A stretch of DNA of 64,000 nt, from assembly GCA_021234155.1 (NCBI GenBank), contig JAJEKV010000026.1, positions 16,048,283-16,112,282 on the forward strand, read 5' to 3'. The notes beneath the pieces are model-generated. The model ran no database searches. It saw only the letters and a list, made by a program, of their open reading frames with translations, and was not told where the DNA came from. Origin of the DNA: Isoetes taiwanensis (Eukaryota > Streptophyta > Lycopodiopsida > Isoetales > Isoetaceae). This document shows, piece by piece, positions 1-64,000 of the stretch (positions are counted from its first letter, which is position 1; each line of letters begins with the position of its first letter). Position numbers and translations under genes: made by a program.

Positions 1-929
1 GACTTCTTTCTACTTGTAGGTTTTCCACAAACTCCAGGCTGATTACATGCAGCTGATCTAGGACTTGAAGAATCTGTCTGGTTTCCTGTTGGTGTCTTAT
101 TGATTGGAATTTCTGGCATCACTGGACTGCTCGGATTTCCCGTGTTTACATTATTGTTTGAGTTGGGTAGATCATCAAAGTGGTCTTCAAATGCTGCATC
201 TGTTCCAACAGTTTCAAAGAAAGTGTCATTCATGAAAGATTCTGAGTAATTTGTATGCAAGTCTGCAGCCTCGAAGGCTTCATTCCCAAATTCACCATCA
301 TCACCAACACCTGGTATTGGATTATCTGAGGTAACACCATATTTAACCTCTTCCATTCTGTCATACCACTGCCAAGTTGATGGCTCAGAACCTGTATGGC
401 TACAAGCCTCCTTCTCATCTTTAAATTTAGCTTGCAGCTTATCCCATTTGTTCTTTAGTTGTCTCAGCTCCACTAAACCCCCAACAAAGGGCTGCAATTT
501 GATCATAATTTTCCTCCATTGTGTGTTGGAGAGGTTGAGGGTGCCATTGGTTACCAATTTCATCTCGTTCAGGAGATTGAGGAATGTGGAGACACCCTGA
601 TCTGTCCATTGCACAGGAGACTTCCTATTCTTTGTGTCCATCACTTTCGAATTTTCCTTCTCATGCACAACAATAGCCAGAGAAGAATCGGGTTCTAAAG
701 ATTCACTCACAATATCAGAGGATGCCTGAATTTCGCTCAATACACGCTTGGATCTCTTTTCCTTTGGCTGTCTTGATGATGGAATTGGCTCAGAATTAGT
801 CTCCAATTGCACATCCAAGGAGATCGGGCCTGACATTTTTCGGGTCCTTCTTGGTGCCATTTTTTCAACCCGAGGAGGCACGAAAGGTTTGCTGGTTGCT
901 GGCAAAGCAGATCGAGAGGCCTTAGACAT
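1..929 (-). CDS. Myb/SANT-like DNA-binding domain protein (C-terminus beyond window)
   Basis: The minus-strand frame is open from an ATG at 929 to the left edge, about 309 codons with no stop, so the C-terminus is missing. Residues 1-105 are basic and low-complexity (KEKRSKR near 56-61). Residues 107-200 match the plant Myb/SANT-like trihelix family (Myb_DNA-bind_3 type): QWTDQGVSTFLNLLNEM, then NTQWRKIM, then ELRQLKNKWDKLQAKFK, with the spaced tryptophans of the fold. The tail is acidic and rich in N, D and S. Family members are nuclear DNA-binding proteins, either host regulators or relatives of the Harbinger transposon accessory protein; the sequence does not decide which. A second in-frame ATG lies at codon 24. 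No intron is needed. A MITE sits 159 bp upstream of the start codon. Confidence 0.8.
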   Translation of the reverse strand, partial: MSKASRSALPATSKPFVPPRVEKMAPRRTRKMSGPISLDVQLETNSEPIPSSRQPKEKRSKRVLSEIQASSDIVSESLEPDSSLAIVVHEKENSKVMDTKNRKSPVQWTDQGVSTFLNLLNEMKLVTNGTLNLSNTQWRKIMIKLQPFVGGLVELRQLKNKWDKLQAKFKDEKEACSHTGSEPSTWQWYDRMEEVKYGVTSDNPIPGVGDDGEFGNEAFEAADLHTNYSESFMNDTFFETVGTDAAFEDHFDDLPNSNNNVNTGNPSSPVMPEIPINKTPTGNQTDSSSPRSAACNQPGVCGKPTSRKK

Positions 930-1087
930 CTGAATCCAAATAATTGATTGGGAATAAGGACGACTTAAAACGAAATTGAGGATCAAAACTTAATGTATGA
1001 ATGCACAAACAACAGAATGCAAATGCGTGCGTAATCTGATGAATACCTGGATCGTAATCGGCTTATTGCTTCGAGAAATTGGATACT

Positions 1088-1408
1088 GGGTAAAAGCATG
1101 TTAGGGTGTCCCTTAAAAAGTATTATTTAGTGACAAAAAAGGTACCTAAAAAGGTAGCCAGGACTGGGTACTGGGTACCTGTATAATATCTCAATATAAG
1201 GTATGTTTAGAACTTTTTATATATATATTGATCTTCGATAGCATTATCTTTATCCTATCTTTGAATATTACCATGTCCTTGACTTTTATTTTGGATTTTT
1301 GTATTAGTTTTAATGAAAAGGAAAATGAGAAAGTACCCAGTTCTGAAGTACCTAGTGTATGTACTTTTGCAGGTTCCAAAAGTGGTACACCCTAACATGC
1401 TTTTACCC
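1088..1408. mobile_element. 321-bp MITE with 22-bp terminal inverted repeats
   Basis: The two ends are perfect inverted repeats of 22 bp, beginning GGGTAAAAGCATGTTAGGGT on both strands. TACT lies directly outside both ends (1084-1087 and 1409-1412), a likely target duplication. Looser complementarity continues inward through GGTACC and GGGTAC motifs. It has no coding capacity, as expected of a non-autonomous DNA transposon. The superfamily is uncertain: a 3-bp duplication would suit Harbinger, but 4 bp match here. Confidence 0.8.
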
Positions 1409-1551
1409 TACTCTGAGCAAGAATTGGGCGGCCTTGAAGATCAAGAAGCAGGGGAAATGGCGCCCCTGGTTTTCGGTGTGGGAAACATTTCGGGCAGTTT
1501 TTTCAGGCAGCGAAAATTAAGGCTAATTGTTTGGTTAGTGGGCAATGAAAA

Positions 1552-1618
1552 CGCCCCTAACGGCTGTTAGGGGCGAATCATCTCTCGAGGTGAGAGTTGG
1601 GTTTTCCCACTCTCACCC
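1552..1618. repeat. two adjacent short hairpins
   Basis: Bases 1552-1561 and 1566-1575 form a perfect 10-bp stem (CGCCCCTAAC) with a 4-base loop. A second near-perfect hairpin follows at 1590-1618, with GGTGAGAGT pairing to ACTCTCACC. No gene needs them as a terminator. They lie just before the pyrimidine-rich start of LINE copy I. Confidence 0.5.
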
Positions 1619-2952
1619 ATCTCTCCCATCTCTCCCCCATCTCTCATCTCTCGTATTCTCTCGTATTGTCTCTCGTCATCTCTAAGTCAGCATGTGGCCA
1701 AGGCATCTCTCTCTCTCTCTCTCTCAATCGGTTGAATATGGAAAAGGTTGCTTCACTGGAAGATGTTCTAGCATCTGTAGATATGGTTTTTTTCACAGAG
1801 ACATGGGAACACAAAGAGTATGGCTTGCCAGATATACCGGGTTTCATAATAATGCATTCAGTATGGAACAAAAAAGGGTGGAGATGGCGAGGCTATGGGG
1901 GAATTGCATGCTACATCAGACAGGAGCTTGCACATGCAGTACAGGTGATAAAGAATTCTAAACAATACATATGGGTAAAGGTACCGGGAAAGGGGCAGAA
2001 TATATACTTGGCAGGATGTTATTTCCCACAACTAAAGCAAGAGACATGCAAACTATATGGCTTAGACATGGATGACCCGCTGCAGGCTCTTGAACAAGAC
2101 ATCGCTGGTTTCTTGTCTTCAGGACAAGTGGTGCTCATGGGAGATTTTAATGCTAGAACAGCTCGAAAGCAAGTGGCAATATCAAGTGGGGATGGAGACC
2201 CTATATGGGTGGAACAATTAGATGATATTGAGGTATGTGAAGCTGGATGGAATCGGAGCTCACAGGACCGGGATCCATGGCCCACTCCTATGGGAAATGC
2301 TTTGCTAAGCATGTGTAGTGGCTTGGATCTTCTCATTTACAATGGTACGAGCAGATTTCCAGACACTGATAGGTGCACTTGCCGAGGTAAGAGTGTGGTG
2401 GACTATTTTTTGGCTGCTGCACACTTCGCAGACCAGGTGGTAGACTTGCGAATTTTAGAAGAACGAAGTGAGTCGGATCATGTACCAATCATAGCCAGCT
2501 TTGTGACAACAGTTATGACACACCAGAGACTTGACCACACTGTTCTCGGGAAGATACATGTGGATAATAGAAAAGCAGAATTGTATCTTTCTGCTTTTGA
2601 AAAAAGAATAGAGCATGTTACATGGCCACAGGGGGCAACAGAGATGAGCTCTGTATTGACATCTCTTATATTAGAGACTGCTAAGCAATGCTTTGTGTCA
2701 TCGCGCAGGCAAAAGGGTCTCCCATGCAATGGCTGGTTTGATGCAGAGTGCAAAGAAAAAAGGAGGCGGTACAAAGTAGCACATGGACAGGACAGACTGC
2801 AATGTATTAAAGAGTTCAAAACTCTGGCTAAGAAAAAGAAAAGAGCATTCTTGCAGTGCAAACAGGAAGAGATGGTCCAATCCCGTATGATTTTTGGAAA
2901 AAGCTCAAGCAAGGACGGCATGAAGCACTACAGCTGCAAGCCCAGGATCTGA
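1597..2952 (+). pseudogene. LINE copy I endonuclease domain and linker
   Basis: This 451-codon frame holds the LINE endonuclease, which nicks target DNA to prime reverse transcription. Visible motifs are FFTETWEH (catalytic Glu), MGDFNARTA, VVDYFLAAA and SESDHVPI (catalytic Asp-His). The linker has NGWFDAECKEKRRRYK, a landmark shared by all copies. The usual N-terminal strand with the first Asn is missing; translated CT repeats stand there instead. Near 2880 the frame shifts: the expected continuation (DFWKKLKQGRHEALQ) lies in the frame of 2856-3113. The element is therefore defective. Confidence 0.85.
1608..1727. repeat. CTC/CT-rich low-complexity tract
   Basis: This is a pyrimidine-rich stretch made of repeated TCTCCC, TCTCT and finally a pure CT run at about 1706-1727. 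It runs into the 5' end of LINE copy I, and the serine-leucine string seen in that frame comes from this simple sequence. Confidence 0.7.
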
Positions 2953-3204
2953 TGCATCAAGTGAATAAATTGTATCATGTTGAGAACATTCAAGAAGACA
3001 CGCAAGCTGTTAGGGGGGTTTCACTTTTTCTGTGGAAGATGTTCAGCAAGGGTTACAAAAACTTGCAAACCGGAAGGCGGCAGATTCTCTGGGTTTGGTG
3101 GCCGAACTTCTAAAATGGGCTGGGGAGCGGATGGTCAGTGCTCTAGTGCATCTATTGAATGCAATGGCTAGGGATGGTTTTCCTTCTGAGTGGCAGGTTA
3201 ATAG

Positions 3205-4398
3205 GTGATTCCAATTCACAAAACAGGTGACAAAAGTGACCCCAATAATTTCAGAATGATTATGGTGAGTAATTTATTTGCGAAACTCTACGCATCTATC
3301 ATAGAGTCCAAGATCAGTGGGTGGACTGAAAAGCACAATGTCAGAGCTAAAGGACATGCAGGTTTCAGACCTCGGAGATCTACCATAGACCATCTAGTCA
3401 CATTCCGAGCCATGATAGATGCTGTAAAAGGGAAAAGAAAACCGCTCTTTGCTGCTTTTGTAGACTGCACCAAGGCATTTGACACAGTGTGCAGGAGCAA
3501 TTTGTGGGATAGCTTGGAAAGGATAAATGTGCCAATCGAGTACAGAGATGCAGTGAAGATGTTGTATGAGAAGGTATGGGTGCAACTTTCCTTTCCTTTT
3601 CTTAGTGAATGTAGAGACAAGATTGATAGTAATATTGGAGTCAAGCAGGGGTGTCCGATGTCCCCGACTCTGTTTGGGATATTCATAGATGAGCTGGAGA
3701 AGTGGGTGACAGATTCAGGCGGGGGGGGCACTCCACTAGCAGGGTATGTTATCCCTCTTTTGCTCTACGCTGATGACATTGTTATGATAGCGAGGAGCAA
3801 GGAAGAGATGCAGAAACATCTTGATACCCTGGCGGCCTTTTGTGATGCCAAGGGTTTGCGTGTAAACCTTAGCAAAACCAATGTGGTGATTTTTGGTACA
3901 AATCTGGACAAGAACTATGAGTTTTACTATAAAGATAATCAGGTAGAGATCTCGCCATCCTATAAGTATTTGGGGCTGATTGTGGACAAGCACTTTAGAT
4001 GGAACCAAACCGTGGAACAAAGAGTAAATGGAGGACTCAAAGCCTTTTTTGCAATGCAGAGAAAATGTATAAAAGCAAACATTTGGAAATTCAGTCTGAA
4101 AAAGATGCTCTTCAAAACACTAGTGCAAGCCGTAGCCCTATACGGGTGCGAAGTCTGGGGACCTGGACTACCCCTAGATCAGTGGCAAAGACTGGAAAAA
4201 GTACAGAAGAAATTTCTTCGTGCAGAGCTAGGTGTGAAGGTGCAAACTCCATATGAGATCATGTTGGCCGAATGCGGATTGCTCCCTCTGGAGTGTGAGG
4301 CCCCATGTCAATTTCTCACATACCTATGTAAACTAGGTAACCAGGAGGACGATAGCTTCCCTCGTTTAGCCCTCAAGGAAACTTTTGAGAAAGGTTAG
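3205..4398 (+). pseudogene. LINE copy I reverse transcriptase
   Basis: A 397-codon open frame covers most of a LINE reverse transcriptase. Motifs in order are NNFRMIMVSNLFAKL, GFRPRRSTIDHL, FAAFVDCTKAFDTV (first catalytic Asp), GVKQGCPMSPTLFGIFID, LLLYADDIVMIA (catalytic YADD) and SYKYLGLIVD. Catalytic residues are intact. The frame ends at TAG 4396-4398, exactly where copy II has TGA. Related text continues beyond the stop (YADGMTWLKKWG), so a TGG codon was probably lost. This is the best preserved polymerase domain of the clade in the window. Confidence 0.9.
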
Positions 4399-4410
4399 TA
4401 TGCGGATGGG

Positions 4411-5031
4411 ATGACGTGGCTAAAGAAATGGGGGATTGACATTGCAAACTTGAGCAGTAACAAGGAACGGATAAGAGAATGGGTAGAGGAAACTGTATTA
4501 AATAGAATATGGCACAATTCGGGCACAAAGATGGTTCATTACAGAGAGCTCATGAACCCCCTATTGCGCGAGATGAGCTACCTAAATGAGAATTTATCCA
4601 TAAAAAAGAGACATGCTATCTGCAGAATGAGAATGAGCGCACATCATCTTGAGGTAGAGGTTGGAAGATGGTATCACGGTTGCCCATGAAAGCAATGTGG
4701 TATGTATCGAGGGTATGTGGCTCGAACGAGGTTGAGGACGAAGAACATGTGATCCACGAGATGTCCGCATATCAAAGCGCTTATTGACAGGTTTGATATT
4801 GATGTTCCCAATCTCCTCCTATTTTTTGATATGCCGGCAACTAGGATGGCTAGCTTCCTGCTAGATGTACTACAAATGAGAGAATCACTTTTAAAAATAA
4901 ACAAAGATATTATTGGAGAGGAAGAGGAAAGAGAGCTCGATGACGAGTCACTCGATGCTGAGTGCTTGTCACATGAAGTTGTTTTTATTATGAAACTCTC
5001 TTGGCGTCTAATAGACGCTCAAAAGGCGTAA
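4411..5031 (+). pseudogene. LINE copy I C-terminal region
   Basis: This stretch continues the ORF2 protein after the stop at 4396. It reads MTWLKKWGIDIANL, then RHAICRMRMSAHHLEVEVGR, then shifts frame around 4680 and resumes with MASFLLDVLQMRESLLKI. Other copies have an intact CX2CX9HX4C motif here; in copy I it is split by the frameshift. It ends with WRLIDAQKA before the CACTT tail. Confidence 0.7.
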
Positions 5032-5036
5032 TAATA

Positions 5037-5170
<134 letters not shown>

Positions 5171-5187
5171 CTGCGCGGCCCTATAAA

Positions 5188-6880
5188 ATTGGTTTGATGC
5201 ATCATGCAAGGCAAAAAGAGAAGCGTATAAAAGAGCAAAAGGAACAGATAGAATATGTGGCATTGACTAAATCAAAAAAGAAAAAATATGTATATCAGAG
5301 ACAGAAAGACTTGATAAAAGACACTATAGCAGATCCCAAATGGTTTTGGAAGGAGCTTAAGCCTAAAATGCAGGAGAAGGCTCGCTTGGACCTAATGGCG
5401 CTGATTGGTCAAGTGCGTAAACTCTATCATATGCCAAATGTTAATGAACTCAGTAATATTGAATATTTGCAGGATGCAACGTGATGCTTCACATTGGAAG
5501 ATCTAGAATAAGGGTTAAGTAAGCTTGCCAACGGGAAAGCGGCCGGTGCATTAGGGTTGGTGGCGGAAATGTTTAAATGGGCAGGTAATTCTGTATATAT
5601 AGCATCGTTGTCACTATTTAACTCTGTCTTGGGTGAAGGCTTTCCATGCACTTGGCAACTAAATAGAGTTTTTTCTCTACATAAAAATGGAGATGAAAGT
5701 GATCCAGGGAATTATCGGATGATTTTGGTGAGTAGTCTATATGCCAAGTTATTTGCTGCCATGTTAATTTGTAACTTGAGTGCTTGGACAGAAGAGTATA
5801 ATGTTAGAGCCATTGGGAAGCAGGCTTTAGGCCTAAAAAATCCACAATAGATCACTTGATCTCTTTGCGTCCTATAATCGATTCAATTAAGGGAAAGAAA
5901 AAGCCACTATATGCACTTTTTGTTGACTATACCAAAGTATTCCACACAGGGAAAGAATGGAAACCTTGGGGGTACCAATTGAACTTAGACATCTTTCCCT
6001 TACACTGAACATTGTGCAGAGGTAGTGGAAAGCAACATTGGAGTGAAGCAAGGTTGTCCCTTGTCGCCCACTCTATTTGGTTTGTTTAGACCAATTAGAT
6101 AATTGTATAGCAGAATATGGTGGGGGAGATACTCCATTGTCTAACCATATGGTTTTGTTGATTCTATATGCAGATGGCATGTTTCTTCTTTCTCGCTCAA
6201 TTGCAGGCATGCAAAAGCATTTAGACGCATTAGCCTATTTTTGTGATGAAAAAGGTATGCGGGTAAATATCTCAAAGACTAAGATGATAGTTTTGGGGCA
6301 AATAAAATGGATCACCTTAAATTTTATTACCAAGGAGAACTGGTGGAGATTGTGACTTCATATAAATATTTGGGAATACATGTGGACAAAGGGCATAGTT
6401 GGAATCCTGATGTTGAGCATAGAATAAATGGAGGCTTGAAAACATTATATAGCATGCAGTGTAAAAGTGGAAAAGCAGAAATATGGGATTTCATTCGAAA
6501 CGCACCTTATTTTGTGTGCTTGTACAGACCGATTTGTTATACGGGTGCAAAGTATAGGGTCCAGGGTTATCAGCAGATTCTTGGAGAAAAGTTGAGAAAG
6601 TACAGAAAAAGTTTTTGAGCACTGAATTGGGAACTAAGGCTCAAACCCCATATGATATGTTATTTGTAGAATGTGATATGATGCCATTAGAAAACGGGGC
6701 TCTATGCAGAACGCTTACATACCTTTGTAAGGTACGATTTGATATGGTAGAGAAGTGCTTACCAAGACTAGCTTTAGAAGAGACAAGAAATAAAGGTTGA
6801 TATGCAGATATTGTAGAGTGGATGAGGAAATGGGGCTTAGACGTTCTTCACCTACACGAGAATCGAGCAAATATTAGGAA
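5188..6880 (+). mobile_element. LINE copy II, 5'-truncated, first part
   Basis: It starts abruptly at the WFDA.CK landmark, so the endonuclease is missing, which is typical of 5' truncation during target-primed reverse transcription. Recognisable pieces include WFWKELKPKMQ (5340), MVAEMFKWAGNS (5570), NYRMILVSSLYAKLFA (5713), CDEKGMRVNISKTK (6240) and YKYLGIHVDKGHSWN (6361). At least four frameshifts or stops interrupt the polymerase. It breaks off inside the C-terminal region at about 6880, where copy III is inserted; the remainder is at 11535-12075. Confidence 0.85.
5557..6800 (+). pseudogene. LINE copy II reverse transcriptase remnants
   Basis: Four overlapping frames (5557-5850, 6077-6355, 6307-6618, 6615-6800) together align along copy I. 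The catalytic region reads LILYADGMFLLSRS, so the second Asp of YADD is replaced. The segment around the first catalytic Asp (FVDYTKVFHT) is followed by a deletion relative to copy I. The last frame ends at TGA 6798-6800, at the codon where copy I has TAG. It is non-functional. Confidence 0.8.
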
Positions 6881-7204
6881 GGAAGGAAGGAAGGAAGGTT
6901 CTTTTATCATCCGCGGAGGTCAATCGGCCTATGGGACCCAAATTACACGGGTGCAGTAAGCCCGTTGCTACCCGGATTAAAAACCCCCTTAGGAGGGAAA
7001 AACCGTCAAGCAGACAACAAGCCAACGGCAAAATGTATAAATATACATATACATGAATTCCGGACCTCGTGTAGGCGAGAGGTGAGTCCGCGGATCAAAA
7101 CCTCCGAAGGTAAGAGCCAAGGGATCGAACCGACGGCAATCTTGAAGTAGCTCGTGCGAGGGCGGACCAGTCGCACCAAAGAGAATGTAGCGAGCACGAA
7201 TCGA

Positions 7205-8540
7205 CTATAGGTTGGACAGCTCGGAAGGCATGGCTTTCATCCTCAACAAACCCCGGTGGTGGCAACACCGACAAAGCAAAGCCCCGGGCGCGGCTCTCCC
7301 ACCCACCACCATCTCAAGCCTAAGATGGTGGGCCCCTGCTTCGAATGGGCCAGCGATGATCTGCGCTTCTTCATGGGCAATCGAGAATGCAGGTAGAGCT
7401 GTGGGCCTCCGAACCGGTGGGGTTTTATGTGTTGTTTGTAGTGTGCCATCTTTACACTGTTCGAGCATGGTGGTCCCGGCCGCGCCCGAGAAAACAAGAA
7501 TCCAAGTACCCCCTCGGCCTACCTCGGCCGTGATGGTATGCATCTGGGCGCTTTTAATGCGTCTCACGTTCCGGCGATGCCATTTGGGCTCTCTTGTCCT
7601 TCCAACAAGCCTTGAGTCGTTTGAAGTGGGCTCATCTCCACGCCAAAAAGCCAAGTCGCGGGAGCCGAGTGTAAGCCCATGCTGGCCACCTTCTGGAAAT
7701 AAACAATGTGTCTATGTGTCTCCTGCAACAAGATCTGATATGGAGCTGAGGGCTTGACCCCAAGTGCCCGCGTCAAAAATGCCTTCTGGACCTGCTCTAA
7801 GTCGTTCCAAGTCACCAAAGACACCACCGGCCCCACCCTCGACCTCATCTGGAAGAACTGGCTCCACCAGTGTTCGAACAAATGTTACCGGGTGGCCCCA
7901 AATACAAACTCTGCCACCGTGACTATTGCTTTTGCATTGCGTCTGGCCGCCTTCCAACCTCAAGCGGTCACCCGGCGAATGGATGCATCCCAATACATTG
8001 AGGGACGGAAATTCCACCCCCAGGTACTTGTAGGAATGGGTGTGACCTCTACCATCCGCCTCGATAAGTGGCCCGGGAGGTCTTTGGATGACGATGAGGA
8101 GGATATGAGGGACCACCTTAGTCTTGGCCAGGTTGACACGCATGTCCGCCGCTGGCGAATGTGTGCAAGGCATCTAGGTGTGCCCCGCATGCCCTCCGGT
8201 GTATGGGCCAAGAGGTCCATCATCCGCATAGATGAGCCGCCGATGACCTTGGTGCAAGAGTTGTATACCGCCCCCCATTGGCGGAAGCCGGGCTTCCAAC
8301 CGGTCAATGTAAAGTCCAAAGAGTGTGGGTGAGAGGACAACCTTGCCTAACACCAATGCTAATGGCAAATGACTGTCCCTTCCGTTGCATGCGGCCTATG
8401 CATGCCGGTCACACCTGCCTTTGGATTCACTCTCATCCATAGGGAGCCCCCGGATGGTGCAATCTCGCCCACAACTTTTTCCCGGTAATGCGTGGTCGAA
8501 GCTTTGCAAAGTCCACAAAACAGCGACAGGTCCTCCCGAC
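7205..8540 (-). pseudogene. LINE copy III polymerase, C-terminal half
   Basis: On the minus strand, LSPTLFGLYIDRLEARLP and RLIYADDGP (8174-8368) give the palm motifs, followed by MRVNLAKTKVVPHI and YKYLGVEFP (7712-8173), matching copy I. Upstream, LFCGLCKA (about 8500) corresponds to FAAFVDCTKAFDTV of copy I, with the motif frameshifted. Many frame changes follow toward the 3' end. The sequence is old and non-functional. Confidence 0.75.
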
Positions 8541-10175
8541 CGTGGCGTCCCCTACTGCAGATACGGTGCACTCACCGTATACAAACAGAGTTCATCCCCC
8601 ATACCAGCTCCATGCCGATATGAGGGCCCTCCACATAACACCGCAAATGAACGGGTTCCAGGGGAAGAGTGAAGGGGTCATTTACCCGTCTCCCCGTGGG
8701 GCCTACCTAGGCTGCGAAGCGTAAACATACATGTCGGTATACAATAACATCACATATCCACCTCGAAGGGTGGTCCATCACATCTGCATAGACAAAGATC
8801 GATTAAATACATATGGGAAATCCTACCCCGTGCGGACTCAAAGGGATGACCGGCGGCTTGGGTCTCGAGTTCATTGCGCATGCCAAATTCATGGCAATGG
8901 ATTTGGCTGGCATTAGAACATGGCTTAGGGTTGTCCACTCCATCCGCCCCCCCCCACATTGCACACTTTGCGTAGTAGGTGAAAAGTGTCGGGACCTCGA
9001 TCAGAGGCCGTACGGAGGCATAGCCAAAAAGGGCTATTCCCGGTTTCATCCTCCCAGTTCCGATGGGGCAGGAAGGGATCACTCCCTCCGTGAGGTCTAC
9101 ATGCTGACTCAAGGTGACTAGAGGGCCACCGCCCAGTGTTCGACCAACCCACCGAAAGTGTACACCACTTCACGGGTGTCGAGTCCATGCCCCACCCGCA
9201 CTCGGTGGTGAGCCATTAGACCTAGTCACACAGTGATCCCCTGGTAGGCCTTACACACCCTGAGGGATGGCTTCAAGAGTCGGGACATGAACCTCCTTCT
9301 TAGCCGGTCCCTCCCCCTTCACCCACAACCCGTGTGTGGTTCTTGTGCACCTGAGGCGAATCTATAGTGTGCTAGAGAGGCTACTCTAGGAGCATCTACT
9401 ACCAAGCTTTAGGTCTCTACCCCCCTTCCTAATACAAGGAGTTCATAGAGATACATCATCCATATACATCACAGAAGAACTAAAGAACTATATTTAATCT
9501 ACATCATAGAGTTAGGTTCTTTAGTTAGAGGCTGGTATCTAGAGATCTAGAAGGCTGCTATGGGCAATTTAATAGGCTAAACCTACTGATTCTATGACTG
9601 AAATAGGGTTTAGACTATCTAATTGGCCAAATACCTGATCCTTGAGTGGCTCCTCCTGACCTGAGCTCGACTATCCTGCTGAAACGCTCGAATCAAGGGA
9701 AACTAATGGTGCAATTCCCTCAGGCAGAGTCTGGGAGGCGGTTTTGGCTGTTGAGGCAGCCAAAACAGAGTTCTAAAACCCTAGGAACGAAAATGGGCAA
9801 GTTAGGGTTCTCCTACTTAAATAGGCAAGGGGTTAGGCTAGGGTTTCCAATTATCCCCTTTAGACATGTGGGATAATTGGGAATGGGCCCACTTGCCTTT
9901 AATGGCTAGGTGGCCAAATGTGCCCACATGGAAATGTGTGCACCTAAATGGGCCCACATGGAAATGTGTGCACCTAAATGTGCCCACATGGAAATGTGTG
10001 CACCTTAATAAATGTGCATGTGCACATTAATAAGAAATGCACATACCTAGCAAGTTGCCCCCTAGGGGCTACTAGCCTGACTACACATCGGCACCGCCGT
10101 CGGGGTGCGGTGGCGTGTATCGGATTGCAGCGATGCGATAATGCCCCGGGCCGTGATATCGTGGCGAACGCCACA
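8541..10175 (-). mobile_element. solo LTR inside LINE copy III
   Basis: The minus-strand polymerase frame is interrupted between ALVEDSRVKW (right) and the GREDLSLFC segment (left) by about 1.6 kb that is not LINE. It resembles the LTRs at 17076-18590 and 21046-22644, including the stretch with CCTCGAAGGGTGG and the TAGGTCTCTACCCCC block. The right end matches TG...CA form (GCCACA at 10175), and the left end is TGGCGTCCCC. No primer site or internal region adjoins it, so it is a solo LTR. A clean 5-bp target duplication is not visible, so the ends are approximate. Confidence 0.7.
9917..10005. repeat. 31-bp tandem repeat, about three copies, inside the solo LTR
   Basis: The unit contains CCCACATGGAAATGTGTGCA followed by CCTAAATG and repeats about three times with single-base changes. 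It lies near the start of the LTR as read on its own (minus) strand, where upstream promoter repeats are often found. Confidence 0.85.
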
Positions 10176-11354
10176 ATCCATTTCACCCTGCTATCCTCTA
10201 CCAGGGCCCTGAGTGTGAAGATGTGATCAATGGTCGAATGTCGGGGTCGGAAGCCTACCTGGGTAAGTGCCCTGACTTCCGCTGCCTCTGCCCATCTGGT
10301 TACCTGCTGTTCAAGAATGCCCGCGCACAGCTTGACAAACACTGAGCTGACCATGATGGTTCAGTAATTGGCTGGACAGTGTGGGTCCCCTGCCTTGTAG
10401 ATCGGAACAACCCTGCTTGCGGTCTATGATCGGGAAAAACCCTCTTGCAGCGCCCTGTTGAACAATGCAGCAAGGACGGGCACCATGAGCTGTCCTACCC
10501 ACTTGAGCAACTCCGCTTGCAGGCCATCTAAGTCTGGGTTGCCTTCCCATTAGCCGCGCCATGCCCCTTCGACGCATCTTCTTCTCAGGATCACAAGCGG
10601 TGGGCCATGTTGCGGGGCACATCTGTCCAGTGTTCCCCGGGATCATAAAGGCATTCGCGGTCTTGCTCCCATTGCACTGCCATGTTCCCCGTTCCCGGGT
10701 CGGCTGTCAGCTGCAGAGTACCACTGCGCCCGAAAGTTCTGGTGGGCGTCCCGAGGGCGAACATTTCTCCTTGGTGCTTTGCCGGTACCTTGCCTTTGTT
10801 TCCTTGAGGAAGGCACGGTAATGGCTGGTGGTCCAGCTTCAGCGTGTCCCCGATCCACGATGAGGCCCGAGTGCGCGTTTGCGTTCCTTTACACTTTCCG
10901 GCATCAAACCATACATTCTGCAGCGGGAAGGTTCGCGGCCTCGATCTCGGGCGTGGGGAGGTCTCCCAAAGCACTGCTTTACTGATACTAAGGAGCTCAA
11001 CCAGGTTGGTCGGTTTGCTGCTCCGGCGTGTGGGCCCGCGAATCGCTTCGGAGGGCTTCTGCGAGCATGTCGGCAACCCTCCGCTGCTCCATAATCCAAA
11101 GCGCAACCGGCCGGCAGGTAATGCTATCGAGGGGCCATAGCGGCTGGTCAGGCCAGCTTCACATAGAGTGGGAGGTGATCTCGAGCCGGGCTCCCCCGTC
11201 CCGTGTCGTCCGCGGCGACGTGAAAAATGGTCGACAAGGTGTACATCCCCTGCGCAGCCACTATGACATAATCCACGACACTAGTTCCGCCGCCGGATTG
11301 GCCCTTCTTGCAAGTGTACCCGTGGGAAGAGGGCCATTGTGGTAGGCCATTCAT
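10176..11354 (-). pseudogene. LINE copy III endonuclease end, linker and polymerase N-terminus
   Basis: From right to left on the minus strand the pieces are GGGTSVVDYVIVAA and ARDHLPLYVKLA (end of the endonuclease, 11148-11354), NVWFDAGKCKG (linker landmark, about 10900), and VRALTQVGFRPRHSTIDHIF (polymerase, about 10230). The order and spacing match copy I. Frames change several times. It is joined across the solo LTR to the part at 7205-8540. Confidence 0.75.
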
Positions 11355-11534
11355 ATGAGCAGGTCAAAGATACCGCACATCAGGAGCAATTGTCTGCCGA
11401 AGCGGGTGACCTGACTGTCATCTGAGTGCTGTGTGCAAGCTGCCTCTGTGGGATGCAACTACAACACGTCATCCGCGAGGGGGTCCAGCCGCATGGCTTG
11501 CATGGCCATCTCATTAGAAGGAATTGGAAAGTCC

Positions 11535-12075
11535 CAGAAACAAAAAAGGAATTTAAAAAATATATATAAACCCTACACTCCGAGTGGCCAAGCATCTTAA
11601 GGAAGGTATATCTTTGAGCATGAGGTATATGATAAGTAGAATGCGGCTTAGCTCCCATAGACTTGGGGTGGAAGTAGGGCATTGGAGTAATATTCCTCAT
11701 GCATTGAGGTTTTGCTTGTTGTGCAATCTGCAGCAAGTTGAAGATGAATTACATGTCTTCATAAGATGTCCTTCATATGTGGGGATTCGACGCAAGCATG
11801 GTATACACTCAAGTTCTTTATTGGAATTTTTTGAATTGCATGGGCATCGCATTAGAAAGTATTTAAAGGAATTATTAGCTCATAGAGAACAGTTACTACA
11901 TGATAAGTACTGTGATGATATAACTGACTAGAGTTGGGAGGGGTCTAATGCATTTTTGTCAGAAGATGCATTAGAAGACATATTTTATAATGTTGAGTGT
12001 ACATATCGTCTCATAGACCTGGTGGTCTACAAACGTAATAAATACCACATTTCATTTCTCCTTCCCTCCCTCCCT
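11535..12075 (+). mobile_element. LINE copy II, 3' part with CX2CX9HX4C motif and pyrimidine tail
   Basis: Copy II resumes here after the copy III insertion. The frame 11584-11931 reads SMRYMISRMRLSSHRLGVEV, then the motif CLLCNLQQVEDELHVFIRC, a CX2CX9HX4C zinc-binding pattern, then RKYLKELLAHREQLL. A second piece (11956-12050) has ECTYRLIDLVVYKRN, matching WRLIDAQKA of copy I. It ends in a CCTTCCCTCC-type tail at about 12060-12090. A short AGGAA flanks both sides of copy III, but a full target duplication is not clear. Confidence 0.75.
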
Positions 12076-12090
12076 CCCCTCCCCCCCTCC

Positions 12091-15000
12091 CTTTTTTTTA
12101 TGATTATGCTTAAGCATGCTCCATTTTCTCTAAGCTTGGGAGTATTTTGAAAATTGAGCACTGGACGCGTACATGGTGTATAGCATAGAACCTACACAAA
12201 GTAACCATGGTGTGGCCATATGGGTTGTTTAAGCAAGTTTTATACTGTGATAATGCTTAATCAAGTTCCATCTTCCCAAAGCTTGGGGATTTCTTGAAAC
12301 CGTGCACTTGAACGGACATTCTACTTTATTTATGCATGGTGGTACAAAAATATTTTCTGGATTTCCGTAAAAATTTCATAGGATTACCTATGTTGAGGTC
12401 AAGTACATGCATGTGGCCTAATTGTTGTGGTCAAGTATTACGCAATAGAGTCTTAAAATAGTAATTTACATTATAGATGTGATAACAAGGCTTTGAGGTT
12501 TATTCACTAGAGAAAACATTTATTAAGGCTTTGAGGCCAGCATTCAATTCTAATGGGTGGTTTTTTTCCCCAAATAGCCGATCTCTAATGTGTAGAGGTC
12601 GTATTCTCTTGAAAAAAATTTCCATGCAGCCGATTGCAGCAGATTGTTTGGGGTTGACTGACGTCGGTAAGTACAGCATACTAAGGGACATTAAAGGTGT
12701 TCAAGTCAGGGAAATAGCCAGAGTAAGTCTAGCATATATGGCGACATTACATTCAAAAAATATCCGGATGATGGTTGGAACAAAATCTAGAGGCCAATGA
12801 ATTGATTCAACATTATAAGCTTAGAGTATCAAGTGGGTGTGGAAATAGCAGGATGGATGAAATATCCCTTCCAATAATGGAAGAAGATTAAGAGGGTGGC
12901 TTTGCCAATTATATCCTTAGGGACAACTGACAAGAGGGCAATACATACCAGTTCCAAGTCCCAATAAGGAGCAAGACGAGGTGTATAGAAGAGATGGGAT
13001 GAGATTATATGAATCAGTAGTCTATATGTTCTGAGAATTTCCTTACTCTTGGGGGAGCAATGCTAAATCCCGAAGGAGAGGCTCAAGGATCGCTTGCCTT
13101 AAGGTAAACAGCTCCTATTTAAATGATTTTAAGACCCTTAAGACGATAAAGAATTGGATAGTCCTATGGCGGTTGTTAACGAAGGTGCGAACATAGGGGT
13201 TTCTATTATGAGATCGAGAGGGTTTAATGCCTTCGTCTCAGTATGAGGGAGCCAAGGACAACAACGTTTGAAACCAATCAAATGTTGAAGGTGACATGAT
13301 AACTTAAGAAAATAGGTTAATTGTGACAAAGCATGGTTGATACTGGGGACACAAAGGATATTTAGCTGAAGGAGCCTTTAGAAAAGCTCCTCATCTGGGG
13401 TTGTAACCTTCAGAATTATGGCATAATCCCATAGAAGAATCATAGTTTATGTACACGACTGGAGTACCATAAAGCACTAAAGGAATGGTTGAAGTAGCTG
13501 GGGATCCTATTAAAATGTAGGCAGCATATAGAATTTCAACATAGAGTTGGCCATTGTCCAGTTGGGGAGTCCGTGGCTCAGCCACATCATGAAGGTACAT
13601 AGGCAATAGGTTTTGTGTCAAGGAATTACCAAGCTTACACTTTATCTAAGTTAGAGCAGAGCTCTAGTATTGTGGGATGAGGACATATGTTTATCACGTA
13701 CGTACGATGGACCCTACGATAATTCTTGGAGAGGTAAGCTATGCAGTGATACGGGGAGAAAAGGACGTGTTTACCCCAAAGTTACCACTGAAGGGTTTGG
13801 AGTATGTTTGGAATGTGCAAACAACAGTTAATCTGTTGCATGCTAGGGTAGGATGTTGTAGTTGGCACCTGAAATAAATGTCAACGGGCAATAGAAAACG
13901 TAAGGGAGGCGCCGTGATGGCTCTAGGTAACTTACAAATTTCACAAGGCTCACTCCCTAAATCAGAAGATGACTATGGCTTATGGAGGTATGCCAGGTCA
14001 TTTGTAATGTCGGCATAACGGCATGACGGCAACACAGAGGGACACAACGTCTAATAGTTCTAAGGTGGATAACGACGGTAAATGATAACCCCCAATGACA
14101 TGCGGGTTAGAAAGATACATGGAAATTTAAAGACATAGATGCAACCTTTAAGGCAGAGACTATTATATCATATGACATATAATAGTGGGTTAAAAGGCAA
14201 CAAGAGGGTTAAAAGATATCTGAAGGAGTAAATGGGTCGGTAACCCTACGGAGGACGACTCATAACCAAAGGGGGTATAGAGAACATATTAAAAATGAAG
14301 ATGATAATAAAGGAGGACGATTCATATTAATGGGAAGGCCACCTGGTTGGGATGGTTACCACCTGCACAACTTTGGGGATGAGTTATATAAAGTAAGGAT
14401 GACGTCGACGCTCAAGAGGTTCACTCTTGAAAATAGGGCATGAGTGTGGCATATATGCAGATGCCAAGTTACGTGTGATGACACAATAGTGGCATGACAG
14501 CGACGTAGAAGAACGTAAGAGATAACAATTCAAAGATCTATGAGGATGTTAAAGCATAGGGTTCCCATGAGATGCGGGGTAAAAGTCATAGAGAAATTTG
14601 AGCGCTTAATTGTAACCTTAGAGCATAGACTTATGGATCATACAACATATAGCAGTAATTTAGAAGATAACAAGAGGATGAAAGAAGATCTAAAAGGTTA
14701 GATTATTTAGTGATCCTATGGACAAGAATTTATATATGTTATATCAAGCATACAGGTAATGAGCGGCATTGGGAGTAAAAAGCAACACGTTTCAAGGCCA
14801 GGATGAAGGAGATTGATGCTAGTCCCGAGAAGGTAGCAAAGAAGAAGACGAAATTAATGGACTATTATTGTTTACGTGGGGCTATTGGGTGGAAAGGCAG
14901 CATGGGATTTTGAAAAACCGTTGAAGACTTAAATAAGGGCCTTAGGGATAAAAAGGATTTCAATTTCTGGGATAACATGGCGAACAATAATCTTACAAGG

Positions 15001-16190
15001 ACCCTAAGAGTAGAAGGAGTCACTGTAGAAGGGTGTCGGATTGGTACTAATATTTGGGATTGTTGTTGTAATTCCCTAAGATAGGTAGATTATTCATGGA
15101 ACTTAGTGGCCCTGTGACACTAAAGTAATGGTTGGAAGGAGTTTGCCCGAATCAAATTTAGGTATCCTTGAAGGTGTTGATGAGTTAAGAATGGTAGCAT
15201 ACCTTCAAGTAACCATAGGCAATTTTCCATTGGGACCTAAAAAGTTTCCCCAACGCTATTCTACATTCTTCTGCATGTTATTGCTTTCCTAAGCACGGAA
15301 GTTATTAAGCCATTAAAATCCTTATATATGAAGATGTGGATTTATAACCCTCTTATCACAGCATGGTAGAATTTGGATAATAAAATGCTCTACTTATATA
15401 TTGGATAAATGACCTATTCTACAACAGCTGCTTGATTCTTAGGCATTAAATCAATGGTGCAAACAAGTTTTGGGCCACAATAAAAGCTCAATTACATTCT
15501 ACTGCCACTAGTAATGGTGCCCAGCATTGCTGGCCATAATTTGGGAGCCTGTAATTTTTTTCTTTGTGGTCGCAAAAGAAAAGCTTACAAGAATAATCCA
15601 ACTTTTGAATATTTGGTAGAACAACTTGAAAAGAGATTTGGCATCGCAAGGCAGGCATGTGATGCAGATATATAATCATTGCGATGTAAGCGGTGAAGGG
15701 TGGTACAAACTGATACTAAAGTTTATGCTCTAGATAGATTCGAGTGAAGTGTGGACATGGTTGTGGGAGTTCAAACTCAAGCAATCACTATGTATTACAG
15801 AGTATGTGTTGTGACATAAAGAAGGTAATGAAGCATGATGGTACAATTTTACAAACTCAATCCCTAGAGGGTTGCTGCATGGCAGTGTCTGGTTGGTTGG
15901 GTCAAGGGAAGTATATTCTCTGAGAAGTAAGGCAGTCAAGGCTTAGAAACTAAAAGAAACAGCATTAGGTATGGTTTGTTCATAGTGCTACTTAGCTCCT
16001 GCGAAGTCGAATGAAATAGCATTTAAAGCAGATGAAGGTACTAAAGATTAAACGAAGGCAGGGTTGAAAGAATTTTGCTACCAAGGCATCTACTAGAGAA
16101 AAAATTATTTAAGCATCAGTACTGGAGAATTCCATACTGCTAGGGTATTGCTGCGAGCAAACGTTTATCAAGGGGGAGAGCGGATCAGGA
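12091..16190. other. 4.1 kb without recognisable genes
   Basis: No frame exceeds 90 codons and none resembles a known family. The sequence is purine-rich on the plus strand (many AAGG, GATG and GAGG words), with some short-range homology described separately. It could be the non-coding or decayed interior of the LTR element whose 5' LTR is at 17076-18590 (minus strand), but no pol motif or second LTR was found. Confidence 0.5.
13975..14745. repeat. diverged direct duplication, period about 470 bp
   Basis: Bases 13975-14300 resemble 14445-14745 in the same order: ATGCCAGGTCATTTG with ATGCCAAGTTACGTG, GGCATGACGGCAAC with GGCATGACAGCGAC, GACATGCGGGTTAGAAA with GAGATGCGGGGTAAAAG, and AAAAGGCAACAAGAGGGTTA with GAAGATAACAAGAGGATGAA. 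Identity is patchy, so the duplication is old. Neither copy is coding. Confidence 0.6.
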
Positions 16191-17062
16191 TCCTACTTAG
16201 GAGATGCTATCTCGCTTAGAAGAGTCGCCGTCCATTCTGCATCGAAAAAGTGTGATACTATAGTCGGGGAACCCGTTTGCCGGGGCCAACGATGACCCTT
16301 AGGATGAGCGCACCTTGCCATGGTTGCACAAGTCCGACGGAGTTGTTGCCACCACAGCATGGGTCTACTGAAGGCACTCATCTAATAGAAAACGGAGCCA
16401 TTATAAATAAAACAAAAAAACTATATTTGTGAGAATGGAACTTAGCCTATTGGTAAAAGGGTTGGCTTGGTGGTAGGAGGTCAGGGGTTAAATCCCAATA
16501 GAACATTAGATATATATAACAAATATATAAAACATAAATCTTACACAAAAAGAAAGTTGGCATGTTGGTAAGGATCTAAAGATGGAATTAGGAGGTCATG
16601 AGTTCAAAATGTGGGTGGAATTTTTTAAAAGTCAACGCGCGGTCAAAAACCGGCGCACTCTGCATTTTGAGTGCTTAGAATCGAAAAATAAACTCTTATT
16701 TTGCAAAGTGCGCCGATTTAGGGTTTTAGGCTGTTTTGTGATGCTGGGAACTTGGCCAAAGGGTGTCTTAGACTAGTTAGAATGTTCCGGATGCAATGGA
16801 ATGAAAATCGCCGCAATCCGAGTTTCCTAGAGAAAGTTATGGCCTCCGGAAGAAAGGGACCGCATTCTGCCGAAAACTCAACATAACTTCGTCTTGATAT
16901 TTTGAATTTTTCTTCTTAACTAGCTCAATCCTTGCATACTTAGGCCAAAACTCATCCTACTGATGGATTTGGGTACTTTTCCTACATTGGAGGTCTCCTA
17001 CTATCTAAACGGTCTAACGAGTTAGACATCGCCAGTGCTATGATCTGGTCTACCAAGATCAT
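16191..17062 (-). other. probable leader region downstream of an LTR primer site
   Basis: Read on the minus strand from 17062, this is the sequence directly after the tRNA primer site. The first 70 bases resemble the leader following the plus-strand LTR at 21046-22644 (shared pattern TTGGTTGACC/TTGGTAGACC, then AGCACTGGC/AGCACTGAC, then GTCTAAC). No long frame follows; a 62-codon frame at 16193-16381 is unrecognised. Confidence 0.45.
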
Positions 17063-17075
17063 GCTCTGATACCAT
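17063..17075 (-). other. tRNA primer-binding site of a minus-strand LTR element
   Basis: The minus strand reads ATGGTATCAGAGC one base after the LTR terminus. TGGTATCAGAGC is the classical plant primer site complementary to initiator methionine tRNA. It fixes the LTR to its right as a 5' LTR and the direction of the element as leftward. Confidence 0.9.
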
Positions 17076-18590
17076 TGTGGCGCTCCCCGAACGTATATGA
17101 TGCTCCCATCGTATAAATACGGGAAATCCCCTCTTCCATGGCGACTACTCCACCATAGAAAGGCCCTCTGTCTGACTCGGACCACTTGTGATGGGCAAGT
17201 GTCCGGGTGAAGGACACGGAGGTGTCATTCGTCCCACGCCTTCTATGGGAATCCTATATAGCGGAAGCGTACATACATGTTAGCACCTGGCAACAATACA
17301 AATAAATAATATACCACCACGAAGGGTGGCCCATCATCATCGATACGAATACAACAGAATACCATCATAACAAAGGAAATGCATCATAAATAAAGGCTCT
17401 ACCGGCTCAGACTCATGGGAATCAACCGACAGTCAATGCCTCCAAATAACAACAGACGGAATCATAACAATGGCATTGGCTGGCATAGAACAATGGCTAG
17501 GGTAATCCACTCCATCCGCCCCTTCTGTGCACACTTCGCAGACAGGCTGACACATGATATGGCGTGATTGTAACCTTCCGGAGACGCAATCCCATGGAAT
17601 CACCCTATGGAACTACTCTGGGTTACATCTCCCCGGTCCGATGAGGCAGGTCAGAGAGGCGTCCCCTCCCTGAGCATGACGGATCCCTGGGTGTGCTAGA
17701 GAACACGTGCCACCTCAGTGACCTCCGCATTCGTACTCGACTTATTCCCCTAAATCTAAAGGCCGGTTCACCTGCCCGTTCGAGTCCAGGGCGCCCACAT
17801 ACATTTGGCACGTCACCTGCGACCCAGGGAGTGTCAGACCCATACCCGGCCCTCTCCATGACCGGCTATAAGCCTAGCACATTGTAGGAGTCCTATAGCC
17901 ACGCTAGGCAAGACCCCACCCCCGATTCACCATTATACTCGTTATTTGGTGCTGAATCACATCATAACATCCATAGCCAGGTGGGCTCTTGTGCACACGC
18001 CGCATTTAATGGGATTTAAGGGGTTCTAGCTAGGAGCATCACTAAATCTAAATAGCCTTTAGGTCTCTACCCCCCTTAATCCAACAGAACACGGGAGGAA
18101 CAGAAAGAGAAGGCAGAATTAGATACAAACATCCATCATTATCATCATAAGTAAATCATAGAATAGAATCTAATCATCCATCTCCTCAAACAAGGGTCAG
18201 AAGAATACAAGCTACGCTAAAACTAACCGGTATCATAGCTATCTCTCTGGTTCTCCATCCTTCTTGCTGGAACCAAGGTGAGCAGCAACTCCTCCTCCAC
18301 CAATTTCTCCCAAATCGATTTGGGGCAAATTGGAGTGGAAGCTCCAATTTGGATGTCCCAAGCTGGTAGGTCTGCCTTGCCTAATCAATTTGGGCCAGGT
18401 GGCAGTTCTAGATTAGTTATCCCTAACTAATTGATATTTAGGCCTTTTTAATATTAAGTTAAGTCCTAAATTTGAATTAGGATTTAGGGTTAGGTTTCTG
18501 CCTTAATAATTAATGATGTGCATTAATTATTCATAGTGATGTGTCATGTATTTATACCCAAAAGGGCATATAAATACGTGGAATGTCACA
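17076..18590 (-). mobile_element. 5' LTR of a minus-strand LTR retrotransposon
   Basis: It spans TGTGGCGC at 17076 to GTCACA at 18590 and has the TG...CA form. Near its start on the minus strand there are TATA-like stretches (TATTTATATGCCC, GTATAAATACATG). It interrupts LINE copy IV on the right, where LINE text resumes directly (GCGGGTCTCCTGCC, similar to copy III). It is related to the solo LTR at 8541-10175 and the LTR at 21046-22644. No matching 3' LTR was found, so the element is incomplete. Confidence 0.8.
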
Positions 18591-20130
18591 GCGGGTCTCC
18601 TGCCTTGTAGATTGGGACAACCCTGCTAGCGGTCCATTGCGGGGGGAACCTTCCTGCAATGTGCTGTTGAACATGTTGGTCAGTACCGGCGCTATGGATG
18701 GTCCTGCCCACTTGAGTAACTCTGCCTGCATGCTATCAAGGTCTGGTGCTTTCCGCCTCTATGATTTCTACTACTGGACCCTGCTGGGGGGGTAATATTG
18801 CCCATGCACCCTAAAGGTTGTAGAGCTACTGTAGGTATTGCCCCCACTGGTCTGAGTGATGTTTCCTGTGGGCGGCACTAGCCTCCTCAGCACTCTCCGC
18901 CAGAAGGACATGGGATGACGTTCCAGGAGGAAGAACATTTCTTGTTGATGGGCCGCAATGTACCTGGCCTTTTAGCCTTGAGGAAAGTGCAGTATTGCTT
19001 GACTGCATCTGAGCGTAGAGCAGGGTCTGTGACTTGGCGGAGCCAGCATTTGTGTTCTTTGCACTCAGGATCGAACCACCGATTACGTGGAAAGGCCGTA
19101 GCTCCTGAGGTTTGCCGAGGGCAACTTCTCCCAGCAGCAGCCCCGAGGATATCAATGAGTTTGCCTGCCTGCTGCTTCAGCGTTGAGCATTGTGAGATGC
19201 TTGCCAGATCCTCCGTAAGCATCTGGGAGTAAGTAGGAGCAGCTCATAGTCCGGGCCTGAGCCGAGGCATCTGAGGAGGTGTTGGATAGGCGTCTGGGGC
19301 AACCTGCCAAGCCAGCTGCAAGTAGAGCAGCATGTGGTCTAAGTCCACCTTCTCATCCCTACCAGCTGTTCCCACTTGAAAATATCTGACGAGATGCATG
19401 TCCTGCTCGGCCAGCAAAACATAGTCTACCATGCTGGACCCACCTCCCCGCTTCTTACATTGTGCAAAGTGTGTTGGCCGGAGGATCGGCCAATCGTGGC
19501 TAGCCCATTGCAAATCACTAGGTCAAAGATATTGCGCAGAGCAAAGAATACCTCTCATAGCATAGCAGACCGAATGTCGGTGATGCCCGTGGCCAAGCTC
19601 CTTCTGAAGGGTTCAGCTGCAACACATCATATGTCAGAGGGTCAAATCTCATCGGTTATTCCGTGCTAGTGTGGGCATTAAAGTCTCCAACGAGCATGAC
19701 CCTACCCTCCTAGTGGCGTGACGTTAAAATACTATCTATCTATCTATCCTGCTTGTGCTGTTGTATGTCGTCGTATAGATCGACATAGGGATCCAATCTA
19801 TCCACACCCAGATGGTTGTGATAGAAGTTGCTCTCGGCATGTGGGAAGTAGTAGGCCGCCACAAAGAGAGGGCTACCACTGCAATCCTGCACGCGCACCC
19901 ACAGGTACCTTTTATGTTTTTCTATCTTACACAGGGAAACTGACTGTGTCAGGGTTGTCCGATAGTAGCAGGCGACCCCTCCGTGTCCCCGCTTTCCTGT
20001 GCATTCTTTGAAGACAGAGTAGCGATGGTATCCTGGCAAGTCGGGTAGTCTATGTCCAGCATGCTCCCATGTTTCCATGAGGAAGATGAGGTCCATAATG
20101 ACAATATGAAATGGATCAAATGTATAATGG
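18591..20130 (-). mobile_element. LINE copy IV (minus strand), endonuclease to start of polymerase
   Basis: The minus strand reads LIFLMETWEHAGHRLPDLPG (20100-20040), then RKRGHGGVACYYR-like text, VAAYYFPHAESNFY, then GGGSSMVDYVLLAEQD (about 19420), then RNRWFDPECKEHKCWLRQ (about 19080). These match the endonuclease and linker of copies I and V. Text corresponding to the polymerase N-terminus (18590-18800) stops at the LTR. Frames change at least four times. The 5' end lies near 20130, next to an NBR1-like fragment. Confidence 0.85.
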
Positions 20131-20274
20131 TGCTTTATAAACAGGAAAACCACCACACAAAGGTACAAAAGAATAAGATAATCTATCCATAGGACAGACA
20201 TGCAGAAGATGCAAATTTATATAATAAAACAAACAGGAAATTGAAGAAGTGCATACTGGTCTTCAGTAAAGAGA

Positions 20275-21045
20275 TCTGTGGCCACCAAAAGGGTGTCCAG
20301 GATGCCTATAATAACGTTAAATAGGCTGATCATAACGAGCTTATTCACCCTCCTTGCCAATTTCATTGTAGCAATTCAAGCAAAGATCATAGTCTTCTTT
20401 CCTATGACATGGAACAGGTTTAGAATTTGTCTCGAAATCTCTATAAGTCATATGATTAACTGAATAGACTTATTTAATTGATTTGAAGCGGGGACCAAGA
20501 ATTGAATATAAACCACAACCATCATCTTGGACATGATGATGAAAGACACGTTTAGAATCCCTGCCATAATTGGTTGAGACACGAGGGCTAGATGCTTCTT
20601 CAGCAGCCGGTGACTTAGGAACTTCTGTAGGAGTAACATTCTCACTTGAACTCGTGTTGGGTTGTGCCTCATATGGCTTAGGATGATCAGGTTTTAAAAG
20701 TGCCTCTAGCAATTCGTAAATGCAAAAATCCTTGCAACACTGCATCCTCAAGCTGCTGCAGTTGGGATGATCCTATCTATAAGCTGCTTCAATAGTCACT
20801 TCTTGTTGTTCTTGTGCTTCTCCCTGAGCCTCTGCTTTGGGCTCCACTTTAACTTCCTCATTTTCACTAACCTGGACACTCAATTGGATTGAGTTTCTGT
20901 ACCATGCATGCATCATATACATCTGCATCCCTAGACATAGTCGCAGCGTCTCCATCAATGTCAGAATTATGTAATCGCTGAGGGAACTTAAACGGATTAA
21001 TGCAGATCCAAATACGGTGCTGCTAAGTCAGAGTATGGGGATGTA
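20275..21045 (-). pseudogene. NBR1-like selective autophagy receptor fragment (PB1 end and ZZ finger)
   Basis: NBR1 delivers ubiquitinated cargo to autophagosomes. On the minus strand, SDIDGDAATMSRDADVYDAC (about 20960-20900) and IQLSVQVSENEE resemble the end of its PB1 domain, with acidic DGD and DAD residues. A linker rich in E, P and S follows. RVFHHHVQDDGCGLYSILGP (about 20560-20480) and KEDYDLCLNCYNEIGKE (about 20390-20330) form a ZZ zinc finger, as in plant NBR1. About 75 bp of unmatched sequence between the ZZ halves may be an intron or an insertion. Frames change between PB1 and the linker, and after the ZZ. The left end meets LINE copy IV and the right end meets an LTR, so N-terminal PB1 and C-terminal UBA regions are lost here. 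Confidence 0.7.
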
Positions 21046-22644
21046 TGTGATGTTCCTCTAAAATGTACACTATAAATACGTATATTTATGGGCCACGTCA
21101 CCGTACAAGTCTACTTTAGTAGCCTTGTACATCATAGTTGGTGGAAAAGGGAGCATGGCTAAGTTATTCATATAACTTAGCCAACCTTAGGCATAGGGCC
21201 ATTTCCACATGGCCTCACCCTATTGGGCATCCGCCACATGGAAGCACCCCATTGGAGCCATGTGGCATAACATGCAACCCTAGCCTATAAATGGCCAAAC
21301 CCTAACCCTAGGCCATTTTTCTGGCTCCAACAGTCTGGGAACCTTGTTCGTGCTCTAAACTCCATTTCGAGGACCGTCTACTGTGGCACAACATAGCACA
21401 ACAGTCCCAAGAGCATGAGCGCATCAGTAGGAGTGGGAGCTACTTCAAATCCCTTGAAGGCTATGGAGACACCGGGAGCAGGAGGGAGTTCCTCAGGAGC
21501 AGGTATTTGGGGTTAGAGTTCTTTGTTAATCATCTGGAAGTTAGAATTCCAGATGAGTTAGCATTTCGTATCTCTAGTAGAGCCATTCTAGAACCCTCAA
21601 TCTAGATCTTGAACCCTAATCAATGAACCCTAACTGTAAGTTAGATGCATGTGATTAGGTTAGATGTTATTCTCATTATTATCATGTTATGTGGATATGT
21701 GATGTCGGTTGATCATGTTTTCTCCTCTTGTATGGGGAAGGGGGGTAGAGACCTCGTAGCCACTATTAGATGATGCTTCTAGTTTAGTCCCCACCCAGCC
21801 TGTGCATAGGAATCCACCCGGCTATAGGGGCTATGGAATGACTTAGCGCTGTACAACGAGGATAGTGGCAAAGCGGATGGGGGTCCCTGCTGAACGTGGC
21901 TAATGGGGACCCATAGTGGGCTAGGTCTATGGTCGGTCACTTCGTGTGGGCCGGGTATGGGTTCGACACTTCCTAGGTCAATGGTGTCGCCCTGACCCTC
22001 AGGAGTTGCAGGTGTTGGCCTAGCTCTTGTTTTGGGGAGTTCAGTTGGATATGAATCGTGTGGTGTCCCGATTCTCTAGCCACCCATGGAACCACTAAAT
22101 CTCGGGAAGGGGAGATGGAACCCTTCCTACCTCATCAGACCGGGGAGATGCAACCCGGAGTAGTCTCGATGGGTGATACCATGAGATTATGTATCCGGCA
22201 AGTTATAGTCATACCAGAGCCCGATCTAGCCAGTCTGCAAAGTATGCACAGGAGGGGCAGATGCTAGCCATTGTCTATAGCCAGACCCGCCATTATTATA
22301 TTTTGGTCTGCTCTATCAATCTAGAGAGAAACTTTTCGAATTCTTTGAGCCTGGATAGAAGTTCTTATGTTTTATGGTATGTTGATATCTTTGTTGGATG
22401 TATGGATGTGCTACCCTTCGAGGTAGTTAGATGTATTGCTATTGTTCGTGCGGACATTATATTGTGCTTCCGCTGTATAGGAGCCCATAGGGGAAAAGCG
22501 TCAAGGCACCTCCATGTCCCCTTCCCGCACTAGGGGTATCTTGAGTGCGGGATAGATGGAAGGCCCATGTAGCCAGAAAGCTAGATGGGGGATTTCCTAT
22601 GAGATGTACGTCCAGGCATCGTATATTTAGTAGGAAGCGTCACA
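21046..22644 (+). mobile_element. 5' LTR of a plus-strand LTR retrotransposon
   Basis: It runs from TGTGATGTTCC at 21046 to GCGTCACA at 22644, TG...CA in form, about 1.6 kb. TATAAATACG lies close to the start. The block with CCCTTCGAGGTAG and the AGGTCTCTACCCCC-type block (read on the opposite strand) show relation to the LTRs at 8541 and 17076. It cuts into the NBR1-like fragment on its left. A primer site follows on the right. No partner 3' LTR is visible in the window, so the element is incomplete or extends under the later insertions. Confidence 0.8.
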
Positions 22645-22645
22645 A

Positions 22646-22658
22646 TGATATCAGAGCC
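22646..22658 (+). other. tRNA primer-binding site, plus-strand LTR element
   Basis: TGATATCAGAGCC lies one base after the LTR end. It differs by one base from the canonical initiator-Met primer site TGGTATCAGAGCC. It marks 21046-22644 as a 5' LTR and the sequence to the right as the element's interior. Confidence 0.85.
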
Positions 22659-23222
22659 ATGTTCTTGGTTGACCAAGAACTAGCACTGACCATATCCCTA
22701 GCTAAATAGTCTAACTGGCCTGGTAGAGTATGGGATGAAAATTCCACCATTGAACCTCGAAAATGGGAGGAAATTTTTTTCTCCCAAGTAGTGGGGTCGT
22801 AAAGTTAAGCTAAGTTATTAGATGCAGGGAAAAGAATGAGCCAAATTAACATTCTAATAAAAATTGGAGTGGAAATTATGCATGAGCATCAAATTTCACC
22901 CAAAATGGGTCGAAGAATCATCCCAATCCGAAACCCGGGGTGAAAAATGGCGCAAATCCATAAGTAACACACCAAACCATTAAGAAAATTCGAATTTCTA
23001 ATTATAATAAAGTAATAACTATATATTAATAGTATATATAATAAGTGTATTTAATGGGGGGGGCTAATTAATAGGGCTATTAATGGTAGGGGAATATTCC
23101 TAGCCATAAGAGCATCTTTTCCTTTTTAAATGCCATTCTTGGGTCCCACTCTCTCTAACTCACCCCAAACCTCCCTTTCTTGATCTCCAGTTTAAGCTAA
23201 TCCATTTTCTTAACCGTAAGAA

Positions 23223-24342
23223 ATGGCTAGAACCAAATGCACAGCGAGGAAGTTCAGAAGCCCAAGGTAGACCCCTTTTATGGCAGAGGCGGCAGCAGGT
23301 AGCGGCAAGAAGATCCCGGAGCATCTCAAGCCCGGGAGGGAGGAGGAGGAGCATAACGTTTCGTCCAGCTCCATGAACGAAACCTTCCACACCTCCCACG
23401 AGCGGGCATCCAGCAGCTCGTCGGGAGCTACCCAGAGAACGGACGAGACGGTTGAGCTCGGCACGCCTTCGCCGAGCCAAGAGGAGGAACATCAACAGGA
23501 GGAGGAGCAGCGACAAGAAAAAGTCGGTCCCAGCAATAAGAAGGGGAAGGAGAACGTAGCAGAATGGCCGGAGGATTGGGCATGGAGGAAGAAGAGGGAG
23601 AGGGAGAAGGAGGCGAGGAGAAAAGGTCCAAAAGGAACCAAGATCGGCCAAGAGGGACTGTGCACATCGAAGAACCTCGTCGGGAGGCAATCGACGAGGA
23701 GGAAGAGGAGAAGGACGAACAAGAGGAAGGTGGCGAGCAAGAGGAGGAGGAAGAGCCCCGAAGGGGATATCGGGGAGACATCCAACCCTGACGCCCGTCC
23801 ACCCTACCCGAAGTGGCCCAAGCCACCAAAGGTAGTGAAGAAGCAAAACGTGGGAGAGCACGAGTTCATGCTAAAGCAGGACCGCGAGTTTGAAAGAAGG
23901 AAGAAGGCATACCAAGAATACCTCCGGAGGTGGAAGAGGTACAATAATTGATACTGCAAACAAAACTTACATAAGTACGTTAAGGGTGACAAGCCAAAGA
24001 ATCAGCCGAAGCCGCCACCACCACGGCCAGAGCCTTCGAAAAAGATCCACCATGGACCTAACTCGAAGCACGCCCGGGTGTTTCGGGAGATTAGGCACTT
24101 TCAGCAGTGCACTAATCTCTTGATCCGGAAGGCGCCGTTCGAACGGCTCCTCCGAGAGATCATACAGAACTTCTGGACCGACTATAGGATTACACCCCCC
24201 TAACAGTCCAATCCTTGCAAGAGGCAGCAGAGGCGGAGCTGATACAGTCGAGGAAGGCAATTTGTGTGCCATCCATGTGAAGAGGGTAACAATGATGTCC
24301 AAGGATCTCCATTTGGCTAGGAGGATCCGTAAGGATTGTACT
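23223..24342 (+). pseudogene. histone H3-like reading frame inside an LTR element
   Basis: The frame opens with MARTKCTARKFRSPR, close to the H3 tail start MARTKQTARKS, keeping the positions of K4, R8 and K9. A long charged region follows (about 240 codons, E/R/K-rich, largely open as 23280-23951). Then comes a segment aligning with the H3 core: [36 protein letters not shown], then text like LQEAAEAEL and [20 protein letters not shown]. These match helix alphaN through alpha3 of H3. The frame is broken, about four interruptions. No introns are apparent. It begins 565 bp after the primer site, where gag would normally sit. A captured H3 or centromeric-H3-type gene is the simplest reading; an element-encoded chromatin protein is the alternative. 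Confidence 0.75.
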
Positions 24343-24625
24343 AAGATAATTTTATATATAAAAAAAATACTTTTTTTTTGTATAAATCAATTTAATGTAA
24401 AATCTTTCCTAATGTAATTAAAATGTTGCCTCAATAATTAGGTCACTACAATATTAGGTCACTACAATAATGACATTTCGGAAAATCTTGGTCTTCACAG
24501 GGTCGCAGTGAGGCGCCATGTGAGGCGCCGTTTGCCGTTTCCGTGTGTATCTCTCTCCTCGGGTGTCAGATTTGGACAATTTTTGGTGCGTTGGAAAGCT
24601 CGAACTGTAAGCTTTCCATCGGTAT

Positions 24626-26340
24626 ATGGCATCAAGCAGCCCAACATCGGAATCAGTGCCGGATTTAGGGTTTCCCATTTCGGCCTCTATGGTTAACCCT
24701 GGTATGTCTTCCTCAGTTGTTATGTCTTTTGTCAATTCTGCTTCCATGGCTTTCTCTTCTGTTTCTGCCTCCCCTATGCAATCTAGTGCTTCTGTAATTC
24801 CTCCTTCCTTGCTTGCTAACTCACGTCTCAACCCTCTTGCTTTTGCACATCCTTCTGCTAGTGCATCCACTATTTTGCAACAATTTCCGCCTCTCACTGC
24901 TTCCTCATCTGCTGCAATTGCGAGTCCTTGTTCTCCTGTACATCCTAGTCCTCGTGCTTCCCATTTTTCTTCTACCTCTGTTGGATTTTTGTCTTCTACT
25001 CCTTCCTCTTCTGCGGGTCTTCTGCCTGCTCCTGCCTCTGCTCCTGCTCCTTGGACCTCTAGTGATACAATTGCTCGTGTGTCACGTGCACGCTTTAGTG
25101 ATTGGATAAAGCATGATATGACATCTGGTATACGCTCTGCTCGTGTTACGGCTGCTGTGAATATTTTGATGGAGAATAATAAGAAGGAAGTGTCTGCATA
25201 CTTGAAGGAGTTACAGGCTGCGGAAGATAAGATGGACATTCAACTCCCTTCAGAGAGTGTCTTTTACGAGATTAATGAGTGTGCCAATGCTTTCACACAG
25301 GCGGGGCTTCCTGTAGTTGAGATTGATCACGGGGTACATTTATAGTGTATTCAGAATCTTGTCTCTCATGCGGTTGTGTGTCACTTTACTAGTCAGTTTG
25401 TCGATCTTAGATGGATGGGCTTTTGGTTAAAGCGGCATCTACAGAGATTGGGTCTACCCCAGATGAGTCTTTGAAGGTCCTTGATAAGCAAAACAATTAT
25501 TTCCTGATCATGTTTGGGTCTCCCATAGCGGTTGATAAGCTGGTGGAGCGGGGAGTAGATCCTTTATGGGGGCACTATCTTTTGTATCAGGTATACACTC
25601 CTGGCTTTTTGCCTAGCAAGACTAGTGCACTTCTGGTTTGCCTTGGAAGATTTTCCTATTGAGTGCAAGTTCCAGAGTTCATGATGGCTATTGCTAGTGG
25701 CTTGGGTCTCCATCTTGCTCATTCTATTGTGAATGGTCCTCGTATTTGCGTCGCTCTTCCAGCTGATGCATCTCTTCTAAAATCTGTTGTGGTCAAAAGT
25801 GGTCCACTGTTCAAATATGGCTACTTAATGGTCCTGAGCTTGTAGACATGTTTCCTGATGCTGAGGCATTCTCTAGTTTTCGCATTAGAAGAACACCTCC
25901 CTTTGCTCCTGCAACAACTGCAGCCCATGGCCCAGTGTCTCTATCTTCCTTTGATCCCTCTCCAGTCTTGGCAGCTTCGGGTTCTAGCCAGTCTGCTTCT
26001 GCTCCTGTGTCTATTCCTGCCCCTCTTTCTTCCTCTCCTCCCTCCTCCTCTGCGTCCCAAGCTGCTTTTCCTGATGAGCAACGTGAGAGGCTTGCAGTCA
26101 TTGCACGCAAACAGGAACGACTAGAAGTATCTCGAGGTGAGTGGTCCATCCCTCATATGAAGAGAGTTGCCCGTCGGAGAAACACTATTGCACCACAATA
26201 TCTTCCTATTGAGTGTGTTACTCCAGCTGAACCAGCAGTGGCTACCATTGTTACAACCCTTCCTGCGTCCTCTAGACTGACCTGGCTGATCAGGTGGAAG
26301 TATCATCTGCTAATAGTGACTCCATGGATTTGGAACACCG
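24626..26340 (+). pseudogene. L1 ORF1 (RNA-binding protein region)
   Basis: ORF1 of plant L1 binds element RNA. It starts MASSSPTSESVPDLGFPISA and has a long S/P/A-rich N-terminus. The section KQNNYFLIMFGSPIAVDKLV and YQVYTPGFLPSK (25485-25620) resembles the DUF4283-type domain found in plant L1 ORF1. VPEFMMAIASGLG and GPRICVALP follow. A charged end (PDEQRERLAVIARKQERLEV) precedes ORF2. It is interrupted by stops at 25345, 25662 and 25845 and by shifts between them. Confidence 0.75.
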
Positions 26341-26361
26341 GCCACCAGACCCCCCTGCATT

Positions 26362-28148
26362 ATGAAGCTGGTTTCTTGGAATGTTCGGGGTGTTGCTTCT
26401 TCCCCAACTAAAAGGAGCAGACTTTCCACGGCTCTTGCTAGGTTGAATTCAAATTTCTATTGTCTACAAGAGCACAAGTGCAAAAAAGAGGATGTGCAAA
26501 AGGTAGCTTCTGTGGTTGGTAGGAAATATAACGTCTTGGTGGCTGCAGCAGACTCGGCAAAAGCGGGGGTCCTTTCAACATGGAGACATGATATAGCAGT
26601 CACATTCAGTCATGCTGACAGATTTGGTCGCTGGATCATTATCAAGTGGTTTGATAAGGGACAAGAGTGGGGACTAGTGAATGTGTATGCACACAATAGA
26701 CCTCATCAGAGAGGTGCACTCTGGGCTGCTTTGAGATCCAAACTAGTTCGACTGGGGGCTCATGTTGCATGGTTGCTGGTGGGTGAGTTGGAAGTTGATC
26801 GGTGCGGTAGAGGATCAGAAGTCATCCAGGGCTTTGAACGTGAACAATGGCAGCGCTTGATGTATGTGTGGTTTGGTAGAGGTAGATGGTGATGGAACCT
26901 TCACTTGGTGCAATGGCTGGCTTGGAGCTGGTAGAGCATATGCACGTCATGACAGGGGCTATTATAATGCATTGGCAGCTACATATTTGCATAATTTCTC
27001 TCGCCAAAACATGCTTGGCAGCTCTATTTCAGATCACAATCCGTAGTATTTCTCTTGTTCTCATGATGGGGCACATAGCAGGACCAAGACTTATTTCAAG
27101 TTAAACACTTCATACTTGAAGGATGAGGAGTTTAAAGATGGATGCAAGCAAGCCTGGTCCTCTGCATTTGTGAGAAGGAAAGGAATGGCTGGGATTGTTG
27201 ATGCTCTAGCTGCCGTGAAGTCCTTTGCTAAGAATTGGGGTCGTCGGCGAGTTGCTGCTAATCGAGGGATTTTGATTGCTCTGTACCAACAATTAATGGC
27301 TTGCAGGTCTGTTGTACCATCAGATGCCCAGCAGGAGAAGCAGATTTTGGCCAACATTAGACAGATGGAAGCTGAGCAAGTTCATCACGCTCGAGTTAAA
27401 GCGGGCCTGCAATGGTTCAAAGAGGGGGATCGATGCACAGGCTTATTTTTTAGAGCTGCAAAAATTCGGAGACAAGCTTCTGCGATGGTGTCTCTTCCAA
27501 GTTCAAGATGGGCCTCTCACCTCTGATCCTCAGCAACTTAAGTTCTTTCTGCATGGCCATTTTTCTTCTTTTTTTGCTTCTCGTCGTCTTCCCTTCCAAT
27601 CAGATTTTCAGGAGGCATTACTGGCAAAGATACATCCTAATATATCTGAGGAACAAAGAGCTACTCTAAGCAGAGATTACAGTGAATGATTTGGCAGATG
27701 CTACCTACCTTTGAAGAAAGAAAAGTGTCCTGGAGTTGATGGTATTCCTGTAGAGTTCTTTCAGGAGTTATGGGATTGGGTTGGCGATGATGTGTACGAC
27801 GCGTTTCAGGATTTCAAGAGGCAAAGGCGTCTAGATAAAATTCTTAACTCGGGCTACATTTCTCTTATTCCCAAGTGTAAGGAACCTTCAACAATTTCAG
27901 ACTGCACAGTCAGGATTTCTGCCACGACGATGCATATTAAACAATGTAGCGGCTGCCTATGAAGCTATTTACTGGGCTCGACTTCAGGGCCATGAAATTG
28001 TATATTTGAAGCTGGACTTTGCAAAAGCATATGACAGTGTCGACTGGGCCTTCTTAGAGAAATGTCTCTTACGCTTTGGTTTTGGTGCACAATTCACAGC
28101 TGATGTCATCAGGCTTCATTATTCTGCTTGCTCTTCTATTCTCTTCCA
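26362..28148 (+). pseudogene. L1 ORF2, endonuclease and first half of reverse transcriptase
   Basis: The start MKLVSWNVRGVASSPTKRSR is the classical L1 endonuclease N-terminus with catalytic Asn; LQEHK follows with Glu. The usual GDFN motif reads VGELEV, so a key residue is lost, while ISDHNP is kept near 27040. The polymerase half has CPGVDGIPVEFFQELWD (27727) and LKLDFAKAYDSVDWAFLEKC (28008-28067), with the first catalytic Asp present. It stops at 28148 (SILFQG), where the Ty3-type element is inserted. At least four frame breaks are visible. Confidence 0.9.
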
Positions 28149-28153
28149 AGGGG

Positions 28154-29677
28154 TGTTAGCCTAAAACCTGGAATTTTAGTCTAACCTCAAGGAAGCTCAA
28201 ACAAAATGGTTAGGACCTCCAGATCACTTAGGGTGATCAATCCTTAACATATAAAGCGAGAAAAGTCATTTTGGAATGCTAGTTTTTTCAAAATCACTAC
28301 AGTCCCTGAAACTGAAAAAACTGTCAGAGCAAAAACTGACCTAGAAGACACACCTTTTGAGATTTTTGGGATCTGGTTGGTGGTACGGATGGTTAACAAT
28401 CAGAAGAAACTCCTGGTAAAAATTTGGCTTGATTTGGATAAAGGAAGGTCAAGAAAACCGAGGTCAAAGTCAGGTCAAAAAGTTGGCCAGTGCCAAAACA
28501 GAGAGCCAAATTTTGCAGATGGAGTTTGATAAGGAATTTTGAGTTGAAATCTGTGCAGGCAACTTCAAAATAGTCTCTAGATCACGTGCATAAGTTTTAA
28601 ATAGTAAAAAGATGTTTTAGTTTTTTCTGAGAATAGCCAAAGCCTCAAGAAAAAGGCAAACTCTGTAACAGTTATGAAGAAAAATCCTGTTATAGGTTTT
28701 CTTTGGATGTATAGGCTCCTAGGATCATTATGAGGATGAAATATAACTATTTGAATGGGATATAACTTGAAGTAAATATTTTGGCTTTGTATTTTGGTTT
28801 TTTAACTTTAACAAACAATACAAGATTTTACAAGATAAATGAATAATGATGACAATAATTTTTCCAGGCAAAGAATGTATATTATAGCAAGATAATACAG
28901 AAAGGTCCAATGGTATTAAAAGGTATTACCCAAATAATGATGCTTGAGAGCAGATTCCAGAGCAGTCTGAGCTTCTAGGAAGCCTCAAACTACCCAAGAA
29001 GCAAAATGAAGAAATTTCTTGAGTTGCAGTGGAAGCGTCACGCCATGGTAGATCTTCAATTTCGAGCAGAATAGAACACAATTTGAACAGAGCAGAACAA
29101 GATAATATCAAAATGTCGAATGCGCCAAGATCACAGAGGTCTATCTCTGAGGGGACGTGCTGATTTGATCTGTCCTCCTGACTTAAGAATTGTTCTTCCC
29201 AAAAGCTAGCTCGGCCGAGTGATTTTAGGCCAAATTTGAGCAATTTCTAACGGATCAAGTGCCACAGAGGATCCCCAAGGTCTCGGAAAAGAGTCAGGAG
29301 ATAATTTCGGGTGAAAATTGGCGGGATTCAATCAAATTTAGGCACGAATTGGCCGGATTTAGCAGGCTCCCCTATTTTTTAGGGTTCATTGAAAAATTCT
29401 TGAATGCCATATATCCCACAGGCTAAAATGGTTCTGGAGGCTCCTGTATATAAGGCATAATGCTGACCCAGCTAATAACTGTGCGTGCCACGCAGAGGGG
29501 ACACCCAGCCCGTGTCTGGCCCCCACGCCCTGCTGCCACGTGGAAATGGGAATGAAAAAGGGGGGGGAGGGTGATGTGGAAACGATGTAGGGATGATGTG
29601 GAAATAGATAGGGTAGATAGGCTAGAATAGGTTTTTTATTTTTATGGCACGCATCCCAAGAATCCAAATTTGAAGGC
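28154..29677 (-). repeat. left arm: inverted LTR copy of the Ty3-type element
   Basis: This arm is the reverse complement of 34783-36701 once the LINE fragment there is set aside. The same 60-codon shadow frame appears at 28728-28910 (minus) and 35558-35740 (plus), showing near identity over that part. Its outer end is the same LTR terminus as the element's right end. Confidence 0.9.
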
Positions 29678-29698
29678 TTAGAATCCAAATTTGAAGGC

Positions 29699-29969
29699 AA
29701 TTTTCACCAGGAGTTTCTTCTGATTGTTGATCATCTGTACCACCAACCAGATCCCAAAAATCTCAAAAGGTGTGTCTTCTAGGTCAGTTTTTGCTCTGAC
29801 AGTTTTTTCAGTTTCAGGGACTGTAGTGATTTTGAAAAATCCAGCATTCCAAAATGACTTTTCTCGCTTTATATGTTAAGGATTGATCACCCTAAGTGAT
29901 CTGGAGGTCCTAACCATTTTGTTTGAGCTTCCTTGAGGTTAGACTAAAATTCCAGGTTTTAGGCTAACA
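29699..29969 (+). repeat. 271-bp direct copy of the LTR 3' part
   Basis: It starts AATTTTCACCAGGAGTTTC, ends GGCTAACA, and is nearly identical to 36432-36701 in the same orientation. It is joined to the inverted left arm through a short duplicated stretch around AATCCAAATTTGAAGGC. It directly abuts coding text of an RNase H-like domain rather than a normal primer site. Confidence 0.9.
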
Positions 29970-32900
29970 TTTTGGAGGTTCTATTCTGAAGGATGCAGAT
30001 CTTAAGCTGATGACTAAGATAGGGAGAATTCATCCTAATATTTCTTCTAATGCAGCAGAGTATAGGGCCCTCATTGCAGGCCTACAGGAAGCAAGGTTCA
30101 TGAATATTTCCTATATTGTTATCTATGGAGACTCACAACTCGTTTGCAAACAGATTTTGGGAGAATGCCAAACAAAACATCAAGATATGGAGGATCTGAA
30201 CACACAAGCTCGAGAATTGCTAACTTTTTTTGATCATTGGGAGATTTATCATATTCCAAGGTCCAAAAACTTTGAGGCTGATTCTTTGTGCAGGAAAACA
30301 CTCTTAGAGCATTTATCTGAGGGAGCTATCAAGGAAGATGTTCTAGATGAAGATGAGCTCTCTCAATTTCATCCTATCTTGACCATCAACCTAGCACAAG
30401 AGGAATCACACAAAAGAGCTTGAAGTGCATAAGGAAGGTATGTCTAGAACTTTGCAAATGGGAGATCTATATGAAGAGGAATGCAAAGGTAAAATGGTTA
30501 AGTACTTTGAAGATTGGGTGGATGTTTTTGCATAGGAATATTCGAGTTGAAAGGGGTTGATAGAAGCATTTGTGAGTTTGAGATAAAAGTTCGTGAAGAT
30601 ACTAAACCTGTTATCGCGAGATTGAGAAGGATTAATTCCTCACTTTTAGATCCGATCAAGCGGGAATTATTCAAAATGCAGGAGTCGTTTGATAATTGAC
30701 ATTGTGAACCCTTCTTGGGTTTCTTGTATTGTTCCAGTTCTAAAAAGAATGGTTCTCTAAGAATATGTGTGGATTATAGAGATCTCAATAAAGCTACTTT
30801 GTTAAAGATTGTTACCCTTTGCCTTTTTGGAAGAAATCCTTTATGCAAGGGTCGCAAGTCTATGTACTCATTTTGGATGGTTTCTCCGGTTTTAATCAGA
30901 TTAGCATAAAAAGGAGGATCAGCCCAAGACATCCTTCATTACTCCATGGGGAACTTACGCAATGAAAAGGATGCCTTTTGGATTAATGAATGCCCCTCGC
31001 TACATTTCGAGCTATGGATACCGTCTTTGCAAGCATGACTCTGAAAGCAATTCGAGAGTCTATCTTGATGATTTATGCCTAGGTACTGATACAAGTGATC
31101 ATATCTCGAGCTAACAAGGGTATTTACATTGTGCGCATGACAGACCGAGTTAATCTAAATCCCAAGAAGTGCATCTTTTGGCATCCAAAGGCCAGCTTTT
31201 AGGCCATGAGGTTTTTCGCTAAAGGCCTTCAAGTAGTCAAAGAGAAGATCATAGCTTTAAAAAGCTTCAAACACCCAAGACAATTAAAGAAGTCAAGGGA
31301 TTTATGGGAATGACCTCTTTCTTAAGGGTGTATGTGCCTAATTTCTCTCACCTTATTAGTCCTATCTCCAAATTGACTAGAGTAGGCCAAGTTAGTAAAA
31401 GAGAAAGTAAATATAGGCCCGTTGTTTGACTGATGAGTGTGAAAAAGCTTTTTGCAGATCATAGAGGCTATTTGCCATTCTACACTTTTAAAAAACTCCA
31501 GACCTTTCATTGCCATTTAAAGTTTATATAACCATTACTAAAAAGGCTCTTTGGAATTGCTATTTTGCAGGATAGGCACCCCATTGCTTTTGCAAGCAAA
31601 CAATGGTCTCAAACTGAGGAGAAGTATGCTAAGGTAGAAAGGAGTGCTGCTGCTCTCATCTTTTTGATAGAGAGACAGGGACATCTTCTACAAAAATCCC
31701 AAGCCACTATCTACATGCAAAGAGAACCCCATGCCTTTCTTGTATGGTAAGAAATTAGAAAAACCCAAGCTTCATAGATGGGCTTGTAGGCTCCAATCTT
31801 ATGATTTAAAGGTAAAGGTCATTCATGTATTGAACAATCCGAGTTTATACTTACCTGCTGCCTACTTTGAACATGAGGAGGTTGTACAAGAAGAAGAAAT
31901 GACTAACCTTGTTGTAAATGAGCAGGACTTGTCAGATATACAAGCTCAAGGTTGGCAACAACCTATTAGGAGATTCCTTCAGTATCAAGAGATACCTTCT
32001 GAATTTTCAAAAAGCCAAGCTTACAAGTTTAAGTTAAAATGTTTGACTTACTCTTTGGTTGGTGACATTTTGTGCAAGGTAAACAGGGATGGTGTACTCT
32101 TAAGGTGTGTTGATGAAGTTGAAGTGCCCCGGTACTTTCTTTTAAAATCACAAAGGTGTTTGTGGTGGTCATTTTGCGCCAGACAATAACCGCCAAGAAA
32201 ATATTGAGGTCTGGTTACTTTTTGGCCTCATTTATTTAAAGACTGTTATGATGTTATAAAGACTTGTCACCAATGCCGGATCTTTGGCAAAAGAATCTTG
32301 CATCCCCGCTCCTCTTACAGAATTGTCTCCCCCGGTCCATTTCAAGTTTGGGGATTGGACTATGTTGGCCCTATCAATCCCCATCCTCAGCCCAAAGAAT
32401 GAATACATTGTTGTAGCTACGGATCTGTTCACTAAGTGGTCGAAGCAAAGACCCTTAAGGAAAGCAAATGCCCATACTATCGCTAGATTTTTGCATGAGA
32501 ATATTTGCTCTAGGTTTGGCATTCCATTCAAAATTTTGACCGATAGAGGCTCTACTTTTATTAATGAGGTTATTAATTTCCTTGTTTCAAGCCTCAAGAT
32601 CAAGCATGTGAAAAGCTCAGCCTATTATCCTCAAGGAAATGGCCAAGCTGAGTCTACTAACAAAGTGCTTAAGGGTATTTTGCAGAAAACAGTTTGCCAA
32701 AACCAAAGGGATTGGCCCTTGAAATTATATGATGCTCTTTGGGCTCATAGAATTACTTCTAAAGCAGCTACTAATGCCTCACCTTTCAGTTTAGTATATG
32801 GAGTAGAGGCAGTCATTCCAATGAGTTAGAGATACCCCTCTTTAAGGATGGCACTCAAGCTTGAGTTGGAGATTTCGAAGCCTTGAAGCACCGTGTATGA

Positions 32901-33130
32901 AGTTCGTTAAAATTGGATGAAGAAAGGTTTGTTGCGTAAACAACTTGTTGAAGAAGGCTAAGAGTGCAGCAGAAATTTTCAAGGCTGCTCACAAACTACA
33001 AGATAAGTTTGCACCTATGGAATTAGTTTTGAAGTGGAATGTTGCGGATGAAGGAAAGCTTTCCAAGTTTGAAAACCCCCCAGGAGGGTCCTTATCGATT
33101 TTAGAGGAGGTCTGGCTGCTCATCTTATAG
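29970..33130 (+). pseudogene. Ty3-type pol fossil
   Basis: In order there are an RNase H-like domain (FGGSILKDADLKLM, NAAEYRALIAGLQEARF, IYGDSQLVCKQI; 29972-30423), a Ty3-type reverse transcriptase (LRICVDYRDLNKA near 30760; later MPFGLMNAP), a second RNase H region (HPIAFASKQWSQTEEKYAKV, 31570) and an integrase core (FTKWSKQRPLRKANAHT, FGIPFKILTDRG, SSAYYPQGNGQAESTNKVLK; 32430-32700). The family makes a polyprotein cut into these enzymes. The copy is broken by roughly ten interruptions. An RNase H-like domain ahead of the polymerase is unusual. Confidence 0.85.
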
Positions 33131-34782
33131 ATTGACGGATCTTGGTACAGTTTTTAGAGTTGCCAAACCCCATTAATATTCAACACCTTAAAAGATATTG
33201 GCCTCAAAGATGCCCGCTAAGCCTATTCACTTCTATATAGACATTTGTTCTAGCTTAGAATAGGTTAGTCTATAGCTTAAAGTTGAGGTTTTAAAATTTC
33301 TTTTGATTTGCATATTTCCTTTGAGGATTAATAGTGTTTTTTTTTTTTTTTTTTCTAGTCTGCAGGGGATGTGGCCCACGGGGGATAAGACTTTGATCAT
33401 TACCTACTCATGAGTTCTATGTTGTCATGACAGGGCCATTTGTCAAAACATTTCATCTGTCTTTTAAACTGGCCTATTCTTCATAAGACCTTGCTTCTTC
33501 ATTGGAGTTCTAGAGTGCTATCCATATATAATTTTCCATATCTTGCTTGGCACTCATGCTAACTTTGATTTTAATGTCATATGCAGGACCATCCTTTTCT
33601 CTTCCATTTCCATCTGCCTATAAGTTGCCTTACATACCATTTCAGCCTTCTATTTTTTATTCTCATTCCCTACAATACTCTGCACCACATTTCCACCATA
33701 GCAGAGTTCATCTCATACTCATACCACTCCCTTTCATCATTCTACATCATTCTGTCACCTGCACCAGTATCTGAAGATCCTCAGCCTAAGTTTACATCTG
33801 TTAGGCTGAGGGGACCAGCCTATCCTTTCCTTTGAGGAGATGTTGCCCATTTTTGGCAACATGGACCAGCATCTATGTATCAAAACTTTTGTCTCATCTA
33901 TATTTCCTCTAAGGAAAAGTTCCAGGCTATTGTGATCCCATTAGAGTTTGGAAGACATTTGACCAAGATTGGAAGGCATTGGGGATCTCCTTTTATAGCC
34001 TAGTCTTTTCCTTGAGGTAAAGCACCTTTCTAGACACATTCCCATTTGTTTAACATTTTTCCTTTGATTTGAAGACCAGGCAAAGGCTATAGCAAGTTTA
34101 TCAAGGAGCCACAAGGCATTTCATCAAAGTTCAACCTTATGAAGCTTATTTGAGTTGCATTAGTAATTTTGAGGTCACACACATGAGAATGCCATCTTGG
34201 AAGTGAAATTTGCTCTTATTCTAGCCTCGAAGTTTGGAAGACCCTTATAGAAGTTTGGAAGACCCTTAGGCTTTTGAGCAAACTTATTTTCACTATGAGG
34301 TATGATTTGAGCTTTAGAAACAATTTGAGATGAGATCAAGTGCTACTGAGGGTACCCATCTTCTCTTCATTCCATTCATCTTATATCCACCTTTTCATGT
34401 TCCAAGAGCCTTCATGAAACCTTTCTTTCACCATTTTTCCACCTTTGAGTCCTTTTCTCATCATTCCACTACCCAAATTTTATTGGTCCTACCTTCATTT
34501 GAGAATTGCCCCCTAATGATCTTGAAAACCTTCAAAGGCAAGAAAACTCTATTTTCACCCTCATTTCATCCTCCTAAACCCTATTATAGCCTATTTACAC
34601 CTTTTCCCCATCTCTTTCCCATGATTTTTTCACCATCCCCCAAGTTGCGAGATTCATTGACCATGGGTCAAAAGGGACCAAAATTCAAATGTTTCAGTTT
34701 GACCTAAAATCTCTCTAGATGGAAAGCTTGGCAAAAAAGAGCTAATTTGGTCTTTTAAAATTTGAAAAAAACCCTTGGGAAG
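33131..34782 (+). other. non-coding stretch between pol and the right LTR
   Basis: There is no frame related to a known protein. It includes a T run (33339-33355), a pyrimidine-rich part (34350-34650) and a small local repeat of GAAGTTTGGAAGACCCTTA near 34250. The purine-rich GAAAAAAACCCTTGGGAAGG just before 34783 may be the polypurine tract, or part of the LTR may begin earlier. Confidence 0.5.
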
Positions 34783-36701
34783 GCCTTCAAATTTGGATTC
34801 TTGGGATGTGTGCCATAAAAATAAAAAACCTATTCTAGCCTATCTAGCCTATCTATTTCCACATCATCCCTACATCGTTTCCACATCACCCCCTCCCTTC
34901 TTCATTCCCATTTCCACGTGGGCGTGGGGGTGCGGGGCCGACACTGCCGGTGTCCCCCTAGCATTAGCACGACGCTATTAGCCGGGTCAAGATTATGCCT
35001 TATATACGAGAGCCTCCGAACCATTTTAGCCTTGTGGGATATATGGCATTCAAGAATTTTTCGATGAACCCTAAAAAATAGGGGAGCACGCTAAATCCGC
35101 CAATTGCGCCTAAATTTGATTGAATCCCCGCCAATTTTCACCCAATTATCTCCTCGACTCTTTTCCGAGACCTTGGGGATCCTCTCAGGGCACTTGATCC
35201 GTTAGAAATTGCTCAAATTTGGCCTAAAATCACTCAAATAGAGCTAGCTTTTGGGAAGAACAATTCTTAAGTCAAGAGGACATCAAATCACCGACGCCCC
35301 TCGTAGATAGACCTCTGTGATCTTGGCGCATTCGACATTTTGATATTATCTTGTTCTCGCTTCTGCTCAAATTGTGTTCTATTCTCTTTCGAAATTGAAG
35401 ATCTACCATGGCGTGACTTGTTTGACATCAAAACGCCTCCACCGCAACTCAAGAAATTTCTTCATTTTGCTTCTTGGGTAGTTTGAGGCTTCCTAGAAGC
35501 TCGATCGCCTCGAATCGCTCTCAAGCATCATTATTTGGGTAATACCTTTTAATACTATTGGACCTTTCTGTATTATCTTGCTATAATATACATTCTTTGC
35601 CTGGAAAAATTATTGTCATCATTATTCATTTATCTTGTAAAATCTTGTATTGTTTGTTAAAGTTAAAAAACCAAAATACAAAGCCAAAATATTTACTTCA
35701 AGTTATATCCCATTCAAATAGTTATATTTCATCCTCATAATGATCCTAGGAGCCTATACAGATCAGCGGTACATGAAGACACACATCTCTTTGTATCTCA
35801 GGAAGACCATTGCACGTTATAGAACCTGTTCACACCATTTAAATGTAGAAACAGGGAGATGGGCTTCTATTCCACGAGATGAAAGACTATGCACTTTATG
35901 TAGCAGCCATGAGATTGAAGACGAGCAACATGTCCTACTGGAATGTTCGGCATACGTAGACATTAGAGTGAAGTTTCATATTGATGTAAACAATTTGTAT
36001 ATGCTGTTCGATATTGATCCTAGAACATTAGGTTCATATCTTAAAGCGGTGGAGTTACACCGGGATTTATTATTGAAAGTAAATACTCTGTAAATTCACT
36101 CCATAACCTTCAAGGTTCCACGGAGTAAGATCAATACAATACAATACATCCAAAGAAAACCTATAACAGGATTTTTCTTCATAACTGTTACAGAGTTTGC
36201 CTTTTTCTTGAGGCTTTGGCTATTCTCAGAAAAAACTAAAACATCTTTTTACTATTTAAAACTTATGCACGTGATCTAGAGACTATTTTGAAGTTGCCTG
36301 CACAGATTTCAACTCAAAATTCCTTATCAAACTCCATCTGCAAAATTTGGCTCTCTGTTTTGGCACTGGCCAACTTTTTGACCTGACTTTGACCTCGGTT
36401 TTCTTGACCTTCCTTTATCCAAATCAAGCCAAATTTTCACCAGGAGTTTCTTCTGATTGTTAACCATCTGTACCACCAACCAGATCCCAAAAATCTCAAA
36501 AGGTGTGTCTTCTAGGTCAGTTTTTGCTCTGACAGTTTTTTCAGTTTCAGGGACTGTAGTGATTTTGAAAAAGCAGCATTCCAAAATGACTTTTCTCGCT
36601 TTATATGTTAAGGATTGATCACCCTAAGTGATCTGGAGGTCCTAACCATTTTGTTTGAGCTTCCTTGAGGTTAGACTAAAATTCCAGGTTTTAGGCTAAC
36701 A
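34783..36701 (+). repeat. right arm: plus-oriented LTR carrying a LINE fragment
   Basis: This arm is homologous to the inverted left arm. TTATATACG at 34997 is a candidate promoter TATA element in the same direction as pol. It contains a later LINE insertion at 35761-36143. The end GGCTAACA is followed by the target duplication AGGGG. Confidence 0.85.
35761..36143 (+). mobile_element. 5'-truncated LINE fragment (C-terminal zinc motif) in the right LTR
   Basis: The left arm lacks this segment, so its borders are clear. ATACA flanks both sides (35756-35760, 36144-36148). It encodes ARYRTCSHHLNVETGRW and then CTLCSSHEIEDEQHVLLEC, a CX2CX9HX4C motif, and LKAVELHRDLLLKVNTL before a TAA. The 3' end is a short CAATA repeat. 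It is the same clade as LINE copies I-V, truncated so that only the ORF2 end and 3' UTR remain. The frame (35740-36093) is intact. Confidence 0.9.
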
Positions 36702-36706
36702 AGGGG

Positions 36707-38523
36707 AATCCTCAGCATTCTTTCAGGTGGGTCGTGGCATCCGTCAGGGCTGCCTTTTAGCTCCATTGTTATTTACAGTTGTGGCAGAGGTCCTTGCCCA
36801 GGTCTTCTCTCTTGCCGCACAGGAGGGAATCTTGCATGGACTTCCTATGAACAATGGGTCGCAAGAGATCTGTAATCAATATGCAGATGACACTTTCCTT
36901 TTTCTGAGGGCAGATGAGCAAAATTTGCAGAATGCCGTTTCCTTGTTGGATTCTTTTTCCCTAGCATCTGGTATTTTTGTGGGTTGGCAGAAGTGTACAG
37001 CACTATGGGCATTGGACTCTCCAGTTCCACCATGTGTAGCTGCCTATCCATGGAAGATCCTTCCCCATGGTAAAGCAACCAAACTTCTCGGTATCCCTGT
37101 AGGTGTTCATATCTCATCAGGGGATGCGTAGGAGGCAGTGATTAAGGGCTTGGAAAAACACATTTTCTGGTGGTCCACAGTGAAGCTTTCCATGGCAGGA
37201 CGAATCGTTGTGGTTAAGTCAGTTTTAAGCAGCACCCATATGTATATGGCTTCGTTCATGTTGGCTCCACAGTCAAAGATACAACTTCTCGTCAGGCTTG
37301 TTAGGAACTTCATCTGGGGGGGAACAGAGGAGGGTGCTGTTGTCAAAGTCAGTTGGGAAAAGTGCATGTTGCCAAAGCATTTTGGCGGCCTTGGAATGAT
37401 CAATTTTCTTTTGCAAAACAAGGTGATGATTTATAAGTTTATTTGGAGAATTTTGAGTCCCCGGGTTCCCATCTTGTTTATCAGTCTTTGCAAATGTGCT
37501 TTTTTTTTGGGTCTCGATCTCTTAGGCCACTTTTCCTCTGGGCTCTGTTTTATCCACTGACTGCATACCCTAATGCGTCCCCATTTCTTAGAGGACTGCT
37601 AGTTGCATGGGAGACTGTACAATCTCTGTTTCATTTTCACCATCTTGGGCACACTAGCACTACTGCAAGTTGTTGGTGGATTCCATTGGACGGTGGTCCT
37701 CTAGTAGCTTCAGTCCACCCATTGACGCAGCGTCGATGGAGAGCAGCAGGTGTACATATGATATCTGATTGGTCTAATAATCAAAGGCAGTTGCTGACAT
37801 GGGAAGAGTTTAGAGCTAAGTTCCTCCTTTTAAGGTGGGATCGAGCTATTTGGCAGAAGGTGTCTTCAATTCTTCCTCTAGTAGCACAAGTGGATGACTC
37901 CCAGCCTTGGGTAGTTCATGAGCATGTTAAAGCAGATAAGTTGGTGAATTCCATGCACAAGGTCTTGCTTGATGCTACGTCTTGCCTCCTTCGTCCAAGT
38001 GGCCTTTGGTCATTCCTAGGGATCGACAGAAAGCAGTATGGAAATGGGTATGGGACAAACTACTCCATCCCAAAGTATTTGTTTTATGGTGGCAAGTCAC
38101 TCATCGTTGTCTGCGCGTTAATATTCTGGTGCACAGATTTCGTCTGCACTTTGTCCGTTATGTGCACAGAGGGACGAGACAATTGAGCATTGCTTCTTCC
38201 TATGTAGACATGTCAGACATGCTTGGTTATGGCTTCAAGGCCTCTTTCATTGCAATTTGAATAGTCAGCAGGTGTTATTAGCAGTCTATCCAAATAGTTG
38301 GGATAATTTGGCAAAAAGGTTTCATTTGGCTTCTGCATGGATCATTTGGTCCATTTGGAAAAGAAGGAATCTTCTCATATTCAAAGGTCTTGCTTGTTCA
38401 GATGCACAGATCCTTCTTGATGCCCAACAACGAATTATCAAAGCATTCAGGTGCTCATCAATTGCTAATGAGGTGAAGAGCCGTATTTGGGAGCACTATC
38501 TTCAGATTCATACTTACTTATGA
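36707..38523 (+). pseudogene. L1 ORF2, second half of reverse transcriptase and zinc-binding C-terminus
   Basis: It continues the L1 polymerase after the insertion. VGRGIRQGCLLAPLLFTVVA (36727) and NQYADDTFLFLRAD (36875) keep the YADD catalytic pair. GKATKLLGIPVGVHIS and STVKLSMAGRIVVVKSVLSS match the thumb and connection of plant L1. The C-terminal domain has KAVWKWVWDKLLHPKVFVLW (about 38028), the zf-RVT signature. The end is RIWEHYLQIHTYL and a stop at 38523. Frame breaks occur near 37131, 37500 and 38150. Confidence 0.9.
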
Positions 38524-38683
38524 GTTTTTGCTTCTTTATATTGTTTAGATGTTGTATTTGAGTGGGGTGGTTTTGCTCTGGTGGACATTCTCTCCACTGA
38601 GTTATTAGTCCCCATTGTACTCTGTAACTTTCTCTGGATAATAAAGGCTCAAGTACTTCAAAAAAAAAAAATAATGACATTTC

Positions 38684-38789
38684 AATTATTTTTTGGTATC
38701 CAATTCAATTCAATTCAATTTATATTACTTTGCTTTAATTTCCCTACATCTTTATTTTTATAGCCTTTGGCGTGCCTTTTTCTAGTGTT
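38684..38789. other. short AT-rich gap with CAATT repeats
   Basis: It lies between the L1 target duplication and LINE copy V. It contains four CAATT units (38700-38720), and otherwise I see nothing in it. Confidence 0.6.
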
Positions 38790-39271
38790 TTTGTTCTGGA
38801 AAGCAAATTAGCATCTCTGGTAGCCGAAACTACCAAAGAACAAATGAAAATTCACCATGCTGAGGTCTCTTCAGAGCAAGAGATCAGGAAATTCGGGCTA
38901 AGAATCTGAAAATATTCGGTCTTCAAGAGATTGAGGGAGAGGATATTACAAATACAGTAAGACGTTTCTTCTCTGAAACCATGCACCTTCATGATCCGAA
39001 CTATGTTTCAGCAAGACGATTGGGGAAACCAGGCTTCCATATCCGTCCCATTCTAGTAAAATTCCACACTAAAGAAGCAAGAGATCGTGTGCTTCACAAC
39101 AAGAGTGCACTAAAAGGTGAAATGGTATGGTTAGATATTGATCTAACACATATCCAGCTGGAAATCAGAAAAAAAGAGTCGGTTAAAGTAAAGGCGGCAA
39201 AAGATTTAGGACTGGTAGCATACCTAGATCAGGGAGGCAAGGTGGTTATCACTAACCAAAAGCACAAATAG
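38790..39271 (+). pseudogene. LINE copy V ORF1 (coiled coil and RRM-like domain)
   Basis: The first part, VLESKLASLVAETTKEQMK, looks like a coiled coil. After a frameshift near 38900, NLKIFGLQEIEGEDI, RRLGKPGFHIRPILVKFHTK and ARDRVLHNKSALKGEMVWLD follow, and DLTHIQLEIRKKESVK comes near the end. This order matches the L1/Tx1-type ORF1 protein (RRM plus C-terminal domain, Transposase_22 family), an RNA chaperone that binds its own transcript. Plant L1 ORF1 usually has a different domain. The stop at 39269-39271 is 12 bases before the ATG used for ORF2. Confidence 0.7.
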
Positions 39272-39283
39272 GATATAAGGGTC

Positions 39284-40306
39284 TTGAGAGTAAGTCTATG
39301 GAATGCACATGGACTAACTCAGGCAAAGGTAAATGCCACTCTCATAATTTGGGAACAACATGATCCGTTATTGTTTACAGAAACATGGACTCATCAATAC
39401 CGCCTTCCACCTGATAGAATGGGTTTTAAACTTCTAGGACAAGTATGGAATGAAAAAGTATTAGGAGCAGGACGTGGGTTTGGAGGAGTTGCGGTTTATC
39501 AAAGAATAGACTCAAGGCATGAGATTCAAATTCTGAAACATGACAGCAATAACCAATACATTTAGTTAAAAATAACAGAGAACATGAAGCAACTGTTCCT
39601 AGCAGCATGTTATTTCGCCCCAGAGAATTCACATATCTATAACAAACATAATCTGGATAAGGATAACCCATTTGGTACACTATGCTCTGATATATTAGAG
39701 TATTCTTCACAAGGTGCAATACTTATTGCAGGAGATTTTAACGGATGCACGGGCAGCCAACAAGCTAAAGCATTTGATAACATGGCGAACCTCTGTTTAG
39801 ATGAAATAGAGGACATGGCATATAGTAGAACTTCTGATGACACGGTCTCTAATGAGATGGGTGAGAAGTTACTGGAACTAGGCACCATGTGCCAGATGAA
39901 AATCCTTAATGGAGTGATGCCATTCAAACAGTCAGGAAAGCTCACTTACTACAATCATGCAGGAGCCAGCACCATAGATTATGTTCTTGCCAGAAATAAG
40001 GACCTAGTTGTAGACTTGTATGTAGGAAATAAACTTCATGAATCGGATCATACACCATTACATATGGTGCTTAAGCTGCAAGTAAATTCAGAAATGAGGA
40101 TGCTAAGTTTTCATCCAAAACTCAAGGTGAGCTACAAGCAACACCTCGCATACAAGCAAGTCATAAAGGAGCAGCTTGCAACAGCTTCATGGACAGAACA
40201 ATTCGAGGAAGATGCACGAAAATTCCAGCACCTTCTGTTTGAGGCAGCCAAACATGTCTTTGGTATATCCAAAAGACGTATACAAGGAAAACCTTGTAAT
40301 TCATAG
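39284..40306 (+). pseudogene. LINE copy V endonuclease
   Basis: MRVSLWNAHGLTQAKVNATL carries the first catalytic Asn, LLFTETWTHQYRLP the Glu, LIAGDFNGCTGSQQ the Asp-Asn pair, TIDYVLARN and HESDHTPLHM the terminal Asp-His. Every catalytic residue I can check is present. TAG at 39563-39565 replaces the tryptophan of QYIWVK in copy I, and TAG at 40304-40306 stands next to the linker landmark. The protein is intact apart from these two stops and the short gap at 39566-39583, which is in the same frame. Confidence 0.85.
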
Positions 40307-40472
40307 TGGGGTTCAGAATGCCAGGAGGCAAGGAGCAAGCTGCCACAAAACTGCATTTGCAAACCAAAATGGTATAAACAGATGATTAGACGTAAAAAAA
40401 CGTGAATATTATGAACAAAAGCAAGCAAAGTTAGCTGAGCAATTTAGAAAGCATCCAAAAAGCTTTTGGAAC

Positions 40473-41603
40473 ATGCTGCAGGGCAGATCAGAGCAAACTA
40501 TTCTCGACGCGGAAGCCCTCGCTAATCTAATTAAGGATATTTATGAAAAAGAGGGTGCAGATGGTATGCCAAAAATGGCTCTCAGTGCAAATATGTTTTC
40601 TGAAGCAGAGGTGGCAGATTGTTTATCAAAAACAAATAGCAATAAGGCACATGATGTAGATGGTTTATGCGTAGAACTTCTTAAATGGGGTGGTGATGGA
40701 ACGTTAACTATTTTAACAGATTTGTTGAATAAGGGACTCATGCAAGGGCTGCCATATAACTGGAGAGTAAACCGTGTCCATCCAATCCATAAGGAGGGAG
40801 ACAAAAAAGTGGCAAGCAATTATAGAACCATTCTAATTGGTATTGTGTTTGCCAAAATCTTAGGTAGCTTATTGGAGAGAAAGTTGAGCGCCTGGTCAGG
40901 GCAAGCTGATGTACGATCTGAATATCAAGCAAGTTTCAGAAGTGATCGTAACACTCTAGATCATGTGCTCACTCTCAGAACGCTGATAGAAAAGGCCAAG
41001 GCACCAAATACTTCCCTGTATGTCGCGTTCATAGACTTCACGAAAGCTTTTGATACAGTGCCACGCAAAGAGCTTTATGACTGCATGGTCCAAATTGATG
41101 TCCCTCAATATATTAGAGAGGCTGCCTCACAGTTATATGCAGAAGTATTGATCAAGATCTCTTGGGATCTTGACGCAGACACAAAGAGCACCATTGAGGT
41201 ACGCCAAGGCTGCCCGTTATCTCCAACGCTATTTGGAATTTTCATAGATGAACTGGATGGCTGGTTATGGGCTAGATCTCTTGCAGGCACAAAACTAGGT
41301 ACGTATGTTATCCAATTACTTCTTTATGCAGATGATGTGGTGCTGTTGGCAAGCAATCGAAAGATTCTTCAAGAACATTTAAACAGCTTAGAGACATTTT
41401 GTGATGCGAAAAGAATGAGTGTCAATCTATCTAAATCTAAAGTCATGATATTTGGAACTAGGGAACGGCCAGAATTTACATACAAAGGGCAGTCTCTAGA
41501 GAATGTGGATAGCTACAAATATTTGGGGATAGATATAGCATCCAATTGCAGCTGGAAAAACCATGAAAAGAAGAGTATCAGGAGGAAGGGCCGTCTTATA
41601 TAG
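40473..41603 (+). pseudogene. LINE copy V reverse transcriptase
   Basis: A 376-codon open frame runs through the polymerase. Motifs are KAHDVDGLCVELLKWG, WRVNRVHPIHKEGDKK, LYVAFIDFTKAFDTVPRKEL, VRQGCPLSPTLFGIFIDELD, LLLYADDVVLLASN and YKYLGIDIAS. Catalytic Asp residues are intact. The ATG given here is internal; the preceding linker KSFWNMLQGRSEQ is in the same frame. It ends at a frameshift near 41590, after which the frames 41619-41849 and 41674-41979 continue the text. Confidence 0.9.
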
Positions 41604-41673
41604 CATGTTGGCAAAACGTTGCAAGGCATCACTCACAGATTGAGGGCTGAAAAAGATCTTATTTCAGACTCTA

Positions 41674-42440
41674 GTGCAAACGGTTCTACTATATGGTGTA
41701 CCAATCTGGGGGGCTGGAATTTCTACTCGATTATGGAAGCAATTGGAAGTAGTTCAAAAAATGTTTTCGAAGGAGGAACTAGGCATTCGTTCTCAAATCC
41801 CATATGCTATTATGTGGGCAGAAGTGGGCATGTTTCCACTCGAACTTGAAGGTTTGTATCAAGCAATTAATTTCTATAATCGAGTTCAGGAACAAAAATC
41901 AGACTGTTTGTCCCATCGTGCCATGGTGGATTCAGATCAAAGATGGAAAAAGGACATGATGCAATGGGCTGGTAGATGAGGTTTGAATAGTTCAAATTGG
42001 CCAACTGATAAGCAAGAATCAAGGGTTTTGCTGGAAAAACTAGCAGTAGAACATCTATGGGCTGAACCTGGGAAAAAGATGTCTCAGTACCAGGCTAGCA
42101 TTTGGAGAGTTATGAGTGCTAAAGCTATCTAAAGGCACATATACCAAAAGGCTATAGACAGATGATAGCGAGATACAGAACAGGTTCGCATAAGTTGGAA
42201 GTGGAGACAGGAAGATAGACAAAGACTCCATTGGAAGACAGGAAACGTAAGGTATGCAATTCAGGGAACATCGAAGATGAACATCATGTATTCCTGCAAT
42301 GTTCAGAATATGTACATATCAGGGATAAATATAGCATCCAGGCGGCAGACTTTCATTCATTATTATCAAAGGCGCCAATGCTTTTATGACCTTACTTAAG
42401 GGCGGTGGATGCACACCGTTCCTTATTACTTAAGTTATAA
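41674..42440 (+). pseudogene. LINE copy V C-terminal region
   Basis: VLLYGVPIWGAGISTRLWKQ and KMFSKEELGIRSQIPYAIMW match copy I after the YKYLG motif. Further on, TGSHKLEVETGR is followed by TAG at 42216-42218, where the fragment at 35761 has W. The Cys/His motif region (EDEHHVFLQC near 42270) is still readable although its first cysteines fall in another frame. It ends in a non-coding tail with no simple repeat. Confidence 0.7.
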
Positions 42441-42496
42441 ACACTTTGTTCATGTGCTCCATGGTCTATCGAGGCCCAAGTGAGCAATAGACATAA

Positions 42497-42740
42497 TTAG
42501 CAGGGTTGCTGCCCAATTTCCTGCAATTCTAGCTATGCCACATGTTGTGCTACGTCAGTTAAAAAAACTCCTATCCATCGGATCTTTTATTTTTGGCATC
42601 AACGGTTCTGGAAATTCAAAAAATCCAGTAATTTCCTTCCCACTCCTTCGTCTGTTGGTTTCCTTCTCTTCACGGCTGCATCCTGCATAGGCGATTATAC
42701 TAGCCCACTTTCTTGAGATTCTTGACTCGGAAAATCTAAC
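42497..42740. repeat. dispersed repeat, copy 1 (second copy at 48435-48765)
   Basis: TAATTAGCAGGGTTGC, TTTCCTGCAATTCTAGCTAT and GCCACATGTTGTGC occur here, with close counterparts in the same order at 48435: TAATTAGCAGGGTTGC, TTTCCTGCATTCCTAGCTAT and GCCACGTGTCATGC. The similarity fades after about 120 bp, though both continue with a segment around CCATCGGATC or CCGTTAGATC and a GGTTCTGGAAATTC-like part. A shorter piece related to the left flank of copy 2 lies at 52230-52270. It looks like a non-coding MITE or SINE-like family. Confidence 0.55.
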
Positions 42741-42849
42741 GGCTTTATGAACTTGCAAAGTCCATCAAGATCAGGTTATATGAACTTTAGGGTTCTTAGG
42801 GTTTATTCCGTTCTATCAAAACCAACTTGACTTGTCAATTTTAGTACTA

Positions 42850-42875
42850 TTCTATTCTATTCTATTCTATTCTTG
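42850..42875. repeat. (CTATT)n microsatellite
   Basis: Five CTATT units lie in tandem, just before a stretch ending in the poly(T) of the next insertion. Confidence 0.85.
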
Positions 42876-42956
42876 TTCTATCAGAATTTAGAAATATTTG
42901 CTTTGTCAGAATTTATACCTAGCTGGCCATCTTTCCAAGCACTGTAAGATTAGAAC

Positions 42957-42960
<4 letters not shown>

Positions 42961-42994
<34 letters not shown>

Positions 42995-44365
42995 AAGAAA
43001 CGACAGTTTTGTATTCATTTGATATAACTTTACAGCACAAAAAAAAACCTGAAGATTCAGGGAAAAAGATAAGAAACTGTTCTCAGAATATACAGTAAAT
43101 GAAAAAAGTAGAGTACTCATCATGGAGTTGTTCAACATCTTCTTTGGGTCAACTTACTATAGGGACCAACCTTCTTCTGCTGAACCAAATACTATAGTAC
43201 CTTCTCCATAAATTTCCACCACTAATCCACTTACTTGCTCAACTGCAACAGCTTCTGTTACCCTTACTGGCCAGATTTGGATTAAGCACAAGTAATAATT
43301 CCCAGTATCCTTTGCAGACTAGTAGGATAGATTGGACCAAAACCTGAATAGAAAAGAAGGACATATAGCCAGGTAATTGCCCAAACCTTATGCCTGAAGA
43401 GAACGCATTCCCATTGTAGAGGTAGCAGAGCTCCTAGCTCCCCATGCTCCTAAACCCATTAAAATCCAACTAGACCTCTAAGCCCAGCCCTAGAAAATGA
43501 TCCAAAAGATGGTGCATTGTTGGAGAAACCTCTAGGTCATCATGCTTCCATACGGGCGAAGATTCAAGAACTTGCAGTCTACATAACCCTTCATCAGAAA
43601 GTGAAATTCAAGGTCTCCCGAAACTTGAATTTCAAGATTTTTAATCCGATTTACCTGACCAAATCTGCAGAGACACATGGAAATTCCCATATATACATAG
43701 AACATTAAAGAGAAAGCAATAATAACTGGAATAGGCTGCCACACTATTCCTGAAGCTGCCACCTTCTTTTATGAATCTAATTCTCTGCCTCCAAGCAGCC
43801 TAACCAATCAACAATCTAGATAATAGCAGAAGGTCACTGAGGCTAAAACAGTTATCTTGAAGCTAGTTAGGCTTAAAACAAGCCCAACCCACCAGACTAC
43901 TCTCAGAGCCCAGTCTTAAATTATCAACTGTAATAAGACACCGAAACATTCTGCTAAAATTTTCAAAAACTGACTAATTACACTGCCATGGCCACAGAAA
44001 GAAACAAACCCTACTGCTTCCATCTACCTGCTCTATGTACTTCTGCCAGTAAGAAATGGGAAAAAAGAAAAAACTTTTCTGCCAGATTATATTTCGAAAG
44101 ATTTAAATTGGATCACCTGGGTGAAAGCCATGGATCCTTGCCTGTGAATCAAAGCAGAAGAAGTCCCTTCGCCTGGCCACAAATTAAAATCCTTGCCCTA
44201 AGCCAATCCCTTCTCCATCCAGAAAATCTGCAGAAACAAACCGGATTGCAGCCTTCCCCAGATGCCGATGGGCAGCCTAAGGCATATATGAACATAAACG
44301 GCCGGCCCAGGGCAGAGCCCTAGGCGGCCAAACGGTGCCGTCCCGCCGCCATCAGACAGACCATC
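42961..44365 (-). mobile_element. 1.4-kb poly(A) retrocopy without a reading frame
   Basis: AAGATTAGAACACTT occurs at 42946-42960 and again at 44366-44380, a perfect 15-bp target duplication. The insert begins on the plus strand with 33 T, that is a poly(A) tail on the minus strand, preceded there by CGTTTCTTC. The 5' end on the minus strand starts GATGGTCTGTCTGATGGCGG, a GC-rich segment unlike the rest. The longest frames (111 codons or less) resemble nothing known. It was probably copied by L1 machinery from a non-coding or untranslated transcript, or it is a non-autonomous retroelement. Confidence 0.85.
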
Positions 44366-44380
44366 AAGATTAGAACACTT

Positions 44381-45910
44381 CCACTCTAGTGAGCATATAT
44401 GGCAACAAGCAGTGAATTCGTTGTGCTTCATCTGAATCCCAGATTCCCATACGCAGGCTGGAGATGAGTTTCAGTGATCTGCAGATATGCTTCATGTTAC
44501 AACAATTGCATTCCAAGTATATATTGAATCAAGTCCATTGTGGACCATATGAAACTGCATCAACCTACATGATTATACTACCTTTTTTTGGAACATTCTG
44601 TGAGTCGGCAAAATGGAGGGTCTAGATAGAATGCTCATCTTTCTGGTATTTGATTTCCTGATACTGAAAGAAACAAGTAGAATGTTCCAAGTAAGTGAGA
44701 GATACAATGCTGGAATGCGCCTGTGAACACAGATGAAGATGTTCATATATAAGAGGTGACATATCAGCATGTGATGACTCACCATAAGAGTCTAATCATC
44801 ATCTCATAACTCTGCACCCCTTCAACTATAAGCTTGGCAATGCCTCGTCTTTACTTTACGTATTGTAAGATCTGCAGCAAATGATGGTAGCATTAGGTAT
44901 GAAAAGTATTTGAACAGCCATAGTATTAGCCATTAGGTCCTTGCATTAGTAACCTGTGGAGTTGACCGTCGATGAAGATGGAAAGGTAAGCTAGTTTTGA
45001 GTTTATGTTTATATAACTTTATTGTTATTGTCATTAATTAATTATGCAATAACGACTTTAATGCATCTGCAGTTGGAACTTTTATGCACTTTTAATTGGT
45101 TCATTAGTAATAACTCAAATTCATCATTACATGTCTTCTAAGTGGACTTTCACAAGAAAGGCTTTTTGACACAAATGGAGCTGGTAAAATTCATGATTTT
45201 AGTTCTTAACAATGCATCAAAAACTAATTTTTTGTGAGGCAATGCATCTGTTGGTCGATTTCTCATAGTTTCTTCAGGAGAAAGGAATTAGTGAATGCAT
45301 CAGAGCAGGAACCTCTGCTGCAATATAGTTATTCAGCAATCTCGTTGCATCTACTCAAAAAAGCCAGTTTTAAGTATGTACTTGCTAACAAAACCCTTTG
45401 ATACTTGTCTTCTGGTAGCTTTCCTTAGCAGAATATCTACAGTAAGAAGATCATTTGGAAATTTGAAGTTGTTGGTGCCATTAATCTGTCTTCTACTACC
45501 AGTAAGTAAGAGTACAAATAACTGTTTTATGCAGCTTAAGAATGGACTGAATGGCATATACGCTTTATGGTGGACTAATTTCTTCATGGAGATTGCACAT
45601 CGTGTTCCCTTTATTTTATGATTTCTTTATTGTTATTTTGTTCTTAATGTTTTCCAGTACTTAGGTGCATTCCCAGTCCGTTTGATTCTCCAACAAAAGA
45701 GACACTTTATTTATCAGTCAAGATGAGTACCGTGAAATTTTGCCGTGAATGATATGTGGCCCCTTTTTCTAATATTGACATTGCATCATATTATCTCAGC
45801 ATTCTGAAACTGTGTTTTGTTTCGTCCACAGTAACAATATCTTATATCCTAAGGAGGACACAGAAAAGAGGATGTTATTGACAGAATTGTGACCATCGGG
45901 TTCTACGTTC
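44381..45910. other. 1.5 kb without a recognisable gene
   Basis: The sequence is AT-rich. A 108-codon frame at 45295-45621 is unrecognised and has no clear start context. CGATGAAGATGGAAAGGTAAGC near 44970 looks like an exon end followed by a donor site, but no protein family fits. Confidence 0.4.
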
Positions 45911-46215
45911 TTTTTTTTTTTTGAAGAACTGTGTCATCAATATATTAAAAGAATGGTAATGTTACAAAGCAAGTGAGGAGGAAGGAGAACTGCCCCAAAG
46001 AGACAGCGATACCTCGACACTCCACAACAAACTCACAGAAAAACTGCAACTCTACTGCTGTACAAACCGACCATCACCATCTACAACACCCAAGAAGTCC
46101 CGCCAAATGGCAAACTTCCGCTCTACTACTCCCGGGAACACCAGAAAGCTTTGAAATAGCTTGTACCTGAGTCGAGGAATCAGAGAGGCTGCAGGCTGCT
46201 GAATCCCCTGAAAGA
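45911..46215 (-). mobile_element. second poly(A)-tailed retrocopy (minus strand)
   Basis: Twelve T at 45911-45922 are followed by GAAGAACTGTGTCATCAATA, so on the minus strand a sequence ends ...CAGTTCTTC plus poly(A). This resembles the tail junction of the L1 (GTACTTC plus A) and of the 42961 insertion (GTTTCTTC plus A). About 300 bp to the right are more GC- and CA-rich than the surroundings. No target duplication could be confirmed, so the right border is a guess. Confidence 0.45.
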
Positions 46216-47238
46216 TCCACAACCGCCGCCTACTGGCTTAACAATCTTTTGTCAAGATTAATCACTTTAACAAAATTTTAGTTTATAAACTGTAGTGGAC
46301 GCATGTAAAGTACTATTGACTATGCTGATATTCTATACCATGATGGGTTTTTCCTTTTGCTTTTAACACCTCTTGCTGGTTGCTGCTATCTTATGCTATC
46401 ACGTTATTACAAATAGTCACTGCATTAAGCCATTCTGATCCTGTTCTAGATATTTTCTATTTCATCAAAAGTACGATCTTCTCATGTCCTCCTTTTCATT
46501 AATGTGGCAGAATACATGTCCCTATTGTGCAATTATTTATATTACATGTGGAATGTTGAGCCTGCTTTATGCAATCATTTTTTTGACATGGATGTTCTAA
46601 TATTTATTTATTTTTCTTGTTTGAACAGGAGGTTGTGGACAACAACTGTGTCTATCGTAACGAAGTCCTGTATACAACAGACGAACGCACTCAGGTCTTG
46701 CAGGATGTTGCATCTGATCTGACACTTCCTCTACATTTTAATAGGAATTTACAAACTTACATATGCATATGTAAAATTTTCAGGCGACAGCTAGAGGAGG
46801 GGAGGGGATGACATTATTTTTTGTTTGTTGTAATCCGAACTGCGGATACCGTTGGCGAGATTGATGTATCTATCCAGATTTGTCTGTACATAAAAGGTAT
46901 GATTTCAAAAGATGCTGATGATTACTACATATTTTTCAGAAGTGACTTTTTTCTCTTGGTCCTTGGTTTTGGGCATTGATAATCAACTTGTTGAAGTTGT
47001 TCTCACATTTATGTTGCCATTGGTGCAAAATTGGAGGGTATAGATGATGCGCCCAGATTATTTTACAGGATATCTTCATGTGATGTGGTCATACTATATG
47101 ACCATAACTGTTAAAGAATGCATTATGCTCTTCAAGAGCATGCAGCCAATCTTTTCTTTTGCCTATGTTTTGCAGTATGAGTTTGGATCAGTTGTTTATG
47201 TGGACGTATATCATTCTTAAATGTTCAATGGGATGCAG

Positions 47239-47740
47239 ATATGGATCACGGATGAAAGTTGGGGCCAAAATCTAAAAGATGCAGCTGGATTCCGTGCCTT
47301 TGCCCTTATAAACAGGGGCACAGGAAAAGCCCTACGCCATGGCACTTCTGAGAATGAACTGGTAAAACATCACTATATTTTTGCCTTTTATGTTTTATAT
47401 CTTATCTTCTATATCCATACCATATGTCAGAAACCTATTTAGATTGAATGTAGATATCCAAGTAACGCTCTTCTTATATGGGAATGTGTGAATCTGTGTG
47501 GCAGATTTACACTGTGCCATATCACAAGGGACATGTGGATGATTCAATTTTGTGGTCTACAAGTGATGATTTGAGGCATGGATTTACAACTATTCGGATG
47601 TATAACAATATAGACCTGAACATGGATGCTGATCATTGTGCTAAAAAGCATGGTGGCATAAACGAAGGTACTAACCTTGTCCTTTACCACTGATTGAAGG
47701 AACATGACAATCAGCGCTGGAAGATGGTTCCAACCTGATT
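47239..47740 (+). pseudogene. Euonymus-type (EUL) ricin-B-fold lectin, two 3' exons, broken
   Basis: EUL proteins are nucleocytoplasmic plant lectins, often stress-induced. Exon A (47239-47361, AG before, GT after, phase 0) encodes IWITDESWGQNLKDAAGFRA and FALINRGTGKALRHG. Exon B (47505-47740) encodes IYTVPYHKGHVDDSILWST, DLRHGFTTIRMYNNIDLNMD and GGINEGTNLVLYH, then TGA at 47691-47693 where the family has W, then LKEHDNQRWKMVPT and a second TGA. The last 15 codons of the beta-trefoil are thus cut off. No exon for the first half of the domain was found upstream. It is probably a decayed gene copy; a truncated but expressed gene remains possible. Confidence 0.75.
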
Positions 47741-48142
47741 TCCTTATGTAAAGAGTGCCACAAATAAGCTTATAAGCTTACAGTTTGCTTAATGAAAATG
47801 TAGCTTTATATAAGCTTAACACTGCTTGATGAGAATATGTTTTGAATCTTTGCTGAAAAATGTGCCTATGTATGTTTTCTTTAATTGAATTTCTTTGTGT
47901 ATGCAAACATGACAATCGTCTCAGATATTGTACTAAACTTTAAGCTCTATTACTAAATCCTAATGTTATCTTCAACACTATTACCAAGCCTTAAGTTATA
48001 GTACTAATTAGTGCTTGCTTTTAATAATGTTTCCTTAGTGCTTTTGCTTTCATCATGATCCCTTGGCATTGAAGTTTTGATTATATGAACAAATATAATA
48101 TATCAGTGTTGTAGGTATGCATTGAAGAAAGTAAAAGATAAA

Positions 48143-48306
48143 CTTTTGGATTTGCAAATCCAACCCATTTGCACAATATAGCATTCTAGATGATAGACTT
48201 TTGGATTTGTAAATCCAACCCATTTGCTCAATATATCATTCTAGATGATAGACTTTTGGATTTGTAAATCCAAGCCATTTGCACAATATAGCATTCTAAA
48301 TGATAG
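48143..48306. repeat. 55-bp tandem repeat, three copies with an 18-bp palindrome each
   Basis: The palindrome TTGGATTTGCAAATCCAA at 48146-48163 is perfect. Copies at 48201-48218 and 48256-48273 differ by one base (TTTGTAAAT). The spacing of 55 bp is exact. Flanking text CCATTTGCACAATATAGCA also repeats. There is no gene or spacer variation of CRISPR type. Confidence 0.95.
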
Positions 48307-48434
48307 AAATGCGTGACGACCACTTAGGGTGCTTTCCCATGGGCTGAAATTCAAATTACTATAATTAAAATACCAACACAAATCCATCTGCCTAGCCTTC
48401 TTCCCAACCCTGCAGTTCTGCTAGTTTAATTTAA

Positions 48435-48765
48435 TTTAATTTAATTAGCAGGGTTGCCTAACCCCCCCTGTCCACTTTCCTGCATTCCTAGCTATGCCAC
48501 GTGTCATGCCACATAGGCCAAATTGATCCTGTGCCGTTAGATCTGTCTATTTTCGCATCTACGGTTAGAAAAATTAGAAAGTAAAGAAAATTCGATTAGT
48601 GTGGTCTTCCGGAGATGCCCGCGATGGGGAGGCACGCCACGTGTAGAATCCCTTCTTCTAGCATCGCCTTTGGCCTCCGATGCAAGTAGCCGCTTCTGCC
48701 ATTTTTCCTCTTGCTCTTCGATTTCGGTGAAGTATCCTTGATAAGCCATTTTTTCGAGCTTTCTC
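48435..48765. repeat. dispersed repeat, copy 2
   Basis: This is the counterpart of 42497-42740. Directly to its left, CTGCTAG, four TTTAA units and AATTAGCAG form a hairpin-like end. GCCACGTG appears twice inside (about 48500 and 48636). Confidence 0.55.
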
Positions 48766-49219
48766 AACGCGAATCTGCATTCTGACTTGGACTTTCAAAA
48801 GATGCTGGCAGTGCAAGGACTAGAACTGTTGCATGAAATATGGCCTTCATATATGGTTGTGAGGCTTGGCAGGGAAAACTACACAGGTAAGTAAACTAAT
48901 ACCTAGTTCCTAAATTTCTTGATTTTGTTTTGGCATCGGTAGATTCCTTCTTGGTGCACCATCAAGAACCCATCCTTGCTGCTCTTACATGACAGATTTA
49001 CTGTCTTTGTTATAAGCTTTTGGAATGTTTTGGCCAAACATTTATCTTGGCAAAGAATTACTTTAATGGATATTGAGTTTCGAAAGCTAGCTTAATACAT
49101 GCCTGATTTTGTCATATTTAGAGTTCAATGTCTTCTTCATGCACTCTCTAGATGAGCCTTAGACGATCACACACCCATAAGACTGCTTCCTCCCATAATA
49201 TTCTTACGACAACAGGATC

Positions 49220-49400
49220 ATTCTGAAATATGTTATCTTCGATTGTTAGAACATCTAAATCTCAAAGCATGTAACTTCATGGGTCGCATTCCTTCTGGAC
49301 TTATAGGATAGCTTTGGCTGTTAGACAGCTTATGCATTGTAAATTGACTGGTCACACAAAATATTTTAATTCTATAGATTCATTGACAAGGTTTTTCTGT
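49220..49400 (+). pseudogene. leucine-rich-repeat protein remnant
   Basis: The plus strand reads ICYLRLLEHLNLKACNFMGR and then IPSGLIG, followed by a stop and LWLL. LxxLxHLNLxxCNFxGxIPSGL is the plant extracellular LRR pattern of receptor kinases and receptor-like proteins. Only about one and a half repeats can be read. There are no kinase or membrane parts nearby. Confidence 0.5.
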
Positions 49401-49619
49401 CCTTTGATAACTTTGTGTAGCTTTTGTGATTTAGATCTTCACTGAGATGCATTTCATTGGGAACCTTTAGATGATTTAATTCTGAATTCTGGGCAACCAG
49501 GTTGTAATTGAACACATGTATACATTGACAATGAACCTTAAGATGAAAAATTATGAGTTCAATGCAGCCATGTTGATTTGATTCAATATGTAGTAAAAGG
49601 CCCAGGTTTTCATTTCTCT

Positions 49620-50250
49620 ATGGAAGCATATTTGCAGAAAGTATTTGATAGGATGCCCATTAAAGACGTCGTTTCATGAAGTGCATTAATTGCGGGATAT
49701 GCACCTAACGAGAGAATGGAAAAGCGGCCATTTGGAGCTATTCACTCGAGATGGAATGGGAAGATACAAGACCGAATGATATTACGTTTATCAATGTTGT
49801 GGGGACATGTACAGTTGAAGCGTCATTGAGCTATGGCAAGCATGTGCATGCTTACGCTCTCAAAGCTGGATATAAGTCTACTATCATTGGAAATGCACTT
49901 GTTGACATGTAAGCAAAGACTTCGAAGTTTAATTAGTGCCATTAAAGTTTTTGAGAGCATGGAAATTCAAGATATAATCTCATGGAACGTAATGATTATA
50001 GGATGCACGTAATTTGGATCTTTGGGAAGCATTTGTCGCTTTTTTTCTTTGAAAATCTGTGCCGGAAAATATGAAACCTAATGAGATTTCTTATGCCAAA
50101 GATTATTAGTGCATGCACAAGCACATTGGCGTTGGACAAGGGAAGAGGATCCATGCACATGTCTTGAAATTTGAATGAGGTTGCAAGGATGCCTCCGTGA
50201 GTCGGGATGACATGTAAACCGTATCTGGTGCTCGAATTTGTGGGAGTGGA
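49620..50250 (+). pseudogene. PLS-type pentatricopeptide repeat (PPR) gene remnant
   Basis: PPR proteins bind organelle RNA. Successive pieces are KVFDRMPIKDVVS (49640), then TGA at 49677-49679 where W is expected, then SALIAGYA; NDITFINVVGTCTVEASLSY and GKHVHAYALKAGYKSTIIGN (49780-49900); KVFESMEIQDIISWNVMIIG (about 49950); MKPNEISYAKIIS (about 50070); and KRIHAHVLKFE (about 50140). These are typical P, L and S repeats spaced as in plant PPR proteins. At least six stops or shifts interrupt them. No N-terminal targeting part or C-terminal E/DYW motif was found. Confidence 0.8.
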
Positions 50251-50420
50251 AACTTGGTGTTTTTGCGGCCTAAAGGAAGGAATTCTATTGTTTGTAACGT
50301 TGATAATTGGCTCTTTGGAATACCTACCTCCATTGCCCGTGAAAAGATTGGACATAAGACATGCCGTAACATCTTTATGTTGGACCTTATATGAACAAGA
50401 AGCTATAGACCCCATCCGTT

Positions 50421-51745
50421 AATCTTCTCACGTAACTTGATGTTGCGCCACGAAAGTGATTAAATTGAAGGGTTGAACTTGAAATTCCATTAGGATCATA
50501 TAGCTAGCTTCACCTTGACATGATTTTGTATTCCTGGCTTTTATATTCGTTTTTAGAGCTTGATTGATATCTATATTTTCCATTGTTCTTGCATTGATTT
50601 TTGGTGCTTGTAGTAAAGGTGAAGGTTGGCAGCCTAGAATTGCATCTACAGCGTTCTTTTAACGATGGTTGTTTCAGTGTCTTCTTCTGTTGTATCTTCT
50701 ATTATTTACAAAATGCTCGGATGTGGCAATCTTACCATGACGATGAGGCAGTTTTATGCACTAGTTACATGCAGGAGAATTCTATAAAGGTTGAGTTGGC
50801 AGACTGCTGGTTCTTTCTTTAAGGCTATCTTCATTGTGAAACTTCAAATCATACGGATTCATTTTGTTTGACATAAATGATACCGTTTCAAAATGAGGAA
50901 CATGCAATTGGATATAAAACCCAAAAAGTCCATCACATCCAAGAGGGATGCACTCATATGTAGGATATGTTTGATGCAGTTCAATAATTAAATTACCTTT
51001 TTGCTTGGAATCTGCAAGTTCCTTTTTCTTTATGTTATGGTTCACTTTGTATTTTTTTATTCTAGGTGAAGGGTTGGCATCAACACATCCCGGGTCATTT
51101 GTTCGCTAGTGTGATGCATTACTTAGAAAAACTACAACTGCATCATCTAAATTTTGACATATTCATAGATTGCATCCTTTAAACTTATAGAAAAACTTAT
51201 TTAATTTAACGCGCCAATTTTGACGTACATAATGGTTTCCAAGATACTAAATCAAATTCCATCATACAATTGAATGTTATGACGACGACATCATCTAAAA
51301 AAAAAAAAAAAAAAAAAAAACTAATCCTCAAACAAAGTGGTAGAACTTGTTGCATGAATTTTATTATGCTTTCCTGCTAAGCTCAATTAATGCATGATGC
51401 GGATGCCCAAATTAGTAAGCATGGTATTCTTGCACTGCGACTCGCATGAAACCAACAAAGCGCCCGATAATTGATGTCCAAAGTTCCAATCAACTCACAC
51501 AACACAACCTACACTCCACAACCTACACTCTTTAACTTTATCAATGACTCTAGGCTCTATACACTCTACAACTACAACGAAGAAAAAGAAGGCACCATAA
51601 ATATGGATCGGAGTTGGAAAACTGGAGCCTTGCACCAACTCACGAACTTAAGGACTACTGCAAGGAATCCTTATGTTTAGTTTGCACTAATTCTAAGTGC
51701 AAAGCACCTTTCAGTTCATGTCTTAATGATCGTATCAAAATCACC
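50421..51745. other. 1.3 kb without a recognisable gene
   Basis: The sequence is AT-rich with only short frames. An A run of about 24 lies at 51298-51321, and CATCATCTAAA occurs twice, at 51139 and 51289. I see no coding text or paired repeat ends. Confidence 0.4.
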
Positions 51746-51756
51746 CCAACAATGCC

Positions 51757-51936
51757 CCATCAACGGTAAATGTCGGACGTGGGCATGTTATAGCCAGCCT
51801 TAAATGGCAAAAAATCCGTTGTCGACAAAAACGCAGTGTAATTTTTTTTGGGCATGGCTATAACATGTCAAAGACACGGATATACCATGGATATGCCCGT
51901 GGCTATAGCATGACGGCGTCCGATATATATGGCGCT
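51757..51936. mobile_element. 180-bp MITE with 11-bp target duplication
   Basis: CCAACAATGCC occurs at 51746-51756 and 51937-51947. The inner ends are imperfect inverted repeats: TGTCGGACG and CATGTTATAGCC on the left pair with GGCTATAGCATG and CGTCCGATA on the right. Another GGCATGGCTATAACATG is in the middle. An 11-bp duplication fits the Mutator superfamily (9-11 bp). There is no coding capacity. Confidence 0.65.
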
Positions 51937-51947
51937 CCAACAATGCC

Positions 51948-52526
51948 ATGTGCTCGTCAATAATGAAAATCTTTAGTAACATGGATTGATAATGTCATCA
52001 CATAGCCCTATCACATAGCATTTGAATTTACAATACCTTCTAAATGCCATTGTATAATCCCATCACATAGCACTAAAATTCACGCCCTTTCCCTATCGCA
52101 TCTCTAAATGTATAGCTTGCACTAATTCCAAGGACTAATCAACTTTTTGTTCATATCTTAACAAACAAACTCCAAAAGACAATCATGTCAAAATAAGTCT
52201 CGTCAAATGCAACTACTCTATCCCTGCCTTAACCTTCACCCCAACCCTGCATTTCTGCTAGTTAATTTTTCTTGATCCTTTAATATGTCTACATGGATTT
52301 ATTTTTGTTTTACGTGTGGACAGTGGACCGTTACTTAAATTAGGGAACTTTGATGCCACGTATTCAAAGAACATCCACCATACCCTAAGTTAAAAGCCAC
52401 TTTCTTGGAGCTTCGAAAATTGTCGAAATACATATATACGGTCACCGTTTGTCAGGTCTTCATTGGAATACACCTTTGTCGAAACCGTAAGGATGGAAAA
52501 GCTCCACAAACCCTAAACCCAATTCT
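51948..52526. other. 5' flank of the cactin gene
   Basis: There are no gene-like frames before the cactin start. A short piece at 52230-52270 (CCAACCCTGCATTTCTGCTA) resembles the left flank of the repeat at 48435. A promoter cannot be assigned with confidence. Confidence 0.4.
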
Positions 52527-54800
52527 ATGGGTCGCGATCCTAGCGGAAGCTCAAAAGATCGTCACGCCTCGGCATCAAGGGCACGAGATGCAAAGCATAA
52601 AAGAAGTAGAAAGCGGAAGGACTACTCCTCAAGTGATTTGAAAAGCGAAGTTTCTTCAGATACAAACCACAGTCCCCGCAGATGGGAGCCCACTGAAGAA
52701 GAGATTAATGAATACATGGCTAAAAAAGCTCAACGCAAGGCAATGAAAGTGGCAAGGAAAATGAAGACACAAACTGTTTCAGGTTATTCCAATGACAGCA
52801 ACCCATTTGGTGACTCAAATTTGACAGAAAAGTGAGTATCTATACATGAATGAAAAATAGATACTAATGTAGGCATGTTTCTGCTTTGCTTTGTAACTCT
52901 CGCATGTGTCCTTCGGAAGAACCATTTCGCAAATCATATACAGTCATTTACACAGTACATATTAGTAGATATTTGTTACTGTGGCTTATAACATAACAAC
53001 TGTCATGTCAAAATTACTAATTCAAAATTTCTGAAGGTTTGTTTGGCGGAAGAAAATAGAACGAGATGTTTCAAGAGGCATCTCTTTAAAAGATTTATCT
53101 GTGAAAGCTGAAAAACAACGTCAGAAAAGACGAATGGGTGAAATTGAGAAGGTGAAGAAGCGAAGAGAAGAACGTGCAATGGAGAAAGCCAGACGTGAAG
53201 AGGAGATGGCAATGTTGGCAAGGGAAAGGGCACGGGCCGAATTTCAAGATTGGGAACAAAAGGAAGAGGAGTTCCATTTTGGACAAAGCAAAGCACGAGC
53301 TGAGATTCGATTGAAAGAGGGGCGTGCGAAACCCATTGATGTGCTTTCAAAGAATCTTAATCTTTCAACAGAATTTGATGTTGAAATTACAGAGCCGTAC
53401 AAAATATATAAGGTATATGCTTGAGCTTAATTTTTCGCGTGCCAAGTAAAAAAAAGAGGAATGGTTTCAGTTGATGGCTTCTTTTTTTATGTGAATAGTG
53501 GCAACAAAGGTCTTGCAAGAGGACATAAAATCTGCACACAATATGTAGTTGTCTAAATGGTATGATGGCTTATAAGCATTTCTGTTGGTTGCAGGGTCTT
53601 ACTGTCAAGGAATTGGAAGAGCTTCGTCAAGATATTAAGATGCATCTCGAGCTTGACCGAGCGACACCGACTCATATTGAGTTCTGGGAGGCAATGATGA
53701 TTGTCTGTGAGTGGGAGATATCAGAAGCACGTAAAAGGGATGCACTTGATCGTGCCCGTGTTCGTGGAGAAGCACCACCACCTGAGCTTGTAGCTGAAGA
53801 TATGGGCCTGCATGATAGTGTTGCTGTTGATGTCACAAATAAGCTGGAAAGAATGAGCTTCATTAACTTAGAAAAGTGGCAAGAAAAGATCGAATCAGAC
53901 ATGCGTTCAGGCACTGCTAAGGTGGTTGAGTTTTGGGAAGTTTTATTAAAGCGACTACATATTTACAAGGCAAAGGCACACTTGAGGGAAATTCATGCTG
54001 ATCTGCTGCATCAGCATTTGCTGCGGCAACACTCATCTGGTGAGATGAAGGTCTCAGAACAGAAGGTTGAACATGTTGAGAGTTCACATGAAGATCCTGA
54101 CTTATATTCTCCAGCGGTTGAAGCTGAAGATAAGGAAGAACATAATGAGGCAGGATCTTTTTCTCCTGAATTACTTCATGCGTATGATGGAGATGAGGTG
54201 GTTGATCCTGAAGCTGATAAGGAAGAATTGCAACGAAGACGAGCTGAGGTGTTGGAGGAGCAACGGCGAAGGTTACAAGGGGCAGCTTCTGGTGCTGAAG
54301 ATGATATGGAACTTACTGGCCAAGAAAGGGCTCTGGTTTTGAAAGCAATGGGAGGTATGGAAGAAGGTGATGCAATACTTGGTTCTAATGCTGAAGTCAA
54401 TATCGAGTCCCAGGTATATTGGTGGCATGATAAATATCGTCCACGGAAGCCTAAGTACTTCAATCGGGTCCATACAGGATATGAATGGAATAAATATAAT
54501 CAGACACATTATGATCACGATAATCCACCACCAAAGATTGTCCAAGGATATAAGTTCAACATCTTTTATCCAGATCTTGTAGACAAGTCAAAAACTCCAA
54601 AATATGTTATTGAAGCAGATGGGAGTAATGGAGAGACCTGTGTAATTCGGTTTCATGCAGGCCCTCCATACGAAGATGTTGCATTTCGCATTGTCAACAA
54701 AGAATGGGAATATTCTCACAAAAAGGGATTTAAATGCACCTTCGAAAGGGGAATTCTTCACGTGTATATTAATTTCCAACGATATCGCTATAGGCGATAA
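52527..54800 (+). CDS. CTN: cactin, three exons, intact
   Basis: Cactin is a conserved nuclear protein linked to pre-mRNA splicing and essential for plant embryo development. Exons are 52527-52831, 53037-53412 and 53595-54800, with GT-AG introns of 205 and 182 bp; phases agree, giving 628 residues (the family is about 600-700 in plants). Residues 1-60 are basic and Ser-rich (KHKRSRKRKDYSSS). The middle has NPFGDSNLTEKFVWRKKIER across the first junction, a charged coiled coil (REERAMEKARREEEMAMLAR) and GLTVKELEELRQDIKMHLEL. The conserved C-terminal domain is residues 498-628, from ESQVYWWHDKYRPRKPKYFN to LHVYINFQRYRYRR. The start ATG is the first in this frame with conserved text. No lesion was seen, so it is probably functional. 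Confidence 0.97.
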
Positions 54801-57299
54801 TTGTGTTGGTGTAAGTGCCACTCCTGAAAACAGAATAAGGAAAATAACAAAGAACACAGCAAAATTGTTGATGGGTTACGTTTTTTATGTGGATGATGTC
54901 CACTGAAAGTGACTGAAACCAGGATTGGAGCTGCTATAAATTGATGAAACTGCTTGATTATAGACATTAAACGACCAGTTTATTCATTTCCAGTTTTTTA
55001 TTTCTTGCAATGGGTCTTGCATAGATGTAGATCTTGTTCGTTTCTTGCATTTGTTGCTCTAGTCATGCTCTTCTACTGCTGAAGATGTTTTCTTTTTTTT
55101 AGTAGAAAGAACGAAAATAAGAGAATTCTCCAATGCAATCTTTGCCATGATGCTGGAATAAGCATAATGGTGGGGTGTGAGCCGGACAGATTGTTGATAG
55201 TGCAGATTTCAGGCATATAGAAATCTTTTGATTGTTCCTCAAGGTGTGTATTTCGTCATATTGACAATATGTGTTTATACAGGCTGTGAGCATACAGACA
55301 TACTACTGTTATTATGGCCATTGCATCATTTGAAGATGATCCATATCACTTTACAGGTATCTGTGCTATCTGTTTTGCGAATAGATGGTTTTGCCATGAT
55401 ATTGTTGTAGTCTTTTGAATGATGAAGTTATTGTTCAGGAATATTGCTTCTAATTTGTTTTATCTTACAGTTCATGTACCTTTTATGACATTTGATAGTA
55501 CATTTGTGTTCGTCAAAGTTCATCTCTACGCCCACTGTTTATTTGTTTAATTTATAGTTCATGCAGGACCTTTGCAAACTTTTTTTTTTTCATGTTTAAG
55601 TTAACCCTTTGGTTTTTGGTGGTGCTAATTTTTCGAGTTTAAGTTAATTTTATTCAACCTGGCTTTTGGTGGTGCTAGTTTAAGTCTACTTTAATGCTTT
55701 AAGTTATTTTTTGTTGTACGTTATCTCATTGCTTGGTATGTTTTTGTAAATGACAGGTTTGAGTTTGAGGCTGGAACCATGTAATAGTGGAATTTGTTCA
55801 AAGACTTCTGAAGCATTTAGTGAAAATGGATTATCTATTAGACGAGCAGCTGTAAGAACCCATGCCATTACCGTAGTTCATCAGGTTTGCCTCTCTCTGG
55901 CATGCTTATCTTGCAATGCATGCAATGGTTATTGCATGCGTGGAGTATATGCATGATATTGGGGCTCAGTTTCTTTCTGCATATCTTGCTTAGAATTAGT
56001 TGTCCGTGCTCTTTTAAATCTTTTTCTACAAGTTGGATAGGGAATAATTCCTATGTGTAACATTATTGTCATAGTATCATGCTTGATCTTAAATTAAAAT
56101 ACGAAATTGCGCAGAATAAAATGCAAATACAAACTTTGCTCGAGAAGGCTGGAAATGCAACAGAGTCAACAAGTATGCTCAAAGGAGAATACATTAATGT
56201 ATGAGTGTGGTGGCTGAACCCCTAGTATTAATGGTTTTAACATTCATCAGCTAGCTGGATCTTTGTTGAACAGTATTTCATATCCAAAGTGGAGATTCCA
56301 ACTGTTCGTTGATAAAACCAACCTGGGTATCCAAATGCTTTGTTGCAGGTGTCACTTTTGGTCCTTTGATGAATCAATTGCACCAGATTTATCCACAAAA
56401 CAAAACTGTTGTGAGTATCGTCTCTTGCAAATCCTGACAATGAGTAACAGTTTTAAGCCGCAACACTACTGAGGCTTACAGTAGGCTGCTTTTTTGAGGC
56501 CCAAGTAATAGCATTTCCTTCATAAAAGGAAACATGGCCTGTTGTTTTTGGAATTATCATTTTTAGTCAAATTTCCATTGAGAAAGGCTTAAATTGTAGT
56601 TGCCAAAAAGGTCAAATTGCTGGTTGCCAATGCCACCACAACTCATACAGTTGGTATTCTAGCAACTGCACATTTGTGTAATCCACTCCAAATTGTCGTA
56701 CAGTAATCATGAACTATCTGCTCGTTTTTCCTTTTCAAGGTTAAATCTTCATGTGCTATGTTTTTGCCAGCATCGACTGTTAGAGAAGATCGGAAGGGGT
56801 AGTATTCCTTTTTAGCCTGCATAGACAAATCTAAGAAAATTTGTTAATGGTTAGAGTTAGGATACATGCATGTAGAATAGCTGACATGTATACTGTTGTA
56901 TTTGCAGTCATTGACTGGGGAGGTGGTCTGCAGTGAGGTCTCATAGTTGGGGCTTGGGCTTCTATGGTTTTGCTTGGAAAAGATGGTAATGAAATTTGAG
57001 AAAGATGGGAGATTGTTCTGATATATGTCCTTTTTCAAGTTACAATTATCTCTGATTGGTAATGCAGGATATGTAGATGCAGTAGTGAAAGTCTCCTAGG
57101 AGATAAAGGGTATGTTGCTAATAATTTCTTTGTTGTCCATTTAAATTCCAAAGCAGTTCCGTAAATCACCATCACACTCTATATACTCAAAATCAATGAT
57201 GTCATTCTTGGTTTGTCCTTGTAAACACTGAACCTTGCCGTTTCTGTTCTTAGAAGCTATAGATAAGATAATTTATTCAATTTATTCAGAATATCATAT
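54801..57299. other. downstream of cactin, no further gene recognised
   Basis: This is an AT-rich sequence with T-rich tracts. It probably contains the cactin 3' UTR at the start. Short frames such as 55750-55956 and 56263-56472 do not resemble known proteins. Confidence 0.4.
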
Positions 57300-57480
57300 A
57301 GACTCTGGATAAGGCTGCGATAATTCTATTGACTGCGATAAGGAGGAAGCAATAAGGCTGGATAAGGCTGCGATAATTCTATTGACTGGATAAGGCTGCG
57401 ATAATTCTATAATTCAAGTGTCAATTGACTCTGGATAAGGAGGAGCAATATCAATTGACTGCGATAAGGAGGAAGCAAGT
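57300..57480. repeat. scrambled tandem repeat
   Basis: The words GGATAAGGCTGCGATAATTC, TATTGACTG, GATAAGGAGGAAGCAA and TCAATTGACT recur three or four times in varying order and partial length. This looks like repeated slippage or nested duplication rather than a regular array. Confidence 0.8.
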
Positions 57481-58529
57481 TAGATCTGTCGATTTGATGG
57501 CATTCCCTAACTGCCTAAGGTGATGTTCGCCTTCTATTTGAGATCCACGTGCTTGGCAAGTTCATCGCAATGACCACACTTCATGTGAAGGATGCTTAGA
57601 TGACATCGATATTGGTTATTTCGTGCCTGTATTTCCTTACGGATTCATCCATATTTTTCCATGTCAGTTGCTTGTCGGGTTGTGATTCCAATGTTTTGAT
57701 TTGACAATATTTCTGGTTTCTATATTTTGTGAAGTTAACTTAATGAGGATCATTACGCCTTGTAAAGGCTCTAGCGGCTCCGCCAGATGAGGCAGTGCAC
57801 GAGCGGCGTAATATATGACCAGTGGAAATTATCGGACGTAATAACCTGGAGCTTTAAATTTCCTCCGCCCTTCAGAGCTTGCCAAAGTTTTCTGAGACAA
57901 TTTGAAGCATTCTATAGTTTTATCCTTTGTGGGTCATTCAAAAAACAAAATAAATTGCTTGAAATCCAATGTCGGAAAGGGACTAGACCCTCTGGCAGAG
58001 CAATTTGCATGTGGGCGCTTCATTTGCTTCTCCTCCTTTCTCTTGCTTCTATGTTGATTTACGAATCTAAACAAAAAACGAGAAATCAAAGCCTCGTGAT
58101 GAATTACAAAAAACAGTGGTTGGATATAAAATAAAATACTAAGATACATGTTCTGGTTGAATAGGTCCAATATTCACAAAGAATCAAGTACTGGGCGCTT
58201 CCGTTTCTATGATCTGGGTTAAAAAACATGGTACTTACAGTTAACGTAGAGCTTAGATTTGTGTGGTTTTAATTTGTGTGGTTTTAATTTTGTGTTTAAT
58301 TCAAACACAGGGTGCTAAGCCAATGAAAAGGAGATCTGCACCTCAGGCCTGTCCTCTGCTCGAATGAAGGTAAACTTGCGACATCTTCATCTGCCAAAAA
58401 AAAAATCTTAAAACAAGGCAAGCAGAGGAAGTCTCAAAAGCGGCATTGCTCTAACCGGGGGCAAAATTACGTCGTATAATTTAAAGAGAATAATGCCATA
58501 ATTCAAAGCTCCTGGTCATTACGGAAGGA
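57481..58529. other. 1 kb without a recognisable gene
   Basis: A 115-codon frame at 57787-58134 has one hydrophobic stretch (WALHLLLLLSLASMLIYES) but no similarity I can name and no supporting context. Otherwise I see nothing. Confidence 0.35.
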
Positions 58530-58650
58530 GAAATTTCACTCACCTTGAAATTTCAGAAGGAAATTTCGAGATAACTTGGTGGGTTGTGATTCCTTCTAAA
58601 ATTTCAAGGTGAGTGAAATTCTTCGACAAAATTTTAACCCACCTTAAAAT
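58530..58650. repeat. 30-bp inverted repeat (hairpin) with a third related arm
   Basis: GAAATTTCACTCACCTTGAA at 58530 onward, continuing to 58561, pairs with 58591-58621 (TCCTTCTAAAATTTCAAGG and so on) with about one mismatch in 30 bp and a loop of 29 bases. CCACCTTAAAATTTCAG near 58640 repeats the left arm directly. It could be the remains of a small MITE. Confidence 0.8.
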
Positions 58651-59480
58651 TTCAGTACGTTTTTTTAGAACCTCCTGAACTCTGCTACAGCCAGATTTAG
58701 GAAAAAAAATTCAGAAAAACAAGCAAAAGTAACCTTGATACAACCCGGTTTTGTCTAGTAGCTTGGGCGGCGTCGGCCGAATTTGTGGTATGAATTCGAC
58801 ACTAAAAGTGAAGCCAAGATCGCTGTCGGATGTCTTGAAGAAATTGAAAATTAGATTTTTGTTGATGTTTGTGCATGATAGTATTTAAATCAAATTGTCA
58901 CTTGATAGCTTATTTTGCGAATCAAATCCGAAGAGTAAAATCTAACAAAGCTATGCCGCACTCTGAACTCAAATGTCGGAGCCACTCTATTCACAAAATC
59001 CGTCATAGCCAACCAAATCCATTTTCTTTTAACACGGAGAGCAAAGACCTCATTTTCTTAAGCTGAAGCCTATCTTACCTTTTGAATAGATGGTCTTTTG
59101 GGACCATAGAACAAATGGAAGCACAGAAGAAGAAAATTTGAGCAACATGCGTCAATTTTGTGTAAGGCCGCCGGTTTTGTCTAGGGCATGAAAGCTTGAG
59201 ATCGGTTGCGTCTTAAGAAATAGAGTGCGAAATGGGCTGGGGTAGAATTAGACTGGGCAGGCGGCACTGCCCAGTTCCATGACGTCAACAGAAAATTTCG
59301 CACTAATTCATCTTCAATATCCTACATTGACAAACATTCACATGTTCCTTGTTCTGGCGTTTTGTTTTGCACGTTTTCTAAGGCCATTTTATGACCTAAT
59401 ATCTTTCGTCTCCTATGAAATTTTAATCACCATAGTCCTCTTTCAAGTTTTTTGTTTTATGATGAGGCCCCCTTCTTTAC
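58651..59480. other. 0.8 kb without a recognisable gene
   Basis: There are only short frames (58869-59066, 59279-59566), none recognised. CCGGTTTTGTCTAG occurs twice (about 58746 and 59170), so some local duplication is possible. Confidence 0.35.
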
Positions 59481-59755
59481 TTGATCAACAAAACCACGCC
59501 CATGGGCCATATTGCACAATGGGTTCCCATTCTCCAGGAATTTGCCCCTTTCGAGATCATACATAAGTCCCGGAGGTCTCACACTATCCCAGACCATCTC
59601 TCCTACATTCATACGGATGATCCATCCTCAGGTGTTTTAGGTACGTTCCCAGATGCCCAATTAATGCCTCACTGGTTCCATGATTATCAGCAGTATTTAT
59701 TGACTGGAGCGCTCCAGCCCATGGATGGCGGAAGCGTTAAACACAAAAGATAAGA
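59481..59755 (+). mobile_element. Ty3-type fossil, RNase H/connection segment (plus strand)
   Basis: The plus strand reads HIAQWVPILQEFAPFEIIHK, then SRRSHTIPDHLSYI, matching the end of the RNase H and connection region of Ty3 elements (ARWxxxLQEF, then GRSHxxxDxLSRI). It lies head-to-head with the minus-strand pol at 59756, so the two were brought together by an inversion or by two insertions. Confidence 0.65.
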
Positions 59756-61830
59756 CCAAGAGCTTCATGCTCTGTGGCAGAATAATTCCGTCCTGCAGGG
59801 TTTAGCTTCCAACTGACAAAACGAATGGGCTTATGCTTATGAGGTTCATATTCTTGAGAGAAAACAACACCAATTGTAAAGGCTGAGTAAAACTCTTAAT
59901 TGTTGAAAAGTCATGTCTGCGTGAGGGTTCCACACCCAATTGGCCTCATCTCATGTGAGTTTATGGATGGGGTCCGCTTTCTCTGCGAGGCCAGGAATGA
60001 AGGTAGCATAATAATTCACCTTGCCTAGGAAAGACCGAGTCTCCTTGATGTTGGCTGGAGATTTTGCCGGGAGGACACAACTGATTTTGGCGGGATCCAT
60101 GGTGATGCCTTGCTTGCTGACCACACAGTGACGTAGAAAGTGCATTTTTTTGGATTGAGATTTATGCCAGACTTGTCACATTTTTGAAAGACAAGCTCTA
60201 GTTTGGAAAGGTGGTTATCTTCTGTGCTATAAGCGGAGAAGTCATCTCAAAAAACTTGAAGAAAGATATTTTCCTTCATGAAATCTTGGAAAACTAAGAG
60301 TATGATCTGTTGAAAGGAGGAGGGCAAATTTGAAAGACCAAAGGGAACGACCTTGTACGCAAAGATGCCCCATGGCGTCGTGAACGTGGTTTTGATTTGA
60401 CCTTCAGAGCGAATGGATATCCGATTGTACCCTGAGAAGCCACCCATAAAGGAATACATGTCATGGTCTGCAACTTCTTCCAGGACTTGATCTGTGAAAG
60501 GTAATAGAAAATGATCCCGCTCCATAGCTTGATTTAATTTTCCATAGTTCACGCAAACACGAATTTTGCCATCATGTTGTAGAGCAACAACGATAGGGCT
60601 CACCCACTCAGAGTGTTTTACTTCATAGTTCAGAAGTTTATTTCTGCTTTGACACAATCTCTGTAATTTGGGTTGAGCCTGTATTGTCATTGCTAGATAG
60701 GGCGGGAATTGTGAGTTCTCCCAAATCTTTCTTAATTCTTTGGAGATCCTTATAACTCCAGGCAAAGATGTGTTTGAACCTCTTGAAAAGTTTCATAGCT
60801 TTCTCACGGAAGGGAGGAGAAAGTCCACTCGTCAATCTAATAGGTTGATTTGTGCCCAGGTCAACGATCTCAACCTCAGAAGTTTGGATGTGGGGAATGA
60901 CCTCAGCATATGTGACCTAACATGCCGGAGCTTGCAGCAGAACTGGAGGTGCTGCACTGGCCGTGGTAAAAAATAGAGGAGTTGGGGGCGAATCCCCCTG
61001 GGTGTTGGAAGTTCTGAACCCATATTATCATCATCATCATCATCATCAAGAGAGGGTACCACGGTAACTTGATTGCAAGGTGCTAAGTATGGATCTACCA
61101 GAGTGGCAATAGTTTGATCTTGATTCAGAGTCTTGTCGCCCCATGGGTCTGCATATTCGGGATAGGCAGTGAGAAGCAGCGCAGGTGGGGGAGTTTGAAC
61201 GTGATATATATTTTGAACATCCTCCACATCACTATCAGAGAGCGAAGGTTCCACCTGTTCTACAACAATAAGTTGGCATATTTCAAGATCCATGGCGGCA
61301 GTGAGACTACCATCTATGATGACTAGTCCATCAATGGTCCAATAATGAATATTCTTAGCTTGGTGAAGAAAGGGGCGACCAACAAGCATTTCGTAATCAC
61401 CGGGATCTTCACCTGCTCACCAGACATCAAATTCAAGTGGAAACTTAAGATCGCCTATATTGATAGTAAACTGAGGCATGATGCCTTGTAGGTATGTAAT
61501 GTAGCCATTGGCAAACGTGATATCACACGGCACTTGTTATAGTTGTTTAATGCCTAATTGATGGCATAGTTTGTCCATAATGAGATTTATCATGCTACCT
61601 CCATCGATTTGGACTGGATTGACTTGCTAAGCACATACCGTGGCGTGGACCGTTGGTGTCAAAGTTGCCACAGCTCCAACAAGAACTGTGGGCAAGGGCA
61701 ATTGTTCACGGAGTGCAGGACAAAGTTTAAGAATAGTAGACAAACTCAGGGGAATTTTTATTTTGGCCAGCTCTTCTTGTAGCTCCAAAGGGATACTGGT
61801 GGACGCACTGGAGGTATCCACGGAAAGCTG
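59756..61830 (-). mobile_element. Ty3-type pol fossil: protease, reverse transcriptase, RNase H start
   Basis: On the minus strand there are a protease-like section (INLIMDKLCHQLG near 61590, EMLVGRPFLHQAKNIHYWTI near 61390), a D-rich and E-rich linker with an aspartate run, and a reverse transcriptase (HSEWVSPIVVALQHDGKIRV, DMYSFMGGFSGYNRISI, TPWGIFAYKVVPFGLSN; 60765-60300). Next come ETRSFLGKVNYYATFIPGLA (60050) and RNase H text near 59800. The catalytic segment after PFGLSN is truncated. It is an old, broken copy with several interruptions. No integrase, gag or LTRs were found. Confidence 0.8.
61027..61050. repeat. (ATC)n microsatellite
   Basis: About seven ATC units lie within the linker of the minus-strand Ty3 fossil, where they read as an aspartate run. 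Confidence 0.9.
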
Positions 61831-62137
61831 TCTTGAGGTAAGAAGGCAGTTACCTCTTTCAGGAGTTCAACTTCTGCAACAATATATAGATATGTATGTT
61901 TTGGGGTGGGGTGGGGAGGGGGTAGAAGGTTCAGCTCCCTTGGGTTGAGATAGAGTAGTGGCATGGACACCGCCAAGGTTCGGTCTTCCGCTGGTTGTAT
62001 GAGGTGGAGAATACTTTGCCGGAGTTTAGATGTGACAATCGTCATCAGATGATCAAGATCAGGCGTGAAATGAACAGATTTAAAAGGAGCATCGGCTGGA
62101 ATAGTTTCCACCGCATAAGTAGACCTGGTGTCCTGAG

Positions 62138-62383
62138 GTGGAAGAAGGTAAGGGCAACTACCTTGAGTTTGATGGGAAACCAATCAAACCCAGTTGGAAT
62201 GTTGAACCAGAGGATTCATGGCTTGATAAATTTCTTCTTGAGCTTGTTGATCCAAGGTGGCTTGAGAAGGAGATGGGGCTCATGGTTGTTAGGGCTGAGG
62301 TGCGGGGTTTCTTCAGCATGGGCGGGGGCCTTGTTTATCATTGGCGACCCATAGTTGGTAGGCCGCGAGGTAGACCAAAGTAG
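62138..62383 (+). other. 81-codon open frame of unknown nature
   Basis: The frame starts MEEGKGNYLEFDGKPIKPSW and continues with SWLDKFLLELVDPRWLEKEM and GLVYHWRPIVGRPRGRPK before a stop. The text is not low-complexity and is open upstream for some codons. It may be an exon or part of a decayed gene. I do not recognise a family, and codon-level evidence is weak. Confidence 0.3.
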
Positions 62384-64000
62384 TTTGATTTGTGCCAGGT
62401 AGTTGGACTTGGACTTGTGGAAGCTGAGGGTGCATTTTCTCTTAAAAGTTCAAGTCAAGGAGATACTCACTTCATTATTCAGGAAAGGTTTTGATTCCTG
62501 ATTCACAAACATTTTAAATCTTTATTTGTGGGTTTGCTTTGGAAATGTCATATTCCCTGTGTTTTGCCTACTAAGATATGTTACGAAACCAAAATAGTCG
62601 CATTCAAAAAGAAAAAAGAAAGGAAAAGCATGCGTGCATTGTGCATTGAATATGTCCTTCACTCATAAAGTTGGATCAATTATGTGGATCGAATGTCATA
62701 GATTAAAAAAATTAGATACCAGTGTCCTTCCCAAATTTTCAGGCTGGAAACTTTCCTAGGCTTTATGAGAAAGTTGGGGAGGTTTATTGATAAAAAATTG
62801 GAGTGTTTTACAACTCTTGGAAGGTTAACTAGATTTGGACGAAGATAGTTTGAGCGGTCTCAACATCCTTATAAAAGAAACAAACACCCATGTTGTCAAA
62901 CAAAATACCTCTCACAAAATCACATTATGTTCTAGCTTCATGTAAAGAATCAGTCCCTACATTTGCCACAACAAGCAACCATCTACACATGGATTTCATA
63001 ACCTGCAGACTGATGTCACAAAGAAAATGCAAACAACAGGTTGTGAATCTGAAAGAAGAAGAAGCTTTGTAAGCAAGAAAACTAGATTTCTACATCTCTA
63101 GTGAGAAAGATAAAGAAGAATCGGTTCTATGTACAAGAAAATTGACATGCCGAACCAACTAAGAAATCTTTCATTCATTTAGCTTTCAAATATTCACCCT
63201 CAATAGCTCCATTCTATTGCCCTCTTCCATCGCCATGCCTTCAGCCTCTCACATAAAAAAGAACCATCAAATTGTATCCGCTAGAAATGCCCATGCCGCA
63301 ACTATATATCTATTTTTGTTGTCTTTTGTTTCCCAAGATCATGGGTTCAACGTCTCGTTGTGAAAGTGGCCATGATCATTGTAATATTAGTGGGAGAAAG
63401 AGCCACTTCATCCATAGCAACCATGTTCGAAAATGTATTAGGGCTAACATTCTTGTATGCTATTGAGATGTTGCCTTTAAGGTGTCGTCATGCTTATTTG
63501 TGATACGGTCTTTTACAGAAATGGATCTATTTCCATGTCACCAACTCGTAACAATCCTGAGATACATCTATAATGGAATGTAAGTATTTGATCCATGTGT
63601 TTTCTTCAAGGTAGTTATTTTACATTAACAACGCCTCCGATATGTTGCCCCTGTTAGTCCCCTGCCCCAAAACACGGGACTATTCCTAAGGTACGGAAAA
63701 GAGCCAAAGAGCAAAGGATAAGCATCCAAGTCAGCAGCTAAGGCCACGCCAATGAGGAAGAAGAGACCAAGAGACTCCACAACATAAGGGAATCCACGGC
63801 CCGGCAATTTTTAGTGCCACTCATTATAGCAATAATGATTCCATGAGTCATGATAGAGATCATGGGATTAGGTAACCAAAGATCCAAAAATGGTAGATCC
63901 TTTGCTATTTTGGGCAGAGGCCATTGTACTATATATATACCAGAAGATTAGACTTAGATCTTTAGACAAGTTCAGGCATTTTTGTGGTCTCAACTCCTTT
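62384..64000. other. 1.6 kb to the window end without a recognisable gene
   Basis: The sequence is AT-rich with only short frames. A 60-codon minus-strand frame at 63625-63807 is hydrophobic in part but unrecognised. No repeat ends or RNA genes were seen. Confidence 0.35.

Follow-up and report, generated by a model that had tools for sequence, protein, structure and literature searches.

Positions 21046-24342 of the window, by which we mean the whole 64,000-nucleotide stretch of Isoetes taiwanensis DNA that was analysed, are confirmed as the 5' part of a broken LTR retrotransposon that carries a histone H3-like reading frame. The 5' LTR of this element (21046-22644, forward strand, as are all parts of the element) has the ends TGTGATG...CGTCACA and is a genuine repeat in the genome of this aquatic lycophyte, which was searched over 1,658,258,908 bases in 1110 contigs; out of 8884 first-look candidates, 40 were scored and gave 50 matched pieces, with the other full-length LTR matches being 80-97% identical. 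Here and below, first-look numbers are candidates and not counted copies. No second copy of the LTR was found in the 64,000-nucleotide window, the element having a 5' LTR only. Directly behind the LTR lies the primer-binding site TGATATCAGAGCC (22646-22658), which we take to be of the initiator methionine tRNA type, and the untranslated leader fills the interval between the LTR end and the ATG (22645-23222).

The reading frame, hereafter ORF1, begins at 23223 with MARTKCTARKFRSPR (23223-23267), where nine of the first ten residues are those of H3 (MARTKQTARK), and it is cut by a TAG at 23268. It continues as a charged linker rich in E, K and R, open for 226 residues and devoid of any Pfam family (23271-23951), and then as an H3 core split over three frames, namely a piece from alpha-N to alpha-1/loop 1 (24078-24188), an alpha-2 piece in another frame (24191-24247), and a piece from the end of alpha-2 to alpha-3 (24241-24330). 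Two pieces of the window exceed the Pfam Histone (PF00125) cut-off of 26.4 bits, with 35.1 bits in 23952-24203 and 31.3 bits in 24124-24417. Thus far the preliminary description of this DNA had been accurate, since the place and content of the H3-like frame behind a 5' LTR, its MARTKCTARK start, the initiator-Met primer site, and the broken state of the frame were all found as it had given them. The homology to another copy (L042, the single copy compared) ends within 24331-24362, near 24362, and neither ORF2 nor the gag-pol of the chromovirus lineage described below has a match near this 3' end. LINE-like sequence, not part of the truncated element, follows at about 24450-28153 (forward strand; boundaries approximate and judged by eye from the reading frames), and its endonuclease match of 19.2 bits lies below the cut-off of 24.5.

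Other remains of mobile elements were seen in the window. On the reverse strand, 17453-18000 matches part of the LTR at 66% over 559 aligned columns, and may be an older remnant of this LTR superfamily in the opposite orientation. Other Ty3/gypsy remains at 29968-32829 (RVT_3 RNase H, 63.8 bits; integrase core, 38 bits) are far from the chromovirus pol, at 24-45% identity, and a reverse transcriptase fragment at 60041-60672 on the reverse strand is 30-42% identical to the chromovirus RT. Furthermore, 20445-28153 and 36700-39469 of the window form a segmental duplication with C911:2215000-2224999 (L036), about 96-98% identical, while some 8.5 kb of the window (28153-36700) are absent from that copy. 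The C911 copy of the element is 96% identical to the stretch in the window, and because the match extends into the flank for 601 bp beyond the LTR start, it is a segmental duplicate and not independent evidence.

The family of the window element, called family B, was searched with the 1120-bp segment 23223-24342, which gave 1559 first-look candidates; all 40 that were scored match, the main segment matches besides the window being 73-97% identical, and 25 of the 39 scored matches other than the window span the query from base 8 or earlier to base 1106 or later. Twelve copies were fetched (L037-L048). All 12 have the H3-like core and ten have the 3' end of the LTR upstream, at 510-570 bp from the ATG in nine of these ten and at 91 bp in L047, with L038 and L048 showing no upstream LTR match at 1e-5. 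The genome-wide check of LTR and segment proposed in the preliminary description has thus turned out positive, family B copies carrying the H3 segment at the same place. Counting the window, its C911 duplicate and the 12 fetched copies, there are 14 family B rows, and in the 13 rows other than the window the ORF1 start lies at the same place, with changes; it is exactly MARTK in seven of the 14 and exactly MARTKCTARK in five. No unbroken ORF1 was found in any of the 14. The tail start, linker and core nevertheless belong to one frame, because L042 has a single 296-residue frame from the charged linker through the H3 core, and L037 a single 161-residue frame from MARAKCTARK into the linker, and these bridge them. 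Downstream of L042, the locus L050 matches ORF2 weakly (26% over 100 residues, E 6e-7) and also matches gag (E 5e-49), so that the single family B copy followed to this distance is laid out like the better-preserved family A.

Family A came from a genome-wide histone profile search, in which 150 of 8705 first-look candidates were scored; 135 of the 150 fall outside the full-length canonical type. The first 15 of these 150 align from profile position 2, and eight of them, taken as loci, all encode canonical H3; among the remaining 135, most align from about profile position 10-25 onward, and many lie within open frames of 300-494 residues. From these 135, with long frames favoured, 19 loci were fetched (L017-L035), and all 19 proved to be ORF1. 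Their order is LTR, primer-binding site, ORF1, ORF2, gag, RT, so that the H3 frame forms an ORF of its own ahead of gag, and the "gag position" first assigned to it has to be given up. The primer-binding site is present with at most two mismatches in 14 of the 19, and ORF1 is open from the ATG in 18 (400-459 residues, with starts assigned by motif); in L029 it runs beyond the usual stop and L033 has a short deletion. ORF2 was found in 18 of the 19 loci, gag in 15 and RT in ten, counts that are limited because each locus was read for 10 kb. In L018, capsid, PR and RT were detected in this order. As separate observations, the LTR and leader of L030 are repeated at oriented positions 1289-3523 and 7072-9323 with 95.5% identity, probably a nested or tandem arrangement, and a second, diverged H3 alpha-2/alpha-3 fragment (48% over 42 residues) lies beside the family A element at L020:827-952.

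One complete case, L028/L049, has both LTRs, 93% alike and ending in TGTGACG...CGTCACA, the primer-binding site TGGTATCAGAGCC (from which that of the window differs by one mismatch), a polypurine tract aaagaggagaaaa ahead of the 3' LTR, and a 5-bp target site duplication, CAATC, on both flanks, the latter two being read by eye. Its domains are ORF1 with H3, capsid (gag)-PR-RT, and then RNase H, H2C2, integrase core and chromodomain. The H2C2 zinc domain reaches 73 bits, above its cut-off, the integrase core 29.6 bits, below its cut-off of 32.6, and the Chromo domain (PF00385) at the C-terminus of pol 32.9 bits with a cut-off of 25.1. L028 is without ORF2, its pol is interrupted by one stop after RT and ahead of RNase H, and none of the loci was read over its full length with all parts intact. 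As in chromoviruses, the ORF1 elements have LTRs, primer-binding site and polypurine tract, with gag-PR-RT-RNaseH-INT in that order and a Chromo domain at the integrase end, and every one of these marks, together with the second LTR and the target site duplication, was found in L028/L049. Pfam scans of the ORF1 elements gave no hAT domain, and instead of the TIRs and transposase of a hAT transposon they have LTRs, RT and integrase. The best explanation for the window copy is that it is an old, truncated member of a Ty3/gypsy chromovirus lineage with an H3-fold ORF1.

Read from its sequence, the ORF1 protein of family A has an H3 fold at its C-terminus, preceded by a charged linker and by a novel domain at the N-terminus, and this N-domain of about 200 residues occupies, together with the linker, the place of the H3 tail. 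Unlike canonical plant H3 and H3.3, it has an extension of some 300-360 residues where their tail stands; the canonical tail MARTKQTARKS is absent from the 19 family A loci, and family B retains about ten H3 tail residues before diverging. There are three N-terminal types, MPRFK/MSRFK, MEEVK/METxK and MANTK, the second and third having N-domains 33-35% identical to the first. A search of 5.8 billion proteins with the N-domain (residues 1-215), in which 2195 candidates were scored, gave no relative at 1e-3, and neither the N-domain nor ORF2 showed a known fold by sequence in Pfam or in the PDB (best E 0.33 and 0.25, respectively). A relationship between the N-domain and ORF2 was tried and rejected (hhalign probability 0.2%). 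ORF2 has one public relative, P0121, 42-43% identical over its whole length on an ENA contig of 2953 bases, so the element lineage may exist outside the I. taiwanensis genome. In order to lessen the bias from picking loci by histone score, the N-domain of a single type was also used by itself as a query against the genome, which gave 2745 candidates; the 150 that were scored lie on 84 contigs, 41 of them are in a frame that stays open for 400 residues or more, with no stop in the match, and 47 have one of the top-150 histone matches 603-1061 nucleotides downstream, 20 of the 47 within such a long frame.

The H3 fold itself scores 142-144 bits with Pfam Histone in three family A ORF1 proteins and, in a comparison of three ORF1, shares 84-88 of 98 core positions with host H3, an identity of 86-90%. 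The best PDB sequence match of L018 is Histone H3.3 (7ux9). Another ORF1 type (five of the 19) has Y41, H87 and L90, which we take to be the plant H3.3 signature. Within the MPRFK type (12 proteins, 66 pairs), the core has a median dN of 0.028 and dS of 0.60, compared with 0.141 and 1.6 for the N-domain and 0.194 and 1.05 for the linker, and in the second type (ten pairs) core dN is 0.009 and dS 0.25. The 19 loci were taken from the best histone scorers, and the core dN is biased downward because of this choice; it may also be kept in mind that the core dS of 0.60 is lower than the N-domain dS of 1.6 within the same proteins. Compared with eight host H3 genes (152 comparisons), the core has pN 0.10 and pS 0.94. 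From these substitution values, the H3 core is the most constrained part of ORF1, and we regard it as nearly certain that an H3-bearing ORF1 exists in this LTR lineage and is retained by selection.

The residues of the core point in the same direction. With lists of H3-H3' interface and DNA-contact positions that we assume to be the relevant ones, all eight interface positions are invariant, and as in host H3, in 19 of 19 family A cores, and eight of 11 DNA-contact positions are invariant in the same 19; of the variable contacts, R42 and K64 show R/K exchanges only, and a single copy has C in place of R63. In family B, the majority residue of seven cores is that of the host at eight of eight interface positions and at nine of the ten contacts covered, position 42 being S. 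Only residues seen in the host occur at 67 of 97 family A core positions, while positions 60, 64, 86, 87, 89, 102, 105, 107, 124 and 134 are changed in most family A copies, with I124L common to 18 of 19 A and seven of seven B cores. This pattern fits, as would be expected of such a fold, a protein still meeting H4, a second H3 and DNA.

We suggest the following mechanism. The ORF1 protein would pair with host H4, would use the host pathway of H3-H4 import and assembly, and would become a part of chromatin or dock on it, presenting there the N-terminal domain of the element in place of the tail that can be methylated at K9 or K27. Pairing with H4 or entry into chromatin seems to us somewhat more probable than its opposite, and we favour the reading as a whole to the same degree. 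The likeliest benefit would be either that the chromatin of the element is shielded from silencing or that element complexes are tethered to chromatin for integration, anti-silencing and tethering being about equally likely. In other elements, according to the accessible parts of PMC9289625 and PMC2864245, the chromodomain is described as a reader of histone marks, and because the integrase here carries one, a reader of histone marks and a histone-like partner would be united in one element. That nucleosomes of ORF1 and H4 on element DNA, lacking the K9/K27 tail, might escape host silencing, or might mark integration sites for the chromodomain enzyme, is a tentative proposal that we consider possible but less likely than not.

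The alternative that survives best is that the histone fold serves only to travel with importins, ASF1 and NASP along the import and chaperone pathways of the host, or to package the nucleic acid of the element in particles, without ever being nucleosomal. The conservation of the core would also fit H4 and chaperone binding without nucleosome entry, the N-terminal extension, at roughly 300-360 residues, is large for part of a nucleosome, and most A copies are changed at 86, 87, 89, 102, 105 and 107, some of which make up the stretch that distinguishes H3 variants for chaperones. However, the DNA-contact residues and the H3-H3' four-helix bundle are kept, though needless for such a role, and we rate chaperone or packaging use as rather unlikely, and less likely than anti-silencing or tethering.

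With respect to origin, the best explanation is that an H3 coding sequence was captured by the element lineage long ago, one or more times. The preliminary description had proposed both the capture of an H3 gene and a family-encoded H3-like protein with a long charged tail, and both hold, the latter through the open ORF1 frames of related family A that end in an H3 fold. It had also raised a centromeric H3, and a domain that derives from or mimics CENH3, directing the element or its protein to centromeres, was weighed accordingly. The core of the window family has EIRHFQ..TNLLI, letters that we take to be as in Arabidopsis CENH3, and in a tree of 99 columns the grouping of B with CENH3 was not rejected (p 0.33; with plant CENH3, p 0.12). 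In the same tree, family A forms one group (91/73) outside CENH3, which is separate (89/84), and the best tree sets A and B together apart from the rest without support (48/69), so that the window family is not placed by it; B_L040 was left out because its core is frameshifted, and B_L037, L042, L044, L047, L036 and the window because their single-frame match is shorter than 80 residues or gapped. Against CENH3 stand the lack of a CENH3-type loop-1 insertion in all 19 A and eight B cores aligned, the MARTKCTARK start of the window family, the spread of the 150 N-domain matches over 84 contigs, and the identity of three B cores to host H3 at 54-56 of 92-93 positions versus 40-47 for two plant CENH3, a comparison that covers the CENH3 of other plants. 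Mainly because the loop-1 insertion is absent and the start is of H3 type, the centromeric reading is disfavoured and appears improbable.

Even less probable is passive carriage, in which an H3 trapped in one element would have been copied along without use. Gene fragments are common cargo of transposons, every copy of the window family that was read is broken, and a fungal hAT element with H3, according to the accessible text of PMC3538342, demonstrates that H3 can be trapped. But between ORF1 types the synonymous sites are near saturation (pS 0.79-0.92) while the cores have pN 0.09-0.13, the core is kept in the two further N-domain types despite their low identity to the first, and the long frame of at least 400 residues is open in 41 of the 150 copies that were picked by N-domain and not by histone, all of which makes a useless passenger unlikely. 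Finally, a host H3 pseudogene adjoining an LTR by chance, which the preliminary description had named as the refuting case and which the window copy alone would permit, is refuted by the independent family B copies, with the same LTR end 91-570 bp upstream in ten of 12 and the core in 12 of 12, and is further opposed by the complete element with its target site duplication in related family A, so we assign it practically no likelihood.

A general amplification of histone genes was considered separately and rejected with an H4 control in the same genome, a control limited to H4. All 69 H4 candidates were scored, giving 43 matches, of which 16 are full-length genes and the rest partial or diverged. 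No large H4 family was found among these 69, and since there are only these 16 full-length genes, the amplification is not common to H4.

No histone in an LTR retrotransposon was found in the literature searched, the scope of which left most subscription papers and all bioRxiv preprints outside, and in the accessible main text of the Isoetes taiwanensis genome paper (PMC8566536) the word histone is absent. Ty3/gypsy chromoviruses with chromodomains, including Tcn1-like ones, are described in non-seed plants in the available parts of PMC2864245, where a figure legend mentions an additional ORF of unknown function in the elements drawn and no encoded histone. Unlike those chromoviruses, the ORF1 elements have two extra ORFs before gag, the first ending in the H3 fold. 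The nearest precedent, according to the accessible text of PMC3538342, is a hAT DNA transposon family of Pyrenophora tritici-repentis that carries H3L, and in both cases a mobile element amplifies an H3-like gene beside an ORF of unknown function. The hAT family, as described there, is a DNA transposon with TIRs and 26 very similar copies, its H3L having its own N-terminal tail, whereas the Isoetes case is an LTR element in which a large novel domain is joined to H3 and selection has acted over a long time, and its H3 copies appear more numerous than the 26 of H3L, given the 135 non-canonical among 150 scored histone matches. Phalaenopsis Ty3/gypsy elements with an AlkB (2-ODD) ORF are similar in that a captured host-type domain in an additional ORF is kept over many copies, but differ in the domain and in the lineage (dual RNase H, Tat-like), and a screen of 121 angiosperm genomes, covering angiosperms only, yielded 15 extra LTR-element domains, none of them named histone, in the accessible parts of the same source (PMC9289625).

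The ORF1 of the Isoetes elements lies upstream of gag, like the extra ORF of Ogre/Tat elements, which belong to a different pol lineage. We know of no histone fold in the extra ORF of Ogre/Tat.

Chromatin silencing is a main defence of plants against retrotransposons, and the retained histone suggests that these genomic parasites use it to deal with plant chromatin. A lineage that keeps a near-canonical H3 fold under strong selection provides a testable case of a parasite using a building block of host chromatin, and the ORF1 series amounts to a set of natural H3 variants with the tail replaced. By the same token, genome counts of H3-type domains should be taken with caution, as these can be mostly transposon-borne.
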